Made by a program: the position numbers and the translations under genes. Shown here piece after piece: positions 1 to 64,000 of a stretch of DNA of 64,000 nt; position 1 is the first letter of the stretch, and every line of letters starts with the position of its first letter. This DNA comes from Treponema sp. (GTDB lineage Bacteria; Spirochaetota; Spirochaetia; Treponematales; Treponemataceae): NCBI GenBank assembly GCA_024693715.1, contig JAILKS010000044.1, positions 1 through 64,000 on the forward strand, written 5' to 3'. The notes under the pieces are model-generated. The model was not told where the DNA came from, searched no databases, and saw only the letters and a program-made list of their open reading frames with translations.

Positions 1-427
1 CATTAAGAAATTCATTCTCAGCCTCTTCAAGAGAATCTCTAAGATTATCGCCATTCCATCTTCCAACATCAATAGAAGTGTTTGTATTTATATTTTTAAG
101 ATAGTAGCCCTTATACTTACCCTCTATATTTTTTCCAATTATAGCTACGTAGTTTCCTTTCGTAAGAGTTTTAACTATGGCTCCTGAAAAAGCTATACTA
201 CTTAATGATGTATTATATTTAGTAATGGTAATTGTATTAGAAGTGATTACAACAGATTCATTTGAATTGGTACCAGAATAAATCCATGTTCCTTCAACAG
301 AAGCGATATTAAAATTATTTCCTTCTCCACCACCACTACTTCCTGCCTCTTTCGGACATCCTGCCAAACTCAATACAGCTGCCAGAATACCAACCATAAA
401 TAAACCTTTTTTTATATGTTTAATCAT
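1..427 (-). CDS. Lipoprotein, N-terminal part (gene runs off the window's left edge)
   Basis: Reverse strand opens with ATG at 427: MIKHIKKGLFMVGILAAVLSLAGCPKEAGSSGGGEGNNFNIASVEGTWIYSG..., a lipobox (LAGC) followed by an open frame to the edge; GGAGGT RBS at 431-436. Absent from the ORF track because it is truncated. Confidence 0.8.
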   Translation of the reverse strand, partial: MIKHIKKGLFMVGILAAVLSLAGCPKEAGSSGGGEGNNFNIASVEGTWIYSGTNSNESVVITSNTITITKYNTSLSSIAFSGAIVKTLTKGNYVAIIGKNIEGKYKGYYLKNINTNTSIDVGRWNGDNLRDSLEEAENEFLN

Positions 428-516
428 AAAACCTCCAGAGATTACTTTTTTCATCTCTTTTTTTAATAATTTTTCCTTGCATACGCAAAAAAAGAGCAAA
501 AAGCCCTACAAAAAGT

Positions 517-534
517 ATATATATATATATATAT
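517..534. repeat. (TA)9 dinucleotide repeat
   Basis: Uninterrupted TATATATATATATATATA read directly. Confidence 0.9.
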
Positions 535-695
535 GTCAAGAAATATTTTATGGCGGGGGCGTTACGGGGGCCGCTTGATTGAATGTTTGTACGTATAGCA
601 TATAAGTTAGAAATGAAGCTTCATTTGCCCCCGTTAGAAGGGGTAGTGAAAGGCATAAAAATTGGGTTTCGAATAGAAAATGGTTTGATGGCTTT

Positions 696-729
696 CTGGA
701 GTTTGTTGAGCAAACTCCAGGCTTTTTTA
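696..729 (+). terminator. Rho-independent terminator-like hairpin
   Basis: CTGGAGTTTG-TTGAG-CAAACTCCAG perfect 10-bp stem followed by GCTTTTTTA. Confidence 0.6.
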
Positions 730-776
730 TGGCTGGAGCGAGGGATTTTTGAGTTGTTCTATTATCTATCCCTCAT

Positions 777-1018
777 TTATACTTCCTCTAAAATAAAATT
801 CAAAATCAATTTTATCTGGCGCTGGCGTTCGGGGAGGGGGATGTTTTTGGAGGTTTCGAAGGTGAAGGCGTTTTTGCAGCCCTGTTAATAGATGCCGTTG
901 GTCACGGTTTTTTTAGATTTCATGTACCACGAGGCGTAAAATGGAACGTAGAGACGGCCTTTTTCGACGGTGAGGATGTTGTCTTTGTAGCTGTTGTCGA
1001 GTTCGGCTTTGTTTTCTT
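777..1018 (-). pseudogene. C-terminal remnant of an M14/succinylglutamate desuccinylase-like protein
   Basis: Reverse-strand translation KENKAELDNSYKDNILTVEKGRLYVPFYASWYMKSKKTVTNGIY*QGCKNAFTFETSKNIPLPERQRQIKLILNFILEEV* aligns without gaps to the C-terminus of the intact protein at 47765-48580 (FDNEYKDNILKVKDGQLDVPFYASMYMKNKKTVTTAIYFKSCSNSFTFETSKNADFNERKKIITQILNFILNY); internal TAA, no N-terminal part. Confidence 0.85.
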
Positions 1019-1189
1019 TACTATTATTATTCAACTGATGATTGGGTTTATTTAATCTATGCAGGAATTTCTGGAAATGATTATCGTAGTTTTCCAGATG
1101 AATATTATAATGATTATTCTTCTAGAGCTATATATGACATCATGAAAAATTACATTATATATTATTTAATGATTTTCTATCAGGATTAA
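1019..1189 (+). pseudogene. Start-less open fragment, possible C-terminal gene remnant
   Basis: Open frame YYYYSTDDWVYLIYAGISGNDYRSFPDEYYNDYSSRAIYDIMKNYIIYYLMIFYQD* without an upstream start, abutting the pseudogene at 1018. Confidence 0.35.
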
Positions 1190-1285
1190 AATATGGCTCA
1201 GACTGTGCTTGAAAAATAAAATAACTTCTGTCTGAATTGTTTTGTAAGTGTTGACGGTCTGATTTTAATCAGTTAAAATATATAT

Positions 1286-1648
1286 ATGTTTGATGTAAAA
1301 GATTCAGATTTTTTTGATGTTGTTGAAGATTCCTTCGATACAATTATAGAAGATGATATCACTTTTACCGGTGATATAAAGATGAAAAAGCCTTTTATGA
1401 TTCGTGGAAAAATAAAGGGACGTATTGAAGCTGAAAGCGATTTAGTCATTGACTCAGATGCTGTTGTAGAAGCAGATATTCTTGCTTCAAGAGTTTTAAT
1501 TCGTGGTAAAGTGACTGGAAATGTCCGTGGTGATAAACTTGTTTTTGTAACTGCCAGTGGTACTTTAAACGGTGATATAATGTCAGAAAAGGTTGTTCTT
1601 GAGCCGGGGAGTACGTTTACAGGCAAGTGTTCAATGGTAAAAAACTAA
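1286..1648 (+). CDS. Bactofilin family protein
   Basis: Repetitive beta-helix pattern (GDIKMKKPFMIRGKIKGRIEAESDLVIDSDAVVEADILASRVLIRGKVTGNV) typical of bactofilin/DUF583. Confidence 0.85.
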   Translation: MFDVKDSDFFDVVEDSFDTIIEDDITFTGDIKMKKPFMIRGKIKGRIEAESDLVIDSDAVVEADILASRVLIRGKVTGNVRGDKLVFVTASGTLNGDIMSEKVVLEPGSTFTGKCSMVKN

Positions 1649-1661
1649 CAGAAGGTAAAAA

Positions 1662-2282
1662 ATGAAGAAAATTATTTCAGTTGTAACATTGTTGACTTTG
1701 TTGTTTACAGCTCTTGCAGCGCAGACAAAGGATGCTGTAGTTCTTTATCATAATGGAAAATATAAAGAAGCTATTCAGGTTTGTGAGGATGAATTAAAGG
1801 GTAATCCTAATAGAATTGAATCTTATGTAGTAATGTGCTGGGCTTTGGTTGAAAACAAACAGTATGCCGAAGCAGAGCAGCGAGCCGCTCAGGGCTTGAC
1901 TATCAGTCCATATGAACCTCGTCTTATAGAGATTTTCGGTGAAGCAAAATATTATCTTGGTAAAAATGATCAGGCACTTGAAGAATTTCAGAAATACGTT
2001 GCTAACGTAAATGAAAGTGCAGGACGTTTTGGTAAAGCTTATTATTTTATGGGTGAAATATATATCCGTCAGGCAAGATATCAGCATGCAGACATTGCAC
2101 TTTCAAATGCAGTAAAAGCAGAGCCTATGCTTGATAACTGGTGGGTTAGACTTGGATATGCACGTGAGATGGCAGGAAATTATTATGAAGCAATGGCAGC
2201 TTATGATGAAGCCCTTCGTTTAAATTCATCATCGATTGATGCATCTCAAGGTCGTGTCCGCATAAGTGCAAAATTAAATTAA
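1662..2282 (+). CDS. Secreted TPR repeat protein
   Basis: Signal peptide (MKKIISVVTLLTLLFTALAAQT) and repeated TPR motifs. Confidence 0.8.
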   Translation: MKKIISVVTLLTLLFTALAAQTKDAVVLYHNGKYKEAIQVCEDELKGNPNRIESYVVMCWALVENKQYAEAEQRAAQGLTISPYEPRLIEIFGEAKYYLGKNDQALEEFQKYVANVNESAGRFGKAYYFMGEIYIRQARYQHADIALSNAVKAEPMLDNWWVRLGYAREMAGNYYEAMAAYDEALRLNSSSIDASQGRVRISAKLN

Positions 2283-2283
2283 C

Positions 2284-3705
2284 GTGAATACCGTAAGAAT
2301 TGAAACGCTCGGCTGTAAGCTTAATCAGATTGAAAGTGAAAGTGCAGGACGTTATTTTTTAGACTGCGGGTTTGATGTAAAAATCCAGAATATCACTTCA
2401 AAAACACCGGCCGATGATTCAACTGTAATCTGTATTTTAAACACATGTACAGTAACCCAAAAAGCAGAGCAGAAGGCGCGTAGAATAATCCGTCTTTTAT
2501 TAAAAAAATATCAAAATGCAGTCATAATTGTAACCGGATGCTATGCTCAGTTGTCCAAAGATGAAATCCTTGCTATTGATAAAAGGATTTGTGTCGTTGA
2601 AGGACAGATTAAAAGCAGACTTTCGTTAGTTCCACAATTATTGAAAAATAACAGTTCATTTAATCCTGTAGATTTTGCCAAAGAATTAAATCATAAAATT
2701 CATGAGCCCGTTTTACAGCAGCCGGGAATCGCTGAAGATACATTTAAGTTTTCTACTTCTTCCTTTATTGCTCATTCCAGGGCAAGCTTAAAAATCCAGG
2801 ATGGTTGTAATAATAGTTGTTCATTTTGTGCAATTCATTTTGCGCGCGGTAAAAGCGTCTCGCTTGATGTAGATGAAGTTCTAAAAAGAGTCCTGGAAAT
2901 TGAAAAAAATGGAAACGATGAGGTAGTTCTTACAACAATTAATATTGCTCAATATCGTGGAAAGATTATAAATAACGGAAAGGAAGATTATTATAATTTC
3001 AGTGAACTTCTTCTTTATCTTCTTGAAAAAACATCTAAGATTCATTTCAGAATATCAAGCCTTTATCCCGAAATTGTTGATGAGAAATTTTTAGAAGCGA
3101 TTAAAAATGAAAGAGTTTGTCCTCATTTTCATCTTTCGGTGCAAAGTGGAAGCGACAGGATTCTTCTTTTGATGAACAGAAAATATTCTGCAAATGATGT
3201 AATTTCTGCATGTAAAAAAATCAGAACGGTAAGGAATAATTGTTTTTTAGCGTGTGATATTATCACCGGTTTCCCTGGCGAAACAGATGATGATTTTAAT
3301 AAAACTTTAGAGTTATGCACCGAATGTGATTTTAACTGGATTCATGCTTTTCCATTTTCTGAACGAAAGGGTACAAAAGCCTTCGAATTAAAACCAAAGA
3401 TTCCTCAGTCAGTACGTCAGGAGCGTGCGAAAATCCTGACTGATTTTGCCATAAAAAATAAGATAAAATATATCAATGGATTTAAAAATCAGATTATGAA
3501 TGCTGTTCTTGAAACTGTAAAACCTTCCTTGATTCATAATGGCTTCATAAAATATCATGCAGTTACAGAAAACTTTATTCATTGTGAAATTGTTTCTGAT
3601 AAAAATTATCCTGCCTGTAAAACTGTAAAAATTAAAATAAAATGTGCGCTTGAACAAACGATAAAGAAGGGCGGTGATATGGAAGCACTTGCAGAATTTT
3701 GTTAA
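2284..3705 (+). CDS. mtaB: tRNA (N6-threonylcarbamoyladenosine(37)-C2)-methylthiotransferase, MtaB-type MiaB family
   Basis: GCKLNQIES N-terminal motif and radical SAM CNNSCSFCAI; GTG start directly after the TPR gene. Confidence 0.85.
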   Translation: MNTVRIETLGCKLNQIESESAGRYFLDCGFDVKIQNITSKTPADDSTVICILNTCTVTQKAEQKARRIIRLLLKKYQNAVIIVTGCYAQLSKDEILAIDKRICVVEGQIKSRLSLVPQLLKNNSSFNPVDFAKELNHKIHEPVLQQPGIAEDTFKFSTSSFIAHSRASLKIQDGCNNSCSFCAIHFARGKSVSLDVDEVLKRVLEIEKNGNDEVVLTTINIAQYRGKIINNGKEDYYNFSELLLYLLEKTSKIHFRISSLYPEIVDEKFLEAIKNERVCPHFHLSVQSGSDRILLLMNRKYSANDVISACKKIRTVRNNCFLACDIITGFPGETDDDFNKTLELCTECDFNWIHAFPFSERKGTKAFELKPKIPQSVRQERAKILTDFAIKNKIKYINGFKNQIMNAVLETVKPSLIHNGFIKYHAVTENFIHCEIVSDKNYPACKTVKIKIKCALEQTIKKGGDMEALAEFC

Positions 3706-3774
3706 AAATCTTTCATTTTTAGACGTTCACCACTTGAATAAAGTTCATAAAAGTTATAATATAATAAAACGTAA

Positions 3775-3847
3775 CGGGCAATAGCGCAGCTGGTAGCGCG
3801 TCTGGTTTGGGACCAGGATGTCGGGGGTTCAAATCCCTCTTGCCCGA
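3775..3847 (+). tRNA. tRNA-Pro (anticodon TGG)
   Basis: Acceptor CGGGCAA/TTGCCCG, D-arm AGCGCAGCTGGTAGCGC, anticodon loop TTTGGGA, T-loop GTTCAAATC. Confidence 0.95.
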
Positions 3848-3885
3848 TAAAGCTCTCCTCAGTAGGAGAGTTTTTTTATTTAACA
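3837..3885 (+). repeat. 49-bp direct repeat, copy A (tRNA-Pro 3' end plus terminator)
   Basis: CTCTTGCCCGATAAAGCTCTCCTCAGTAGGAGAGTTTTTTTATTTAACA, identical to 4277-4325. Confidence 0.95.
3853..3877 (+). terminator. Rho-independent terminator of tRNA-Pro
   Basis: CTCTCCT-CAGT-AGGAGAG + T7. Confidence 0.9.
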
Positions 3886-4028
3886 AAAGATTCCTTACCC
3901 CCGACATCCTACGGATGTCGAACCTCGCTCGCAATTCTCGCTCGTAGCAGTTATAAGGTGAATCCTAAAAAATTGCACTGAGGTACAATTTTTTTTAACG
4001 GATTTCCTATAAGAGGGTATTTAAATTA

Positions 4029-4278
4029 CTCTTAACTAATAAAACTTTCGTAAATAATTATTTTTATAATGGGGGCTAATCGCCGCCCCCATTGCCCCCT
4101 GCTAAAAGGTTGAAGCTGCTTTTACAGCTTCGGATTAGAGCAGGTTCAAATCTCTCTTAACTAATAAAACTTTCGTAAAAAATTATTTTTATAATGGGGG
4201 CTAATCGCCGCCCCCATTGCCCCCTGCTAAGAGGTTGAAGCTGCTTTTGCAGCTTCGGATTAGAGCAGGTTCAAATCT
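4029..4278 (+). repeat. Two tandem 125-bp repeats, each with two internal hairpins
   Basis: Units 4029-4153 and 4154-4278 differ at about 3 positions; each contains ATGGGGGC-TAATCGCC-GCCCCCAT and GAAGCTG...CAGCTTC and ends in GGTTCAAATCT. Confidence 0.95.
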
Positions 4279-4325
4279 CTTGCCCGATAAAGCTCTCCTC
4301 AGTAGGAGAGTTTTTTTATTTAACA
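4277..4325 (+). repeat. 49-bp direct repeat, copy B (duplicate tRNA-Pro 3' end plus terminator)
   Basis: Identical to 3837-3885, offset 440 bp, no complete tRNA attached. Confidence 0.95.
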
Positions 4326-4338
4326 TATAAATCGATTT

Positions 4339-6276
4339 TTAATCGTGAAAGAAAAATTTGCTTTTTAATTTATTAAGGGTTTCTTCATCAAGAGAAGGGC
4401 ATTCCATAAATGCATTTTCAGAAATAGAAACACTTTCGTTCAACACAATTTTATTTAAACTTATACAATTGTTAAACGCGAGGGTTTCTATGATAAGTTG
4501 AGTTTTTGGATTAACTTTTTCAAGATTAATTTCTTTTAAGCTCGTACAATTTAAGAAACATTCAGGTCCTATCATTTCAAGCTTAGAAGAGAAAGTAACT
4601 GATTCAAGGGCAGTACATTCTGAGAATGCTTTATTTCCAAGTTTTATTACGGATGACCCAAGTTTCACAGTTTTAAGCTTTTTACAGTTATAGAATGCCA
4701 TCGAAGGAATATCTTTTATTGTCGCAGGAATTGTTATAGATTCAATTTCACTGTTCATAAAGCATTTGTCCATAATTGCTGCAACTTTTTTTCCGTCGAT
4801 TTCAGATGGGATTATCACTTCTTTTGGAATATTACTGCTTACTTTTGTGATGATTACGCATCCTTTCTGATCTTCAATATCATTGCATGTAAAATATTTA
4901 GCGTCTGTTGCGTTTTCTGACAAAATGTAATTCCATTCAGATTTATTTGGCCATGGAAGTGGTGTTAAAGGTCCTTCGTATAAGTCCCTTATTTCTTCTG
5001 AATCAAAATATCCTGTTGTACCGTCAAGAAGTCGGACTTTCACAAAAAGCTTATCGAAAGTTTCTTCATAACCAAGAATTGCAAAACCAGTATTTTTATT
5101 ACAGCTTTTTACAACTTTTGATGCTACATCTGCCTTTGAATAAAGAATTGAATTATTTATCAGTGTAAGTCCAAAATATTTCAGATGATTTCTGATTACA
5201 GTCAGTTCAGATGTAAGGTTTTCATTGTAATCAGGCGATTTTGTTGTATTCTGTTCCGGTCCTATAAGACAATAAATTTCACCCCAGGAACCTAGACTCC
5301 ATGTATCAAAACAATAGGCTGAATTGATATTTTCATCTTCTTTTTCCCAGTTGAACACAAGTGTTTTTTCAAGCTGATTAAGTGAATTTACAAAATATAG
5401 TTTGTTGTTTTCACTGTATATATTGTGACCGCTTTTTAGTTTACCTATAAGCTGACCTTTATAATCAGATGACCATGCAGTTTCACCTTTATTTAATCTG
5501 TTGTTTTTGAAGGAAAAATCATCATCCTGAGTTTTAAGCCACTCATTAAGATTATCCTGTTCAATCAATTGAACATTCTGAATGTCCGTGAAGTCATATC
5601 CAAATGCTTTTTTGAATACATTGTTTTCATATCTTTCGACATAAATACCATATGGAACATCGTATACATGATCTGATTTTTCAACTGTTTGTCCGAGTGC
5701 TTCAAAATCAATTTTCATCAGATTAAAATAATGTCTGTCTGCTGAATTTTTAAATCCATTTTGATTTGAAACTATGTAATATTTTTCCTTTGTGTACAGA
5801 TATTCATTTTTAATTTTTTCAACTGTCCATTTATTGTTTTCAAAATTATAAATGTACGGTGAATGAAGGGAATAGTAAAAAACAAGTTTTCCTGTTTTTG
5901 TAACAGCGGGACCCTTTGGAATATTAGGACCTTCGTTTTTATAATCGCCGTAGCTTAATTCTTTGTCACCAGGACCGCATGGAACTGTTGTTAAAATTTC
6001 AGGCTTTGCATAAAGAGAATCATAACCTGCATCAAAAGGGAAATTATCCGGAATGGAAGAATAAACAATTCCATCAGAAATTTCATCTCTGTAATTTCCG
6101 ATGGAATATGTTTTTTTTATTTCTACTTCAGTTTCTTCTTCAGGCTCCTGTTCAACTGCTGTTGTTTCGGTTTTCTTTCCGAAAAGCTTTTTGAAACTGA
6201 ATTTATCCTCATCATCACATGATAAAAGAATAAAAGCCGACAAAGAAACTAAAAGTAAAAATATTGTTTTTTTCAT
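4339..6276 (-). CDS. Lipoprotein with BspA-type leucine-rich repeats
   Basis: Lipobox (LLSCDD); C-terminal LRR_5-like repeats (CFMNSEIESITIPATIKDIPSMAFYNCKKLKTVKLGSSVIKLGNKAFSECTALESVTF). Confidence 0.8.
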   Translation of the reverse strand: MKKTIFLLLVSLSAFILLSCDDEDKFSFKKLFGKKTETTAVEQEPEEETEVEIKKTYSIGNYRDEISDGIVYSSIPDNFPFDAGYDSLYAKPEILTTVPCGPGDKELSYGDYKNEGPNIPKGPAVTKTGKLVFYYSLHSPYIYNFENNKWTVEKIKNEYLYTKEKYYIVSNQNGFKNSADRHYFNLMKIDFEALGQTVEKSDHVYDVPYGIYVERYENNVFKKAFGYDFTDIQNVQLIEQDNLNEWLKTQDDDFSFKNNRLNKGETAWSSDYKGQLIGKLKSGHNIYSENNKLYFVNSLNQLEKTLVFNWEKEDENINSAYCFDTWSLGSWGEIYCLIGPEQNTTKSPDYNENLTSELTVIRNHLKYFGLTLINNSILYSKADVASKVVKSCNKNTGFAILGYEETFDKLFVKVRLLDGTTGYFDSEEIRDLYEGPLTPLPWPNKSEWNYILSENATDAKYFTCNDIEDQKGCVIITKVSSNIPKEVIIPSEIDGKKVAAIMDKCFMNSEIESITIPATIKDIPSMAFYNCKKLKTVKLGSSVIKLGNKAFSECTALESVTFSSKLEMIGPECFLNCTSLKEINLEKVNPKTQLIIETLAFNNCISLNKIVLNESVSISENAFMECPSLDEETLNKLKSKFFFHD

Positions 6277-6279
6277 ATT

Positions 6280-8031
6280 TTAAATACCTATAAAATGTGT
6301 CTGGACTTTATCCTGAACATATTTTATAAAATCATCAATTTTTAATGTTTCCTGAGGTTTCTGACTTGAGAAACGATATCGGACACAAACCGTATTGTCT
6401 GCCTTTTCCTTTTCTCCTACGACAAGAATGTAAGGTGTTCTGTGTTCCATTGAAATCTGCTTGATTTTAGATTTCATATTATCATCACTCAGATATGCAT
6501 TAGATCTGATGTCTGCGGCAAGAAGCTTATCGTTTATTTCTTTTGCATAATCATCAAAATCATTGCTTACCGGAACAACGGCAACCTGTTCAAAGGCGAG
6601 CCAGGTAGGGAAGGCACCTGCAAAGTTTTCAATAAGGATTCCAAGGAAACGTTCAAAGCTTCCTAAAATCGCTCTATGAAGCATTACAGGATGATGCTTC
6701 TGATTATCAGCACCGATGTAAGTTGCATCAAGACGTTCAGCACTTGGAAGCTGATAGTCTACCTGAATAGTACCGCACTGCCATTCACGACCGATACAGT
6801 CATAAAGTTTAAATTCAAGCTTAGGACCATAGAAAGCACCTTCACCAGGCTGAATCTCGTATGTAAGCCCTGCTGCTGTACATGCATCTGCAAGTGCTTT
6901 TTCTGCGCGTTCCCAGGTTGCAAGATCTCCAACATGGTCTTCCGGCATTGTAGAAAATTTTACAACAAGCTCATCAAAACCAAAATCATGATAAACATTC
7001 TTTAAAAGCTTACAGAACTTTGCAACCTCTGGTCCAATCTGTTCTTCGGTACAAAGAATATGAGCATCGTCCTGAACAAAACCACGTACTCTCATTACAC
7101 CATGAAGTGTACCGCTTGGTTCGTTTCGGACATCGTGACCGAATTCAGCAAGACGGAGAGGTAAATCTTTGTATGACCGCTGACGGCTTTTGAAAATCTC
7201 CAGGGCTCCAGGACAGTTCATCGGTTTTATAGCGAACATGCGTTTTTCACTTTCCGTAATAAACATATTCTGCTGATAATGTCCCCAGTGTCCTGAACGT
7301 TCCCACAAGGTTCTCGGCATGATTGCAGGAGTATTTACTTCCTGATAACCGTCACGTTTTATCATTTTTCGAAGATAATCAAGCATTACTGTATAAATTG
7401 TCCATCCGTTCGGATGCCAGAAAATCTGTCCAGGATCTTCAGAATCAAGATGGAATAAATCCATTTCCTGACCAAGCTTACGGTGATCACGCTTTTCTGC
7501 TTCTTCCATCATTTTGATGTAGTCTTTAAGCTCATTCGGTTTTTCAAAACAGACTGCATAAATTCTTGTAAGCATAGTACGCTTTGAATCACCGCGCCAG
7601 TAAGCGCCTGCTACCTTTTCAAGCTTGAATGACTGCGCATTGATTTCCTTTGTATTTGCAACGTGTGGTCCACGGCACAAATCCATAAAGCCGTCCTGCT
7701 CGTAAGTTGTAATTACTGCATCTGCAGGCAGGTCGTTTATAAGCTCAACCTTATATGGTTCATCTGCAAAAAGCTTGAGTGCTTCGTCTTTAGAAACTTC
7801 TTTACGTACAAAGTCATGATTTCCGGCAAGGATTTTTCTCATCTCTTTTTCAACTGCAGGGAAATCGGTTTCGGTAAATTTAGTGTCGGTTGTAAATTCA
7901 AAATCATAATAGAACCCGTTGTCTATTGCAGGACCAATAGCAATTTTTGTTCCCGGATAAAGATTTTTGATTGCTTCTGCCATTACATGTGCACAAGAAT
8001 GTCTGATAATCTGTAATTTTTCGTCAGCCAT
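6280..8031 (-). CDS. thrS: Threonyl-tRNA synthetase lacking the N-terminal TGS domain
   Basis: [49 protein letters not shown] and [19 protein letters not shown] motifs; AGGAG RBS supports ATG at 8031 rather than the track start 8058. Confidence 0.95.
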
Positions 8032-8178
8032 AATAATCTCCTTTTGATTTGTTGACACTAAATTTTTATAAACACCATGTGTTTAATTCTGATTATTATA
8101 ATGAATTTTTAACATTAAGTGAATAGCACAATTTTTTAAAAAATGATAAAATAAATTATATTTTTTATGGAGTTCTGT

Positions 8179-9351
8179 ATGGCAAATGAAAATAAACGAA
8201 CAGTTAATCTTAATATTATTTCAATTATAGTTACAATCGGTTTGTTTCTGTGGTTTACCTTCCGGGCAGGCTTAATCGGAACATTTCACTGGCATCGTGA
8301 TATTTTTACTTATTATCTTATTCTTCTTGTAACCGCTTTTTTACCGCTCATTTTCGGATTAATTTTTTTATTCAAAAGAAATAAAATCACCAGGATTCTT
8401 GTTAAAGTATTTTCTATCTTTTCAATTTCACTCTGGATTATTGTCTATCTAGGACTTACTGTTCTTGGTGCAATTCCTGCTAATACAAAGGATATCCCTC
8501 TTTTAACTCAGAAAGATGTATTGCCTTTGAGTCACGAAAAGGAAAATCCTTCATTGATTGCACATTATGCTTTTGCTTCAGATCCTCACTGGGGAAGTTC
8601 AAATGCAGATGCGCAGGCAAGAATTAATATTATGAATCAGATTGAAAAAAATGATTACGATGCTTTTTTCTGTCTTGGTGATATTTCCGAAGTTGGAATG
8701 ATTCCATCTTTTTATAAAGAAGCTGTAAATGATATTTCTTCCTGCATTAAAACAACTCCAACAATGATTTTACCTGGTAATCATGATGGAATCGTAAACG
8801 GAATGCCTGCTTTCAAAAAGACGTTCATGAAAAAGGGCGATAAAATGTATTACCGGATGGACAATGGTCCTGTTCATGTTATTGTTCTTTATATGCTTTG
8901 GGATGATGCAGAATTTTCTAAAAGACAGGAAAAATGGCTTGTAAAGCAACTTGAAGAAATCCCTGAAAAAGATACTGTCATCGTTTTATCTCATTGTTAT
9001 GTGCTCAGTTCCGGATATTGGGATGAAGCGGCAAAAAAGAATTGGGGTGATATTCCAAGCGTCGTAAAACGTCTTACACCGATTTTTGAAAAATATCATG
9101 TTGATTTGCATTTGAGTGGTCACGATCACTTTTTTGAAGATCTTGAAAAGGATGATGTTGATTATTTTGTTTTAGGTGCTATGGGCGGTAAGCTTGATAA
9201 AGATTTTGTTTATAATTCACCATATTCAAAATGGCTTAATAATACAGATTTTGGTTATGTTGATTTAAAAATCTATGAACGTAAAATAATTCTTACTGTT
9301 TATACACAGTATGGAGACGCAATTTATTCAAAAGAAATTGAAACAAGATAA
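8179..9351 (+). CDS. Membrane-anchored metallophosphoesterase
   Basis: N-terminal TM segments; SDPHWG, LGDISE, LPGNHDG, LSGHDH calcineurin-like motifs. Confidence 0.85.
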   Translation: MANENKRTVNLNIISIIVTIGLFLWFTFRAGLIGTFHWHRDIFTYYLILLVTAFLPLIFGLIFLFKRNKITRILVKVFSIFSISLWIIVYLGLTVLGAIPANTKDIPLLTQKDVLPLSHEKENPSLIAHYAFASDPHWGSSNADAQARINIMNQIEKNDYDAFFCLGDISEVGMIPSFYKEAVNDISSCIKTTPTMILPGNHDGIVNGMPAFKKTFMKKGDKMYYRMDNGPVHVIVLYMLWDDAEFSKRQEKWLVKQLEEIPEKDTVIVLSHCYVLSSGYWDEAAKKNWGDIPSVVKRLTPIFEKYHVDLHLSGHDHFFEDLEKDDVDYFVLGAMGGKLDKDFVYNSPYSKWLNNTDFGYVDLKIYERKIILTVYTQYGDAIYSKEIETR

Positions 9352-9362
9352 CCGGAGATAAA

Positions 9363-10952
9363 ATGATACCAAGAATTACCGTTCATCCAAAATATAAAAT
9401 AGGTGAGATTTCTTCCAGGTTGTATTCTGCATTTTTAGAGCCTATTGGAAATATGGTCAATGGATTTATGTATAATCCGAAGCATCCTTTGAGTGATGAG
9501 CAGGGGTTCCGGAAAGATGTAATTGAATTGTTAAAAAGCACGAATCTTCCATCCTGTCGTCTTCCCGGTGGAAATTTTGTTTCTGCCTGGCAATGGAAGG
9601 ATTCAATCGGTCCAAAAGAAAACAGAAAGGTTCATCTTGATCCTGCGTGGTATCAGTATATTCCAAATGATGTAGGTCATGACGAGTATCTTCAATGGGC
9701 AGAAAAAATCGGAACATCACCTGTTTATACTGTAAATCTTGGAACAGGAACATTACAGGATGCGATGGACTGTGTGGAATATTCAAATCATCCGGGTGGA
9801 ACTTACTGGTCAGATTTACGCCGTAAAAATGGTCATGAAAATCCATATGGAATAAAAACCTGGTGTCTTGGAAATGAAATGGACGGTCACTGGCAGCTTG
9901 GTTCGTGGGAAAAAGATCCTGTCGGTTATGGTAATCTTTGTCATGAAGCATCAAAGGCAATGAAATGGATAGATCCTGTGATTGAAACTGTTGCCTGTGC
10001 TTCTTCTGCATCGTTTATGGATCATTATCCTGAGTGGGAATCAAAGGTTATGGATCAGTGTTATGATACGGTTGATTATCTTGCACTTCATCATTATCAT
10101 ATCGCAAAACCAGGTGATATTTTATCGCTTCTTGGCGGTTCGTTGTACTATGAGGATTTTATTAACACAGAAACTGCAATGCTTGATTATATTCAGGCAA
10201 AGCATCGTTCGCCAAAAAAAGTAAATATTTCTTTTGATGAATATGGTGCTTTTGAACGTGAATTTAAACCTTTAAATCCTGGATACGGTCCGTACAATAT
10301 GGCAAGAGTTCATTATCATTTTGATCCTGAAAGAAAATATATTCTGCATGATCCGGATAAAATGCCTGTAAAGGAATTTCCGGGCGGAGATATGATAAAG
10401 CTTCTTTCAATGACTTCAATTCAGCTTGCTTTGCTTCGTCATGCGGACAGAGTAAAAATCAGCTGTATGACTGCCGGACTTGGTGCTTTGTGTTCTGCAG
10501 ATCATGACCATGTATGGAAAAGTGCATCACATTATGCTTTTTTACAGCTTCTTGAATATGCAAAAGGAACTTCAATGCGTGTTTCAGTTGATTCACCTGT
10601 TTTTGATATGAGCGGTTATGCGATAGATGATACTTCTCAGTATACCGGAAAAAATGATGTTCCTTATATTGACAGTGCCTGTGCATGGAATGAAGAAAAA
10701 GAACGTCTTACGGTATTTGTCATTAACAGAAATCTTAAAGAAGAATATCCGCTTGAAATTGATGTCAGGGCATTTGATGGTTATGCAAAAATGACTCATT
10801 ATCAGATGTTCAGTGAAGATTTTGATAAAAAAAGTTCCTTTGAAAATCCATGGAAAGAACCTGAAATCAATAAGAACATAGAAATAAAAAATGGAGTAGC
10901 GGTAACAAAGTTAAAGCCGCTATCATGGAATGTAATTACTTTTGAAAAATAA
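9363..10952 (+). CDS. Alpha-L-arabinofuranosidase (GH51-like)
   Basis: RLPGGNFVSAWQWKDSIGP, GIKTWCLGNEMDGHWQLG, NISFDEYG motifs; no obvious signal peptide. Confidence 0.85.
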   Translation: MIPRITVHPKYKIGEISSRLYSAFLEPIGNMVNGFMYNPKHPLSDEQGFRKDVIELLKSTNLPSCRLPGGNFVSAWQWKDSIGPKENRKVHLDPAWYQYIPNDVGHDEYLQWAEKIGTSPVYTVNLGTGTLQDAMDCVEYSNHPGGTYWSDLRRKNGHENPYGIKTWCLGNEMDGHWQLGSWEKDPVGYGNLCHEASKAMKWIDPVIETVACASSASFMDHYPEWESKVMDQCYDTVDYLALHHYHIAKPGDILSLLGGSLYYEDFINTETAMLDYIQAKHRSPKKVNISFDEYGAFEREFKPLNPGYGPYNMARVHYHFDPERKYILHDPDKMPVKEFPGGDMIKLLSMTSIQLALLRHADRVKISCMTAGLGALCSADHDHVWKSASHYAFLQLLEYAKGTSMRVSVDSPVFDMSGYAIDDTSQYTGKNDVPYIDSACAWNEEKERLTVFVINRNLKEEYPLEIDVRAFDGYAKMTHYQMFSEDFDKKSSFENPWKEPEINKNIEIKNGVAVTKLKPLSWNVITFEK

Positions 10953-10954
10953 AT

Positions 10955-11932
10955 ATGATAAAAGCAGAAATTGAAGATAAAGAATTAAAAAATCATCTTG
11001 ATTCTCTTGAGCCTGATAAACTCCGCATTTTTATGCTTGCAGAAGGAAGAATAAGAGGTGCTCTTTTTCATGGTACAAGATTTGTAAATCAGCTTCGTGC
11101 ACAGCATAAACTTGGCATTCTTGAAACATACATTCTTGGTCAGGCCGCATTGTGTTCTGCTTTGACTATTCCTATGATGAAGGATCTTGAGCATAACGTA
11201 GTTAAATATGAATGCATGGGGCCTGCAGAAGGATATTCCATTGAAGCTGATTCTAAAGGATATGTACGCGGTTATCTTTATAATGAACATATACCGGTAA
11301 ATGAACCTGTTGAAGGATGGAATCTGAAGAAATTTCTTGGAAGCGGTAATTTAACTTTTTCGAGAGTTCATCAGGATGATAAATATCCTCAAAGTTCAAC
11401 GGTTGATGCAGAAGGTGAAAATATTGCGAAGGATTTTGCCTTTTACTTTGCACAATCTGAACAGATTAATACCGCATTTAATTCAAGCATTCAGTTTGAT
11501 AAAAAGGGAAGGGTAATAGGAGCAGGTTCAATGTATCTTCAGGTGCTTCCTAAAACCGGTGGTACGGCTAAGCTTGGAAGTCAGGTAGACAGTCATCAGG
11601 AAGAAACAGAAGAAGAACAGCATCTTCTTCAAAAGGTTGAAAATGCTTTTAATGCGTGTCCAAGTCTTGGTCAGATTTATAGCGAAAAGGGTGTAACATC
11701 AAAGGATATAATTATAGGTCTTTTCAGGGAATTTTCACCGGTAATTACAGTTGAACGTGATATTATTTTTGACTGTCCATGTAATGAAGATACATATTTT
11801 CAATACATAAAAAATCTTCCAAAGAATCAGCTTGACGATTTTAAGAAAAATGGTCCTGACCCTTTGGAAATTGTTTGCCGTAACTGTGGAAGTGTATATC
11901 ATTTTCCGTTAAGCAAACTGAGCCTGTCTTAA
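10955..11932 (+). CDS. hslO: Hsp33 redox chaperone
   Basis: Overall Hsp33 pattern with C-terminal CPC...CRNCG zinc motif. Confidence 0.85.
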   Translation: MIKAEIEDKELKNHLDSLEPDKLRIFMLAEGRIRGALFHGTRFVNQLRAQHKLGILETYILGQAALCSALTIPMMKDLEHNVVKYECMGPAEGYSIEADSKGYVRGYLYNEHIPVNEPVEGWNLKKFLGSGNLTFSRVHQDDKYPQSSTVDAEGENIAKDFAFYFAQSEQINTAFNSSIQFDKKGRVIGAGSMYLQVLPKTGGTAKLGSQVDSHQEETEEEQHLLQKVENAFNACPSLGQIYSEKGVTSKDIIIGLFREFSPVITVERDIIFDCPCNEDTYFQYIKNLPKNQLDDFKKNGPDPLEIVCRNCGSVYHFPLSKLSLS

Positions 11933-13672
11933 TTTGTAATATTCGCCTTTTTTTCTCATAAGCTCTTCGGGTGAGCCGCTTTCTATAATTCCTCTTTTAT
12001 CAATTACAAAAATCCTGTCTGCATTTTGGATTGTAGAAAGTCTGTGAGCAATTACAAAGCTTGTTCTTCCCTTGAGCATCTGTTCAATACCGGCCTGAAC
12101 TAAAAGCTCTGTTTTTGTATCTATACTTGAAGTTGCTTCATCAAGAATAAGAATTTTAGGATTAGAAAGCATCGTTCGTGCAAAAGCAATTAATTGTCTT
12201 TGACCGTTACTAAGTTCACCGCCTCTTGCAGTAAGCTTTGTGTCATAACCATCTTTCAGCTCTTTAATAAAATCATCTGCATGGACGGCTTTACTTGCGG
12301 TAAGCATTTCATCTTCAGTTGCGTCGAGTTTTCCGTACATTATATTTTCCCTGATAGTACCGCTGAAAATATAATTTTCCTGAGTCATTATTCCCATCTG
12401 CTTTCTTAAGCTCTTTAAATCAACATCACGTATATCTGTATTGTCAATTAATATAGCGCCTTTATCTACATCATAAAAACGGCTTATCAGATTAACGACT
12501 GTTGATTTTCCGGCCCCGGTTGGTCCTACAAGTGCAATTGTTTCTCCTTTCTTTACAATAAAGTTAAGATTTTCAAGAACTGGATTATCCTGCTCATAAC
12601 TGAAAGTGACATTTTTGAATTCTACATCACCTTTAATTTCGTCCATAAGTGGAGCATTTTCCTTTGAAACAATTTCAGCCTTTGTATCGATTATTTCAAA
12701 AATGCGTTCTGCACCGCTTGCAGCATTTACAAACTGATTATAAAAATTACTCAGGTTCATTATTGGCTGCCAGAACATTCCGACATAAGAACCAAATGCT
12801 ATATAAGTTCCAATGGAAACATTATCAATTCCTATTGCAGTTACACCAATCAGATAAAGCATTGCAGTACCGATACTCCAGCATAAATCAATCCATGAAC
12901 CAAAGCCGTCGCACCATCTTACTGCTTTAAGAAATTCCTTGCGGTCATCCCATACAAGCTGTCTGAAAGTTTTATCGGTTTCATTTTCCGCCCTGAAGCT
13001 TTGAATGATTTTTATGCCCGACAAATCTTCGTTAATAAAAGCAGTAAGGTTCGAAGATTTTTGTCTTTTTGCCTTCCAGTGCTTTTCTGCCATAAGTGAA
13101 ATCAGAAATACCCCGAAAATCATAAATGGAGTAGAGCAGAGTGCGGCAAGTGCAAGCTTCCAGTTTTTTATGAACATGATGATAGTTACAGCTGCAACAG
13201 TAATTATGTTTGGAATTAATGTTGTAACTGAGTTTTCAATTATATCCTTAAGAGAATTTGTATCACCTATAATCCTTGCCAATATTTTTCCGGACGGTCT
13301 TGAATCAAAGAAAGCAAGATCCAGATTCTGAATATGATTATAAAGCTGCTGCCGCAATTCCTGAATAACCTTGTTGCTTGTTTTTGCCATTATAAGCATT
13401 CTCAGTTTAATTGCAATTACCGCCAGAATATTTGCTGTTGCACCAATAATTACAATTCTGATAAGTCCCGGAATATTACCTGGGATTATATATTTGTCTA
13501 TTGCTCTTTCACTAAGCAGAGGATTAATTAAATCTACAAAAGTTCCGAATGCCATCATTATAAGTACAAAAAGAATTTGTACTTTATATTTAAATAGATA
13601 TTTAAACAGACGAGGCATCGTTTCAAAGTTCGATTTTTTTACCTGCTGCTCATCTATTTTATAACTGTTCAT
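11909..13672 (-). CDS. ABC transporter, fused permease/ATPase (exporter half)
   Basis: TM domain plus Walker A GPTGAGKST, LSNGQRQ, Walker B ILILDEATS. Confidence 0.9.
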   Translation of the reverse strand: MNSYKIDEQQVKKSNFETMPRLFKYLFKYKVQILFVLIMMAFGTFVDLINPLLSERAIDKYIIPGNIPGLIRIVIIGATANILAVIAIKLRMLIMAKTSNKVIQELRQQLYNHIQNLDLAFFDSRPSGKILARIIGDTNSLKDIIENSVTTLIPNIITVAAVTIIMFIKNWKLALAALCSTPFMIFGVFLISLMAEKHWKAKRQKSSNLTAFINEDLSGIKIIQSFRAENETDKTFRQLVWDDRKEFLKAVRWCDGFGSWIDLCWSIGTAMLYLIGVTAIGIDNVSIGTYIAFGSYVGMFWQPIMNLSNFYNQFVNAASGAERIFEIIDTKAEIVSKENAPLMDEIKGDVEFKNVTFSYEQDNPVLENLNFIVKKGETIALVGPTGAGKSTVVNLISRFYDVDKGAILIDNTDIRDVDLKSLRKQMGIMTQENYIFSGTIRENIMYGKLDATEDEMLTASKAVHADDFIKELKDGYDTKLTARGGELSNGQRQLIAFARTMLSNPKILILDEATSSIDTKTELLVQAGIEQMLKGRTSFVIAHRLSTIQNADRIFVIDKRGIIESGSPEELMRKKGEYYKLRQAQFA

Positions 13673-13684
13673 CTTTTTCTCCCT

Positions 13685-15454
13685 TTAGTATTGAGAATCG
13701 TATGTTTCTTTATACAATCCCTTTGCTTTAAGCAGTGTTTCATGTGTACCGCTCTCCGCAATCGCTCCGTTCTTTAACACAATTATTTTATCTGCTTTTC
13801 TTACTGCACTTATTCTGTGCGCAATAATGATTTTTGTCATTCCTTTAAGTTCTGAAAGAACCTTTTGAATTTCCTGTTCTGTTTCACTATCTAAGGCAGA
13901 TGTTGAATCATCAAGTACAAGGACAGGTGTTTTTCTGGAAAGAGCCCGTGCGATTGTTATACGCTGTTTTTGTCCGCCGCTTAATCCAACTCCCCGTTCA
14001 CCGATAACGGTCTGTTCCTTGTTTTCCATTTTTTCTACAAATTCCCATGAATGACTTTTTTCAAGCGCAGTTCTGACTTCAGCAGAACTCATCATATCAC
14101 GTGCCCCAAGTTTTATATTGCCGTCAATTGTATCACTGAACAGGAAAATATCCTGCATAACACAGGCAATGCTTTTTCTCAGTACAGGAATCGGAAATTC
14201 ACGGATATCTATACCGTCTATCTTTATGGAACCTTCTGTTACATCGTACATCCTTTTTAAAAGATTAATAATTGTAGTTTTTCCAGAACCGGTTGCACCC
14301 ATTATGCCAAGTGTCTGTCCTGCTTTTATTGAAAAGCTAACATCTTTTAAAATATCTTTATCGTTAGTTCTGTACGTAACATTTTCAAAGCTGATGTCAC
14401 CATTAATATCATCCGAAGTAAAAATAGCATCCTTGATTTCATCATCAAGCTGTTTTACCTGAAGTTCATTATTTTCCTTGATATCAGGTGTCTGTTCATA
14501 TATTTTATTAAGACGTTTAACACTTGCCTTTGCACTTGAAAATCCGTTTGTAAGCCATCCGAGCATTTCCATAGGCCAGACGATGTTTCCGACATATTGA
14601 ATGAATGCCATCAGTTCTCCAATAGTAATTTTTTCAAAGTTATTAAGTGGATTGCCTTTTATTACAAGGAATCCGCCGATTAAGAGCGTAATTACAGTTA
14701 AAAGTCTTGTAATTATCTGAATAATCGGATTGTATTTTACAAAGACACGACTTAAATCAATATTCAGCTCATAATATTTTTGATTATGCTTGTGAAATTT
14801 ATTGATTTCAAAGCCTTCTCGTGTAAAAGCTTTTACAGTTCTTACTCCCGCAAGATTTTCAGCTGCAGTATTATTTAACTCGGAATTTTTTTGTGCAACT
14901 TCACCGTAAAGATTATCAAGTTGTTTTTCCATTTTGATGGCAATTATCGCAGAAATAATCATCCCGACTATTGAAATTAGTGAAAGCTGCCAGTTTATTC
15001 TGAACATAAAAAACATAGTGTAAATTACACGAAGGATGACTTCTGCCATGAGAATTCCCATGAAAGCAGCGATATTCCATATGCTGTCCACGTCATCCTT
15101 TACACGGCTCATAAGTTCACCACTGTTAATACCGTCAAAGAAATTTGCCGAAAGACTTTGAATTTTCTGGAATAAATTAATTCTAACATCACATGCAATT
15201 TTAGAGCCGCACCAGTCGCAGATATATTCTTTTGCATATTGAAAGATGCATCGACCAATTCCTATTCCAAGAATTCCTGCAATGAAAAATTTTAATAAAT
15301 CTATTTTTTTAGCTATCAATACATCATCAACAATATGCTGTACAATTATAGGTGCAAACATATCGAGAAGGGTACTGAGCGCCATTGAAATAATCGCAAT
15401 CAGATAGAGAAAACTATATTTTTTAAAATAACGTCCTAAATTTAATTTATTCAT
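13685..15454 (-). CDS. ABC transporter, fused permease/ATPase (partner half)
   Basis: Walker A GATGSGKTT, LSGGQKQR, VLVLDDSTSALD; adjacent to the previous half-transporter. Confidence 0.9.
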   Translation of the reverse strand: MNKLNLGRYFKKYSFLYLIAIISMALSTLLDMFAPIIVQHIVDDVLIAKKIDLLKFFIAGILGIGIGRCIFQYAKEYICDWCGSKIACDVRINLFQKIQSLSANFFDGINSGELMSRVKDDVDSIWNIAAFMGILMAEVILRVIYTMFFMFRINWQLSLISIVGMIISAIIAIKMEKQLDNLYGEVAQKNSELNNTAAENLAGVRTVKAFTREGFEINKFHKHNQKYYELNIDLSRVFVKYNPIIQIITRLLTVITLLIGGFLVIKGNPLNNFEKITIGELMAFIQYVGNIVWPMEMLGWLTNGFSSAKASVKRLNKIYEQTPDIKENNELQVKQLDDEIKDAIFTSDDINGDISFENVTYRTNDKDILKDVSFSIKAGQTLGIMGATGSGKTTIINLLKRMYDVTEGSIKIDGIDIREFPIPVLRKSIACVMQDIFLFSDTIDGNIKLGARDMMSSAEVRTALEKSHSWEFVEKMENKEQTVIGERGVGLSGGQKQRITIARALSRKTPVLVLDDSTSALDSETEQEIQKVLSELKGMTKIIIAHRISAVRKADKIIVLKNGAIAESGTHETLLKAKGLYKETYDSQY

Positions 15455-15532
15455 AAAAAAAACTCTAATCTAACCTAAGAAAGATGTCAATAAATATTGT
15501 GTAGATTAAACTGCAGGTTTAAAATTAAAAAC

Positions 15533-15561
15533 TTGACTGTTTAATTTTTTGTGATTATATT
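15533..15561 (+). promoter_or_regulatory. Sigma-70-type promoter for tmRNA
   Basis: TTGACT (15533) - 17 bp - TATATT (15556). Confidence 0.7.
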
Positions 15562-15578
15562 AGTAATGTACTTGATTC

Positions 15579-15959
15579 GGGGGTGTCCCGGTTTCGACGG
15601 AATTGCGAAATCTTGTACTGCAAGTAGGACTGAAGGTTCCTTAAACTGACAAAACAATAACTGCAATTTTCGCAAGAAAAGAAGAAGAAGCTGATGAAGC
15701 TTCTTTCGAAGCAGAAGCACTTGCTGCCTAAGTCAGCGTGCAGGAACTCAACCGGCTCTGTTCCGCGTCGGATGAAGTTCTTTTACCTATCGGGACTTGC
15801 TGAATATAGTTTCTGTAATATATTCAGGACATTTTATCAGAATACGGAGACGACGCTTGTTATGCTGCTACCGGCTCCCGACAAATACCTCGCATAACTA
15901 AACCTGTAGATGTACCTGGTTTACTTTTCCGGACGGGAGTTCAATTCTCCCCACCTCCA
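15579..15959 (+). ncRNA. ssrA: Transfer-messenger RNA
   Basis: GGGGGTGTCCCGGTTTCGACGG 5' end pairs with CACCTCC 3' end; T-arm GGGAGTTCAATTCTCCC; tag reading frame ending ...FEAEALAA*. Confidence 0.95.
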
Positions 15960-15997
15960 AAAAAAGGAAGTTCATAACAGAACTTCCTTTTTTTAAT
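15938..15997 (+). repeat. Direct repeat, copy A (tmRNA 3' end plus terminator)
   Basis: AGTTCAATTCTCCCCACCTCC-A7-GGAAGTTCATAACAGAACTTCC-T7-AAT, matched at 16126-16186 apart from the A-run length. Confidence 0.95.
15966..15994 (+). terminator. tmRNA terminator
   Basis: GGAAGTTC-ATAACA-GAACTTCC + T7. Confidence 0.9.
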
Positions 15998-16125
15998 GCC
16001 CTTCTTTAGAGAATTGAACTCCCCGTAGTGAGCGCCGACATCAGTCGGAAAAGGGGTCAGGAGGACACCGAAAGCGAACGAAGGCGGGGTGTAGCTCTAA
16101 AACAGGAAGTTTTAGAGAGAAACCC

Positions 16126-16186
16126 AGTTCAATTCTCCCCACCTCCAAAAAAAAGGAAGTTCATAACAGAACTTCCTTTTTTTAAT
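16126..16186 (+). repeat. Direct repeat, copy B (duplicate tmRNA 3' end plus terminator)
   Basis: Same sequence as 15938-15997 with one extra A; no tmRNA body attached. Confidence 0.95.
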
Positions 16187-16252
16187 TGTTGTTGTTAGAA
16201 AAAAAAAGAAGTTCTGCTTAGAACTTCTTTTTTATATTATGCTTAGTATTTA

Positions 16253-16804
16253 CTATTCTCCGTCATGATTTACATGGAACTTCTGCTGGTATTTTTTAAG
16301 CATTGCTACAGCGTTTCGTTTCTTGTTATAAACAAAACCACCGTTCCAGTATTCAAGAGCAGCGAACAAAGCGTTACCGCCGTCCTGACTGTCTGATTCT
16401 TTTGTTCTAAAAGAAACGTAATTTGAAAGTTCAAGGAAATCATTGTTATGAAGACATTCAAGACGTTTTTTGTTGAATTCATTCCATTTTTCAAGATCCT
16501 GGAATCCTTCACCTTCGTCCTGAACTATGATGTGTGCATGAGTAGGGCTGAATGAATACCATACAGTAACTTTTTTATTAATGTCACAGTGGTTTCCATG
16601 TTTTACTGCATTCTTAATTACTTCACTAATCTGCTGTTCAAGAAGGTTTAATTCTTTAATTTCAGTTGGAGCTGACTGAACGATTAATAGAGTAAAATAA
16701 CGAATCTGTCTAAAATCTGAAGGAAATTCCTTCTTAAGCATGTTTGTTTTATCAAATAAAGGATCATTTTCATCTGATCTGAGTTCTTTAAATCCTGGTA
16801 TCAC
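16253..16804 (-). CDS. Anti-sigma regulatory factor / serine kinase-like ATPase (RsbW-like)
   Basis: HATPase_c-like motifs (EVIKNAVKHGN, VQDEGEGF); next to STAS and PP2C genes. Confidence 0.75.
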   Translation of the reverse strand: MIPGFKELRSDENDPLFDKTNMLKKEFPSDFRQIRYFTLLIVQSAPTEIKELNLLEQQISEVIKNAVKHGNHCDINKKVTVWYSFSPTHAHIIVQDEGEGFQDLEKWNEFNKKRLECLHNNDFLELSNYVSFRTKESDSQDGGNALFAALEYWNGGFVYNKKRNAVAMLKKYQQKFHVNHDGE

Positions 16805-16842
16805 TTTTTTCCTCCAAAAGATGTATTATCTGTCGTTTAAAA

Positions 16843-17181
16843 TTATTCTTTTACCATTAAAAGTGCTTCTTCAACACTGTTTGCGATAGGGAAATAACCC
16901 ATCAACTTAGTAAGTTCAATAACTTTTTTAACAGAACCATGAATGTTAGAAATTGCCAGTTTTAAATTCATCTTTTTTATTGTAGAGCAGATGTAAATTA
17001 AAGCACCAATTCCAGACGAGTCGATGTAATCTACCTGTTCAAGATTAATGACAAAATTCTTTACATTTTTCTCTAACATCTTCATAACAAGTTCTTTTAA
17101 TTTGTAGGAGTTGTAGAGATCCATTTCACCAGTAACGTCAATAATGTAAACATCACCATTTTTACGTATTTTAAGTTCCAT
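16843..17181 (-). CDS. STAS-domain anti-anti-sigma factor (RsbV/SpoIIAA-like)
   Basis: VINLEQVDYIDSSGIGALIYICSTIKK motif. Confidence 0.9.
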   Translation of the reverse strand: MELKIRKNGDVYIIDVTGEMDLYNSYKLKELVMKMLEKNVKNFVINLEQVDYIDSSGIGALIYICSTIKKMNLKLAISNIHGSVKKVIELTKLMGYFPIANSVEEALLMVKE

Positions 17182-17201
17182 AAAGAAGCTCCTTTCCTTA
17201 T

Positions 17202-18875
17202 TTATTGTATTTTTATAACAAGTAGACTCTGATCATCATATTGCTGTGCATTGCCGCAATAATTTTTCAAATCTTCTTTTACTTTATTTGAAAGATCCTT
17301 TGCGCTGCTGTTACAATGTTTTGCAATAACCTTTGACAAATTCTCTGTGGCATATTGTACACCATTTTCATTCAATGATTCAAGTAATCCGTCCGTACAG
17401 GTTACCAAAATGTCACCCGGATTTAACTGTACATTAATATCATTATATACAGTTTCTTTTTCAACACCCATCGGTTCACTTTGTTTTGAAATCTGTCTGA
17501 TTCCGCGTTCAAGCGCACTAAACAGGAATACCGGATTATTACCGCAGGTTGCAACCTGGGCTACTCTTGAAGTACTGTCATAATTTATTAAGGCAACACT
17601 GGCAAAATGATCAATTTTTGAACTGTCTGTACACAAGCCTCTGTTTGCCCATGAAAGAATTGTTGCCGCAGTCTGATTTGTATTAACCGAAAGACGAAGT
17701 ATTGCACGAATCATAATCATGACAACAAGAGAGTTCATGCCTTTTCCGGCAACATCTGCCATTACAAAAGAAATTCTGTCTTTTCTTGAAACTATAACGT
17801 CATATAAATCACCGCAGACATTTTCCAGTGCATTTGAGAAGCATCCTATCTGAACACCAGGAATAACAGGAAGCTTTGCAGGAAGAAGATCCTTCTGATA
17901 TTTTGTAGCAATAATTCCGTCCTTACTTAATTCAGTATGTTCAGCATAAGCAAGGAAGCTGTACAGAGGTTTCATGGCTGTAGAAACTGCATCTGCCATA
18001 ATTACAGCTGTTTCAAATTCTTCTTTAGTGAAAACTGTTTTTTCAGGAAGCTTTGCCAGTGCAACAAGTCCTATAACAGTTGATTCTGATTTAATCGGTG
18101 CAAAAATATAACTTCCGCACTTTAAGAAATCTTCCGGTCCGTTCTGATAGATTCTAGGATCTTTAATTGAATCAGTAACTAACACCGGTTCTCCGGAAGT
18201 ATAAATATCACCAAAAACATTACCCTTAAGCGGGAACTGTGCAAAACGTAAATTTGTTTCTACACGGATAGGTTTGTGAGGCAAATCTTCCGGTAATTTA
18301 TATGGAGGAGGGAATGAACCTGTCAACGATTTTACTGCGAGCATTTCATCATAATCATCTGAAATGAGGATACAGCATCCGTCGGCATTAACCTTCTGTG
18401 ATATAAGCTTGTTGCAGTATTCAAGAAAGCTTTCCATACTGTTGTCGCGTGAAAAGAAATTAGACACTTGTGAGATAAGGTCTTTATTAAGCTCCATGAG
18501 TTTCTGGTTTTTGCTTTCAATTTCTGCAATAGCCGCTTTTGTGACGTCACTGTTTTCTGAAGCGTACATCTGTTCGGCAGCTTTCCTGGCGAGCTTTTTC
18601 TCTTCGCGTTTTTTAGGATTATCAAAAGCTTTTATTATAAGATAGGGAAGTGCAAGAAATTCAGCGGCACACAAGGCAGCAACCATATAAAAATTTACTT
18701 TCGTAATTAGTGTAAAGGCTGCTCCTGCCGGAATTAAAAGAATTACAAAATAAAAAATGAAACTTGCTTTTGCTGTATTTCTTAATTTTATAATCAGGAG
18801 AAATACAAATAGCAATAAGGCCAGTCCTGATACAGCTAAGAGAGGCACGCTGATAAATGAATCAAGATTATTCAC
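17202..18875 (-). CDS. Membrane GAF-PP2C (SpoIIE/RsbU-like) serine phosphatase
   Basis: N-terminal TM helices, GAF-like middle, C-terminal NVCGDLYDVI...MADVAGKGMNSLVVM...TDGLLE motifs. Confidence 0.85.
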   Translation of the reverse strand: MNNLDSFISVPLLAVSGLALLLFVFLLIIKLRNTAKASFIFYFVILLIPAGAAFTLITKVNFYMVAALCAAEFLALPYLIIKAFDNPKKREEKKLARKAAEQMYASENSDVTKAAIAEIESKNQKLMELNKDLISQVSNFFSRDNSMESFLEYCNKLISQKVNADGCCILISDDYDEMLAVKSLTGSFPPPYKLPEDLPHKPIRVETNLRFAQFPLKGNVFGDIYTSGEPVLVTDSIKDPRIYQNGPEDFLKCGSYIFAPIKSESTVIGLVALAKLPEKTVFTKEEFETAVIMADAVSTAMKPLYSFLAYAEHTELSKDGIIATKYQKDLLPAKLPVIPGVQIGCFSNALENVCGDLYDVIVSRKDRISFVMADVAGKGMNSLVVMIMIRAILRLSVNTNQTAATILSWANRGLCTDSSKIDHFASVALINYDSTSRVAQVATCGNNPVFLFSALERGIRQISKQSEPMGVEKETVYNDINVQLNPGDILVTCTDGLLESLNENGVQYATENLSKVIAKHCNSSAKDLSNKVKEDLKNYCGNAQQYDDQSLLVIKIQ

Positions 18876-18970
18876 TTTTTGCTCCTTTGTGAATTATGCA
18901 TTCCATCTTTCTGATATTTTAACATTGAAATTTTCCATAGTCAAGTTTTTAATTTGATAAATGGAAGTGA

Positions 18971-19924
18971 TTATTCTATATCCTTAACGTCTTCTATGCT
19001 GTCTGTGATGTTATTATACATCGCTTTACGAAGGATAATCCTTTTTATCTGGTTAATAATTCGTTTTTGAAGCGGGATTTTATGTGTTTTTTCAAAATCC
19101 TCGACTACATATTCAATATTGATATCATCTCCGAATTTCTGTTTAAGCTCATCCCAGTAACGTACAATCCAGACATACATATCTCCCAAAGTTCTTCTTG
19201 GAAATTTTCGTAAAACTTTTTTCTTTCGTACAACCGTTACAATGGGAAGGTAAACGTTATTGAACCATGAATTAATTGCTTCTTCCATTGAGATTTCTTC
19301 ATTTTTGTGCTGATTCATATAATATTTGTGAGTCAGGATATGATTAAGTATTACGTCATATCTTCCTGGGGTAGTAAAATCAAGACACCAGTAGTCCGTT
19401 ATATCACCGAAGAAGGTTTCACTGTAAAAAACCATCTTTTCATAATTTACAATCTGACGGATTATATCTTTCATGTTGTCAGGCTGTTTTAGCTTTATTT
19501 CACTTTGAAGAGAAACTACATCTGCATCGATGAATTCTATTCCCTTTGATTTTGCGACAGATACCCTGTGATTTCCATCCCTTACAAAATAAAGACCTGA
19601 GATTTCGTAAACTTTAATCGGCGGAAGCTCAATTGAATTTATATGCGCTGAATCGATTTTTTCCCATCTTGTCTTAAGAAAATTGCTTTTCGGGAAAAAG
19701 TGGTTGTCAAAATCTTTATAGCGTCCTTCACTACCGATGATTTTATCAATTTGAATAACTTTCATCCCCATGTAAGTCTCATTAATAGGTTTTATGAGCT
19801 GCTTTACATCGTTGAAAGCTATTAATGATGCTTCTTCTGGTGACAGGAAATGCTGTATTTCGTTGAAAAGCGCCTTGTTGTGGGCTTTATAAAAATCCTC
19901 TTCTGTCTGTGAACTAAAATTCAT
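18971..19924 (-). CDS. ParB/sulfiredoxin-fold domain protein
   Basis: PPIKVYEISGLYFVRDGNHRVSVAKSKG resembles the ParB-like GDGNHRV motif. Confidence 0.6.
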   Translation of the reverse strand: MNFSSQTEEDFYKAHNKALFNEIQHFLSPEEASLIAFNDVKQLIKPINETYMGMKVIQIDKIIGSEGRYKDFDNHFFPKSNFLKTRWEKIDSAHINSIELPPIKVYEISGLYFVRDGNHRVSVAKSKGIEFIDADVVSLQSEIKLKQPDNMKDIIRQIVNYEKMVFYSETFFGDITDYWCLDFTTPGRYDVILNHILTHKYYMNQHKNEEISMEEAINSWFNNVYLPIVTVVRKKKVLRKFPRRTLGDMYVWIVRYWDELKQKFGDDINIEYVVEDFEKTHKIPLQKRIINQIKRIILRKAMYNNITDSIEDVKDIE

Positions 19925-20633
19925 TATTCCCCTCTGTTTCTATTATGTGATGAGCGTAGGCGTTTATTACTGTCGTTCCCTGGATTTCTGTAATGCGTTT
20001 TTCCCTCATGTCATAAAGATGAATGTGACCATGAATCAGATATTTTGGTTTAAATTTTTTTATAAACCAGTTGTAGCACTCAAAACCACGGTGACAGATA
20101 TCTTCCTTATCGTGAATATGACGCGGTGAAGCATGCGTCAGAAAAATATCAAGATAAGTCCCGTATTTAATTTTGTTTTTTATAAGCTTTGGAATCATAA
20201 GAATGAGTTTCATTTTCATCTCAAATTCCGTGTACTGGCTCAAGCCCTTGTTATATCTTAAGGAACCGGATGCTCCTGCAAGAAGCAGAGGACGTTTTTT
20301 ACCGGTTCTTGAATCGGTGACAGTTAGGGAACGTTCTTCAAAGGTTTTAAAACCAAGATAAGTTCCTCCGTGTCCGAACAGGGAATTGTCCTTTTGAGAA
20401 GGCATGGTTCCCGGAATATTCTGTGCATTTTTGTGATAGAACTCATAATCCTTGAGATTATGGTTTCCAAAAATAAAGTAAGTAGGTTTGTTCAGAACTG
20501 TAACGATAAAATCAACATATTCGAGCGGTAAATCACCTGCGCATAAAACCAAATCAATGTCAGAAAATGTTTTCTTTGCTTCCTGATTATAAATTAAAGG
20601 ATCTACAAAATCTGAGACACACAGGATTTTCAT
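19914..20633 (-). CDS. Calcineurin-like metallophosphoesterase
   Basis: CVSDFVDP, LCAGDLP, FGNHN, THASP, HGHIH motifs. Confidence 0.8.
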   Translation of the reverse strand: MKILCVSDFVDPLIYNQEAKKTFSDIDLVLCAGDLPLEYVDFIVTVLNKPTYFIFGNHNLKDYEFYHKNAQNIPGTMPSQKDNSLFGHGGTYLGFKTFEERSLTVTDSRTGKKRPLLLAGASGSLRYNKGLSQYTEFEMKMKLILMIPKLIKNKIKYGTYLDIFLTHASPRHIHDKEDICHRGFECYNWFIKKFKPKYLIHGHIHLYDMREKRITEIQGTTVINAYAHHIIETEGNNEF

Positions 20634-22000
20634 TTACTACCAGCTGCAGAAAGGATTTTTTCAAGCTTTTCCTTGTCTATTAACTCGACAGGACGATTCT
20701 CTGCAAAACGTCTGGCTCCGTTTGAAAAACCGGAACTTGAAAAAAGATATCCCTTTACACTGTTCAGACTTTTCATTTTATCAAGTGATTCGTGAATTAC
20801 GCTTTCTTCAAGAGGCTCAGGTTCTCTGTAAAATCTTATGAAGATAACCTGCTTTCTTACCGACATCCATGATTCACTGCTTCGTTCAACTGCCTGAAGC
20901 TGACAGCCCCATTTTGTCTGTTCAATATTGAGAATCTGGAATTTAAGGCCTTTTTCCGTTGCATTTTTGCAGACAAGCGTAAATTCTTCATTGCTGCAGG
21001 TAAGATAATCCTTGAGGTAATCGTTTGCCTGTAAATCACGATATTCTGCAAGTTTTGCCGAAACATCACGGAAGCTTTTGTTTCTTTTGTAGATATGCTC
21101 CCAGTGTTCTATTGCCTTATCAATTTTACGAATCTTTTCATAGCATGCTGCGATAAAATAATGTGCATATAAGGTTTCTGATTTTAAGTTTTCCTTGTCT
21201 AAATCTATCGCACGCTGAAAATCAATTATCGCGTTATCATATCTGCCGATGAGCATATAGCAGGCACCGTGTTCTATTACAGCCTTCTGTTTTACTTCAG
21301 GATCCCTCTGTGCTTTTTCGAAGGATTTTATTGCGGCTGGAATGTCTTTTGAATCCTTCTGGATTTTTCCAAGATAGTAATACGAAGAATATGTGTCAGG
21401 ACTTAATTTTAAGGCTATGTCAATTTCTTTTCTTGCTTCGTTGAACTGTTTCATTCTGTAAAGCATAAGTCCAATTTCAGCATGGGCTTTTGAATGTCTT
21501 TTATCAAGAGCAATTGTTTTCTGCATAAAGCCGAGTGCAATATCATAGCGGTTATTTTCTTCATAAAGATGTCCGCAGTTGTAATAGTTTTCAGGATTTT
21601 TTGGTTCAAGTCTTGTAAGAAGAATGTAATTTTTCAGGGCTTCTGCACTCTGATTGTGCTTCATGAGCATCTGTGTATATTCTTTTCTGAATTCAAGTTC
21701 ATTTAAGTTTACGCCGAAAACTGCATTGTCATTGACAAGCTTGTATTCCATAAGCGCAAGTTCAGATTTATTATCTTTTGAGTATGATTTACCGAGATAA
21801 TAATGGGCTTTATAATTTTTTGGATTTTTTGCTATAATCTGCTTGGCGATTTTTATGGCACCTTGAGTTTTTCCCTGTTTAAGCATTTTAGGGATTGCTT
21901 CAATTTTCTGAGGGGCAATAAATGCTTTTAATATCAGTACTAATAGTGTTACAATAATGATTGCGAAGGTACATATTAAAATTATTACGGGAATACTCAT
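20630..22000 (-). CDS. Membrane TPR protein with C-terminal Mrr-like restriction-endonuclease-fold segment
   Basis: N-terminal TM, multiple TPRs, then GYLFSSSGFSNGARRFAENRPVELIDKEKL resembling the end of Mrr catalytic domains. Confidence 0.65.
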   Translation of the reverse strand: MSIPVIILICTFAIIIVTLLVLILKAFIAPQKIEAIPKMLKQGKTQGAIKIAKQIIAKNPKNYKAHYYLGKSYSKDNKSELALMEYKLVNDNAVFGVNLNELEFRKEYTQMLMKHNQSAEALKNYILLTRLEPKNPENYYNCGHLYEENNRYDIALGFMQKTIALDKRHSKAHAEIGLMLYRMKQFNEARKEIDIALKLSPDTYSSYYYLGKIQKDSKDIPAAIKSFEKAQRDPEVKQKAVIEHGACYMLIGRYDNAIIDFQRAIDLDKENLKSETLYAHYFIAACYEKIRKIDKAIEHWEHIYKRNKSFRDVSAKLAEYRDLQANDYLKDYLTCSNEEFTLVCKNATEKGLKFQILNIEQTKWGCQLQAVERSSESWMSVRKQVIFIRFYREPEPLEESVIHESLDKMKSLNSVKGYLFSSSGFSNGARRFAENRPVELIDKEKLEKILSAAGSK

Positions 22001-22103
22001 AGATAAACCTCAATTCCGTTGAAAAATTTTTAATAAATTTTTGAAACGGTTTTAAAAATAGATTATTATATTATTGGAAGTATGTCAAATAGGAGGAAAG
22101 ATA

Positions 22104-22928
22104 ATGAAAAAAGCGCAGGTCTTATTTTTTGTATTATTTTTAGTTTTTTCGGGCTTTATGTGGGCAGAAACACAGGGAGACAAGCTTTTTAAACAGAATA
22201 AACCTCGTGAAGCAATAGCACAGCTCGAAAAGGAGATTGCTTCCGAAAAGGCATCTACGGACGGATATAATTATCTTGGACTGGCATATTTTCAAACTGG
22301 AGATTTTAAAAATTCAGTTGCAGCATTTGCAAAAGGATTAAAGGTTTCTGGAACTAACAAGAAAATCCTTTCCTTCAATCAGGGAAATTCATATTATGCG
22401 ATGGGTGATTACATAAGTGCGGCAAATGCATATTCACTTACAATTTCTGCAGATCCGTTTTATACACAGGCACTATTAAATAGGGCTAATTCATATCTCA
22501 TGGCAAAAAAATATGATGAGTGTATTGAAGATTACGAGAAATATCTTGTTTTAGAGCCGAATGATCCTCAGCGACCTCAGATTGAAGAAATACTTGCACT
22601 TTTGAGAAAACAGAAACAGCGTCTTGCAGAAGAAGCAGAACGAAAAGCGCAGGAAGAAGCAAAGCGTGCAGAGGAAGAAAGAAAATTTCAGGAAGAACTT
22701 GCTCGTCAGGAAAAAGAAGAGCGTGAACGAAAAGAGCGTGAAAGACAGGAGCAGCTTAGACGTGAGGAAGAGAGACGGCTTGAAGAAGAAAGACGACTTG
22801 CAGAAGAAGCTGAAAAACGCAGAAAGCTTATGGAGGATGTTGCTAATTCTCTGAATTCTGATTCTGAAAATATGTCTTCCGGTTCCGGTGATATTATTGA
22901 TTATGAACAGGAATCTGAACTTGAATAA
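22104..22928 (+). CDS. Secreted TPR protein with highly charged coiled C-terminal region
   Basis: Signal peptide MKKAQVLFFVLFLVFSGFMWA; TPRs; EERRLEEERRLAEEAEKRRK tract. Confidence 0.75.
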   Translation: MKKAQVLFFVLFLVFSGFMWAETQGDKLFKQNKPREAIAQLEKEIASEKASTDGYNYLGLAYFQTGDFKNSVAAFAKGLKVSGTNKKILSFNQGNSYYAMGDYISAANAYSLTISADPFYTQALLNRANSYLMAKKYDECIEDYEKYLVLEPNDPQRPQIEEILALLRKQKQRLAEEAERKAQEEAKRAEEERKFQEELARQEKEERERKERERQEQLRREEERRLEEERRLAEEAEKRRKLMEDVANSLNSDSENMSSGSGDIIDYEQESELE

Positions 22929-23025
22929 AATGTCTTAAATGACAGTCAAATTTCTATATGATTTTTTTTTGTTTTTGGTGTATAATAAATTGCCGTTTTA
23001 AAATTATTCTCAGAAAGAGGAATAT

Positions 23026-25422
23026 ATGAAATTTGATTTTAAAAAATTCAATATTTTTAAAAAGATTGATTTCAAGAAGATTGATTTTAAGAAAATCGGT
23101 TCTTCCTTGAAAAAAGCCTTGATAGCTGTAAAGGATTTTATTGTCAAAGCTTCAGTAAAATTATTTGAACTTATAAAGAAAGGCTGCAGCCTTTGCAAAA
23201 AAGGAATAATCAATCTTAAGGATTCAATTAAAGCGGCAATCGGTCGTGCGAGGGCTAAAAAGGCTCTTGCCAAAGAATATCCAGTTGAAAAGAAAAAGCT
23301 TTCTGAAAAGCAGAAAAAAATCATTGCAATATGTCTTGGCTCAATTGCAGGTCTTATTCTTTTATTGTTACTTTTGCTTGGAATAAGAAGTTGTGCCGGT
23401 AATTCTAAAGTAAGAAAAGAACAGCAGCGCATTGAACAGCAGATGAAACTTAAAGAGAATGTAATGACATCTGCCTTGAATTATGCAGAAAAGGGTGAAT
23501 TTGACAGAGCACTTGATAAGCTTGATGATTATATTGATAAATATGGTGAAGACCCGGATGTCAGGGATTTAATTAATTTTATTATTGACCAGAAAAATGC
23601 GGCAAAAGAAAATGGCAATGGCTATGATTTGCAGTCCTTGCAGAACGCAATGCAGGATTACAGGAATTCCATGCAGGCGGCACTTGACCGTTCAAATCAG
23701 CAGGCAGACGATTATAAAAAGCAGCTTGAAGATCTCTTAAAAAATCAGAAAAACGGCTCCGGTAATTCAGGTAATGGATCTGCAAATAATTCTGATTCAA
23801 ACGGCGGAAGCACATATTATTATAACAACACAAATAATTCAGGTAGTGACAGGGATGCACTTGATGCTGCTGCAAAAGAAGCTGAAGCAAAACGAAAGGC
23901 AGAAGAGGATGAGCTTGCAAAGAAAAATTCTGCCCTTAAGAAAAAGATAGATGCTCTTAATGATGAAATTCAAAAGGGTAAAAATGATCTTAATGCCGGA
24001 AATACAAATGGTGGTATAAGTCATTTTAATAAAGCGCTTACATTAATTCCTGAAGAAGCAGGAAAGGATTATTCTGCAGATAAAAAAGCGGAAATGGCAA
24101 CAGCTTATCTTGATGCATCTGAAAAGAATTCTAATCCTCAGGATAAGACAAAGCTTATGAAGGAAGCTGTAAGTATGGCAAATAATGCGCTTCAGGATAA
24201 TCCGTCGCAGGCAGCAGCACATTATGTTCTTGCAAAGGATGCGCTTGCTAAAAATGATTTGAACAAGGCTCTTTCAGAAATGCAGTCAGCCGTAAAGGGT
24301 GCAAAGGCAGATGATCCTAATCTTTATCTCTACTATTACGAATTGGGAAAAATTCAATACAGGTTGAAGAAATTCAATGAGGCTGCAACTTCATTTACAA
24401 AATCATGCGATTTGAAATCTGATTTTGCTCCGAGCCGCTATAATCTTGGACTTACACAGAAACAGTTGAAAAATGAAAATGCGGCTCTTGCTGCTTTCAG
24501 AAAAACGATTGATATTGAACCTCGTCATGAAAAAGCATTCCTTGAACAAGGAAGAATTCTTGCCGGAAGAAATGATCTTTCCGGGGCAATTGACGCTTAC
24601 AGAAGTGTGCTTGCAATTAATAGTGTTAATTCTCAGGCTGCTATGGAGCTTGGTTCTGTTTACTATAAAAAACAGGATTATAAAAATGCAGAAGAGATGT
24701 ACAGACGTGCGATTACAATGCTTTCAAACGGTGAAGAGCTTGTATTAACAAAATATAATCTTTCATCTGTTTTGTTTGATGCCGGAAAAACTTCTGAAGC
24801 TTTGAAATATGCAAAGGAAGCTTATGATTCCAAGAGTCAGGTAAAAACTAATGCTGCTAAGGCAAATGTCGTTTACAATTACGCACTTGTATTGGACAGC
24901 AACGGAAGGTCAAGTGAGGCAATTCCTTTGTATAAGGAAGCTCTTTCTTTTGATGCAAATCATATGAAGAGTAAAATTAATCTTGCGGTAATGTACATGA
25001 ATCTTAATCCTCCGGAGACAGATGCGGCCTTGAATCTTTTGCTTCAGGTTTATCAAAAGGAGCCTGATAATTTTGAAGTCAATAATAATCTTGGAAGTGC
25101 ATATCTTAAAATTGAAGATTATTCAAATGCAATAAGATTCTTCCAGAATGCCTTGAAGCTTGATTCAAAAAATAACACTGTTCGTGAAAATCTTGCAAAG
25201 GCTTATGCTTCAAACAAGGATTTTTCTAACGCACAGACAATGTATGAACAGGTTTTGAAATATGATAATCAGAACTGGGATGCGTACATAGAGCTTGCAA
25301 AAGTTTGTATTGCACTTGAAGACAATGAGAGTGCAGACAAATATCTTCAGTATGTTCAGGATAAAAATCCGTCATACAGAAGAAATGAAGTAAGTAATCT
25401 TATTACAAGAAATGCAAAATAA
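23026..25422 (+). CDS. Large membrane-anchored TPR protein
   Basis: Lys/Phe-rich cytoplasmic N-terminus, TM (IIAICLGSIAGLILLLLLLLGI), about ten TPR-like repeats. Confidence 0.8.
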   Translation: MKFDFKKFNIFKKIDFKKIDFKKIGSSLKKALIAVKDFIVKASVKLFELIKKGCSLCKKGIINLKDSIKAAIGRARAKKALAKEYPVEKKKLSEKQKKIIAICLGSIAGLILLLLLLLGIRSCAGNSKVRKEQQRIEQQMKLKENVMTSALNYAEKGEFDRALDKLDDYIDKYGEDPDVRDLINFIIDQKNAAKENGNGYDLQSLQNAMQDYRNSMQAALDRSNQQADDYKKQLEDLLKNQKNGSGNSGNGSANNSDSNGGSTYYYNNTNNSGSDRDALDAAAKEAEAKRKAEEDELAKKNSALKKKIDALNDEIQKGKNDLNAGNTNGGISHFNKALTLIPEEAGKDYSADKKAEMATAYLDASEKNSNPQDKTKLMKEAVSMANNALQDNPSQAAAHYVLAKDALAKNDLNKALSEMQSAVKGAKADDPNLYLYYYELGKIQYRLKKFNEAATSFTKSCDLKSDFAPSRYNLGLTQKQLKNENAALAAFRKTIDIEPRHEKAFLEQGRILAGRNDLSGAIDAYRSVLAINSVNSQAAMELGSVYYKKQDYKNAEEMYRRAITMLSNGEELVLTKYNLSSVLFDAGKTSEALKYAKEAYDSKSQVKTNAAKANVVYNYALVLDSNGRSSEAIPLYKEALSFDANHMKSKINLAVMYMNLNPPETDAALNLLLQVYQKEPDNFEVNNNLGSAYLKIEDYSNAIRFFQNALKLDSKNNTVRENLAKAYASNKDFSNAQTMYEQVLKYDNQNWDAYIELAKVCIALEDNESADKYLQYVQDKNPSYRRNEVSNLITRNAK

Positions 25423-25426
25423 TTTT

Positions 25427-27214
25427 TCAGGTACGTTTTACGAGTTCAAAAAGCTGTTCCCGTGAAATTACTGTATAAATAGGACGACCGTGAGGGCAGT
25501 GCGGATCTTCCAGACGGAAGGCTTCCTCTACTAACTTTGCGGCCGTTTCATCATCTAAAACACCGCCATCTTTAATAGCCGCCTTACATGCGGTCATTGC
25601 AGCAATAGATCTGATTATCTGTTCAACCTCGACCTGTTTTACAAAAATCATTGTTCGTAAATCATATTCAGTCAAAGTCCATCTTTCCGGAACTGAAGTT
25701 ATATGCCATTCTCCATCTTTGATTTTTGTTGTATTAAAACCAATTTGTGTAAGACGGTCTTTAAGTTTTTCGATCTGATTATCCTGCGTTTTTGAATCTG
25801 TAAGGATTTTATATGGAATTAAAAGCTGCTGATTTGCTCCCTGCGAGTTCATTATTTTATCAAAAAGTATGCGTTCGTGGGCGGCATGCTGATCGAAAAA
25901 ATAAATGCAATTGTTTTTTTCAGCAAGAAGAAATGTTCCAAGACAGCTTCCGATAAATCTTATTGCATCATTTTGTTGATTTTCATCAGTTTGTTCCCAA
26001 GCGTCTATGATTGCCGGTGAATAATTGTCAGAAGGTGAAGCTGCTTCGTATGCTTTTTGAGCAAGAGAATTAATATCATTGCTTTTATTATTAGAGAAAT
26101 ATCTTGTGCGGAAATCTGTTTTAGAAAGTGATGAATATTTGTTTGTGTAACTTATGTGATTTGTATATGTCTGTTCCCTGATTTCATCTGCCGGTTTGTC
26201 TTCTAAAAAAATCTGCTTTGTGTATTTTAAGAAAAATTGTTTTATTGTCGTGCTCAAGGCATGATGAAGTTCAGAACTGTCGTAAAATTTCACTTCTTTT
26301 TTTGCAGGATGAATATTAAAATCAACAAGTTTCGGATTAATTTTTATAAATACTGAGGCAAAAGGATATGTTCCGTTGGGAAAAAAGCCTTGCCCCCCAT
26401 ATTCAACTGCCTGAACCAGCGAGTATTCCTGAATTCTACGCCCGTTTATAAAAATCGATATGTCCTTTTTATTAGGTCTGCTTATTGCCGGCTCTCCGAT
26501 AATTACATTAAAAGAAAAATCTTTGTTTGAAAAATAATCATTTGAGTTGAGTTCAAAAAATAAATCCTGATTCTGTTCAAGAGAATTTGCGTTTATGAAT
26601 CTTTCTTTTAATGTCTGATATTTCGGTAAATCACATTTTGTTTCTCCGTCATTTATCAGTCTGAAGCCGATTTCAGGGTGTGCAAGCGCCTTTTCTATGA
26701 ATGTATTTTTGCACATTACAGCTTCTGAACCGGGTCGTTTTAAAAACTGTCTTCGTGCAGGGAAATTTTCAAAAAGTCCTTCTGACTGCACAATAGTTCC
26801 TTTAATTTCAGGAACTTCTTCCATTAAATGATCTTCTGTAATGCTTGCTTTCATTTTCCAGCAGCCGCTGATTATGCTTAATCTTGAAACTGCCGCTATT
26901 GATGATAATGCTTCGCCACGAAAACCGAGGGTCGTTAAATTCAATAAGTCGGTTTCTGTTTCGATTTTACTTGTTGCATGTGGTCTTGCGCAGTTTTGAA
27001 GATCCTCTTTTGTCATTCCGCAGCCGTCATCAATTATCCTGATTTTATCTATACCGCCGCCATTTATTTCAACCGTTATAAATGATGCCCCTGAGTCAAT
27101 CGAGTTATCAAGAAGCTCGCGGACAATTGCATTAGGACGGTCAATAACTTCTCCTGCAGCAATTTTTCTTGCGACTTCTACATTAAGCTGGCGGACTGGA
27201 TTTTTTAAACTCAT
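25427..27214 (-). CDS. mutL: DNA mismatch repair protein MutL
   Basis: IAAGEVIDRPNAIVRELLDNSIDSGA, TTLGFRGEALSSI; C-terminal CPHGRPI. Confidence 0.97.
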   Translation of the reverse strand: MSLKNPVRQLNVEVARKIAAGEVIDRPNAIVRELLDNSIDSGASFITVEINGGGIDKIRIIDDGCGMTKEDLQNCARPHATSKIETETDLLNLTTLGFRGEALSSIAAVSRLSIISGCWKMKASITEDHLMEEVPEIKGTIVQSEGLFENFPARRQFLKRPGSEAVMCKNTFIEKALAHPEIGFRLINDGETKCDLPKYQTLKERFINANSLEQNQDLFFELNSNDYFSNKDFSFNVIIGEPAISRPNKKDISIFINGRRIQEYSLVQAVEYGGQGFFPNGTYPFASVFIKINPKLVDFNIHPAKKEVKFYDSSELHHALSTTIKQFFLKYTKQIFLEDKPADEIREQTYTNHISYTNKYSSLSKTDFRTRYFSNNKSNDINSLAQKAYEAASPSDNYSPAIIDAWEQTDENQQNDAIRFIGSCLGTFLLAEKNNCIYFFDQHAAHERILFDKIMNSQGANQQLLIPYKILTDSKTQDNQIEKLKDRLTQIGFNTTKIKDGEWHITSVPERWTLTEYDLRTMIFVKQVEVEQIIRSIAAMTACKAAIKDGGVLDDETAAKLVEEAFRLEDPHCPHGRPIYTVISREQLFELVKRT

Positions 27215-27480
27215 TTTCTTGTACCGATTAATTCATTATCAGCGTTAAAATCATCTAATACCGGCTGATTGTTTTTATCAAGAGGAGAAGGCTCTGTCAT
27301 TAAAATCTGAATGCGTCCTTCAACCTTATTGAGCTCTTCTTCCATTCCTTTAGAAAGTTTTATTCCTTCTTCAAAATTTTTTAAGGCTTCTTCCAGAGAA
27401 ATATCATCACGTTTTATGTTATTTGTGATTTCCTCAAGCTTTTTGAGCTTTTCTTCAAAGTTATCCATTTGTTCCTCCAT
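27211..27480 (-). CDS. xseB: Exodeoxyribonuclease VII small subunit
   Basis: FEEKLKKLEEITNNIKRDDISLEEALKNFEEGIKLSK; upstream of and overlapping xseA's end. Confidence 0.93.
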   Translation of the reverse strand: MEEQMDNFEEKLKKLEEITNNIKRDDISLEEALKNFEEGIKLSKGMEEELNKVEGRIQILMTEPSPLDKNNQPVLDDFNADNELIGTRK

Positions 27481-28726
27481 CGGATTGAATGTCTTTTACT
27501 GCTGCGAATATTTTACCTTTTGCAGGTTTTATTATGATATTCTGTTCTTTTTTCAGCTGACTGGAATTTCTTATGACAGTTCCATTTTCGTCGGTTACCA
27601 TCGAATATCCTCTGTCTAAAATTACCTGAGGATTTGCCTGTTCTAAAACAATTCTGCAGCTGTTAATCCTGTTTTTTAAATCCTTGACTTTTTCGTTAAG
27701 ATTATTTACGAGCGCTTCTTTTGCAGATGAAAATCTGTTGAGAATCGGCTGCTGTATTCTTCTGAAACGAATTTCCAGGTTTTCAGGATTAAAGCTTTTT
27801 ATTAATAATCTTGCATTTGCGACCTTTTGTTTTGTCTGATTAAGAAGAGTCTTTTTATATTCATTTATTTGAGAATTAATTGCGCTCAATTCCGGAACTG
27901 CAATTTCAGCAGCGGCAGAAGGAGTCGGTGCCCGAACATCGCTTGCAAAATCAATTAATGCCCAGTCAATTTCATGTCCAACTGCGGAAATAACTGGAAT
28001 TTCTGATGCGGCTACTGCGCGGACAACCTCTTCTTCACTAAAAGCAAGCAAATCTTCAAGTGAACCGCCGCCTCGTCCTACAATCAGCACATCACACATT
28101 TTATAGAAATTTGCAAGCTCTATCATTTTTACGATGGATTGGGCTGCTCCGTCTCCCTGAACAAGTGAAGGAAACAGAATGATATTTATTCCGGGATTTC
28201 TTCTGACAGCTACATTTATAATATCTCTTATGGCGGCACCTGAAGGACTTGTAACTACGCCTATTTTTTTTGGAAAGAACGGAAGTTTTTTCTTTTTTGC
28301 GTCATCGAACAATCCTTCCTGTGAAAGCTTTTGTTTTCTTTGTTCAAGCATAAGAAGAATGTTTCCGCTACCGATGTTTTCCATCGTTTTTACAATTATC
28401 TGATAATTTCCCTGAGGACCGTAGACAGATATTTTACCTGTTACTCTGACCTTATCTCCATCCTTTGGTTTAAAATTAAGATTATATGAATCATATTTAA
28501 ACATTACTGCTTTTATCTGAGCCTTATCATCCTTAAGGGTAAAATAATTATGACCTGAAGAATATGGACGCCAGTTTGAGATTTCGCCTTCAATGCAGAC
28601 AACAGGGAAGGCTTGTTCAAGGATATCTGTAATTAACTGTGTAAGCTGTGAAACTGTAAAAGCCTGTAATTTTTGAAATTGTTCATCCATATAAAATATT
28701 TTATTCAAATCTTTTAACTTATTCAA
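27461..28726 (-). CDS. xseA: Exodeoxyribonuclease VII large subunit
   Basis: CIEGEISNWRPYSSGHNYFTLKD; GVVTSPSGAAIRDI; VGRGGGSLEDL. Confidence 0.96.
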   Translation of the reverse strand: MNKLKDLNKIFYMDEQFQKLQAFTVSQLTQLITDILEQAFPVVCIEGEISNWRPYSSGHNYFTLKDDKAQIKAVMFKYDSYNLNFKPKDGDKVRVTGKISVYGPQGNYQIIVKTMENIGSGNILLMLEQRKQKLSQEGLFDDAKKKKLPFFPKKIGVVTSPSGAAIRDIINVAVRRNPGINIILFPSLVQGDGAAQSIVKMIELANFYKMCDVLIVGRGGGSLEDLLAFSEEEVVRAVAASEIPVISAVGHEIDWALIDFASDVRAPTPSAAAEIAVPELSAINSQINEYKKTLLNQTKQKVANARLLIKSFNPENLEIRFRRIQQPILNRFSSAKEALVNNLNEKVKDLKNRINSCRIVLEQANPQVILDRGYSMVTDENGTVIRNSSQLKKEQNIIIKPAKGKIFAAVKDIQSDGGTNG

Positions 28727-28744
28727 TGGAATGCCGATAAGAAA

Positions 28745-30271
28745 GTGATGAAAACTATTGTAATTTTAACACAGAATAATTCGTCTTATTCAGACAAAAA
28801 AGAATTTGACGGTAAAAGTGCCGAAGACCTTGTAAAGGAATGGGCATTAAAAGTTAGTGATAAATATGTTTATGTACAAAAGGGAAATTGCGTAAGAGAA
28901 CTTTTGTGTAACATCAACGAAGCTTGTAAAAAAGAAAATGCAGATACTGTTATTTTTTCGTTTGATGACCTTCCATTCCTTGATGAAAAGCTGACTAAAT
29001 CTTTATTGGACAGTCATTTTGATTTTAAATCTGAATATACTTATGCAGACGGTTATCCTTATGGTTTTGCTCCGGAAGTGATTGACAGTGGTGCAATTAA
29101 TATTTTGTATGAGCTTTCAAAAACAACAAAAGAAAAAGAGGGTAATGCGCCTGTAAACAAGGATTGTATTTTTAATTTCTTAAAATCAGATATCAATTCC
29201 TTTGAAGTAGAATCTGTTATTGCAGAGGAAGATTACAGACTGTACAGATATAATTTCTGCTGTGATAAAAAGGAAAATTTCATTGCCTGTAAAAAGCTTT
29301 TTGAGCTTACTAAAAATAAAAATCTTTCGGTAAACGAAAAATGTCTTGAGGCTGTAAAAAGTGCGGATATTTTACAAACAGTTCCCGGCTTCTATAATTT
29401 TCAGATAGCATCAAAATGTAGTGGAGGCTGTTCTTTCTGTCCATATCCTTCATGTTATAAAAATAAGTTTAATAAGGAAGTTCAAAATTCTTCGGATTTG
29501 ATGAAGTTTGAAGATTTTTCTAAAGCGATAGATGAGATTTATGATTTAAGTGAAAATGCCGTAATTTCACTTTCTTTATGGGGAGAATGTTTTAATCATC
29601 CTGATTTGGTGAAATTTGTTGAAAAGGTCTTAAGCTATAAATCACTTTCTGTGTTTATTGAAACTGACGGTCTGCTTGTTGATGAAAATATATGTAATAG
29701 TCTAAAGACTGTTGTAGACAAAGCAGAAGCAAGGACAAACGGCTTTGAAAAAATTTATTTTGCAGTATCAATGGATGCGTTTACAGCAAAAACTTATTCA
29801 AAGCTTCATAATTGCAGTGAACAGTTGTTCGAAAAATGCGTTAATTCAATTTCGCTTTTAAAGAATGTTACAGATGAGGTTTATCCTCAGTTTGTACGAA
29901 TGAATGATAACGAAGAAGAGCTTGAAAATTTTTACCGCTATTGGAATGAACAGACTAATGCTTCAGGCGGAAAGCTTATAATACAAAAATATGATTCCTT
30001 TTCCGGCTTATTGCCTGACTACAAACCTGCAGATTTATCACCGATAGAAAGAAACGTCTGCTGGCATTTGCGCCGTGATTTATGTATTTTGAACAATGGG
30101 GACAGCCCTCTTTGCAAAGAATTCATTTTCAATAACATTACAGGAAATGTATTTAAAGAAGGGTTTGAATCTGTCTGGTTAAAAACAAAAGAAATTGTAA
30201 AGCAGCATTTAGAGAATAATTATTGTAAAGAATGTAAGGTGTGCGATGAATACTATACCTATAACTTTTGA
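28745..30271 (+). CDS. spiro-SPASM radical SAM protein with N-terminal nucleotidyltransferase-like region
   Basis: Radical SAM CSGGCSFC, C-terminal SPASM-type cysteines (CKEFIF...CKECKVC), N-terminal SFDDLPFLDEKL. Confidence 0.8.
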   Translation: MMKTIVILTQNNSSYSDKKEFDGKSAEDLVKEWALKVSDKYVYVQKGNCVRELLCNINEACKKENADTVIFSFDDLPFLDEKLTKSLLDSHFDFKSEYTYADGYPYGFAPEVIDSGAINILYELSKTTKEKEGNAPVNKDCIFNFLKSDINSFEVESVIAEEDYRLYRYNFCCDKKENFIACKKLFELTKNKNLSVNEKCLEAVKSADILQTVPGFYNFQIASKCSGGCSFCPYPSCYKNKFNKEVQNSSDLMKFEDFSKAIDEIYDLSENAVISLSLWGECFNHPDLVKFVEKVLSYKSLSVFIETDGLLVDENICNSLKTVVDKAEARTNGFEKIYFAVSMDAFTAKTYSKLHNCSEQLFEKCVNSISLLKNVTDEVYPQFVRMNDNEEELENFYRYWNEQTNASGGKLIIQKYDSFSGLLPDYKPADLSPIERNVCWHLRRDLCILNNGDSPLCKEFIFNNITGNVFKEGFESVWLKTKEIVKQHLENNYCKECKVCDEYYTYNF

Positions 30272-31217
30272 TGAACATCAGATTAAGCGCGCAATAATTG
30301 GCGGCAGTTCCGTAAAAAAAGATAAATTATTGAATATCTCTGTAATTCTTTTAAACAGCAGCGGAAGTCATTTTAAATTAAATGTTTTTGAGAATTTAAT
30401 CGGCTGTAATTTCGATTCAATTATTTCTATAGAAAACGATTCGAAAAATTATTCAATAGATGATATTGCCAGAAAATTTCCTCAGATAAAATTTATCGTA
30501 CCACTGGAAGAAGCTACGGAAGGTGAAATGATTAATCTTGCGATGAGTGAAATTACATCAGACTACGCACTTGTAATAAAAGACAGCCTTTATATTCCGT
30601 CTGGATTCATCCTTTCAAATCTTGCACAACGTCTTACAGAAGAAGGAATATATTGTGTTGTTCCCAGATTATCAGATAAAAACAAAAACGGAATAGCATC
30701 TTTATATACTCCTGGAGCAGAAAAATCTCATTTTATCATTGATTCTTCATCTATCGTTAAAGACGGCTTAAGGACTGTTTACCCGTTTGATGGTATTGCC
30801 CTTTATAATAGAAAGAAATTTATTCAGCTTGGCGGATTTGATTATACGATAAGAACCTCTTACTGGCAGAATCTTGATCTTGCAATACGTTCATGGTTGT
30901 GGGGTGAAGAAACAAAGCTTACAACAATGCTACAGTTTTCGTATGTTGATGAAATCCCTATGGAAGATACAACTTTTAATCAGGATTATTTACGATATTA
31001 TCTTAAAAACGAGCTTCCTAAATTTAAAATCGATAAAGCATATATTTCCCGTTCTTCATTTTTAAGATTTTTCTCTAAATCTTCATGTGGAATTCTTGAA
31101 GCGAGAAGACATTTCAGATTTGCAAAAAACTGGGTAGAAAAGAATAAATATAATTTTAAAAAAGATTTGCAGACTTTTATTTCCAGATGGAATGTTACGG
31201 AAGAAGATGAAAACTAA
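30246..31217 (+). CDS. Glycosyltransferase family 2-like protein
   Basis: LLNISVILLNSSGSHFKLNVFENLIGC...LAMSEITSDYALVIKDSLYIPSGFI layout; overlaps the upstream gene by 26 bp. Confidence 0.5.
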   Translation: MNTIPITFDEHQIKRAIIGGSSVKKDKLLNISVILLNSSGSHFKLNVFENLIGCNFDSIISIENDSKNYSIDDIARKFPQIKFIVPLEEATEGEMINLAMSEITSDYALVIKDSLYIPSGFILSNLAQRLTEEGIYCVVPRLSDKNKNGIASLYTPGAEKSHFIIDSSSIVKDGLRTVYPFDGIALYNRKKFIQLGGFDYTIRTSYWQNLDLAIRSWLWGEETKLTTMLQFSYVDEIPMEDTTFNQDYLRYYLKNELPKFKIDKAYISRSSFLRFFSKSSCGILEARRHFRFAKNWVEKNKYNFKKDLQTFISRWNVTEEDEN

Positions 31218-33603
31218 ACGCGCGGTAATCATTCAATGCAGACTTTCCTCATCAAGACTTAAAGAAAAGGCTCTTCTTAAAATCGGTGATAAAACTATTC
31301 TTGAGATGGCAATGCAGGCTATGTTAAAGGTAAAGGCCGACAGATATTTTGTTGCGACAGATGAAAAATCTTTGCCTTATCTTAAACCTGTAGTCCTTAA
31401 TAACGGATACGAAATTTTTGCCGGTGATTTGAATAATGTTCTTGACCGTTTCTGTAAGCTTATAAAAAAAATAAAGGTCGATACTGTCATAAGGGCTACT
31501 GCAGACAATCCTTTTTTGATTTACGAAGCGGCTTGTCAAAGTGTAGATGAATTTGAAAAGCTTAATAAATCAGGTTCTCCGTGTGAATACTTTACATTTT
31601 CCGGACTTCCTCATGGAAGCGGGGTAGAAATATTCAATGCGAATTCTCTTTTATTGGCTCAAAAACTGACAGATTCTTCTTACGACAAGGAACATGTCGG
31701 TCCTGCTTTGTATAATCATCCTGAAAAATTTAAATGTGTTTTTGCAAAAGCTCCTTCCGGATTCAAGCACCCCCAGTTACGGACTACTGTCGATACTTAT
31801 TCTGATTATTTAAGATGTATATGTGCTTATAATCATCTTACGAAAGAAAAAAAACAGTCTAAACCGTTTGAATGTGAAAAAATAATAGAAGCATTCAGTT
31901 CAAAAGAAGTTCTTAATCCTGTAATTTATATTCCATCTGTTCAAAAAGGACACGGAACGGGACATTTACGGAGAATTTTAAATGCATGCACAGGGGAAGA
32001 AAGCTTTGTTTATATTCCAAAAAATCATACGTTAAAGGAAACTGAAGGTCTTTTACAGGAAGCATATGAAAAAGGGTTGAGGCTTTCTCAAATTATAGAT
32101 ACACTTCCGGATGAATCCTTGCAGCCCGTTTATGTTACAGATTGTTTTAAAACTTCAAAGGAACAATATTCATCGCTTGAAAACGGAAAATGTATTTTAA
32201 GTATTGATGAAGGATCTGAAAATAAAGACTGTTCAGATTATCTTCTTGATATAATCCCTTCTGCAGATGAGAACAAAAACGTCAATTATTTTAACTCTTC
32301 TTTGATTGAAAAACCGGAAAATATCAGGAAAACCCCGGTAAAAAAAATACAAAAGGCTTTAATCTGTTTTGGTGGTGAAGATCCTTTGAAAATGACAGAG
32401 CCTGTTAAGAATATACTGGAAAAAATTCTTCCACAAGCAGAAATTACATGCATTACTAATCCTGTAAAAAATTTAAAGGAAAAATTATACCAGTATGATC
32501 TTGTAGTAACTCACTATGGACTTACGGCGTTTGAAGCGATGTATGCAAAATGTGCCGTTTTACTTCTTTGTCCGTCGAAACTTCATGAAAGACTTTCTAA
32601 AAAATATTCTTTTGCATATATACCGTTTAATAAAATTACAGAACAGAATTTTGAAGCAGCCTTAAAAAATGAAAATCTTTTCTGCAAAAATATAATCAAG
32701 ACTCAAAAGACATCGTTGAAGACTGTCGTAAAAACAATATCTTCCGGAATTAAAAATACATGTCCGGTATGCAGACATAATAATATGTTCGATAAAGTAG
32801 TTTTCAGAAATGAAAACAGGACATTCAGAAGTTGTAGTACATGCGGACTTATTTATTTTTCTTACACACTGGAAAAAGAAAAAACATACGAAAAGGCATA
32901 TTTTTTCGAAGATTATAAAAAACAATATGGTAAAACCTACGAGGAAGATTTTGATTCTATTAAAAAGCATGGTTTAAAACGCGCTTCAATAATCAATTCA
33001 CTTTGTCGCACAAAAGAAAAAAATCTTTTTGATATAGGTTGCGCATATGGTCCTTTTTTATCGGCCGCTTATGATAAAGGTTTTGTTCCGTTCGGTACAG
33101 ATATTTGTGAACCTGCAGTTAAATATGTAAAGACAAAACTTCAGTATCCTGCATGTACAGGTGTTTTTCCGCAGATTGATACTGGTAAAGAATTCGGAAT
33201 ATCTGAATTTGATGTTTGTACAATGTGGTACGTAATAGAACATTTTAAAGATCTGGATTCAGTTCTTCAGAAAGTAAATTCAATTCTAAAAAAGAACGGA
33301 ATATTTGCTTTTTCAACGCCAAGTGGAAGCGGTATTTCCTCCAGATTAAATAAGGATTCTTTTTTGGCAAACAGTCCTTCTGATCATTATTCAATATGGC
33401 TTCCATTTAAGGCAAATAAGGTTTTAAAAAAATATGGTTTTAAGGTAATAAAGATTGTTTCAACCGGTCATCATCCGGAAAGATTTACTTTTATAAAATG
33501 TAAAAAGAATGGTTTTGTCTGGAAATGTATAGATAAAATCAGCCGGTTGTTTATGCTTGGTGATACTGTTGAAATATATTGCAGGAAGGTAAGGCAGATA
33601 TGA
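31207..33603 (+). CDS. Fusion protein: SpsF-like cytidylyltransferase + SpsG/PseG-like domain + zinc-ribbon/SAM methyltransferase
   Basis: MKTKRAVIIQCRLSSSRLKEKAL (SpsF-like); ALICFGGEDP...VVTHYGLTAFEAMYAKCAVLLLCPS (SpsG-like); CPVCRHNN...LFDIGCAYGPFLSAAYDKGF (methyltransferase). Confidence 0.75.
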   Translation: MKTKRAVIIQCRLSSSRLKEKALLKIGDKTILEMAMQAMLKVKADRYFVATDEKSLPYLKPVVLNNGYEIFAGDLNNVLDRFCKLIKKIKVDTVIRATADNPFLIYEAACQSVDEFEKLNKSGSPCEYFTFSGLPHGSGVEIFNANSLLLAQKLTDSSYDKEHVGPALYNHPEKFKCVFAKAPSGFKHPQLRTTVDTYSDYLRCICAYNHLTKEKKQSKPFECEKIIEAFSSKEVLNPVIYIPSVQKGHGTGHLRRILNACTGEESFVYIPKNHTLKETEGLLQEAYEKGLRLSQIIDTLPDESLQPVYVTDCFKTSKEQYSSLENGKCILSIDEGSENKDCSDYLLDIIPSADENKNVNYFNSSLIEKPENIRKTPVKKIQKALICFGGEDPLKMTEPVKNILEKILPQAEITCITNPVKNLKEKLYQYDLVVTHYGLTAFEAMYAKCAVLLLCPSKLHERLSKKYSFAYIPFNKITEQNFEAALKNENLFCKNIIKTQKTSLKTVVKTISSGIKNTCPVCRHNNMFDKVVFRNENRTFRSCSTCGLIYFSYTLEKEKTYEKAYFFEDYKKQYGKTYEEDFDSIKKHGLKRASIINSLCRTKEKNLFDIGCAYGPFLSAAYDKGFVPFGTDICEPAVKYVKTKLQYPACTGVFPQIDTGKEFGISEFDVCTMWYVIEHFKDLDSVLQKVNSILKKNGIFAFSTPSGSGISSRLNKDSFLANSPSDHYSIWLPFKANKVLKKYGFKVIKIVSTGHHPERFTFIKCKKNGFVWKCIDKISRLFMLGDTVEIYCRKVRQI

Positions 33604-35222
33604 ATGTTTTAATACTTGGAGCGGGATTAATGCAAAAACCCGCAATTTTATCGGCAAAGGAACTCGGCTTTACTGTAAATGTAATTGATGCAGATGAAAA
33701 TGCAGTTAGCATAAAATATGCAGATACTTTCAGAAAAATTGACCTAAAGGCAAAGGATGAAATTCTTGAATATGCCGGTGAATTAAAATCTAACGGCGGA
33801 CTTTGTGCCGTGTTTACTGCCGGAACAGATTTTTCTTCTTCAGTTTCATATGTTTGTGAAAAAATGGGCTTACCTGCTCATTCATATGAAGCATCTTTAA
33901 ATGCAAGCATCAAAACAAGAATGCGTGAATGCTTTGATAAAAGTCATGTTCCGTCTCCAAGCTTTATCAAAGTAAATAAAAATGATTTGAATGATGCTTT
34001 GTGCAGTAAGGTTTTAGAGCGATTGTCTTTTCCGTTTGTTGTTAAACCTGTTGATAACATGGGAGCAAGAGGCTGCCGCATGGTTCGTAATGAAAACGAA
34101 CTTGTAAGCGCGGTTAAAACAGCAGTTGATTTTTCAAGAACACAAAATGCAATCATTGAAGAATATATGGATGGCCCTGAATATTCAATAGATGCTCTTG
34201 TTTATAACGGTACAATGACAGTTACCGGTTTTGCTGAACGACATATTTATTACCCTCCTTATTTTATTGAAACAGGACATACAATGCCTGCTGTCCTTTC
34301 TAAAAAGATGCATGATGAACTTATATCTGTATTTGCACTTGGAGTAAAATCTTTGGGATTAACCTGTGGTGCGGCAAAGGCAGATATAAAATATACAAAA
34401 AATGGTCCAATGATTGGTGAAATTGCAGCACGTCTTTCAGGCGGTTATATGTCCGGCTGGACTTATCCGTATGCATCAGATTTGAATCTTACAAAGCAGG
34501 CACTTTTAATCGCCTGTGGAAAAACACCAGACGATTTATTACAGCGAAGGGAAAGAGTAGATTTTAATCCAGGAAAAGGAAATTTCGAAAAACCTTATGA
34601 ATTGTTTGAAGTAAAAAGCGTTCGCTGCAGTGCTGAACGTGCATGGATTTCAATTCCCGGTAAAGTAAAATATATCGAAAATATTGATGATTATACTGAC
34701 AGGGCTGTTTTTGATATTCTTCCACGTGCAACAGTAAGTACAGGAAGTGAGGTTGATTTTCCAAGAAATAATGTTTCAAAATGCGGAAATATTATCAGTG
34801 TAAGTAATGATTATAATATTGCCGTTGAAGCAGCGGAAAATGCCGTATCGAATGTTTTTATTACTCTTGAACCTTTTAATCCTGCTACAGATAAATTCTT
34901 GAATTATGAATATGCAGATGATGAAGAAAAATTCCCTCCGAGTGCGTTTGGAGAACTGTCAGAAGATCAGCTTAATGAAATTCCTGATGTAATAAAAGAA
35001 AAAGAAAGTTTAAAAAATAATGTACCAAAATTCATAAAATCTGCCGATTATATAAAAAGGGTAGACTGGACTTATAACTCAATTTATCAAATTCTTGAGA
35101 AATTTGATGTTTTAAGGCCGGATCATCCTGCGCTTGATGGAAAAAGATTCTGGAAAGCGTTGTTCAGAGGCGGCTTACAGGCTTGTGTCTATGTAAGTGA
35201 CAGTACGAGAAGAGAGAAATAA
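33600..35222 (+). CDS. ATP-grasp domain ligase
   Basis: NVLILGAGLMQKPAI; FPFVVKPVDNMGARGCRMV; IIEEYMDGPEYSIDALV; GEIAARLSGG. Confidence 0.85.
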   Translation: MNVLILGAGLMQKPAILSAKELGFTVNVIDADENAVSIKYADTFRKIDLKAKDEILEYAGELKSNGGLCAVFTAGTDFSSSVSYVCEKMGLPAHSYEASLNASIKTRMRECFDKSHVPSPSFIKVNKNDLNDALCSKVLERLSFPFVVKPVDNMGARGCRMVRNENELVSAVKTAVDFSRTQNAIIEEYMDGPEYSIDALVYNGTMTVTGFAERHIYYPPYFIETGHTMPAVLSKKMHDELISVFALGVKSLGLTCGAAKADIKYTKNGPMIGEIAARLSGGYMSGWTYPYASDLNLTKQALLIACGKTPDDLLQRRERVDFNPGKGNFEKPYELFEVKSVRCSAERAWISIPGKVKYIENIDDYTDRAVFDILPRATVSTGSEVDFPRNNVSKCGNIISVSNDYNIAVEAAENAVSNVFITLEPFNPATDKFLNYEYADDEEKFPPSAFGELSEDQLNEIPDVIKEKESLKNNVPKFIKSADYIKRVDWTYNSIYQILEKFDVLRPDHPALDGKRFWKALFRGGLQACVYVSDSTRREK

Positions 35223-36253
35223 TGAAGAAAATAATTTGTGTACTGACATTTTTAGTTTTCTCTTTGGCAGGTGTTTTTGCTGCTACAGATATTCCTCTTT
35301 TGAAGTCTGCAAAGGAAAGCGGGATAACCTTCTATTGGGATTCTCTTTCTGAAACAGGCATTCTTGAGAAGAATGGACATCAGGTCACTTTCAGAAAAGA
35401 TGAAAACATACTGCTTTTGGACAGTGAAACAATGATTGTTTCTGAATCTGCTGTTATAAAACACAATCAGGTTTATGTTTCCCAGAAGTTTCTTGATGAT
35501 ACTTTAAATTTCTTTAATAAAAATAATTCTACGATGTTCAAGGTAGGGGCAATTGTAATTGATGCAGGACATGGCGGAAAGGATCCGGGTGCCTTGAAAA
35601 CTTATACCGTAAACAAAAAGAGTATTACGGTTCGTGAAAAAGATGTTAATTTGAAAGTTGCAAAGCTGCTTGCACAGCGTTTAAAAGCTTCTTATCCGGA
35701 TAAAAAAATAATTCTTACCAGAGATAAGGATGTATTTTTAAGTCTTGGAGAAAGAACAGATATAGCAAACAATGTAAAGGTCGAAAAAAATGAAGCGGTT
35801 CTGTTTATTTCGATACATCAGAATTCTTCATTAAATAAATCATCTTCAGGCTATGAAGTGTGGTATTTATCACCGGGTTACAGAAGAAATGTACTTGATA
35901 AATCTGCAGTTGAAGATGACCAGTCATTGTATCAGATTTTGAACATCATGCTCGAAGAAGAATATACTACCGAGAGCATTATGATAGCGAAATTCATTAT
36001 GGACGGACTTGCAGCACAAATAGGCAAAGAGTCAAAGCCCAGAGGAATTAAGGCTGAAGAGTGGTTTGTTGTAAAAAACGCCAACATGCCGAGTGTATTG
36101 ATTGAACTTGGATTTGTCTCAAATGAAAAGGAAGCAATGCTTCTGAATGATGACAAATACTTGAAAAAAGCAACGCTTGGAATATATAATGGCATCGCAG
36201 CGTTTATTACACATTTTGAACGTTCAAGAGGATTTACAACAAATGAAAACTAA
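35222..36253 (+). CDS. N-acetylmuramoyl-L-alanine amidase (Amidase_3)
   Basis: IVIDAGHGGKDPGA; LTRDKDVFLSLGERTDIAN; SIHQNSS; SVLIELGFVSN. Confidence 0.92.
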   Translation: MKKIICVLTFLVFSLAGVFAATDIPLLKSAKESGITFYWDSLSETGILEKNGHQVTFRKDENILLLDSETMIVSESAVIKHNQVYVSQKFLDDTLNFFNKNNSTMFKVGAIVIDAGHGGKDPGALKTYTVNKKSITVREKDVNLKVAKLLAQRLKASYPDKKIILTRDKDVFLSLGERTDIANNVKVEKNEAVLFISIHQNSSLNKSSSGYEVWYLSPGYRRNVLDKSAVEDDQSLYQILNIMLEEEYTTESIMIAKFIMDGLAAQIGKESKPRGIKAEEWFVVKNANMPSVLIELGFVSNEKEAMLLNDDKYLKKATLGIYNGIAAFITHFERSRGFTTNEN

Positions 36254-36701
36254 TTTCTTCAGTACAAAAAAGATTCCTTTCTATATCGTGTTTGTGCTTG
36301 CCCTGGTCCTGATGCTTTCGCTCATATGGTTTTTCTGCAATGCGCACGGCAAACGCCGTACCTTTGTTTTTCCTTCCGCTGATGGAGGAAAAAACGTTGT
36401 GGAAACAAGATACCTTCCGAAGAACCCTAATAAAACAGCGGTTCATTATTATGTAGATGAAATTCTACTTGGAAGCAGTATCGAAAGAACCATGATGTTG
36501 TTTGCACCTGGAACAAAGGCTTTATCATGCATCGAAAATGATAAATGCCTTTACATAAATTTGTCATCGGATGTTATTTCATCTGGTGATGATGTCATAA
36601 GCATCAAGGATGGGATTAAATTATTGAAAGAGAATATTTCTCACAATTTCAAGAAATTTAAAACCATTGAGGTGTTTGTGGATGGTAAGCACGCTTTCTA
36701 A
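36243..36701 (+). CDS. GerMN domain-like membrane protein
   Basis: N-terminal TM; YVDEILLGSSIERTMMLFAPGTKALS...LSSDVI pattern; ATG overlaps the amidase stop. Confidence 0.6.
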   Translation: MKTNFFSTKKIPFYIVFVLALVLMLSLIWFFCNAHGKRRTFVFPSADGGKNVVETRYLPKNPNKTAVHYYVDEILLGSSIERTMMLFAPGTKALSCIENDKCLYINLSSDVISSGDDVISIKDGIKLLKENISHNFKKFKTIEVFVDGKHAF

Positions 36702-36709
36702 AAAAAGCG

Positions 36710-36738
36710 TTGACAAATTAAAATACTTATTGGATAAT
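36710..36738 (+). promoter_or_regulatory. Sigma-70-type promoter of flaA
   Basis: TTGACA (36710-36715) - 17 bp - GATAAT (36733-36738). Confidence 0.75.
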
Positions 36739-36785
36739 TGTCTTTACAAGGCTACATCGAATAGTATTAATAAAGGAGCTTCACT

Positions 36786-37889
36786 ATGAAGAAAACTTTA
36801 GTTTTAATTGCAGCTTCACTGCTGCTCTTGGGTGGCGTAACTTTTGCTGAAGAAGCTATGCTCATCGATTTCACACGGTTGGAACAAGATTGTTGTGATA
36901 ACGGAGATGGATCTACACAGAACAGTCGTACAGTAATGGACTTCTCGATCAGTGCAGGTGCTACTTTCTCTGAATCACAGAAAGATCTTATGAAGACTTC
37001 ATTGGCTCTCCCTGAATGGGAAATTGTGTTAAATTCTTCTGCTAAGAATGTAGCTAGCCTGGCCGATTCAAAAGTTGTTGCAGCTCACGTAGAAGAAAGA
37101 TCTGATCAGCCTTTTAAAGGTAAAAATGTAATGGGTGTTCGCGTTGTATTCCCAACATGGAACTCTAATGCAAATGCCAGAATTATCCCTCCATTCGAGA
37201 TTCCTGCTTATCAGCCATTGTCAACAGCAGATGCAGAAGGAAATCGTACTCCTGTAGGAGAAACAGAAGATACTTCTAAATTCAATGATGCTGAAAACAA
37301 AGACTATGAAGCAACATTGTTCGAAGGTGGATATGGCGTTGTTAAGAATGTTGGAACAATCAAAGCTATCAAAGTTACAACAATGGGTATGAACTATCCA
37401 CACGGACTTTATGTTCACCTTACAGATAATGATGGAATTGACAGAAGATACTTCATGGGATATTTGATGTTCGATGGATGGAAAGAACTTCAGTGGAATA
37501 ACCCACAGTACATTTCAGAAATCCGCAACAGAGAAATCCGTGTATATCCTGTATATCCAAGAGGAACTCCATTCGTAAAATTCTCTGGCTTCGAAATTAC
37601 ACGTGATGCTGCTCACATTGGTGGTGACTTCATCGGTTATTTCGTAGACGTAAAGATTCTTTATGATCAGGCAGTTCTTAAATCTGAACGTGATATCGCA
37701 GATGAAAACTTGTGGAAAATCATTACTAAGAAAGAAGAAGCACGCTTGAATGCTGAAATGCAGAAATTCGGAACAAAACAGGTTAATCGCTTTATCGAAA
37801 AAGTTAAGATCGATAAAGTTAATAACTTTACAACAAGCTTGAATGCTGAAGGTTCTGGAAATGCTCCAACTGATAGAAATGCTAAATAA
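36786..37889 (+). CDS. flaA: Flagellar filament sheath/outer layer protein FlaA
   Basis: Signal peptide and FlaA pattern (MLIDFTRLEQD, MGVRVVFPTWNSNANARIIPPFEIPAYQP). Confidence 0.92.
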   Translation: MKKTLVLIAASLLLLGGVTFAEEAMLIDFTRLEQDCCDNGDGSTQNSRTVMDFSISAGATFSESQKDLMKTSLALPEWEIVLNSSAKNVASLADSKVVAAHVEERSDQPFKGKNVMGVRVVFPTWNSNANARIIPPFEIPAYQPLSTADAEGNRTPVGETEDTSKFNDAENKDYEATLFEGGYGVVKNVGTIKAIKVTTMGMNYPHGLYVHLTDNDGIDRRYFMGYLMFDGWKELQWNNPQYISEIRNREIRVYPVYPRGTPFVKFSGFEITRDAAHIGGDFIGYFVDVKILYDQAVLKSERDIADENLWKIITKKEEARLNAEMQKFGTKQVNRFIEKVKIDKVNNFTTSLNAEGSGNAPTDRNAK

Positions 37890-37920
37890 TTAGTCAGCTT
37901 TCTTAAATACTTATTCGAAA

Positions 37921-37952
37921 AAGCACTTTAGATTTTCTAAAGTGCTTTTTTT
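37921..37952 (+). terminator. Terminator after flaA
   Basis: AAGCACTTTAGA-TTT-TCTAAAGTGCTT followed by T-run. Confidence 0.9.
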
Positions 37953-37976
37953 TATTTTATGTGTTATAATGTTCCT

Positions 37977-39230
37977 ATGGATAATAATTTTGAAGTTCCT
38001 GCAAAAGAGAAAATACGACAGACTTACGAAAAATATAATGATTATTTTTTTGAAATAATGAATAACATCGTCGTAATTCTTCAGAATAAAATTAAGCTCG
38101 GTGCTCAACCTACTTATAAAAGCAGGGTAAAGAGTTTTAAAAGTTACTATAAAAAGGTTCTTAGGTTAAAATCGGATCAGGCTATTCAGAATGATAAATT
38201 GGTATGTTTGACTGATATGATGGGAATCCGAATGATATGTGCTTTTCTTGAAGATATAAATCTTGCCGTTGAACAGTTAAAAACGATTTTTGATATCAAG
38301 GAAATTGAAATAAAAGGTGCAGATAAGAAATTTTCTGAATTTGGTTATGAGTCTATTCATGTTCTTGTAAAACTTCCTGAAAATTGTATTCCGGAAAGAA
38401 AAAATAAATATAAGGATTTAGAGCCTTTACCAGATGATGTTGTCTGTGAAATACAGATTCGTACTATTTTGCAGGATGCGTGGGCAGAGGTTGAACATGA
38501 ATTGATTTATAAGACAGAATTTTCACCGTTCGATGCTCCCTTGCGCAGAAAGCTTGCATCAATAAATGCATCACTTACTCTGGCAGATATTACATTTCAG
38601 GAAATACGTGATTATCAGAAAAAGCTTCAGAAAGAAGTTGAGGACAGACGTCAGACTTTTTATCAGATGGCAGATAATCTTTTGAATGAGAAAAAAGAAA
38701 CAAAAGAAGAGAAAATAAACAGAATCACACCTTTCGTACAAGGTTCAATAGATGAGCTTTTACTTCAGGCTATCCATCTTCATAATGAAGGAGAGCTTGA
38801 ACAGGCAGTCGCAGTTTATACAAAGATTCTCAATGCAGTTCCTCCTACAGATAAGAATGTTATTGCGGTAATTTCAAAGCATAGGGGAATGGCTTATTTT
38901 TCTATGAATAAATTTGACAGCGCGATAGATGATTTTAATACAAGCCTTAAAAATGATCCTAAGGCATATAGAACGCATTATTATCTTGGAATTGTTTATT
39001 CGATTAAAAAGGAATATGAAAAGGCCATTTCGTATTTCGATGAGTCGCTCGCTATAAATCAATTTCAGGCACATACTCATTTCCGTCGTGCAATGGCTTA
39101 TTTCGAAATTCAGGAATATGAAAAATCGATGAATGATTTAAATTCTGCCCTGAATCTTGGAATGGATAAAGATGAATGCAAGGTATTGCAGGATAAGCTT
39201 TCGAAAAAATTCGGCATGAGCATGAAATAA
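37977..39230 (+). CDS. RelA/SpoT-type nucleotidyltransferase fused to TPR repeats
   Basis: KSRVKSFKSYYKKVLRL...DMMGIRMICAF...CEIQIRTILQDAWAEVEHELIYK; C-terminal TPRs. Confidence 0.85.
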   Translation: MDNNFEVPAKEKIRQTYEKYNDYFFEIMNNIVVILQNKIKLGAQPTYKSRVKSFKSYYKKVLRLKSDQAIQNDKLVCLTDMMGIRMICAFLEDINLAVEQLKTIFDIKEIEIKGADKKFSEFGYESIHVLVKLPENCIPERKNKYKDLEPLPDDVVCEIQIRTILQDAWAEVEHELIYKTEFSPFDAPLRRKLASINASLTLADITFQEIRDYQKKLQKEVEDRRQTFYQMADNLLNEKKETKEEKINRITPFVQGSIDELLLQAIHLHNEGELEQAVAVYTKILNAVPPTDKNVIAVISKHRGMAYFSMNKFDSAIDDFNTSLKNDPKAYRTHYYLGIVYSIKKEYEKAISYFDESLAINQFQAHTHFRRAMAYFEIQEYEKSMNDLNSALNLGMDKDECKVLQDKLSKKFGMSMK

Positions 39231-39258
39231 CATTTTAGAAAAAATGCAATTTTAACTA

Positions 39259-39287
39259 TTGACGAAAAATTTTACTTTTGATATATT
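39259..39287 (+). promoter_or_regulatory. Promoter of tRNA-Glu
   Basis: TTGACG - 17 bp - TATATT. Confidence 0.65.
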
Positions 39288-39311
39288 AATCTAGTCAGTC
39301 ATTACTGATAT

Positions 39312-39383
39312 GTCTCCTTCGTCTAGTGGTTAGGACATCGGGTTTTCATCCCGACAACAGCAGTTCAATTCTGCTAGGAGATG
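39312..39383 (+). tRNA. tRNA-Glu (anticodon TTC)
   Basis: Acceptor GTCTCCT/AGGAGAT, anticodon stem-loop TCGGG-TTTTCAT-CCCGA, T-loop GTTCAATTC. Confidence 0.93.
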
Positions 39384-39432
39384 CTAAGGCCTGCTGCAAA
39401 TGCAGGTCTTTTTTTTGTCGATTTTTATAATA

Positions 39433-41889
39433 ATGAATATAAAGCAGTATTTTACAGATGAAGTTATTCAAATAATGAAAAAAGCCATAAAGGAAGCTTC
39501 CGGTAATGAAGTTTTTTTTACAGGCGAAATGAATAAAGATGGAATTATCATTAAGGTTAAAGTCGGTGCAAGAGGAAAAGATAATACTGTTCCTGTAAAT
39601 TTTACTGATATCCGTAATGATAAAGCGGCTGTTTTAATTCATAATCATCCGGGTGGAAATCTTACTCCTTCAAATGCAGATTTAAGTGTAGCAGAATTTG
39701 CCGCAGAAAATTCAAAGGGATTTTATATAATAAATAATCAGGTTAGTGAAATTTATGTTGTCATTGAAGCCCCAAGATTAAAGGAAATAGTTCCGATTGA
39801 GATTCAAAAAGCAGCAGATTATATAGGTGAAGGTGGTGCCTTATCAAAAATATCAGATACCTTTGAGCCTCGTCAGGCACAGATTGAATTATTGAAAAAT
39901 ATCAGCGAGTCGTTCAATAAAAATCTGATAGGTGTTTTTGAAGCAGGAACCGGCGTCGGTAAATCTTATGCATATCTTATACCGTCTGTTTTATGGAGTC
40001 TTCAGAACAATGAAAAAGTTGTAATTTCTACCGGTACTATTAATCTTCAGCAGCAGTTATGTCAGAAGGATATTCCTGCGGTTGAAAAAATACTTGGTAA
40101 AAAAATCAATTTTGTTTTAATGAAAGGCCGTCAGAATTATGTCTGTAAACGACGACTTAATGATGCAAGCTCAATGCTTGATCTTTTTGAAGAAGATACT
40201 GATGAAATAAAAAAAATTGCAGAATGGGCAAGGGTTTCAGATACCGGAAGTAAAAGCGAACTTACTTTTTTTCCTACAGATAATAACTGGTCAAAAATTA
40301 ATTCAGAAAGTGATGCATGCATGGGAATAAGATGTCCGTTTCACAATGAATGCTTTGTTATGAAGGTTCGAAAGGAAGCAGCCGGTGCAAATGTAATCGT
40401 CGTTAACCATCATCTTTTGTTTGCAGATATTGAATCACGTTTGGGTGGAGCTGGTTTTGATGATGCAGCTGTCCTTCCACCTTACAGAAGAATTGTTTTT
40501 GACGAAGCTCACGGAATAGAAAATGCTGCAACAAGTTTTTTCAGTGAAAGCTTCCAGCGTTTTAAGGTTTTAAAACTTTTAAATCAGATGTACAGGAAAA
40601 AGAAAAATTCAATTGCAGGTTATCTTTCATCAATTGCAGTTTTTTCAACGAATGAACAGGAACTCGATAAAGCATACGATTTACAAAATCAGATTAAAAA
40701 TTCAATAACAAATCTTGAAATTTCTGCGGCTGATTTAATCGGAAATGAATATTCGAAAAGAATCTGCAATCAGACAAAAAGAGATTTTGGACCTTTTCTT
40801 GTGATTGTAGAAGAGCTTGCAAAAAATCTTGGTGCTTTTTGTGAGCTTATCCGTTCAATTATTGATGGAATAGATGATGAAGATAAGACAATTCCGCAAT
40901 ACTGGGAATCTAAAATAATTTTACGCCGTCTTGATGCATATGTCATTCTTTTGAAAAATTTTACTACATGGGATGAACGGCCTGAAAATGTTTACTGGAT
41001 CCAGAAGAAAAAGCTTCCTTTTGAAATGGCAAAGGAAAATAATCCTAATTATATAATACTTACCGAAACTCCTCTTGATATTTCTAATTTGATGAATAGT
41101 GGAGTTTTTGAACCGATGGAAAGCGTGATTTGTACTTCTGCAACCCTAAAAACCGGAACAAATTTCAATTACTGGCTTACCCGTACCGGTGTAATGTATT
41201 CTCCAAAAGAAAAAATCAAGGTAAATCAGTATGATTCTCCATTTCCGTATGATAAAAACATGCTTTTTGCAGTTCCGAAAGATGCGCCGTTCCCGGAAAA
41301 GATGGAATATCAGCAGTATATAGAAATGGCAATTCCACGATTGATTCTTGCAGCAAATGGAAGAACACTTGTGCTTTTTACATCCTACGAATCGTTACGA
41401 AGCGCACATAAAGCGGCACAGGCAGTTCTGAAGGGATTTTCCGGACGAATCATGAAGCAGGGAGATGATGATAATTCCAAGCTGCTTGATGCATTCCGTG
41501 ATGAAAAGGAAAGTGTTTTGTTTGCAACGGATTCTTACTGGCAGGGAGTTGATATTCCAGGCGAATCTCTTTCTCAGGTAATTATTGTTAAGCTTCCTTT
41601 TTCAGTTCCAAGCGATCCTGTTTATATGGCAAAAAGTGAGGCAATCACTTCGAGAGGTGGAAGTTCATTTTTTGAATTAAGTGTTCCTGAAGCTGTAATA
41701 AAATTCAGACAGGGAATCGGACGATTAATCAGAAAAAGTGATGACAGGGGAGCTGTTGTCGTTCTTGACAGAAGAATTTTTGAAAAGAATTACGGGTCGA
41801 TTTTTACGGCATCTCTTGGTGACTGTAAAAAAATGTATGAACCGCTTGATGAAATTACAAAAGCCATTAATAACTTTATCTTTAACTGA
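39433..41889 (+). CDS. DinG-family helicase with N-terminal RadC/JAB-like domain
   Basis: HNHPGGNLTPSNADL metal-motif-like N-terminus; helicase motifs GVFEAGTGVGKSYAYLIP, VVNHHLLFAD, DEAHGIENAA, RQGIGRLIR. Confidence 0.85.
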   Translation: MNIKQYFTDEVIQIMKKAIKEASGNEVFFTGEMNKDGIIIKVKVGARGKDNTVPVNFTDIRNDKAAVLIHNHPGGNLTPSNADLSVAEFAAENSKGFYIINNQVSEIYVVIEAPRLKEIVPIEIQKAADYIGEGGALSKISDTFEPRQAQIELLKNISESFNKNLIGVFEAGTGVGKSYAYLIPSVLWSLQNNEKVVISTGTINLQQQLCQKDIPAVEKILGKKINFVLMKGRQNYVCKRRLNDASSMLDLFEEDTDEIKKIAEWARVSDTGSKSELTFFPTDNNWSKINSESDACMGIRCPFHNECFVMKVRKEAAGANVIVVNHHLLFADIESRLGGAGFDDAAVLPPYRRIVFDEAHGIENAATSFFSESFQRFKVLKLLNQMYRKKKNSIAGYLSSIAVFSTNEQELDKAYDLQNQIKNSITNLEISAADLIGNEYSKRICNQTKRDFGPFLVIVEELAKNLGAFCELIRSIIDGIDDEDKTIPQYWESKIILRRLDAYVILLKNFTTWDERPENVYWIQKKKLPFEMAKENNPNYIILTETPLDISNLMNSGVFEPMESVICTSATLKTGTNFNYWLTRTGVMYSPKEKIKVNQYDSPFPYDKNMLFAVPKDAPFPEKMEYQQYIEMAIPRLILAANGRTLVLFTSYESLRSAHKAAQAVLKGFSGRIMKQGDDDNSKLLDAFRDEKESVLFATDSYWQGVDIPGESLSQVIIVKLPFSVPSDPVYMAKSEAITSRGGSSFFELSVPEAVIKFRQGIGRLIRKSDDRGAVVVLDRRIFEKNYGSIFTASLGDCKKMYEPLDEITKAINNFIFN

Positions 41890-41920
41890 AAGTGTTTTAT
41901 AATAAATTATAGGTAAAAGA

Positions 41921-42682
41921 ATGATTAGTATTATAACTTTAACTTGTCTTGTAATGATGGTAATTCCCGCAGCAGTTGGAAATATTCTTGCTTATCCTGT
42001 TTCAAAAAAACTTAGTGTAAGAATATCAAATTATATTGTAAAGGTTCTTGCGCCTCGTTTTTTTGCAATTTTAAAAAAATACAGAAAATTTAATTTCTGG
42101 GGATATAATGATTCAAAGAAGCAGCTTCCTGAAAATTTTACGGTTATTTCTAATCACCAGAGTCTGATAGATATTCCTGTTTATATGAATTATTTTCATG
42201 AAAAAGAAATAAGGTTTGTTGCAAAAGATCAGCTTGCCAGACACATTCCTCTTGTATCCGAAATGCTTCGTGCCCAGCAGCATTGTATGATACCAAGAAA
42301 AGCACGTCCTATGGATGCAATGAACTATATTGAAAAGTTTGGAAAGAGAGCAGTAGAGAAAAAACAGGTTCCTGTTATTTTTCCTGAAGGAACACGAACA
42401 AAGGATAGGCTTGTAGGTAAATTTTATTCTGCCGGTTTTAGAATGCTTGAAGCAAGTACGAATCTTCCTGTTGCCGTTTGTGCATTGGATGGCGGTTACA
42501 GCTTAAGAAGTTTAACAAGCTTTTTTAGGAATTTAAAAAGAGGATGCTACAGGGTAAAAGTGCTTAAAGTTTATAATCCTCCGAAAAGTAAGGAAGAATG
42601 TAATAAAATACTTGAAGAGGCAAGAGTCCTGATTCAAAATCAACTTGATGAATGGAAACCGCTTTCTTCTGATCAAAAATAA
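41921..42682 (+). CDS. plsC: 1-acyl-sn-glycerol-3-phosphate acyltransferase
   Basis: ISNHQSLIDIPV and VIFPEGTRTKD motifs. Confidence 0.9.
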   Translation: MISIITLTCLVMMVIPAAVGNILAYPVSKKLSVRISNYIVKVLAPRFFAILKKYRKFNFWGYNDSKKQLPENFTVISNHQSLIDIPVYMNYFHEKEIRFVAKDQLARHIPLVSEMLRAQQHCMIPRKARPMDAMNYIEKFGKRAVEKKQVPVIFPEGTRTKDRLVGKFYSAGFRMLEASTNLPVAVCALDGGYSLRSLTSFFRNLKRGCYRVKVLKVYNPPKSKEECNKILEEARVLIQNQLDEWKPLSSDQK

Positions 42683-42757
42683 ATACAGTTTGTACGGTTA
42701 AAAAAAAATAGCCCGAATGGTTCATGATTCCATACGGGCATTTAAATAACTAAAGGA

Positions 42758-42931
42758 TTATTTGAAATCCTTTGGTCTTCTTTCAACACGCTTACATTTC
42801 TGGCATTCTGCCTGATTTCTTATTCTGCCATTTTCAATCATTGTTTTCATTATGATTTCACCGCCACAGTCAGGGCAGATAAATTTTTGTGTTGCAACAG
42901 TAGTACGAGAGTTTTTACTAGCTCCAGCCAT
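42758..42931 (-). CDS. Small zinc-ribbon protein (57 aa)
   Basis: Read on the reverse strand: MAGASKNSRTTVATQKFICPDCGGEIIMKTMIENGRIRNQAECQKCKRVERRPKDFK*; two CxxC pairs; below the ORF-track cutoff. Confidence 0.8.
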   Translation of the reverse strand: MAGASKNSRTTVATQKFICPDCGGEIIMKTMIENGRIRNQAECQKCKRVERRPKDFK

Positions 42932-43063
42932 TATGTGCCTCCAATCGAATATTCGTACAGTAATAATAAAGAGATAACTCTTTTATGTCAATATTGCATA
43001 TATAAATTTTAAATATGATGATTTTATGAATTATTTGATTTAAGCTTTTGCGATTCGTTTTAA

Positions 43064-43092
43064 TTGACACATTTTTTTTATTTTGCTATTAT
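43064..43092 (+). promoter_or_regulatory. Promoter of rpsT
   Basis: TTGACA - 17 bp - TATTAT. Confidence 0.75.
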
Positions 43093-43126
43093 ACAATAAG
43101 TTAACTAATTTTTTGGGGGTCTCCAA

Positions 43127-43405
43127 TTGGCAGGCAATAAAACATCTGCAGAAAAAAGATACGCTCAGAGTGAAGTTCGTAGACTTCATAATAAAGCAAT
43201 TAAAAGTACTTGTAAGACTTATGCAAAACAGTTTGTAGAAGCTGTTCAGGCAAAGGATGAAAAACTTGCTGAAGAAAAATACAAAAAGCTTCAGAAGGAA
43301 CTTGACAGTGCAAGAAGTAAGGGCGTTATGAAAAGAAATGCAGTTTCACGCAAAAAGTCAAGAATGATGAATCTTTTTAATGCTACTTTTAAAGCAGCAA
43401 AATAG
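43127..43405 (+). CDS. rpsT: 30S ribosomal protein S20
   Basis: SAEKRYAQSEVRRLHNKAIKSTCKTY...GVMKRNAVSRKKSRMM; TTG start. Confidence 0.93.
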   Translation: MAGNKTSAEKRYAQSEVRRLHNKAIKSTCKTYAKQFVEAVQAKDEKLAEEKYKKLQKELDSARSKGVMKRNAVSRKKSRMMNLFNATFKAAK

Positions 43406-43436
43406 ACTTTTCATAAGTTTATGAACTTTTTGAAAT

Positions 43437-43470
43437 CCAGTTGGGGAGTAGCTTCAACTGGTTTTTTTTT
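43437..43470 (+). terminator. Terminator after rpsT
   Basis: CCAGTTG...CAACTGG + T-run. Confidence 0.85.
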
Positions 43471-43493
43471 CATATCATTTTATGAGATTTAAT

Positions 43494-43811
43494 ATGTTTG
43501 ATAAAAAAACGAAAAATGATTTAGTTGATTCCATTTACAGAAAAAACAGTTTCGAAAGACAGACAATACTTGCCGTTGTTGATGAATTTTTAGGTGAAGT
43601 AAAAAGCTGTCTTGAAAATGGAGATACTATAGAATTAAGAGGCTTTGGAACATTTGAGGCAAGGCTGCGCAACGGAAGAAAGACAGCACGAAATCCTAAA
43701 ACAGGTGAAACTCTCAGCGTAAAACCTCATTATGTTGCCGCTTTTAGGGCAGGACAGGTTCTTAAAGATAAGCTTTGGAAATTAATTGATGAAAAACAGA
43801 CAGAAAACTAA
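43494..43811 (+). CDS. HU family DNA-binding protein
   Basis: DTIELRGFGTFEARLRNGRKTARNPKTGE. Confidence 0.95.
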   Translation: MFDKKTKNDLVDSIYRKNSFERQTILAVVDEFLGEVKSCLENGDTIELRGFGTFEARLRNGRKTARNPKTGETLSVKPHYVAAFRAGQVLKDKLWKLIDEKQTEN

Positions 43812-45492
43812 AAGTAAATTTAAATATTTTATTATTTCTTTTGTCCTTACTATTTTTGCTTCCCTTATTTTTGCATTTGAAAATCCTAACTTTCTATATG
43901 AAAAAGGATTTTTCTTTCTGGCTTATTTTTCATATATTCCGGTTTTATTTGTAGTTCACAATTCTTCAGTAAAAAATGTCTGGTTTTACGGCGGATTATA
44001 CGGTGCCTTATCATATTTCTTTTTTGCATACTGGCTAATTAATTATAATAGTTTGTGCATGATTATAGCCTGTGCAGTTTATTTTATTATCCTGGCACTT
44101 GTTTTTCTGCTTTTAAAATATGTCGATTTGGTTTTTGTAAAATCTGCATGGCTTGTTCAATTTTTAATCATCATTTCATATGAATATTTAAAGACACTCG
44201 GTTTTTTAGGTTACAATTACGGAGTTACTGCATACACACAATGGAATTTTATACCGGTCATTCAGATTGTTGATTTGATTGGTGTTTTCGGATTAAATGC
44301 TATAATCGTTTTTCCATCCTTCGTAATTTATGCAATCATTCAGAAATCTTTAGATAAGCGGTTTATCAGATTTCAAAAAGATACGGATAATTCGCTATAT
44401 GACTGCGATACACATATAAATTATGTTTCAAAATATGACAGGGCGCTGGAATTTTCTTCGGTAAAAACTCCAGTTATTTTATTATGCGTATGGTGTGTAA
44501 TATTTTCAATTACATTCAGTTATGGTTACTTTTTTAAGAAGGATTATTCGAATAACAGGCAGATGACTGTTGCGGCGATTCAACATAATGAAAATCCGGA
44601 ACTTAATGGAATGACAGAAAATCTTAAGAATCTAAAAACACTTATGAATCTGTCTGATGAGGCTAAAGGAATGAATCCTGATATAAAGCTTATTGTCTGG
44701 CCAGAAACTGCTGTTGTCCCATCCATCGTTAACAATTACAAATCTGATAATAAGGATAAAAGTGCTTTTGTCGAAGATCTTCTTGCATATCTTAATAAAA
44801 GGGAATGTTCCTTTGTGATTGGTAATAATCATGTTGTTAAGGAAAATAATTTGCTTGCAGATTATAACAGCGCACTTTATTTTGAAAATAGAAAGGCTTT
44901 GTATCCTCCTGAGCCTGAAATTTATTCGAAAATGCATCTTGTTCCTTTTAGTGAAAAGATTCCTTTTGAAGGGAAGCTTAAGGACTATCTTTTAAAAAAC
45001 GGAAGTTTTATTTTTGCACAAGGAACTGAATATGTGACCTTTAACAAGGATGGAATGATTTTCAGTACTTTAATATGCTTTGAAGATACTTTTACGGATA
45101 TTGCACGTAAAAATGTAAAAAATGGAGCAAGATGCTTTATTAATCTTTCAAATGATGCATGGGCAAAAGAGGCATCGTGTCAGTATCAGCACCTGGCAAT
45201 GGCAGTTTTCAGATCTGTTGAAAACAGGGTTCCTTCCATAAGAAGTACGGCTTCCGGTCAGACATGTATTATTAATCCTGATGGAAGTATAAAACAGATG
45301 GCTCCTGCTTTTTGTAAAACATATGTCATTGATAAAATCCCTGTTATTGAACAGCATAGAAAGAATACTATTTATACATTAACCGGAGATATTATTGCGG
45401 CAGGATATTGTATTTTAACCGGTGTATTGTTGCTAATAAAAACAATTGTTGTTATAATAGTAAATATAAAGAACAGGAATAAAAATGGCTGA
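43786..45492 (+). CDS. lnt: Apolipoprotein N-acyltransferase
   Basis: Polytopic N-terminus plus nitrilase-like WPETA, CFEDTF, NLSNDAWAKEASCQYQHLAMAVFRSVENR. Confidence 0.92.
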   Translation: MMKNRQKTKSKFKYFIISFVLTIFASLIFAFENPNFLYEKGFFFLAYFSYIPVLFVVHNSSVKNVWFYGGLYGALSYFFFAYWLINYNSLCMIIACAVYFIILALVFLLLKYVDLVFVKSAWLVQFLIIISYEYLKTLGFLGYNYGVTAYTQWNFIPVIQIVDLIGVFGLNAIIVFPSFVIYAIIQKSLDKRFIRFQKDTDNSLYDCDTHINYVSKYDRALEFSSVKTPVILLCVWCVIFSITFSYGYFFKKDYSNNRQMTVAAIQHNENPELNGMTENLKNLKTLMNLSDEAKGMNPDIKLIVWPETAVVPSIVNNYKSDNKDKSAFVEDLLAYLNKRECSFVIGNNHVVKENNLLADYNSALYFENRKALYPPEPEIYSKMHLVPFSEKIPFEGKLKDYLLKNGSFIFAQGTEYVTFNKDGMIFSTLICFEDTFTDIARKNVKNGARCFINLSNDAWAKEASCQYQHLAMAVFRSVENRVPSIRSTASGQTCIINPDGSIKQMAPAFCKTYVIDKIPVIEQHRKNTIYTLTGDIIAAGYCILTGVLLLIKTIVVIIVNIKNRNKNG

Positions 45493-45919
45493 ATTTAACG
45501 ATAACGAAAAGCATAATATCACAGTATTTGGAACTGAAACAGAATTTGACGGTGTACTTGAGTTTAAAGACAGACTTGTGATCACAGGTAAATTTACAGG
45601 AAAGATTAATGCTCCTACAGGTGATCTTGAGATTGCTAAAAACGCTGAGTGTAATGTTGAAAGCATTAATGTAAATTCACTTGTAATCAGTGGAAACGTA
45701 AAGGGAAATTTAAATGCCACAGAACGAATAGAAATCTGTTCAGGAAGTTCAGTTAATTCAGATATAACTACAGCCAGATTACGAATTTCTAATAATGTTG
45801 ATTTTAATGGTCAGGTAACGATGATTGAAGATGAACCTGATATTGATTTATTTTCCGTTGCATCTTCTGAATATAAACAGGCATTGCTGTCAAAAGGAGA
45901 AAATCTTCAGAATTATTAG
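45485..45919 (+). CDS. Bactofilin family protein
   Basis: TEFDGVLEFKDRLVITGKFTGKINAPTGDLEIAKNAECNVESINVNSLVISGNVKGNLNATERIEI. Confidence 0.88.
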   Translation: MAEFNDNEKHNITVFGTETEFDGVLEFKDRLVITGKFTGKINAPTGDLEIAKNAECNVESINVNSLVISGNVKGNLNATERIEICSGSSVNSDITTARLRISNNVDFNGQVTMIEDEPDIDLFSVASSEYKQALLSKGENLQNY

Positions 45920-46097
45920 TAAAGTTTTTTTGAATGTTGACATAATCTATAAAAAGTTTAATAATATATACAGATAATATTTTTTTTTATTTGTCTTAAG
46001 TTTTTTTTAAATCCCATAAATATCATATTTTAAATTGTGTTTAATAATATTTCTAAAAGAATAATACATAGAAATTTATTTTAAGGAGTAATTTTTA

Positions 46098-47741
46098 ATG
46101 GCACCATTAAAAAAGCGTCAGAATGAAGATGCTGACAAAGAAGAAGAGACTCAGGCTTCCTTGGATTTTGGTTCAGAGCAGACAGAAGCTGTAGCATCAG
46201 AAGAAACAGAAAAAGATGAGACAGAAGGTTCTGAACATGTTGTTGTAAAAAGAAGAAGAATAGTAAAAAAAGCAGAAGAAAATCCTGCAGATAATTCACA
46301 AGGTGCAGCCGCACAAAACGTAACCAGTCAAAGCAGATATAATAAAAAATCACCTGTAAAAAGAAATTATGGCTCTCATTCATATTATCCGTCTCCAAGC
46401 GGTGAAGTTTCTGAAAATATTGCACAGGCAGAAGCGGCAGGTAATGAGGATAATGCAAATAAACCTCGTCTTTTAATTAATGATCTTACAATTAAATCTA
46501 TGCCTGAGCTTCGTGAGCTTGCAATGCAGTATGGTTTTACGGCAGATGATCTTGCTCCAATGAAAAAACAGGATTTGATTTTTGTAATCCTCAAGGCACA
46601 TACAGAACACGGCGGAATTATTTTTGCTTCCGGAGCACTTGAAATCTTACCGGACGGATACGGCTTCCTTCGTTCTCCACAGAATTCTTATCTTCCTGGC
46701 CCTGATGATATTTATATCAGTCCAAGTCAGATTCGTCTTTTTAACCTTAAAACAGGTGATACAGTTTACGGACAGACACGTTCTCCAAAAGAGGGCGAAA
46801 GATTTTTTGCCTTACTTCGCATTGAATCTGTTAATTTTGATGAACCTCGTATTGCACAGACACGTGTTCCTTTTGAAAATTTGACGCCGCTTTATCCGGA
46901 AGAAAAACTCAGACTTGAAACTGTTTCTACAGAAGTTTCAACACGTATCATAGATTTGTTTGCACCTATTGGAAAAGGTCAGCGTCTTTTGATTGTTGCT
47001 CCTCCAAAAGCAGGTAAAACAATTTTGATGCAGAAGGTTGCAAACGCAATCACAACAAATAATCCTGAAGTTTATCTTATCGTATTATTGATTGATGAAC
47101 GTCCTGAGGAAGTTACAGAAATGGAACGTGCCATTAAGGGCGAAGTTATTTCTTCTACTTTTGATGAACAGGCTACACGTCACGTTCAGGTTGCAGAAAT
47201 GGTACTCGAAAAGGCAAAACGTCTTGTTGAACACAAACGCGATGTAGTAATCCTTTTGGACTCAATTACACGTCTTGCCCGTGCTTATAACCAGACAGTT
47301 CAGACCAGTGGTAAAGTTCTTTCCGGTGGTGTTGATTCAAACGCATTGTTCAAGCCAAAACGCTTCTTTGGTGCAGCAAGAAATGTAGAAGAGGGTGGTT
47401 CTTTGACAATCATTTCAACAGCCTTGATTGAAACTGGTTCAAGAATGGATGAAGTTATTTTCGAAGAGTTTAAGGGAACAGGTAACAGTGAAATCAATCT
47501 CGACAGAAAACTTGCAGAACGTCGTCTTTTCCCTGCCATCAACATTAAAAAATCAGGCACACGTAAAGAAGAGCTTTTACTTTCTGAAAGTGAGCTTCAG
47601 AAAATCTGGATTTTACGTAAGGTCTTAAATCCGATGGAAGATATCGATATCACTGAGCTTATTCTCGACCGAATGAAGAAGAGCAAGACAAACGAAGCCT
47701 TCCTGGCAAGCATGAATGCCGGAACAGCAGGTATGGAGTAA
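46098..47741 (+). CDS. rho: Transcription termination factor Rho with charged N-terminal extension
   Basis: [55 protein letters not shown]. Confidence 0.97.
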
Positions 47742-47764
47742 TAAGTTAAATCGGAGAGGGGATT

Positions 47765-48580
47765 TTGAAAAAACGATTCCTGTTTACCGTATTTTTTGTT
47801 CTGACTCTGAATAGTTTCGTCGCCGGTGAAAAGATTCGTGATTACAGCGATGTAACGGCTTTTCTTAAAAACTTAAACAGTAGTTTTATTGTCTCAGAAA
47901 TTAATACTATAAAATATAAAGACGTAAAATATCCGGTTTATAAAATTACATATAATCAGCTTAAGGATAAAAAGGGTAAAAAATATCTGATTTTTTCGGG
48001 CGTTCATGGAAATGAACCTGCTCCCGTTTATGCTGTACGTGATTTTATTATTTCTTTGAATAAACAGGAAATCAGCCGTAAAGACCTTCAGATTGATTTT
48101 GTTCTTATTGTTAATCCTTATGGCTTTGAATATAACCAGCGGTATAACGGAGCAAATCTTGATATTAACCGGGATATGACAAAATTAGAATCACAGGAAG
48201 CAAAAATCCTTACAAATAATTTTAACCCAAAAGATTACGACAAGTTTTTTGATTTTCACGAAGCAAATGCAAAAGGATTTTTTCTTTATTGTTACGGTCA
48301 GAAAAATAAGAGTCTTGCAAAAAAGATTCATGAAGAGCTTGAAAAAAGCAAAGTTGTTTTTGACAATGAATATAAGGATAATATACTTAAAGTAAAAGAC
48401 GGTCAGCTTGATGTTCCTTTTTATGCTTCAATGTATATGAAAAATAAGAAAACTGTTACGACCGCAATTTATTTTAAAAGCTGTTCAAACTCCTTTACCT
48501 TTGAAACTTCTAAAAACGCAGATTTTAATGAAAGAAAAAAAATAATCACACAAATATTAAATTTTATCCTGAATTATTAG
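47765..48580 (+). CDS. M14/succinylglutamate desuccinylase-like peptidase, secreted
   Basis: Signal-like N-terminus; FSGVHGNEPAPVYAV, NLDINRDM, FDFHEANAKG zinc-peptidase-like motifs; TTG start. Confidence 0.75.
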   Translation: MKKRFLFTVFFVLTLNSFVAGEKIRDYSDVTAFLKNLNSSFIVSEINTIKYKDVKYPVYKITYNQLKDKKGKKYLIFSGVHGNEPAPVYAVRDFIISLNKQEISRKDLQIDFVLIVNPYGFEYNQRYNGANLDINRDMTKLESQEAKILTNNFNPKDYDKFFDFHEANAKGFFLYCYGQKNKSLAKKIHEELEKSKVVFDNEYKDNILKVKDGQLDVPFYASMYMKNKKTVTTAIYFKSCSNSFTFETSKNADFNERKKIITQILNFILNY

Positions 48581-48589
48581 ACGATTCTT

Positions 48590-49519
48590 TTATCCGATAT
48601 ATTCTGAAACGATGCTTTGAACAGGACCAAGATAACTTGGACCAAACAGATTCAAATGATTTAAAAGCTGATATAAATTATAAAGATCACGTCGGTTTTC
48701 ATAGCCTGGCTGAAGAGGATGTACCTCGCGATATGCTTCATAAAACGATGGTGAAAATCCACCGAATAATTCTGTCATTGCAATATCTGCTTCTGCATGA
48801 CCTTTGTAGCAGGCTGGATCTATAAGCATTGCTTTTCCGTCAGGACCGCACATTACGTTTCCGTTCCAAAGATCACCATGTAAAAGGCTTGGTTTTTCTT
48901 GTTCAATTAGAAAATCTTCAAGGTGGTCTAAAAGCTTTGTGTATAATTCTCTGTCATGTGAGGTAAAATATGAATCTGCCGCTTTAAATTGTGGTGTTAA
49001 TCTGTAATCACGGAAAAAAGAAATCCAGCTTTGGCATGGTGTGTTGATTTGCGGGCGTGCTCCAACAAAATTATTCTGAAAAAATCCAAAGGATTTATCT
49101 TGAGTAGGGGCATCGTGCATGGCGGCAAGGTTTCGTCCAAGTTCTTCCCAATAGTCTGCACGTTTTTTTCCGCTTTCAATATATTCTAATAAAAGAAAAC
49201 TGTATCCTGAAGGTTCGCCGTCATCTGTTCCAGTGCAAAGGATTTCTGGTGTACCGATAGTCTTTGTGTTTGCAATTGCTGTAAGACCGGCGGCTTCAGC
49301 TGTAAAAAAGGCTGCATTGTGTTTTGCGTTGGCTTTCATGAAAATGCGTTTACCGTTATTCAACGAAAGAGCATATGCTTTGTTTATATCACCGCCAGAA
49401 ACTCTGTCTGTCTGTGCAATTGCAACCGAAGTTCCAAAAAGAGATACAAGAGCTTCTGCCAGTGAAGTGTAGTTTGGAGGAATTGCAAAGTTCATAAACT
49501 TATGATAAAGCGAAATCAT
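48590..49519 (-). CDS. Fructosamine kinase family protein
   Basis: LLHGDLWNGNVM, LIDPACYKGHAEADIAMTELFGGF. Confidence 0.88.
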   Translation of the reverse strand: MISLYHKFMNFAIPPNYTSLAEALVSLFGTSVAIAQTDRVSGGDINKAYALSLNNGKRIFMKANAKHNAAFFTAEAAGLTAIANTKTIGTPEILCTGTDDGEPSGYSFLLLEYIESGKKRADYWEELGRNLAAMHDAPTQDKSFGFFQNNFVGARPQINTPCQSWISFFRDYRLTPQFKAADSYFTSHDRELYTKLLDHLEDFLIEQEKPSLLHGDLWNGNVMCGPDGKAMLIDPACYKGHAEADIAMTELFGGFSPSFYEAYREVHPLQPGYENRRDLYNLYQLLNHLNLFGPSYLGPVQSIVSEYIG

Positions 49520-49550
49520 TATATTGTCGAGATTTCTGAATTATCATCAA

Positions 49551-50750
49551 TTATAAAGTCATGGTAAGTTTTTCTTTATCTATAAGTTTTGCATCAACTT
49601 CTTTTCCATCTGTAATCAGCTTGTATTCACCCTTAAAGGCTTCAACCTCTGCACAACCGGAAGAATCCGTCGTAACAGTTACATCAGTCCACCATTCTTC
49701 GCGGATAAGTTTTTTGAGCATATGGTAAGATGGCTTAAGAGAATTGTCGCTGCGTATAAAACCACTTGGAGCTTTGAGCCATGCACCGTCGTGGAAATCC
49801 CAGGTTGTAATAGCCTGAACAAGCGGATGAGAGAACAAGATTCTGTACATTTCTTCAATTTCGCGTGCCTGTCTTTCTTCGCCTTCAGGAGTACTTGGCC
49901 ATTCTTCAATCTGCCAGTCATTCAAGTCAACAATATGTGCCGGCATGATGTCTCCGGAAATCAAAGTATTTTCTGTAAAATGAATAGGAAGCCCAAAATG
50001 TTCATAACGTGCCAGAACTTCCTCCAGCTTTTCGCGGCCCCAGTAACCCTGATGCTGATGCGACTGAATACCAATTGCACTGATCGGCACTCCGGCATTC
50101 AAACATCCGTCGATCAAAATCTCATAATTTGTAGAAGTGTTAAAATCATTTATAAGCAGAGTGGCGCCCGGATTGTCCTGATGAGCACGGTCAAAAACTT
50201 CTTTTACTAGCTTTACGCGTCCTTTTTCCTGGCACAGTCGGGTGATTGCATTATCATACTTGTCAAAAATCGGCATGATTACAACCTCGTTGATAACATC
50301 CCACATATCAATCACACCCTTAAAGCCCTTAACCTCACGGTCAATTCGTTCAAGTTGTTTTTGCATGATTGTCTTGTTATCATATTTTAAAAGCCAGTTG
50401 GCACAGGCTGTATGCCAGCACAAAGGATGACCTTTTACAGTAACATTCTTGCTCTTAAGATACTGAGCTGTTTTCATCAGAGTGTCTGTGTTAGGCTTGC
50501 CTTCCTCTGTTTCAAACTGACCCCAGTAAAACGGCAGAGTTCCATAATTGAAAATCTCAAGCCAGCTTTCTGTCATCTGCTTGTGAAAATCATCGCCATC
50601 CTTTACATAAGGAATAAAATCAAAAGCACCGCAGCCAAAAAGAAAATCATGCTTTGTCTGCTGGATTTTTACCTGCTTGTTTGCCAGAGGCTTTCCCTGA
50701 GCATCAACAAACTGAATCTGTTTTTTTACTTTTCTGTGTGAGATATCCAT
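49551..50750 (-). CDS. GH10 endo-1,4-beta-xylanase, no signal peptide apparent
   Basis: VKGHPLCWHTACANWL, DMWDVINEVV, AIGIQSHQHQGYW, HFTENTLISGD. Confidence 0.88.
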   Translation of the reverse strand: MDISHRKVKKQIQFVDAQGKPLANKQVKIQQTKHDFLFGCGAFDFIPYVKDGDDFHKQMTESWLEIFNYGTLPFYWGQFETEEGKPNTDTLMKTAQYLKSKNVTVKGHPLCWHTACANWLLKYDNKTIMQKQLERIDREVKGFKGVIDMWDVINEVVIMPIFDKYDNAITRLCQEKGRVKLVKEVFDRAHQDNPGATLLINDFNTSTNYEILIDGCLNAGVPISAIGIQSHQHQGYWGREKLEEVLARYEHFGLPIHFTENTLISGDIMPAHIVDLNDWQIEEWPSTPEGEERQAREIEEMYRILFSHPLVQAITTWDFHDGAWLKAPSGFIRSDNSLKPSYHMLKKLIREEWWTDVTVTTDSSGCAEVEAFKGEYKLITDGKEVDAKLIDKEKLTMTL

Positions 50751-50765
50751 ACCCGCTCTCTCCCA

Positions 50766-51290
50766 TTAAATATAATAAACGTAGTTTTCTTTACGAGGAG
50801 CAGGCTCTTTAGAAGGTTCAGCTGCATAACCAAGGGCACAGTGACCAATTCCTTCGTACTCTTCTGTGATTCCCAGCTTTTTAAGAATGTCATTTCCAAA
50901 GTCGCTTTCGAATTCTTCTTTTGCGCGGTGAATCCAGATGCTTGCAACACCAAGACTTTCTGCGGCGTTCATAAGATTTCCCATAACGAGCGAGCCATCA
51001 TATACATAAGTAGGAACATCTTTTTTTGCAAGAACAATCAGAATTACAGGGGCGCCGTAAAATGGATCGTAGTCTTCTCCCCAGTTTGCAACTTTTCTGT
51101 TTGCAACCATAATTTCATCGCGCAGTTTTTTGTCTGTTACTGCAATAATAATCGGGCTTTGTTTTCCCATACCGGTGGCAGCATAAGTTCCGGCTTTGAT
51201 GATTGCTTTAAGCTCTTCATCCTTGATCATATCCGGCTTAAAGTTACGGCAGCTGCGTCTTGTTTCTAAAACTTTTAATGTTTCGTTCAT
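50766..51290 (-). CDS. Nitroreductase family protein
   Basis: LETRRSCRNFKPDMIKDEEL...GTYAATGMGKQSPIIIAV; C-terminal GHCALGYAAE. Confidence 0.9.
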   Translation of the reverse strand: MNETLKVLETRRSCRNFKPDMIKDEELKAIIKAGTYAATGMGKQSPIIIAVTDKKLRDEIMVANRKVANWGEDYDPFYGAPVILIVLAKKDVPTYVYDGSLVMGNLMNAAESLGVASIWIHRAKEEFESDFGNDILKKLGITEEYEGIGHCALGYAAEPSKEPAPRKENYVYYI

Positions 51291-51596
51291 AATGGCTCCT
51301 GTGTTAGCCCTCGTTCGGGCGTTGATTGATATAATAATTTTACTTTATCAGGAGTGATTTGCTTGTATAAAAATGAATGATTATTGTAAGAAAATATCTG
51401 TGAAATTGTTTTTTTACTATTTATTAAATCAGGATCTGATTATTGACTTAATCTGATGTTTTTTGATATTATTAGAAAACATTTTTCTTGTGATATTAAT
51501 TTAAACAGTTGACGGTAGCGGAATGATAGAAGTGCTTTTTGTACAAGCTAGGGGCGGCCGGGCGTAATATCGGGCAAGAGCATAGGAGTTATTAAA

Positions 51597-51809
51597 ATGA
51601 AAAAGGGAATTCACCCAGATTACAAACTTACAAAAATTACATGCGTATGTGGTAATGTAATTGAAACACGTTCAACTGTTGAAAATATCAACGTTGAAAT
51701 TTGTTCTGCATGCCATCCTTTCTTTACCGGAAAACAGAAACTTGTTGATACTGCAGGTCGTATTGATCGCTTCAACAAGAGATATGGTATCAAAGCAGAA
51801 AACAAATAA
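51597..51809 (+). CDS. rpmE: 50S ribosomal protein L31 (zinc-type)
   Basis: [20 protein letters not shown]...[31 protein letters not shown]. Confidence 0.96.
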
Positions 51810-51867
51810 GTTTAAGCTTTATACCCTCAAAGCCGCTTCTTTTATGAGGCGGTTTTTTTATTTAACT

Positions 51868-53019
51868 TTATCTGCTTAAATTAAATTCCCAAACACTATG
51901 TGGCTTTTTGCCTTCAAAATCATTTGGAATTGTCTGAGCCGTAATTTCTTTGTATGTAAACTCAAAACCTGCAGCAGTCTTTGCAGGGATTTTTGTTATG
52001 TCAAATTTAATGCGTTCAGAGTTTGTAGAAAAATAAAGCTTTCCACCCGGGTTTAAAATATTAAGGCAGTCTTTTACAAGCTGGCTCCAGTCACGGTTTA
52101 CGTCGAATACATCAAAAGTTTTTTTACTGTTAGAAAATGTCGGCGGATCTAAGATGATTAAATCATATAATTCATCACTTTTAATTTTCTCTGATTTTAC
52201 GCCCACAGCCTTTTCCTGTAAAAAACGAATGCAGTCTGCTCTTGTAAAAGCATATTTATTTTTATCTGTAAAGCCGTTTAACTTCATATTGTCTTTTGCC
52301 CAGTCAAGATATGTGTTTGAAAGATCAACTGATTCAACATAGCGTGCATTTCCCTGTGCTGCATAAACACTAAAGCTTGCAGTATAGCAGAAAAGATTTA
52401 AAACCCGTTTTTTAGAACAAGTATCTCGCACAGTTGAACGAAGAGGTCGGTGATCAAAAAATAATCCTGTATCAAGATAGGAAGATAAGTCCAGGCGGAA
52501 AAGTGAGCCGCATTCAGCTGTAAGTCCCGTTATTTTTTCATCATCATAAATCTCTTCTCCTGAATCATTTTTCTGATATTGATTTCCTTCTTTATGTGTC
52601 TGATGTTTTCTGTATTTTTTTATGATGTGATTTTTTTCTATCTGTAAAACACTGGCTGCAGCTTTTGACATTTCTTCGAGCCAGAGTTCTTCTTCCTCAT
52701 CAGATTTTTCGTACGGGCGTTCATAAAGATATAAAACAGCATAAATTCTCTCCTTAATTTCTTTTTCTACAGTCGGATCGTTTTCGGAAAGCCTTGTATT
52801 CTGTGCATGTAAAAATCTTGCTGCTTCTATCGGAGTGTCCACAGCTTCGGGTAAAAATTCGTATAAATCAAGGGAGACAGGAATTTCTGGGATATCGCGG
52901 TTATAAAGGCGGTAACACATAATCCTGTTTTTTCTTGCCCATTTGCGTAATTCTTTATATTTTTTCTTAAGCCTGTTACTGAATAATTCTGCCTGATAAG
53001 TTGTTTTATTTTCCATCAA
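51868..53019 (-). CDS. Class I SAM-dependent RNA methyltransferase (RlmI/RlmK-like)
   Basis: LFFDHRPLRSTVRDTCSKKRVLNLFCYTASFSVYAA; DLIILDPPTFSNSKK. Confidence 0.88.
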   Translation of the reverse strand: MMENKTTYQAELFSNRLKKKYKELRKWARKNRIMCYRLYNRDIPEIPVSLDLYEFLPEAVDTPIEAARFLHAQNTRLSENDPTVEKEIKERIYAVLYLYERPYEKSDEEEELWLEEMSKAAASVLQIEKNHIIKKYRKHQTHKEGNQYQKNDSGEEIYDDEKITGLTAECGSLFRLDLSSYLDTGLFFDHRPLRSTVRDTCSKKRVLNLFCYTASFSVYAAQGNARYVESVDLSNTYLDWAKDNMKLNGFTDKNKYAFTRADCIRFLQEKAVGVKSEKIKSDELYDLIILDPPTFSNSKKTFDVFDVNRDWSQLVKDCLNILNPGGKLYFSTNSERIKFDITKIPAKTAAGFEFTYKEITAQTIPNDFEGKKPHSVWEFNLSR

Positions 53020-53190
53020 GGTAAGTATAAAGAAAAATAAGAAAAATATAAATATTCTCTTATTGTTTACTTATTTGACATGCCCTGGATGTATGATTTA
53101 AAATTCAATTAGAGAGAGAGGAAATAATTGTTATTTAAAAATACTTTTTATTGTTCTTCTAAAAATCCAGATAACTGTATTTTTTTTCTC

Positions 53191-53234
53191 ATTCGGAAGT
53201 TGATACTTCCTCATAATTTTTTTAAGGGAGATAA
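53191..53234 (+). repeat. 44-bp direct repeat, copy 1 (leader-like)
   Basis: ATTCGGAAGTTGATACTTCCTCATAATTTTTTTAAGGGAGATAA; one mismatch to 53344-53387. Confidence 0.95.
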
Positions 53235-53343
53235 ACAAAAGACAGTCTGAAATTGCGCCTGTCTTTTGTTTTCAAGTTTCTAAAAAGAAACTTGTGTATA
53301 AAATGCTGTTTCTCATAATATTGCGAAACAGCAGAAAAAAATA

Positions 53344-53387
53344 ATTCGGAAGTTGATACTTCCTCATAATTTTTTTAAGGGGGATAA
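53344..53387 (+). repeat. 44-bp direct repeat, copy 2 (leader/RBS of the SUMF1 lipoprotein gene)
   Basis: Same sequence as copy 1, ending immediately before ATG at 53389. Confidence 0.95.
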
Positions 53388-53388
53388 G

Positions 53389-54498
53389 ATGAAAAAAATT
53401 ATTATCTGTTTATTTGCAGCAGTTTTATCTGTAAGTATGATTGGATGTAAGGGAGAAGTGGAGAGTGGAACAGATGGTTATAAAGCCGGTGATGTTGCAT
53501 TGGAAAAAATTAAAATTGGAGATGTTGTGTATGAATATACTTCAGAGGTTTATGTTACCGGAAAAGATGGTGCAATAATCGAAGGTAAAGAAAATAGCGA
53601 AAACTATGCAGGTGTATTTGTTGCAGGCCGCAAAGTAAAACTCAGCCCATATATTATGAGTAAATATGAAGTTACACAGGAGTTTTATACTGCAGTTATG
53701 ACAGGACAGAAGGTAAATATAAATGGAGAAGAAATAATTCTTTCTGAAAGTCCATTTTGTTGTAGGGGTGATAAAGATGGTTATAAGTTAATGCTAACTG
53801 GAGAAGAACAAAAATATCGTGCTGCAGAAAATATGACCTGGTTTGATGCTGTATATTTCTGTAATGTCCTTAGTGAAAAGACTGATCTAACAAAGGCATA
53901 TAATATTACTGTTACAGCTGTTGATACCTGGGGATGTATTACGGATGCAGTAGTAACACTTGTTTCGGGTGCAAATGGCTATCGTCTTCCAACCGAAGCA
54001 GAATGGGAATTCGCAGCAAGAGGTGGTAATCCAACAAAGCCTGAATGGGATTATATTTTTAGTGGAGCAATAAAAACTGATGGAACAAATTATATAAGGA
54101 AAATAAATGTAGATTTGGATTCAGTAGGATGGTATTGGTATAACTTATTAAGCGGGGAAACCTCAGAAAATGGTGCAGTGTCTCATACAGAGGGTTATGG
54201 CACTCATCATGTTGGGAAAAAATCTGCTAACTTGCTTGGTATATTTGATATGAGCGGTAATGTATGTGAATGGTGTTATGATGTGTTTGATGGAATAGTC
54301 AAAAAAAATGATAGTGCATATATTGAAAATGGTATTGTAATTAATCCTTTGGGTGCTACTTCTAATTCTGTGCGTGTTATTCGAGGCGGAAGTTGGGCTG
54401 ATGATGCTAATAATTGCTCTGTTTGTTATCGTTACCGTGAAACACAAAAAGATTGGTATAGCTATCTGGGTTTCCGTGTTGTTCGCAATGCAAAATAA
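53389..54498 (+). CDS. SUMF1/FGE-domain lipoprotein
   Basis: MKKIIICLFAAVLSVSMIGCKGE lipobox; NGYRLPTEAEWEFAARGG, FDMSGNVCEW, RVIRGGSW, LGFRVVRNAK. Confidence 0.88.
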   Translation: MKKIIICLFAAVLSVSMIGCKGEVESGTDGYKAGDVALEKIKIGDVVYEYTSEVYVTGKDGAIIEGKENSENYAGVFVAGRKVKLSPYIMSKYEVTQEFYTAVMTGQKVNINGEEIILSESPFCCRGDKDGYKLMLTGEEQKYRAAENMTWFDAVYFCNVLSEKTDLTKAYNITVTAVDTWGCITDAVVTLVSGANGYRLPTEAEWEFAARGGNPTKPEWDYIFSGAIKTDGTNYIRKINVDLDSVGWYWYNLLSGETSENGAVSHTEGYGTHHVGKKSANLLGIFDMSGNVCEWCYDVFDGIVKKNDSAYIENGIVINPLGATSNSVRVIRGGSWADDANNCSVCYRYRETQKDWYSYLGFRVVRNAK

Positions 54499-54573
54499 TA
54501 TTAAAAAAGTTTTTAATCAGCATTAATTAAATTCTAAAAGTCCGTGCAAATTAAAGTACGGACTTTTTATATT

Positions 54574-54615
54574 CTAGCCATTTTATTTGACAACTAGCCA
54601 TTTTAAATATATTAT
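54574..54615 (+). promoter_or_regulatory. Promoter and candidate operator of the toxin-antitoxin operon
   Basis: TTGACA (54587) - 17 bp - TATTAT (54610); direct repeats CTAGCCATTTTA at 54574-54585 and 54594-54605. Confidence 0.7.
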
Positions 54616-54654
54616 ACAATAATAGATTTAAGTGTTTAATAACAGGAGGTAAGT

Positions 54655-54951
54655 ATGTGCAGAAAAACTATATATGATGCAAGAAATAATTTTTCGGCGC
54701 TTATAAAGGTTGCAGAAAGTGGTGAGCCTGTTGAATTAACACGTCATGATAAGCCTGTTGCAGTTATAATCAACTGGGAAGAATACGAGAAAAAATGTAT
54801 TTCAGGAAAATCTTTTATAGATAAGCTCATGGAATTACGAACTGAATATGCCGATGCCTTTAAAGATCCAAACTGGGAAGGTTTTAATCCTCATGATGAT
54901 GGATATCCTGATGATGAATATGAAAGAAAAATGAAAAAACTTTGGGGATAA
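54655..54951 (+). CDS. Phd/YefM-type antitoxin
   Basis: YDARNNFSALIKVAESGEPVELTRHDKPVAVIINWEEYEK. Confidence 0.85.
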   Translation: MCRKTIYDARNNFSALIKVAESGEPVELTRHDKPVAVIINWEEYEKKCISGKSFIDKLMELRTEYADAFKDPNWEGFNPHDDGYPDDEYERKMKKLWG

Positions 54952-54953
54952 GA

Positions 54954-55379
54954 ATGAGACCTGTATATTTATTAGATACCAATGTAATTTCTGAATTCGG
55001 AAAATCTATTCCAAATCTTTCTGTTCTTAGAAAAATAAAAGAAAAAGAAGAATTATGTGCAATCTGTTCAACTGTATGGCAGGAATCAGTATATGGTCTT
55101 AAAATAATGCCCGAAGGCCGGAGAAAAGAAGTTATTACAACAATTATTGACTATATCAGGGAAACATTTGATATAATACCATATGATTCGTTTGCTTCGC
55201 AGATTTGTGGAGAAATCAGGGCAAAATGTAAAGAAGCTGGAAAACCTGCTCCCTTTTATGATTTTCAGATTGCCGCTACTGCAATTGCAAATAATATGAT
55301 TTTAATCACTCATAATAAAGAAGATTATGAGCCTTTGTTACAAAATTCCATGCTTTGTATTGAAGACTGGTGGGAGTAA
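54954..55379 (+). CDS. VapC-type PIN domain toxin
   Basis: VYLLDTNVISEFGK...FYDFQIAATAIANNMILITHNKEDY acidic PIN residues; follows the antitoxin. Confidence 0.88.
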   Translation: MRPVYLLDTNVISEFGKSIPNLSVLRKIKEKEELCAICSTVWQESVYGLKIMPEGRRKEVITTIIDYIRETFDIIPYDSFASQICGEIRAKCKEAGKPAPFYDFQIAATAIANNMILITHNKEDYEPLLQNSMLCIEDWWE

Positions 55380-55382
55380 AAA

Positions 55383-55580
55383 ATGACAGCAACAGAAAAA
55401 TATTTAATGATGAATAATGAGTTCTGCCGCCTGCGTGATGCGATTTTTAATCCTGATGTAGACGAAGCCGAAGAAAATCCACGCATCCAGAAAAGTGTGG
55501 AAGCTGCCCTCGGTGTTTTATGCCAGTATCTTGATTATTACAAGGAACTGAACGGCTGTAAAACACGTGAAAAAAAATAA
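55383..55580 (+). CDS. Small hypothetical protein in the TA operon
   Basis: 65-aa frame starting 3 bp after the VapC stop. Confidence 0.6.
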   Translation: MTATEKYLMMNNEFCRLRDAIFNPDVDEAEENPRIQKSVEAALGVLCQYLDYYKELNGCKTREKK

Positions 55581-55646
55581 TTTCACAAAAAATTATTATG
55601 GTATAATTAAATAAATTAATCAGATTTTTTATGGAGATTAAATAAG

Positions 55647-56588
55647 ATGAAAAGACATTTATTGAAATCTGTTTTATTGTCAGTTTCCTTTGTTTTTTTT
55701 ATGACTTCCTGTTTTTGCTCTTATAATGGTGGTTCTGAGAGTAATAATGATTCTAAACCTGTGTCAGCTAACTTTATCCGTGTTAATGGTGGAGAAGTAG
55801 CAGGTCCTGTAAACGGTTCTTTAGTTTTTGTAGAAAACAGGACTGTAACAATTAAAAATTTACTTGTAAGTGATCATGAAGTAACACAAAATGAATATCA
55901 GACTTACTGTACATATGGAGCAGATAAGCCTAATGGTGCTGGTGGAGAGGGAATTAATTATCCTGTATATAATGTTAGCTGGTATGATGCAGTTATATAT
56001 TGTAATTTACGTTCTAAGGCAGAAAATCTGACGCCGGTTTATAAACTTAATGGTGAAGATGATCCGGCAAAATGGAGCGGAGTACTCTGTTCTTCTTTTG
56101 GTAAATACTATGGTCCTTTGGACGGTGGAAGTACCTGGGATTCTATAACTTTTGATACAAATGCAAACGGCTACCGTCTTCCGACTGAAGCAGAATGGGA
56201 ATATATAGCACGTGGTGGAAATAACGGACTTCCTGCTACACAGACAACTTATGCGGGAAGTAATGCAATCGACTCTGTCGCATGGTATCAGACTAATTCA
56301 AATTTCAGATCCAGACCTGTAAAACAGAAAAATCCGCTTAAAGGCATTTATGATCTCAGTGGAAATGTAAGTGAAATTTGCTGGGACTGGAGTTCTTTGT
56401 CCATTTCAAGTTCTACACCGGCAACTGGTCCTGCAACAACTCAGACAGATGCGTATAAGAATCGTGTTTGTCGTGGTGGAAATTATTATTTTGAAGCAGC
56501 TGCATGTGAAGTTCGTTCGAGAGATGCAATTAAAACATATGACAGATCCAGCAATGTAGGATTCCGTGTAGTTCGTAATGCTGATTAG
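55647..56588 (+). CDS. SUMF1/FGE-domain lipoprotein
   Basis: Lipobox FFMTSCFC; NGYRLPTEAEWEYIARGG, YDLSGNVSEI, RVCRGGNYY, VGFRVVRNAD. Confidence 0.87.
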   Translation: MKRHLLKSVLLSVSFVFFMTSCFCSYNGGSESNNDSKPVSANFIRVNGGEVAGPVNGSLVFVENRTVTIKNLLVSDHEVTQNEYQTYCTYGADKPNGAGGEGINYPVYNVSWYDAVIYCNLRSKAENLTPVYKLNGEDDPAKWSGVLCSSFGKYYGPLDGGSTWDSITFDTNANGYRLPTEAEWEYIARGGNNGLPATQTTYAGSNAIDSVAWYQTNSNFRSRPVKQKNPLKGIYDLSGNVSEICWDWSSLSISSSTPATGPATTQTDAYKNRVCRGGNYYFEAAACEVRSRDAIKTYDRSSNVGFRVVRNAD

Positions 56589-56780
56589 TTTTAATAATTT
56601 TGTAGTCTATATAATTCACAGGGATTTTCATTCTGTTAATCCCTGTGTTTTTTTGTATATTTTCTCTTATCTATACATAACCTCCAAAAATCATTATACT
56701 TTAGTTCTATAAATTTGCATTTATCCTGCGACCTGTGTGTCGTACGGTAAAAATATATATATTTATTAAAGGAATCCGTT

Positions 56781-58463
56781 ATGGAATTTACAGAATTTGG
56801 CCTTGATGAAAGGCTTTTACGCGGTGTTGAAGCTGCCGGTTATGTCAGTTGTACACCTGTTCAGGAGCAGGTAATAAAAGCTTCATTAAAAGAGGGAGAA
56901 AAGGGACCTGATTTATATGTTCAGTCACAGACAGGAACCGGAAAAACCTGTGCTTATCTTGTTGCAGTAATTCAGAGAATGTTAAACAATCCCGGAAAAA
57001 AATGTCTTATCTTAGCACCTACACGTGAGCTTGCAGTTCAGATTGAAGAAGAAGCAAAAGTTCTTGCAGGACCCGGTTGTCTTAAGGCATTCAGTGTTTA
57101 CGGCGGCGTAGGTTACGAAAAACAGATTTCCATGCTTAAAAAGGGCGTAGATATCATTATCGGAACTCCGGGCCGTGTAATCGATTTACAGGAAGGCGGT
57201 AATCTTTCTTTAACTGACGCAGCCTTCTGTGTTATTGACGAAGCAGACAGAATGTTCGACATGGGATTTTATCCTGATTTAAGAAAAATCCTTAAGTGCC
57301 TGCCGGAAGCAGAACAGAGACAGACAATGCTTTTTAGTGCAACACTCAATTCTTATGTTAAAAATCTTGCATGGGAATATACACGCGATCCTATCGAAAT
57401 CACAATCGAAGCAGAAAATATTACTGTAAGCGAAATTTCACAGGAGCTTTTGCACGTTTCAAGTGATGAAAAAATGAAGCTCTTAATCGGAATTTTAAAG
57501 CATGAACTTCCTGAAAGCGTAATCATTTTCTGTAATACAAAAAGAACCTGTGAAGTTGTTTCAAAGCGTCTTGCTATCAACAATATCAAATCAGAATTTT
57601 TAATTGGTGATTTACCTCAGTCAAAGAGACTTTCCATTCTTAAAAACTTTAAAGTCGGCGAAGTTCGTTGTCTTGTTGCTACAGATGTTGCAGCACGCGG
57701 AATTGATGTAGACGACCTTGCAATGGTAATCAACTTTGATCTTCCTGTAGAAGCAGAAAACTATGTTCACCGTATTGGTCGTACAGCAAGAGCAGGTAAA
57801 TCAGGAAAGGCATATACCTTCTGTTCTGAACAGGATGTTTACAATCTTCCTGCAATTGAACGCTATATCGAAATGCAGATTCCTTCTACAGTAGCATACC
57901 CTGATCAGATGGAAGAAGATAAATCAGCCGGAATGTTCATTAAGACAGAAAACTGGCGTGGCGACGATGATTACGATAATCGTAACGGAAGAAGAAAGGG
58001 ACGCGACGGAGATTTCCACAATAAGGGCGGAAAATCAAACTATCATAAAAATCATTCAGACCGCGGTGGCTATCACAAAGACGGCTATAAAAAAGACGGT
58101 AAATCTGGAGAATACAAAAAGAAAACATATTATAATAAACCGTATATTGATCCTGCAAAACTTGAAGGTCTTTCTTATGAAGAACGCATGAAACTTTATA
58201 AAGAGGCTTATGCTTCTAAGGGAACGGATCAGAAGTCGAAAGATAATAAAAATTTCAGGCATTCAGATTATAAAAAGAAAAATAAAAAATCCGGGGCTTA
58301 TAAGAAAGATTATCAGAAAGGCGGATATTCAAAAGATTCATATAAAAAGGACGGAAAGAAATCATACAATAAGCAGTATGATAAAAATGTTCAGAATAAA
58401 CCTGCCGCTCCACAGAAAAAGTCTTTATGGCAGAAGGTAAAGGGTTTATTCGGAAGAAAGTAA
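56781..58463 (+). CDS. DEAD-box RNA helicase with long basic low-complexity tail
   Basis: QSQTGTGKTCAYL, APTRELAVQ, GTPGRVIDL, DEADRMFDMGF, FSATL, HRIGRTARAGK; tail rich in K/G/Y/D. Confidence 0.93.
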   Translation: MEFTEFGLDERLLRGVEAAGYVSCTPVQEQVIKASLKEGEKGPDLYVQSQTGTGKTCAYLVAVIQRMLNNPGKKCLILAPTRELAVQIEEEAKVLAGPGCLKAFSVYGGVGYEKQISMLKKGVDIIIGTPGRVIDLQEGGNLSLTDAAFCVIDEADRMFDMGFYPDLRKILKCLPEAEQRQTMLFSATLNSYVKNLAWEYTRDPIEITIEAENITVSEISQELLHVSSDEKMKLLIGILKHELPESVIIFCNTKRTCEVVSKRLAINNIKSEFLIGDLPQSKRLSILKNFKVGEVRCLVATDVAARGIDVDDLAMVINFDLPVEAENYVHRIGRTARAGKSGKAYTFCSEQDVYNLPAIERYIEMQIPSTVAYPDQMEEDKSAGMFIKTENWRGDDDYDNRNGRRKGRDGDFHNKGGKSNYHKNHSDRGGYHKDGYKKDGKSGEYKKKTYYNKPYIDPAKLEGLSYEERMKLYKEAYASKGTDQKSKDNKNFRHSDYKKKNKKSGAYKKDYQKGGYSKDSYKKDGKKSYNKQYDKNVQNKPAAPQKKSLWQKVKGLFGRK

Positions 58464-58484
58464 ACTGATTTTAAGGAATTCATT

Positions 58485-59468
58485 ATGAAAAAGACTATCT
58501 GTATTTTTGCTGCTTTATTTTTATTTTTTATTTCCTGCAGGCATAATTATCTTCCATGTGAAAATTATCGTGAAGCTATGCGCGATTTTGTCATAAAAAT
58601 TTCAGATAATGCACGTGCAATAAATCCTTCTTTTATTGTTATTCCACAGAACGGTCAGAATGTTGCATGGGATGATGAAGATGATATAAATCCGGACCAG
58701 AATTACTTTAATGCGATTGACGGTTGCGGTCGTGAAGATACTTTTTATGGAATGGATGCAAATTATGATATAGCAGACGGTACAGTTACTCCGGCAAATC
58801 TTTAAGAAGAAATTCAGGAAATGTGTGATATTTATAAAGATGCCGGTCTTACAGTTCTTTCTACAGATTACACAGGTGATGATTCAACTAAAATAGAAGA
58901 TTCATTTACAAAAAATAAAAATAAGGGTTATATTTCTTTTGCAGCTGTTGAGCGTAAAATGAATGTTATTCCTTCTTATTCTGTGCATTATGTTAATGAT
59001 TCTGATGTTTCAAGACTTTCTGATGCAAAAAACTTTTTATATTTAATAAATCCTGATAATTATTCTTCAAAACAAGATTTTATTTCTGATTTATGCCAGA
59101 CAGATTATGATGCTTTAATAATTGATTTGTTCTGCGGTGATGAAATTCTTACTGCTTCAGATTTGCAGCTTCTTAAAGTTAAGCATAACGGAGGAAAACG
59201 TCTTGTAATCTGTTATATGAGTATTGGAGAAGCAGAAGATTACCGCTGGTACTGGAAAAAGTCATGGAAAAAGAATCCTCCTGATTATTTATGTAAAGAA
59301 AATCAGGATTGGGAAGGAAATTTTAAGGTAAGGTACTGGTATCCTCAGTGGCAGGAAATTATCTGCGGGAAAGACGGATATCTTTCTAAGATTTTAAATG
59401 CCGGTTTTGACGGAGTTTATCTTGATATTATAGATGCATTTGAATATTTTGAAGAAGATTATGAATAA
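58485..59468 (+). pseudogene. GH114/TM1410-like lipoprotein gene interrupted by one in-frame TAA
   Basis: ORFs 58485-58805 and 58821-59468 share a frame, separated by a single TAA at 58803-58805 (..TPANL*EEIQEMCDIYKDAGL..); lipobox at the start, LVICYMSIGEAEDYRWYW and GFDGVYLDIIDAFEYF downstream. Confidence 0.75.
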
Positions 59469-59535
59469 TTAAGTTGCATGAACTTATTTTTTCATATAAA
59501 TTTAACCAGATATTTTTTTTTATAAGGATTTTTTA

Positions 59536-61188
59536 ATGATTACTGTAAGTGATGTTAGTGTTTCATTCAGCGAAAAACCTCTTTTTAAAGATGTAAACCT
59601 TAAGTTCAATAAAGGAAACTGTTATGGAATTACCGGTGCAAATGGTGCTGGTAAATCAACCTTCTTAAAGCTTTTGTCCGGCGAACTGGAAAAGGATTCC
59701 GGTGAAATTTTTATGACTCCGGGCGAACGCATGGCTGTATTAAAACAGGACCACTTTGCTTTTGACCAGTATTCTGTAAAAGATACAGTTATGATGGGCT
59801 TTCCACGTCTTTATGAAGTTTCTAAGGCACGTGATGAAATTTATGCAAAGGCTGATTTTACAGAAGAAGACGGAATTAAATCTGCAGAGCTCGAAGCAGA
59901 ATTCGGAGAACTCGGAGGATACGAAGCAGAAAATCAGATTGAACAGATGCTTTCTGGTCTTGGTCTTGAAGAAGAACATCACGACAAAATGATGAGCGAG
60001 CTTGATGAAAGCCAGAAGGTTCGTGTTCTTCTGGCACAGGCTATCTACGGAAATCCTGACGCTCTCATCCTCGACGAACCTACAAACGGTCTTGATATCG
60101 AATCTATTACATGGCTTGAAAACTTCCTTTTGGAATTTGAAAACACTGTAATTGTTGTTTCCCACGACCGTCACTTCTTGAATACTGTCTGCACATATAT
60201 CTGCGACATCGATTTTGGAAAGATTACTCAGTTCAGCGGAAACTACGACTTCTGGTATCAGATGACTCAGGTTATGCAGCGTCAGGCTCACGATCAGCAG
60301 AAAAAGACTGAAGAAAAAATGAAGGATTTACGTGAATTCATCCTCCGTTTCAGCTCTAACGCATCTAAGGCAAAACAGGCAACAAGCCGTAAAAAGATTT
60401 ACGACAAGCTCGCAGACTCACTCGAAGATATCCCTGTTTCTACCCGTAAGTTCCCTTATGTAAACTTTAAGGCAGACCGCGAAATCGGAAACAACGTTCT
60501 TGAAATTAAAGATTTAAATTATACAGACGCAGACGGAAACGTTTTGTTAAAGAACTTCAATTTAAAGGTAAACCGCACAGATAAAATCGCTTTTGTTGGT
60601 ATTGAACACAATTCAGTAACGGCACTTTTTGATATCATCAATGGAAAGGTAAAACCTCAGAGCGGAGAATTCTTCTGGGGAACTACAACAAGTCAGACTT
60701 ATCTTCCACGCGACAACAACGAAAACTTTAATAATGATCTTAACATCACTGAATGGCTCAAGCAGTATTCTAAAGAACAGGATGATTCTTATGTAAGAGG
60801 CTTCCTTGGAAGAATGCTTTTTAGTGGTGATGAATCGCTTAAAAAAGTAAAGGTTTTGTCCGGAGGTGAAAAGGTTCGCTGTATGCTGTCTAAACTCATG
60901 CTCAGTGGTGCAAACTGTATTACAATGGATGACCCGACAAACCATCTTGACCTCGAAGCAATTCAGTCTTTGAACGAAGGTTTGATTGCATTCCCGGGCG
61001 TACTTTTGTTTAGCTCACACGACCATGAATTCATTCAGTCTATTGCAAACCGCATTGTAGAAATTACTCCAAACGGCGTAATCGACAGAATGATGAGCTT
61101 TGATGATTACATTACCGACGATACAATTACAGAACAGAGAAAGAAATTATACGAAGGAACCGGTAAAAAAATTAAATACAGAGTGTAA
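59536..61188 (+). CDS. ABC-F family ATPase
   Basis: Two ABC cassettes without TM (GANGAGKSTFLKLLSGE; ALILDEPTNGLD; LSGGEKVRCMLSKLML; MDDPTNHLDLEAI). Confidence 0.93.
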   Translation: MITVSDVSVSFSEKPLFKDVNLKFNKGNCYGITGANGAGKSTFLKLLSGELEKDSGEIFMTPGERMAVLKQDHFAFDQYSVKDTVMMGFPRLYEVSKARDEIYAKADFTEEDGIKSAELEAEFGELGGYEAENQIEQMLSGLGLEEEHHDKMMSELDESQKVRVLLAQAIYGNPDALILDEPTNGLDIESITWLENFLLEFENTVIVVSHDRHFLNTVCTYICDIDFGKITQFSGNYDFWYQMTQVMQRQAHDQQKKTEEKMKDLREFILRFSSNASKAKQATSRKKIYDKLADSLEDIPVSTRKFPYVNFKADREIGNNVLEIKDLNYTDADGNVLLKNFNLKVNRTDKIAFVGIEHNSVTALFDIINGKVKPQSGEFFWGTTTSQTYLPRDNNENFNNDLNITEWLKQYSKEQDDSYVRGFLGRMLFSGDESLKKVKVLSGGEKVRCMLSKLMLSGANCITMDDPTNHLDLEAIQSLNEGLIAFPGVLLFSSHDHEFIQSIANRIVEITPNGVIDRMMSFDDYITDDTITEQRKKLYEGTGKKIKYRV

Positions 61189-61298
61189 TTTAAGAAAACT
61201 CTTAGAATCTTCTTAATTGTTTTAAATACAGAACAGCTGCTTTTATTATATAATATGCTTGAAAGATAAGAAAAAAGTGCTTGAAAGGAGATTTAAAT

Positions 61299-62885
61299 AT
61301 GAAAAGAAGTATTTTTACATTATTAATCTGTTGTTTGTCATCATTTTTGTTTGCAAACGTAAAGTTAAATTCTGTACAAACCTCGTATAATTCTATTTCT
61401 AAAAATTCAGAAGGATGTTCTCAGCAGACTGTCTATTCTGATGACGGAATGGAAATTACTGCTTATGCAAAGGTAATTGATGATAAAATACAGTACACTG
61501 TGATTATTAAAGATATTCAGGATGCGAATTTCCTTTTAGAAAAGGATTGTCTTCAGGTTTTTTCAGGTTCTATCGATAAAGACGAATGGTATGAGCTTGA
61601 TTATGTCGGTGGAACAAAAACCGGCAAGGTATCTGTAGATGTAGATGAAGATGAAGATGATTACTACTACAATGACGATACATCTTCTGTTTCTTCAAAT
61701 GTAGATGAAGACGATTTCCTTACCGCCTGCGTTACAATAGGTACCGCTGCAATCTGTACAGCAAGTTTAATTGATTTTTTCAGTAGTCCAAAACCTGTCG
61801 TAGTTACATCATCAAGAAGGGCACCGGCAAGAGTTTCTAGAGCTCCTAAAAAATATTCAGGTTCACGTTATGAACCGTATAGACCTTCTCCACGAATTGT
61901 TTATCACAGACATCATCTTTATCCTGAAACTGCATTAATCTGGGTAATTGACAGAGAAGTTAGAAATGAAAGACAGACAGATGTTCCTGTATATAATAAT
62001 CAGAGAAGTGTTGTAAGCACTCAGTCAGAAATCCATGGTGATAAATATATCGGTACAATCATTTCTGATTTTGAAAGAGGTCCTGATTACAGGCTTCGTC
62101 TTACAGTTTCTGATGAAGAATATATTGACTTTTATTTTACAAGAACAGATAAGGCACAGAGAAGAAATAAGAATAAAACTGTAGTACCTCCTCAAGAAAA
62201 GGTAACAGCTGTTCCAAAAACTATAAAACCTGTTGCTCCAAGAAAACAGCCTGTAGAAACAAGAACAGAAGAAACTGTCAGAGTACCGGAAGTTAGTGAG
62301 ACATATAATACAATTGCCGCTGTAACTGTAGTTCCTGAATTTAAAAACTGGGGTGCAATGTATATTTATAACGGTACGGGGCTTGGCTGTTACGCAGGCT
62401 TCAAATTAAAGTTTGCCAATGTTTGGGATAGTGAAGTACTTGGAGTTTATGATGATGATTCTTTTGCAATGTATGATGATTCACTTCCTTATGGCGCTAA
62501 TTCAGGAAAAAAATATGAATATGGATTTGATGAGTTTTCAAACCATAAAACAACTGAAATCAGTATGGATATTGGTTTGACCTTGAAACTTTTCTCTCAT
62601 ACATATCTTATGGGTGGTTGTGACATTACCTTCGCAAATACCTATAAAGAAGGAATCTTCTCATACCGCGAATGGAATGAAGTAAACGGTGAGTGGAAAT
62701 CATGGCATCAATATGAGCAGGGCTGGTTAAAAACATCAACTACCGATGTGATTTTCTCACCACAGATTGGTCTTGATTTCGTGTTCGGAAATATAAATAT
62801 AGGTACACTTTTACAGTTTACTGTAACAGACGATATAAAGAACATGCCTTGCTGCTTTAATTTAATGGCAGGTATTTCGTTCTAG
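61299..62885 (+). CDS. Secreted/outer-membrane hypothetical protein
   Basis: Signal peptide MKRSIFTLLICCLSSFLFA; Asp-rich stretch; C-terminal beta-strand-like segments ending in F. Confidence 0.6.
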   Translation: MKRSIFTLLICCLSSFLFANVKLNSVQTSYNSISKNSEGCSQQTVYSDDGMEITAYAKVIDDKIQYTVIIKDIQDANFLLEKDCLQVFSGSIDKDEWYELDYVGGTKTGKVSVDVDEDEDDYYYNDDTSSVSSNVDEDDFLTACVTIGTAAICTASLIDFFSSPKPVVVTSSRRAPARVSRAPKKYSGSRYEPYRPSPRIVYHRHHLYPETALIWVIDREVRNERQTDVPVYNNQRSVVSTQSEIHGDKYIGTIISDFERGPDYRLRLTVSDEEYIDFYFTRTDKAQRRNKNKTVVPPQEKVTAVPKTIKPVAPRKQPVETRTEETVRVPEVSETYNTIAAVTVVPEFKNWGAMYIYNGTGLGCYAGFKLKFANVWDSEVLGVYDDDSFAMYDDSLPYGANSGKKYEYGFDEFSNHKTTEISMDIGLTLKLFSHTYLMGGCDITFANTYKEGIFSYREWNEVNGEWKSWHQYEQGWLKTSTTDVIFSPQIGLDFVFGNINIGTLLQFTVTDDIKNMPCCFNLMAGISF

Positions 62886-64000
62886 TTCAGCTTCGATTTA
62901 AAGTTTGCCAGCATATCGGAGAACATTTGATGTGTTTCTTCCTGTGTCAGCACTTTTTCCTGATGATATTCCACAAGATTTGCCGGAATTTCATCAAGGA
63001 AGCGGCTTGGTTCGCATTCAGTTGTAACTGTCATTTTATTTCGTTTTTTACATGATGATATGATGAGTTTATCACGGGCTCTTGTTATGGCAACATAAAA
63101 GAGCCTTCTTTCTTCTTCAACATCTCCGTTATTTTCTTCTACAGAACGCGCATGAGGAATTAATCCTTCTTCTGCACCTGCGATAAAAACTACCGGAAAT
63201 TCAAGCCCCTTTGATGCATGTATCGTCATAAGATTAACTTTTCCCTTATCATTTTCATCTTCCATATCATCTCTCGAAAGAAGGGTAATCCTGTTCAGAT
63301 AATTAAAGAGACTTGGATTTTCGTTGTCCGGATCTGTTTCCCATATTTCTATTGAATTTAATAGAAATTCAATGTTTTTCATTTTGAATTGAACTGCTTT
63401 TAAGCTTTTTATGAATTCTGAAGTAAGATAATCCTTGTAATTAATTGCTTCTACAAGTTCCCTTACTTTTTTTGAAAGACCACGTCCGCTTAAAAGCTTA
63501 GATCTGTGATTTTCAATTATATCAACAAAGGACTGCAAATCTTCCTTTACCGTATCACTTGCCTGAATTAACGGATCTGTTATTACATAATTTATTGCGC
63601 TCCAGAGCGTGCAGTTTTCTTTTTCTGCTACATCATTTAAAATTTGAATTGTTGCACGACCGATTCCGCGTCTTGGAGTATTTATTATGCGTAAAAGGTT
63701 TATATCATCATCATGATTTGCAATAACACGTAAATAACTTATTACATCCTTTATTTCTTTTCGTTCAAAAAAGCTTGTACCACCGCTGATTGTGTAAGGA
63801 ATGTTGTTTGCAAGAAATGCTTCTTCGATATAACGGCTTTGTGTGTTTGCACGCATTAAAACACCAAAATCATCATATTTGAATTTTTCTTCCATCGAGA
63901 TTCCAAGAATGCTTTCTGCGATAAAGTTTGCCTCATCGGTTTCATTATCGGGCATGAATATTTCGATAGGTTTTCCGCTTCCTTTTCCGCTCCAAAGCTT
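62882..64000 (-). CDS. UvrD/PcrA-like helicase, C-terminal part (runs off the right edge)
   Basis: LMTIHASKGLEFPVVFIAGAEEGLIPHARS, EERRLFYVAITRARDKLII; frame continues through 64000 (KLWSGKGSGKPIEIFMPDNET). Confidence 0.93.
   Translation of the reverse strand, partial: KLWSGKGSGKPIEIFMPDNETDEANFIAESILGISMEEKFKYDDFGVLMRANTQSRYIEEAFLANNIPYTISGGTSFFERKEIKDVISYLRVIANHDDDINLLRIINTPRRGIGRATIQILNDVAEKENCTLWSAINYVITDPLIQASDTVKEDLQSFVDIIENHRSKLLSGRGLSKKVRELVEAINYKDYLTSEFIKSLKAVQFKMKNIEFLLNSIEIWETDPDNENPSLFNYLNRITLLSRDDMEDENDKGKVNLMTIHASKGLEFPVVFIAGAEEGLIPHARSVEENNGDVEEERRLFYVAITRARDKLIISSCKKRNKMTVTTECEPSRFLDEIPANLVEYHQEKVLTQEETHQMFSDMLANFKSKLN

Follow-up and report, generated by a model that had tools for sequence, protein, structure and literature searches.

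From the sequence analysis described here we think it likely that six genes running into flaA in a Treponema sp. genome encode the intermediate steps, the activation and the tailoring in a pathway that builds a nonulosonic acid (NulO)-based O-glycan on the spirochaete flagellin, FlaB. What appears to be new is the repeated loss of radical chemistry in spiro-SPASM, the product of the first of these genes, while the pathway itself would be a variant of known flagellin NulO glycosylation.

The six overlapping or nearly abutting genes and flaA were confirmed at the positions given by an earlier, sequence-only reading of the window (the whole stretch analysed, 64,000 nucleotides of contig JAILKS010000044.1), all on the + strand. 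As called, the six overlap by 1–77 nt, and likelier start codons shorten some of these overlaps. The features are:

28745–30271, + strand: spiro-SPASM, start GTG 28745 or ATG 28748; full member of TIGR04321 (487.7 bits against a cut-off of 250)
30246–31217, + strand: putative glycosyltransferase of GT-A fold, 323 aa; AF2 pLDDT 88; no Pfam match above cut-off
31192–33603, + strand: SpsF-SpsG-methyltransferase triple fusion (CTP_transf_3, PseG-like, Methyltransf_23)
31192–31866, + strand: SpsF domain of the fusion (CMP-sugar transferase); PF02348, 5.9e-30
31912–32721, + strand: SpsG/PseG-like domain of the fusion; weak TIGR03590 match, motifs kept
32722–33603, + strand: SAM-dependent methyltransferase domain of the fusion; PF13489, 1.7e-17
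33579–35222, + strand: ATP-grasp carboxylate-amine ligase (ATP-grasp_4 and LAL_C2); PF13535, 4.8e-17; likely ATG ~33600
35222–36253, + strand: N-acetylmuramoyl-L-alanine amidase (Amidase_3); PF01520, 1.3e-47
36177–36701, + strand: membrane-anchored GerMN-like protein; Germane 0.005, below cut-off; likely ATG ~36243
36710–36738, + strand: flaA sigma-70 promoter, TTGACA-17-GATAAT; 11/12 match
36786–37889, + strand: flaA, flagellar sheath protein; PF04620, 1.5e-73
37917–37951, + strand: intrinsic-terminator-like hairpin after flaA; 16 pairs, then a T run

That flaA has a promoter of its own, as had been suggested, is borne out: 82 of the 83 loci scored have a near-consensus site (at least 10/12) ahead of flaA, where shuffles average below 10/12, and flaA likely has its own transcription start. 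Because of this promoter, the adjacency of flaA does not prove a flagellar role for the operon. The promoter also weakens the proposal that FlaA is the target of modification, as does the identity of the published glycosylated proteins, which two papers name as the flagellins (FlaB) and not the sheath protein (Wyss 1998, by its title, as cited in PMC13144727, and Kurniyati 2017, as cited in PMC9481697). The amidase gene probably serves the cell wall rather than the glycan pathway.

Spiro-SPASM consists of an SpsF-like domain (residues ~1–200), a BtrN-like radical SAM barrel (~201–425) and a SPASM/twitch domain (~426–508). The first of these had been described as nucleotidyltransferase-like, and it is indeed related to SpsF, both by profile alignment (hhalign E 3.7e-10) and by structure. 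The RxxSxRLxxK motif is missing from this domain in the aligned members with a visible N-terminus, and because of its absence we take the domain, on its sequence, to be a degenerate nucleotidyltransferase and not an active SpsF. The AF2 model of the whole protein (pLDDT 92) has PDB matches to BtrN and 6oew, and its fold also matches anSME and MoaA; BtrN (2-deoxy-scyllo-inosamine dehydrogenase) is the top match by sequence profile and by fold alike. BtrN shares with spiro-SPASM the radical SAM barrel, the twitch/SPASM domain and a single four-Cys auxiliary [4Fe-4S] cluster, while spiro-SPASM differs in its extra SpsF-like domain and in that its radical SAM cluster motif has disappeared from many species. 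The window copy retains this motif, CX3CX2C, as C225/C229/C232 (KCSGGCSFC); its barrel is a partial TIM barrel, and the SAM-binding GE motif (Glu281) is conserved in spiro-SPASM.

Among 139 spiro-SPASM homologs, CX3CX2C is gone in 41 and kept by the window copy and 97 others, figures that are not a census given that 80 named loci in the sample are the nearest relatives. Losses, which number about 6–15 independent events, include the T. pallidum-type and T. denticola-type proteins, T. vincentii and most of the window's genus, while the four SPASM cysteines (C439, C457, C497 and C500 in the window protein) are retained in 138/139 homologs. Few other positions lose conservation in the motif-less group (F143, Y234, W279, H285, F419 and P455). 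Misalignment was rejected as the source of the missing cysteines given that the flanking LRTLPAFYxIQ is conserved and that these other positions are few. Draft-assembly error was likewise rejected, given losses in the complete T. putidum and T. vincentii genomes and in two single-contig genomes; the genomes supporting real loss are L134, L137, L088 and L089. Open frames and a dN/dS of 0.07–0.20 in motif-less pairs with computable dS, indicating purifying selection, speak against pseudogene decay.

Since the motif-less genes are kept under purifying selection, we conclude that the radical step is not essential across the spiro-SPASM family; it may be usable in lineages that keep CX3CX2C. The sequence-only reading had combined radical SAM and ATP-grasp chemistry with sugar activation; radical SAM chemistry as a defining step is not supported, because the motif was lost many times and the gene kept. 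A related proposal, in which spiro-SPASM still works as a radical SAM enzyme (a BtrN-like sugar dehydrogenase, for example) and the pathway needs its radical step, would account for BtrN as the top match and for the motif in the copies that keep it, but we consider it doubtful, given the motif-less homologs, several of them from complete genomes, in which the remainder of the protein is conserved. With about even confidence, we hold instead that spiro-SPASM has gone many times from a radical SAM protein to a non-radical one. Its SPASM-cluster and dead SpsF-like domains would then survive, and its probable role would be that of an essential partner to the CMP-NulO synthetase or to a glycosyltransferase in building spirochaete flagella, T. 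pallidum's among them. TIGR04321 is filed with the radical SAM/SPASM proteins, many of its members being without CX3CX2C. Our literature searches on spiro-SPASM, TP gene names and pseudo-radical SAM proteins found nothing, and no description of repeated loss of radical chemistry in spiro-SPASM was found in the literature searched.

No Pfam or NCBIfam model matches the second gene of the operon above its cut-off, and the sequence of this gene gave only chance matches in the PDB; the structural model of its product has the GT-A glycosyltransferase fold, and all 50 PDB matches listed for it in the fold search are polypeptide GalNAc-transferases. It is present in 79/80 named loci and adjoins spiro-SPASM in nearly all Treponema-like loci. 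In the fusion, the SpsF domain keeps QxRxxSxRLxxKAL, with the nucleotide-binding RxxSxRLxxK conserved at R17, S20, R22, L23 and K26; the SpsG/PseG-like domain conserves GxGHxxR and GGED, and matches TIGR03590 at only 20.6 bits (cut-off 153) over residues 380–462; and the methyltransferase domain bears an N-terminal Cys cluster, CPxC...CxxCG. The L-amino acid ligase BL00235 and BacD are among the PDB matches of the ATP-grasp protein. Radical SAM-SPASM and ATP-grasp families both occur in peptide (RiPP) gene clusters, and a modified peptide had been offered as an alternative product of the operon. A pathway pairing the two to make a modified ribosomal peptide we reject as barely credible: no gene for a precursor peptide was seen in the overlapping run, the spiro-SPASM N-domain is SpsF-like and its partners are sugar-activation domains. 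The companion suggestion of an activated-sugar pathway of nonulosonic-acid type, tied to the flagellum, is supported.

Gene order, co-occurrence, gene identity, motif state and selection were computed here, and what is said of whole genomes relies on family searches. The order spiro-SPASM, glycosyltransferase, SpsF, SpsG, methyltransferase is kept in 45/47 order-level loci, with ATP-grasp, amidase, GerMN and flaA usually coming next, and synteny of this cassette is also seen in further families; the expected conservation of the neighbourhood across spirochaetes was thus found, and the refuting condition set by the sequence-only reading, genes that do not co-occur in other spirochaetes, did not hold. 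Spiro-SPASM occurs in 144 and NeuB in 143 of 152 good-quality spirochaete genomes, the gaps at completeness of at least 90% being the Borrelia-type genomes, which are flagellated and have neither, one flagellin-less genome and the genome G083, a gap for NeuB only. Across 22 genomes, in whose choice the absence of spiro-SPASM played a part, the same 15 have and the same 7 lack spiro-SPASM, NeuB, ATP-grasp and MptE/Maf where searched (for NeuB, all but the four f3 genomes G043, G046, G049 and G057), a pattern resting on about three clade-level losses rather than many independent events. The ATP-grasp ortholog and the Maf-type flagellin glycosyltransferases each track the cassette, occurring in 15/15 genomes with it and 0/7 without. 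The smallest treponeme genome, of T. pallidum type and 1.14 Mb, keeps the whole gene set, and the T. denticola-type genome L089 carries the cassette in split form, with ATP-grasp elsewhere.

These data also bear on the view that the NulO or related sugar made by the operon goes into an envelope glycan, whether of the outer membrane, of the capsule or linked to peptidoglycan, the neighbouring amidase and flaA being incidental. The amidase and GerMN-like genes in the same run, the separate flaA promoter, and the NulO gene clusters and NulO expression reported for Leptospira (PMC3438082) are all in keeping with it, but the tracking of the cassette by Maf-type glycosyltransferases and its retention in the T. 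pallidum-type genome make it improbable. T. pallidum is generally considered to be without LPS and capsule. Furthermore, glycosylation of FlaB is established for T. denticola, where it is needed for filament assembly and motility; PMC9481697 gives a 450.2 Da FlaB glycan as essential for that assembly (Kurniyati 2017, cited therein).

The flagellin pathway that we favour requires NeuB, PseB-like, PseC-like and Maf genes, which are not in the operon. The window's genome has one NulO synthase (NeuB 3.2e-56, SAF 2.5e-9), four MptE-like proteins, one of which weakly matches the PseD model, and adjacent PseB-like and PseC-like genes (the early dehydratase and C4 aminotransferase adjoin in L214, at 6250–7776 and 7780–9018, below equivalog cut-offs), an arrangement shared by many cassette genomes. 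No PseB, PseC, PseI or PseH model was matched at its curated cut-off, and pseudaminic and legionaminic stereochemistry are thus not distinguished. No PseH-like protein was found at E ≤ 1e-5 in 8 of 15 cassette genomes, among them the window's and that of T. pallidum type (1.14 Mb); for want of this acetyltransferase we propose ATP-grasp instead, in a variant that works like the Pse pathway but is not canonical.

In this scheme a PseB/SpsM-like UDP-GlcNAc 4,6-dehydratase and a PseC-like aminotransferase would yield a UDP-4-amino-sugar (step 1), to whose amine the ATP-grasp ligase would probably couple a hydroxy acid, replacing PseH (step 2). The SpsG domain would release UDP (step 3), the lone NeuB/SpsE encoded elsewhere would add PEP to give the NulO (step 4), the SpsF domain would form CMP-NulO (step 5) and the methyltransferase domain would O-methylate the acyl chain (step 6). 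A Maf-type and/or the operon GT-A glycosyltransferase would then attach the sugar to FlaB Ser/Thr residues while the flagellin is still in the cytoplasm, ahead of its export (step 7). We infer the substrate of each enzyme, the relative placing of steps 2 and 6 and a scaffold role for spiro-SPASM, which most likely acts with SpsF and the glycosyltransferase to bind or hold the CMP-sugar; the radical SAM step of its ancestor may have been a BtrN-like sugar oxidation, and would have been optional and discarded in many lineages. The mass of the T. denticola glycan is of interest here, since 450.2 minus 274.1 leaves 176.1, fitting a methoxy-trihydroxyhexanoyl group, a structure that has reportedly been described.

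The 274 Da sugar, of mono-acetyl pseudaminic type, is found with a methylatable 236 Da group on Shewanella flagellin, where the sfmABCDE genes bring together NeuB, ATP-grasp_4 and a methyltransferase (PMC3765264). The S. oneidensis operon thus shares with spirochaetes a NeuB-type synthase, a SAM methyltransferase and an ATP-grasp_4 ligase, and it too has Maf genes nearby and no PseH ortholog; it differs in having NeuB within the operon and a TPP enzyme and reductase, with neither an SpsF-SpsG-methyltransferase fusion nor a radical SAM/SPASM protein reported. ATP-grasp acylation and acyl methylation would probably proceed as in Shewanella sfm, by analogy, and are compatible with the 450.2 Da glycan. 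In Bacillus subtilis, legionaminic acid synthesis needs spsC, D, E and G, while its transfer depends on spsF; the likeness lies in SpsC/E/F/G-type enzymes and the SpsM dehydratase (PMC7439481), whereas the product there is for the spore crust, the acetyltransferase SpsD is used, and no ATP-grasp, methyltransferase or SPASM protein is reported in the pathway. The claim of an undescribed pathway therefore stands only in part: the T. denticola glycan, a spirochaete flagellin glycan, is known (a T. denticola-type genome carries the cassette), and sfm is a close functional precedent, although no assignment of biosynthetic genes for the T. denticola glycan was found in the literature searched.

The cassette is a concrete, nearly phylum-wide gene set with a predicted step for each gene, conserved in most spirochaetes, including the syphilis-type treponemes, and absent from Borrelia-type genomes; very probably, it builds a sialic-acid-like sugar that decorates flagella. 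The repeated loss of radical chemistry from a protein whose auxiliary-cluster domain is almost invariant provides a natural experiment on the function of the SPASM cluster.

The sequence-only reading had placed an operon combining sugar activation, radical SAM and ATP-grasp chemistry beside flaA, and the genes and overlaps that it described are borne out by gene calls and domain profile searches:

28745-36701, plus strand, spiro-SPASM, glycosyltransferase-like (GT), SpsF-SpsG-methyltransferase fusion, ATP-grasp, amidase and GerMN genes
36786-37889, plus strand, flaA

In profile searches the spiro-SPASM protein matches TIGR04321 at 487.7 bits, the 803-aa protein comprises SpsF (CTP_transf_3), SpsG/PseG-like and Methyltransf_23 domains, and the 547-aa protein is an ATP-grasp_4 with an L-amino-acid-ligase C-terminal domain, followed downstream by Amidase_3, a weak GerMN match and FlaA. 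For the GT-like gene no Pfam family exceeds the cut-off, and one homolog matches Glycos_transf_2 at E 0.023. The AlphaFold model of the gene's product (pLDDT 88) has a GT-A fold, and the PDB matches listed for it by fold search are all polypeptide GalNAc-transferases (TM 0.54-0.63). These are protein O-glycosyltransferases; such likeness of a predicted fold leaves the GT's substrate unfixed. Upstream, mutL and xseA (25427-28726, minus strand) are oriented away from the operon, a divergent layout kept in many relatives, and the operon therefore starts between xseA and the spiro-SPASM gene.

Of the 47 loci compared within the window's genus and order, 45 have spiro-SPASM, GT, SpsF, SpsG and methyltransferase in this sequence, one of them with an insert. 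Where the contig extends far enough, most also carry ATP-grasp, amidase, GerMN, flaA and a RelA-TPR gene downstream. Within the window's class, families f6, f8, f9 and f11 preserve the run as well (no amidase was detected in f8), and T. vincentii has it in full. In the T. pallidum-type (1,139,633 bases) and T. denticola-type genomes, the latter with a spiro-SPASM 94% identical to that of T. putidum, spiro-SPASM, GT and fusion are contiguous and ATP-grasp lies elsewhere. SpsF adjoins spiro-SPASM in the deeper families f15 and f39, which makes this look like the oldest pairing; in f15, the gene after spiro-SPASM (L102, 12145-13746, minus strand) encodes a protein of 534 aa that combines an SpsF domain with the SpsG-type motif THGTGH and has no methyltransferase domain, and no adjoining GT is detectable. 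The RelA-TPR gene (window 37959-39230), which across the order usually adjoins flaA, encodes a RelA/SpoT-synthetase domain fused to TPR repeats and resembles TPR-tailed small alarmone synthetases.

The spiro-SPASM N-domain aligns with SpsF (hhalign probability 96.7, E 3.7e-10, 149 columns) and lacks the nucleotide-binding motif RxxSxRLxxK; by target, the whole model (pLDDT 92) matches BtrN at TM 0.71 in the fold search and a Leptospira cytidylyltransferase at TM 0.70 (rmsd 3.7). The radical SAM motif CX3CX2C is replaced in 41 of 139 homologs (the T. pallidum-type protein, for example, has YPLSSLYRP for CPQSCSYCP); the SPASM ligands Cys 439/457/497/500 are retained in 138. The exception, L046 of genome G011, has CX3CX2C and all four SPASM cysteines replaced (the latter by D, Y, S and Y) in an open frame with most conserved residues kept, and is, judged by its sequence, apparently an iron-sulphur-free member. 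In the proteins of T. putidum and the T. pallidum-type genome, Pfam still recognises SPASM but no longer Radical_SAM. The window copy, which keeps CX3CX2C, represents a minority state within the genus. On a tree made without the motif columns, motif state requires 10 changes, at least 6 of them forced by well-supported branches, or 15 losses if regain is excluded. Beyond the three cysteines, motif-less members show clear loss of conservation only at F143, Y234, W279, H285, F419 and P455, and dN/dS is 0.07-0.20 between close motif-less pairs with computable dS. Since the auxiliary cluster still assembles in an RS-cluster knockout of BtrN (PMC9012708), a SPASM-only protein is, by analogy, chemically plausible.

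A near-consensus sigma-70 site lies 5' of flaA in 82 of 83 loci (window copy 36710-36738), mostly about 50 bases ahead of the aligned FlaA start in the loci scored, and the gene can thus be expressed independently of the pathway. Co-transcription of flaA with four upstream genes, from a sigma-70 promoter, is reported in T. denticola (PMC9481697). It is unlikely that the FlaA sheath protein accepts the glycan.

Spiro-SPASM is present in 144 of 152 good-quality genomes of the phylum and the nonulosonic acid synthase NeuB in 143, a co-occurrence that reflects about three clade-level losses and is therefore statistically weaker than the genome count suggests. The genomes at least 90% complete without spiro-SPASM are those of family f7, which we infer to be Borrelia-type, and G204; NeuB is additionally missing from G083, of like completeness. 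Flagellin is present in the Borrelia-type genomes and absent from G204; the former set nonulosonic acid apart from the mere presence of flagella. Across a set of 22 genomes, the ATP-grasp ortholog and MptE/Maf proteins have the distribution of spiro-SPASM and, where searched, NeuB (15 present, 7 absent). The window's genome has a PseB/SpsM-like dehydratase gene beside one for a PseC-like aminotransferase (L214, 6250-7776 and 7780-9018), an arrangement shared with the T. pallidum-type genome. No PseH-like acetyltransferase was found above cut-off in any of the 15 genomes carrying the operon's pathway genes, nor at E ≤ 1e-5 in 8 of the 15. Elsewhere in the window's genome (L220, 5661-8610, minus strand) are two adjacent MptE/Maf-type proteins, one weakly matching a PseD flagellin-modification model.

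In B. subtilis, legionaminic acid synthesis requires spsC, D, E and G, and its transfer spsF (PMC7439481). Flagellin modification in Shewanella oneidensis, with a 274 Da mono-acetyl pseudaminic-type residue and a 236 Da group bearing extra methyls, requires sfmABCDE, encoding NeuB, a TPP enzyme, a reductase, a methyltransferase and an ATP-grasp_4 (PMC3765264). There NeuB shares one operon with the methyltransferase and ATP-grasp_4, whereas in the window's genome it is solitary, outside the operon (L086, 9429-10535). T. denticola FlaB bears a 450.2 Da glycan that is necessary for filament assembly (PMC9481697). By calculation, this exceeds the Shewanella 274 Da residue by 176.1 Da, or C7H12O5. 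That part is reportedly (Kurniyati, 2017) a methylated trihydroxyhexanoyl group. Making such a group would call for a methyltransferase together with an ATP-grasp that forms amides.

We read the operon as covering activation and tailoring within a nonulosonic-acid pathway that serves FlaB, in which ATP-grasp would take the place of PseH and spiro-SPASM may act as a CMP-sugar-binding partner of SpsF and the GT.
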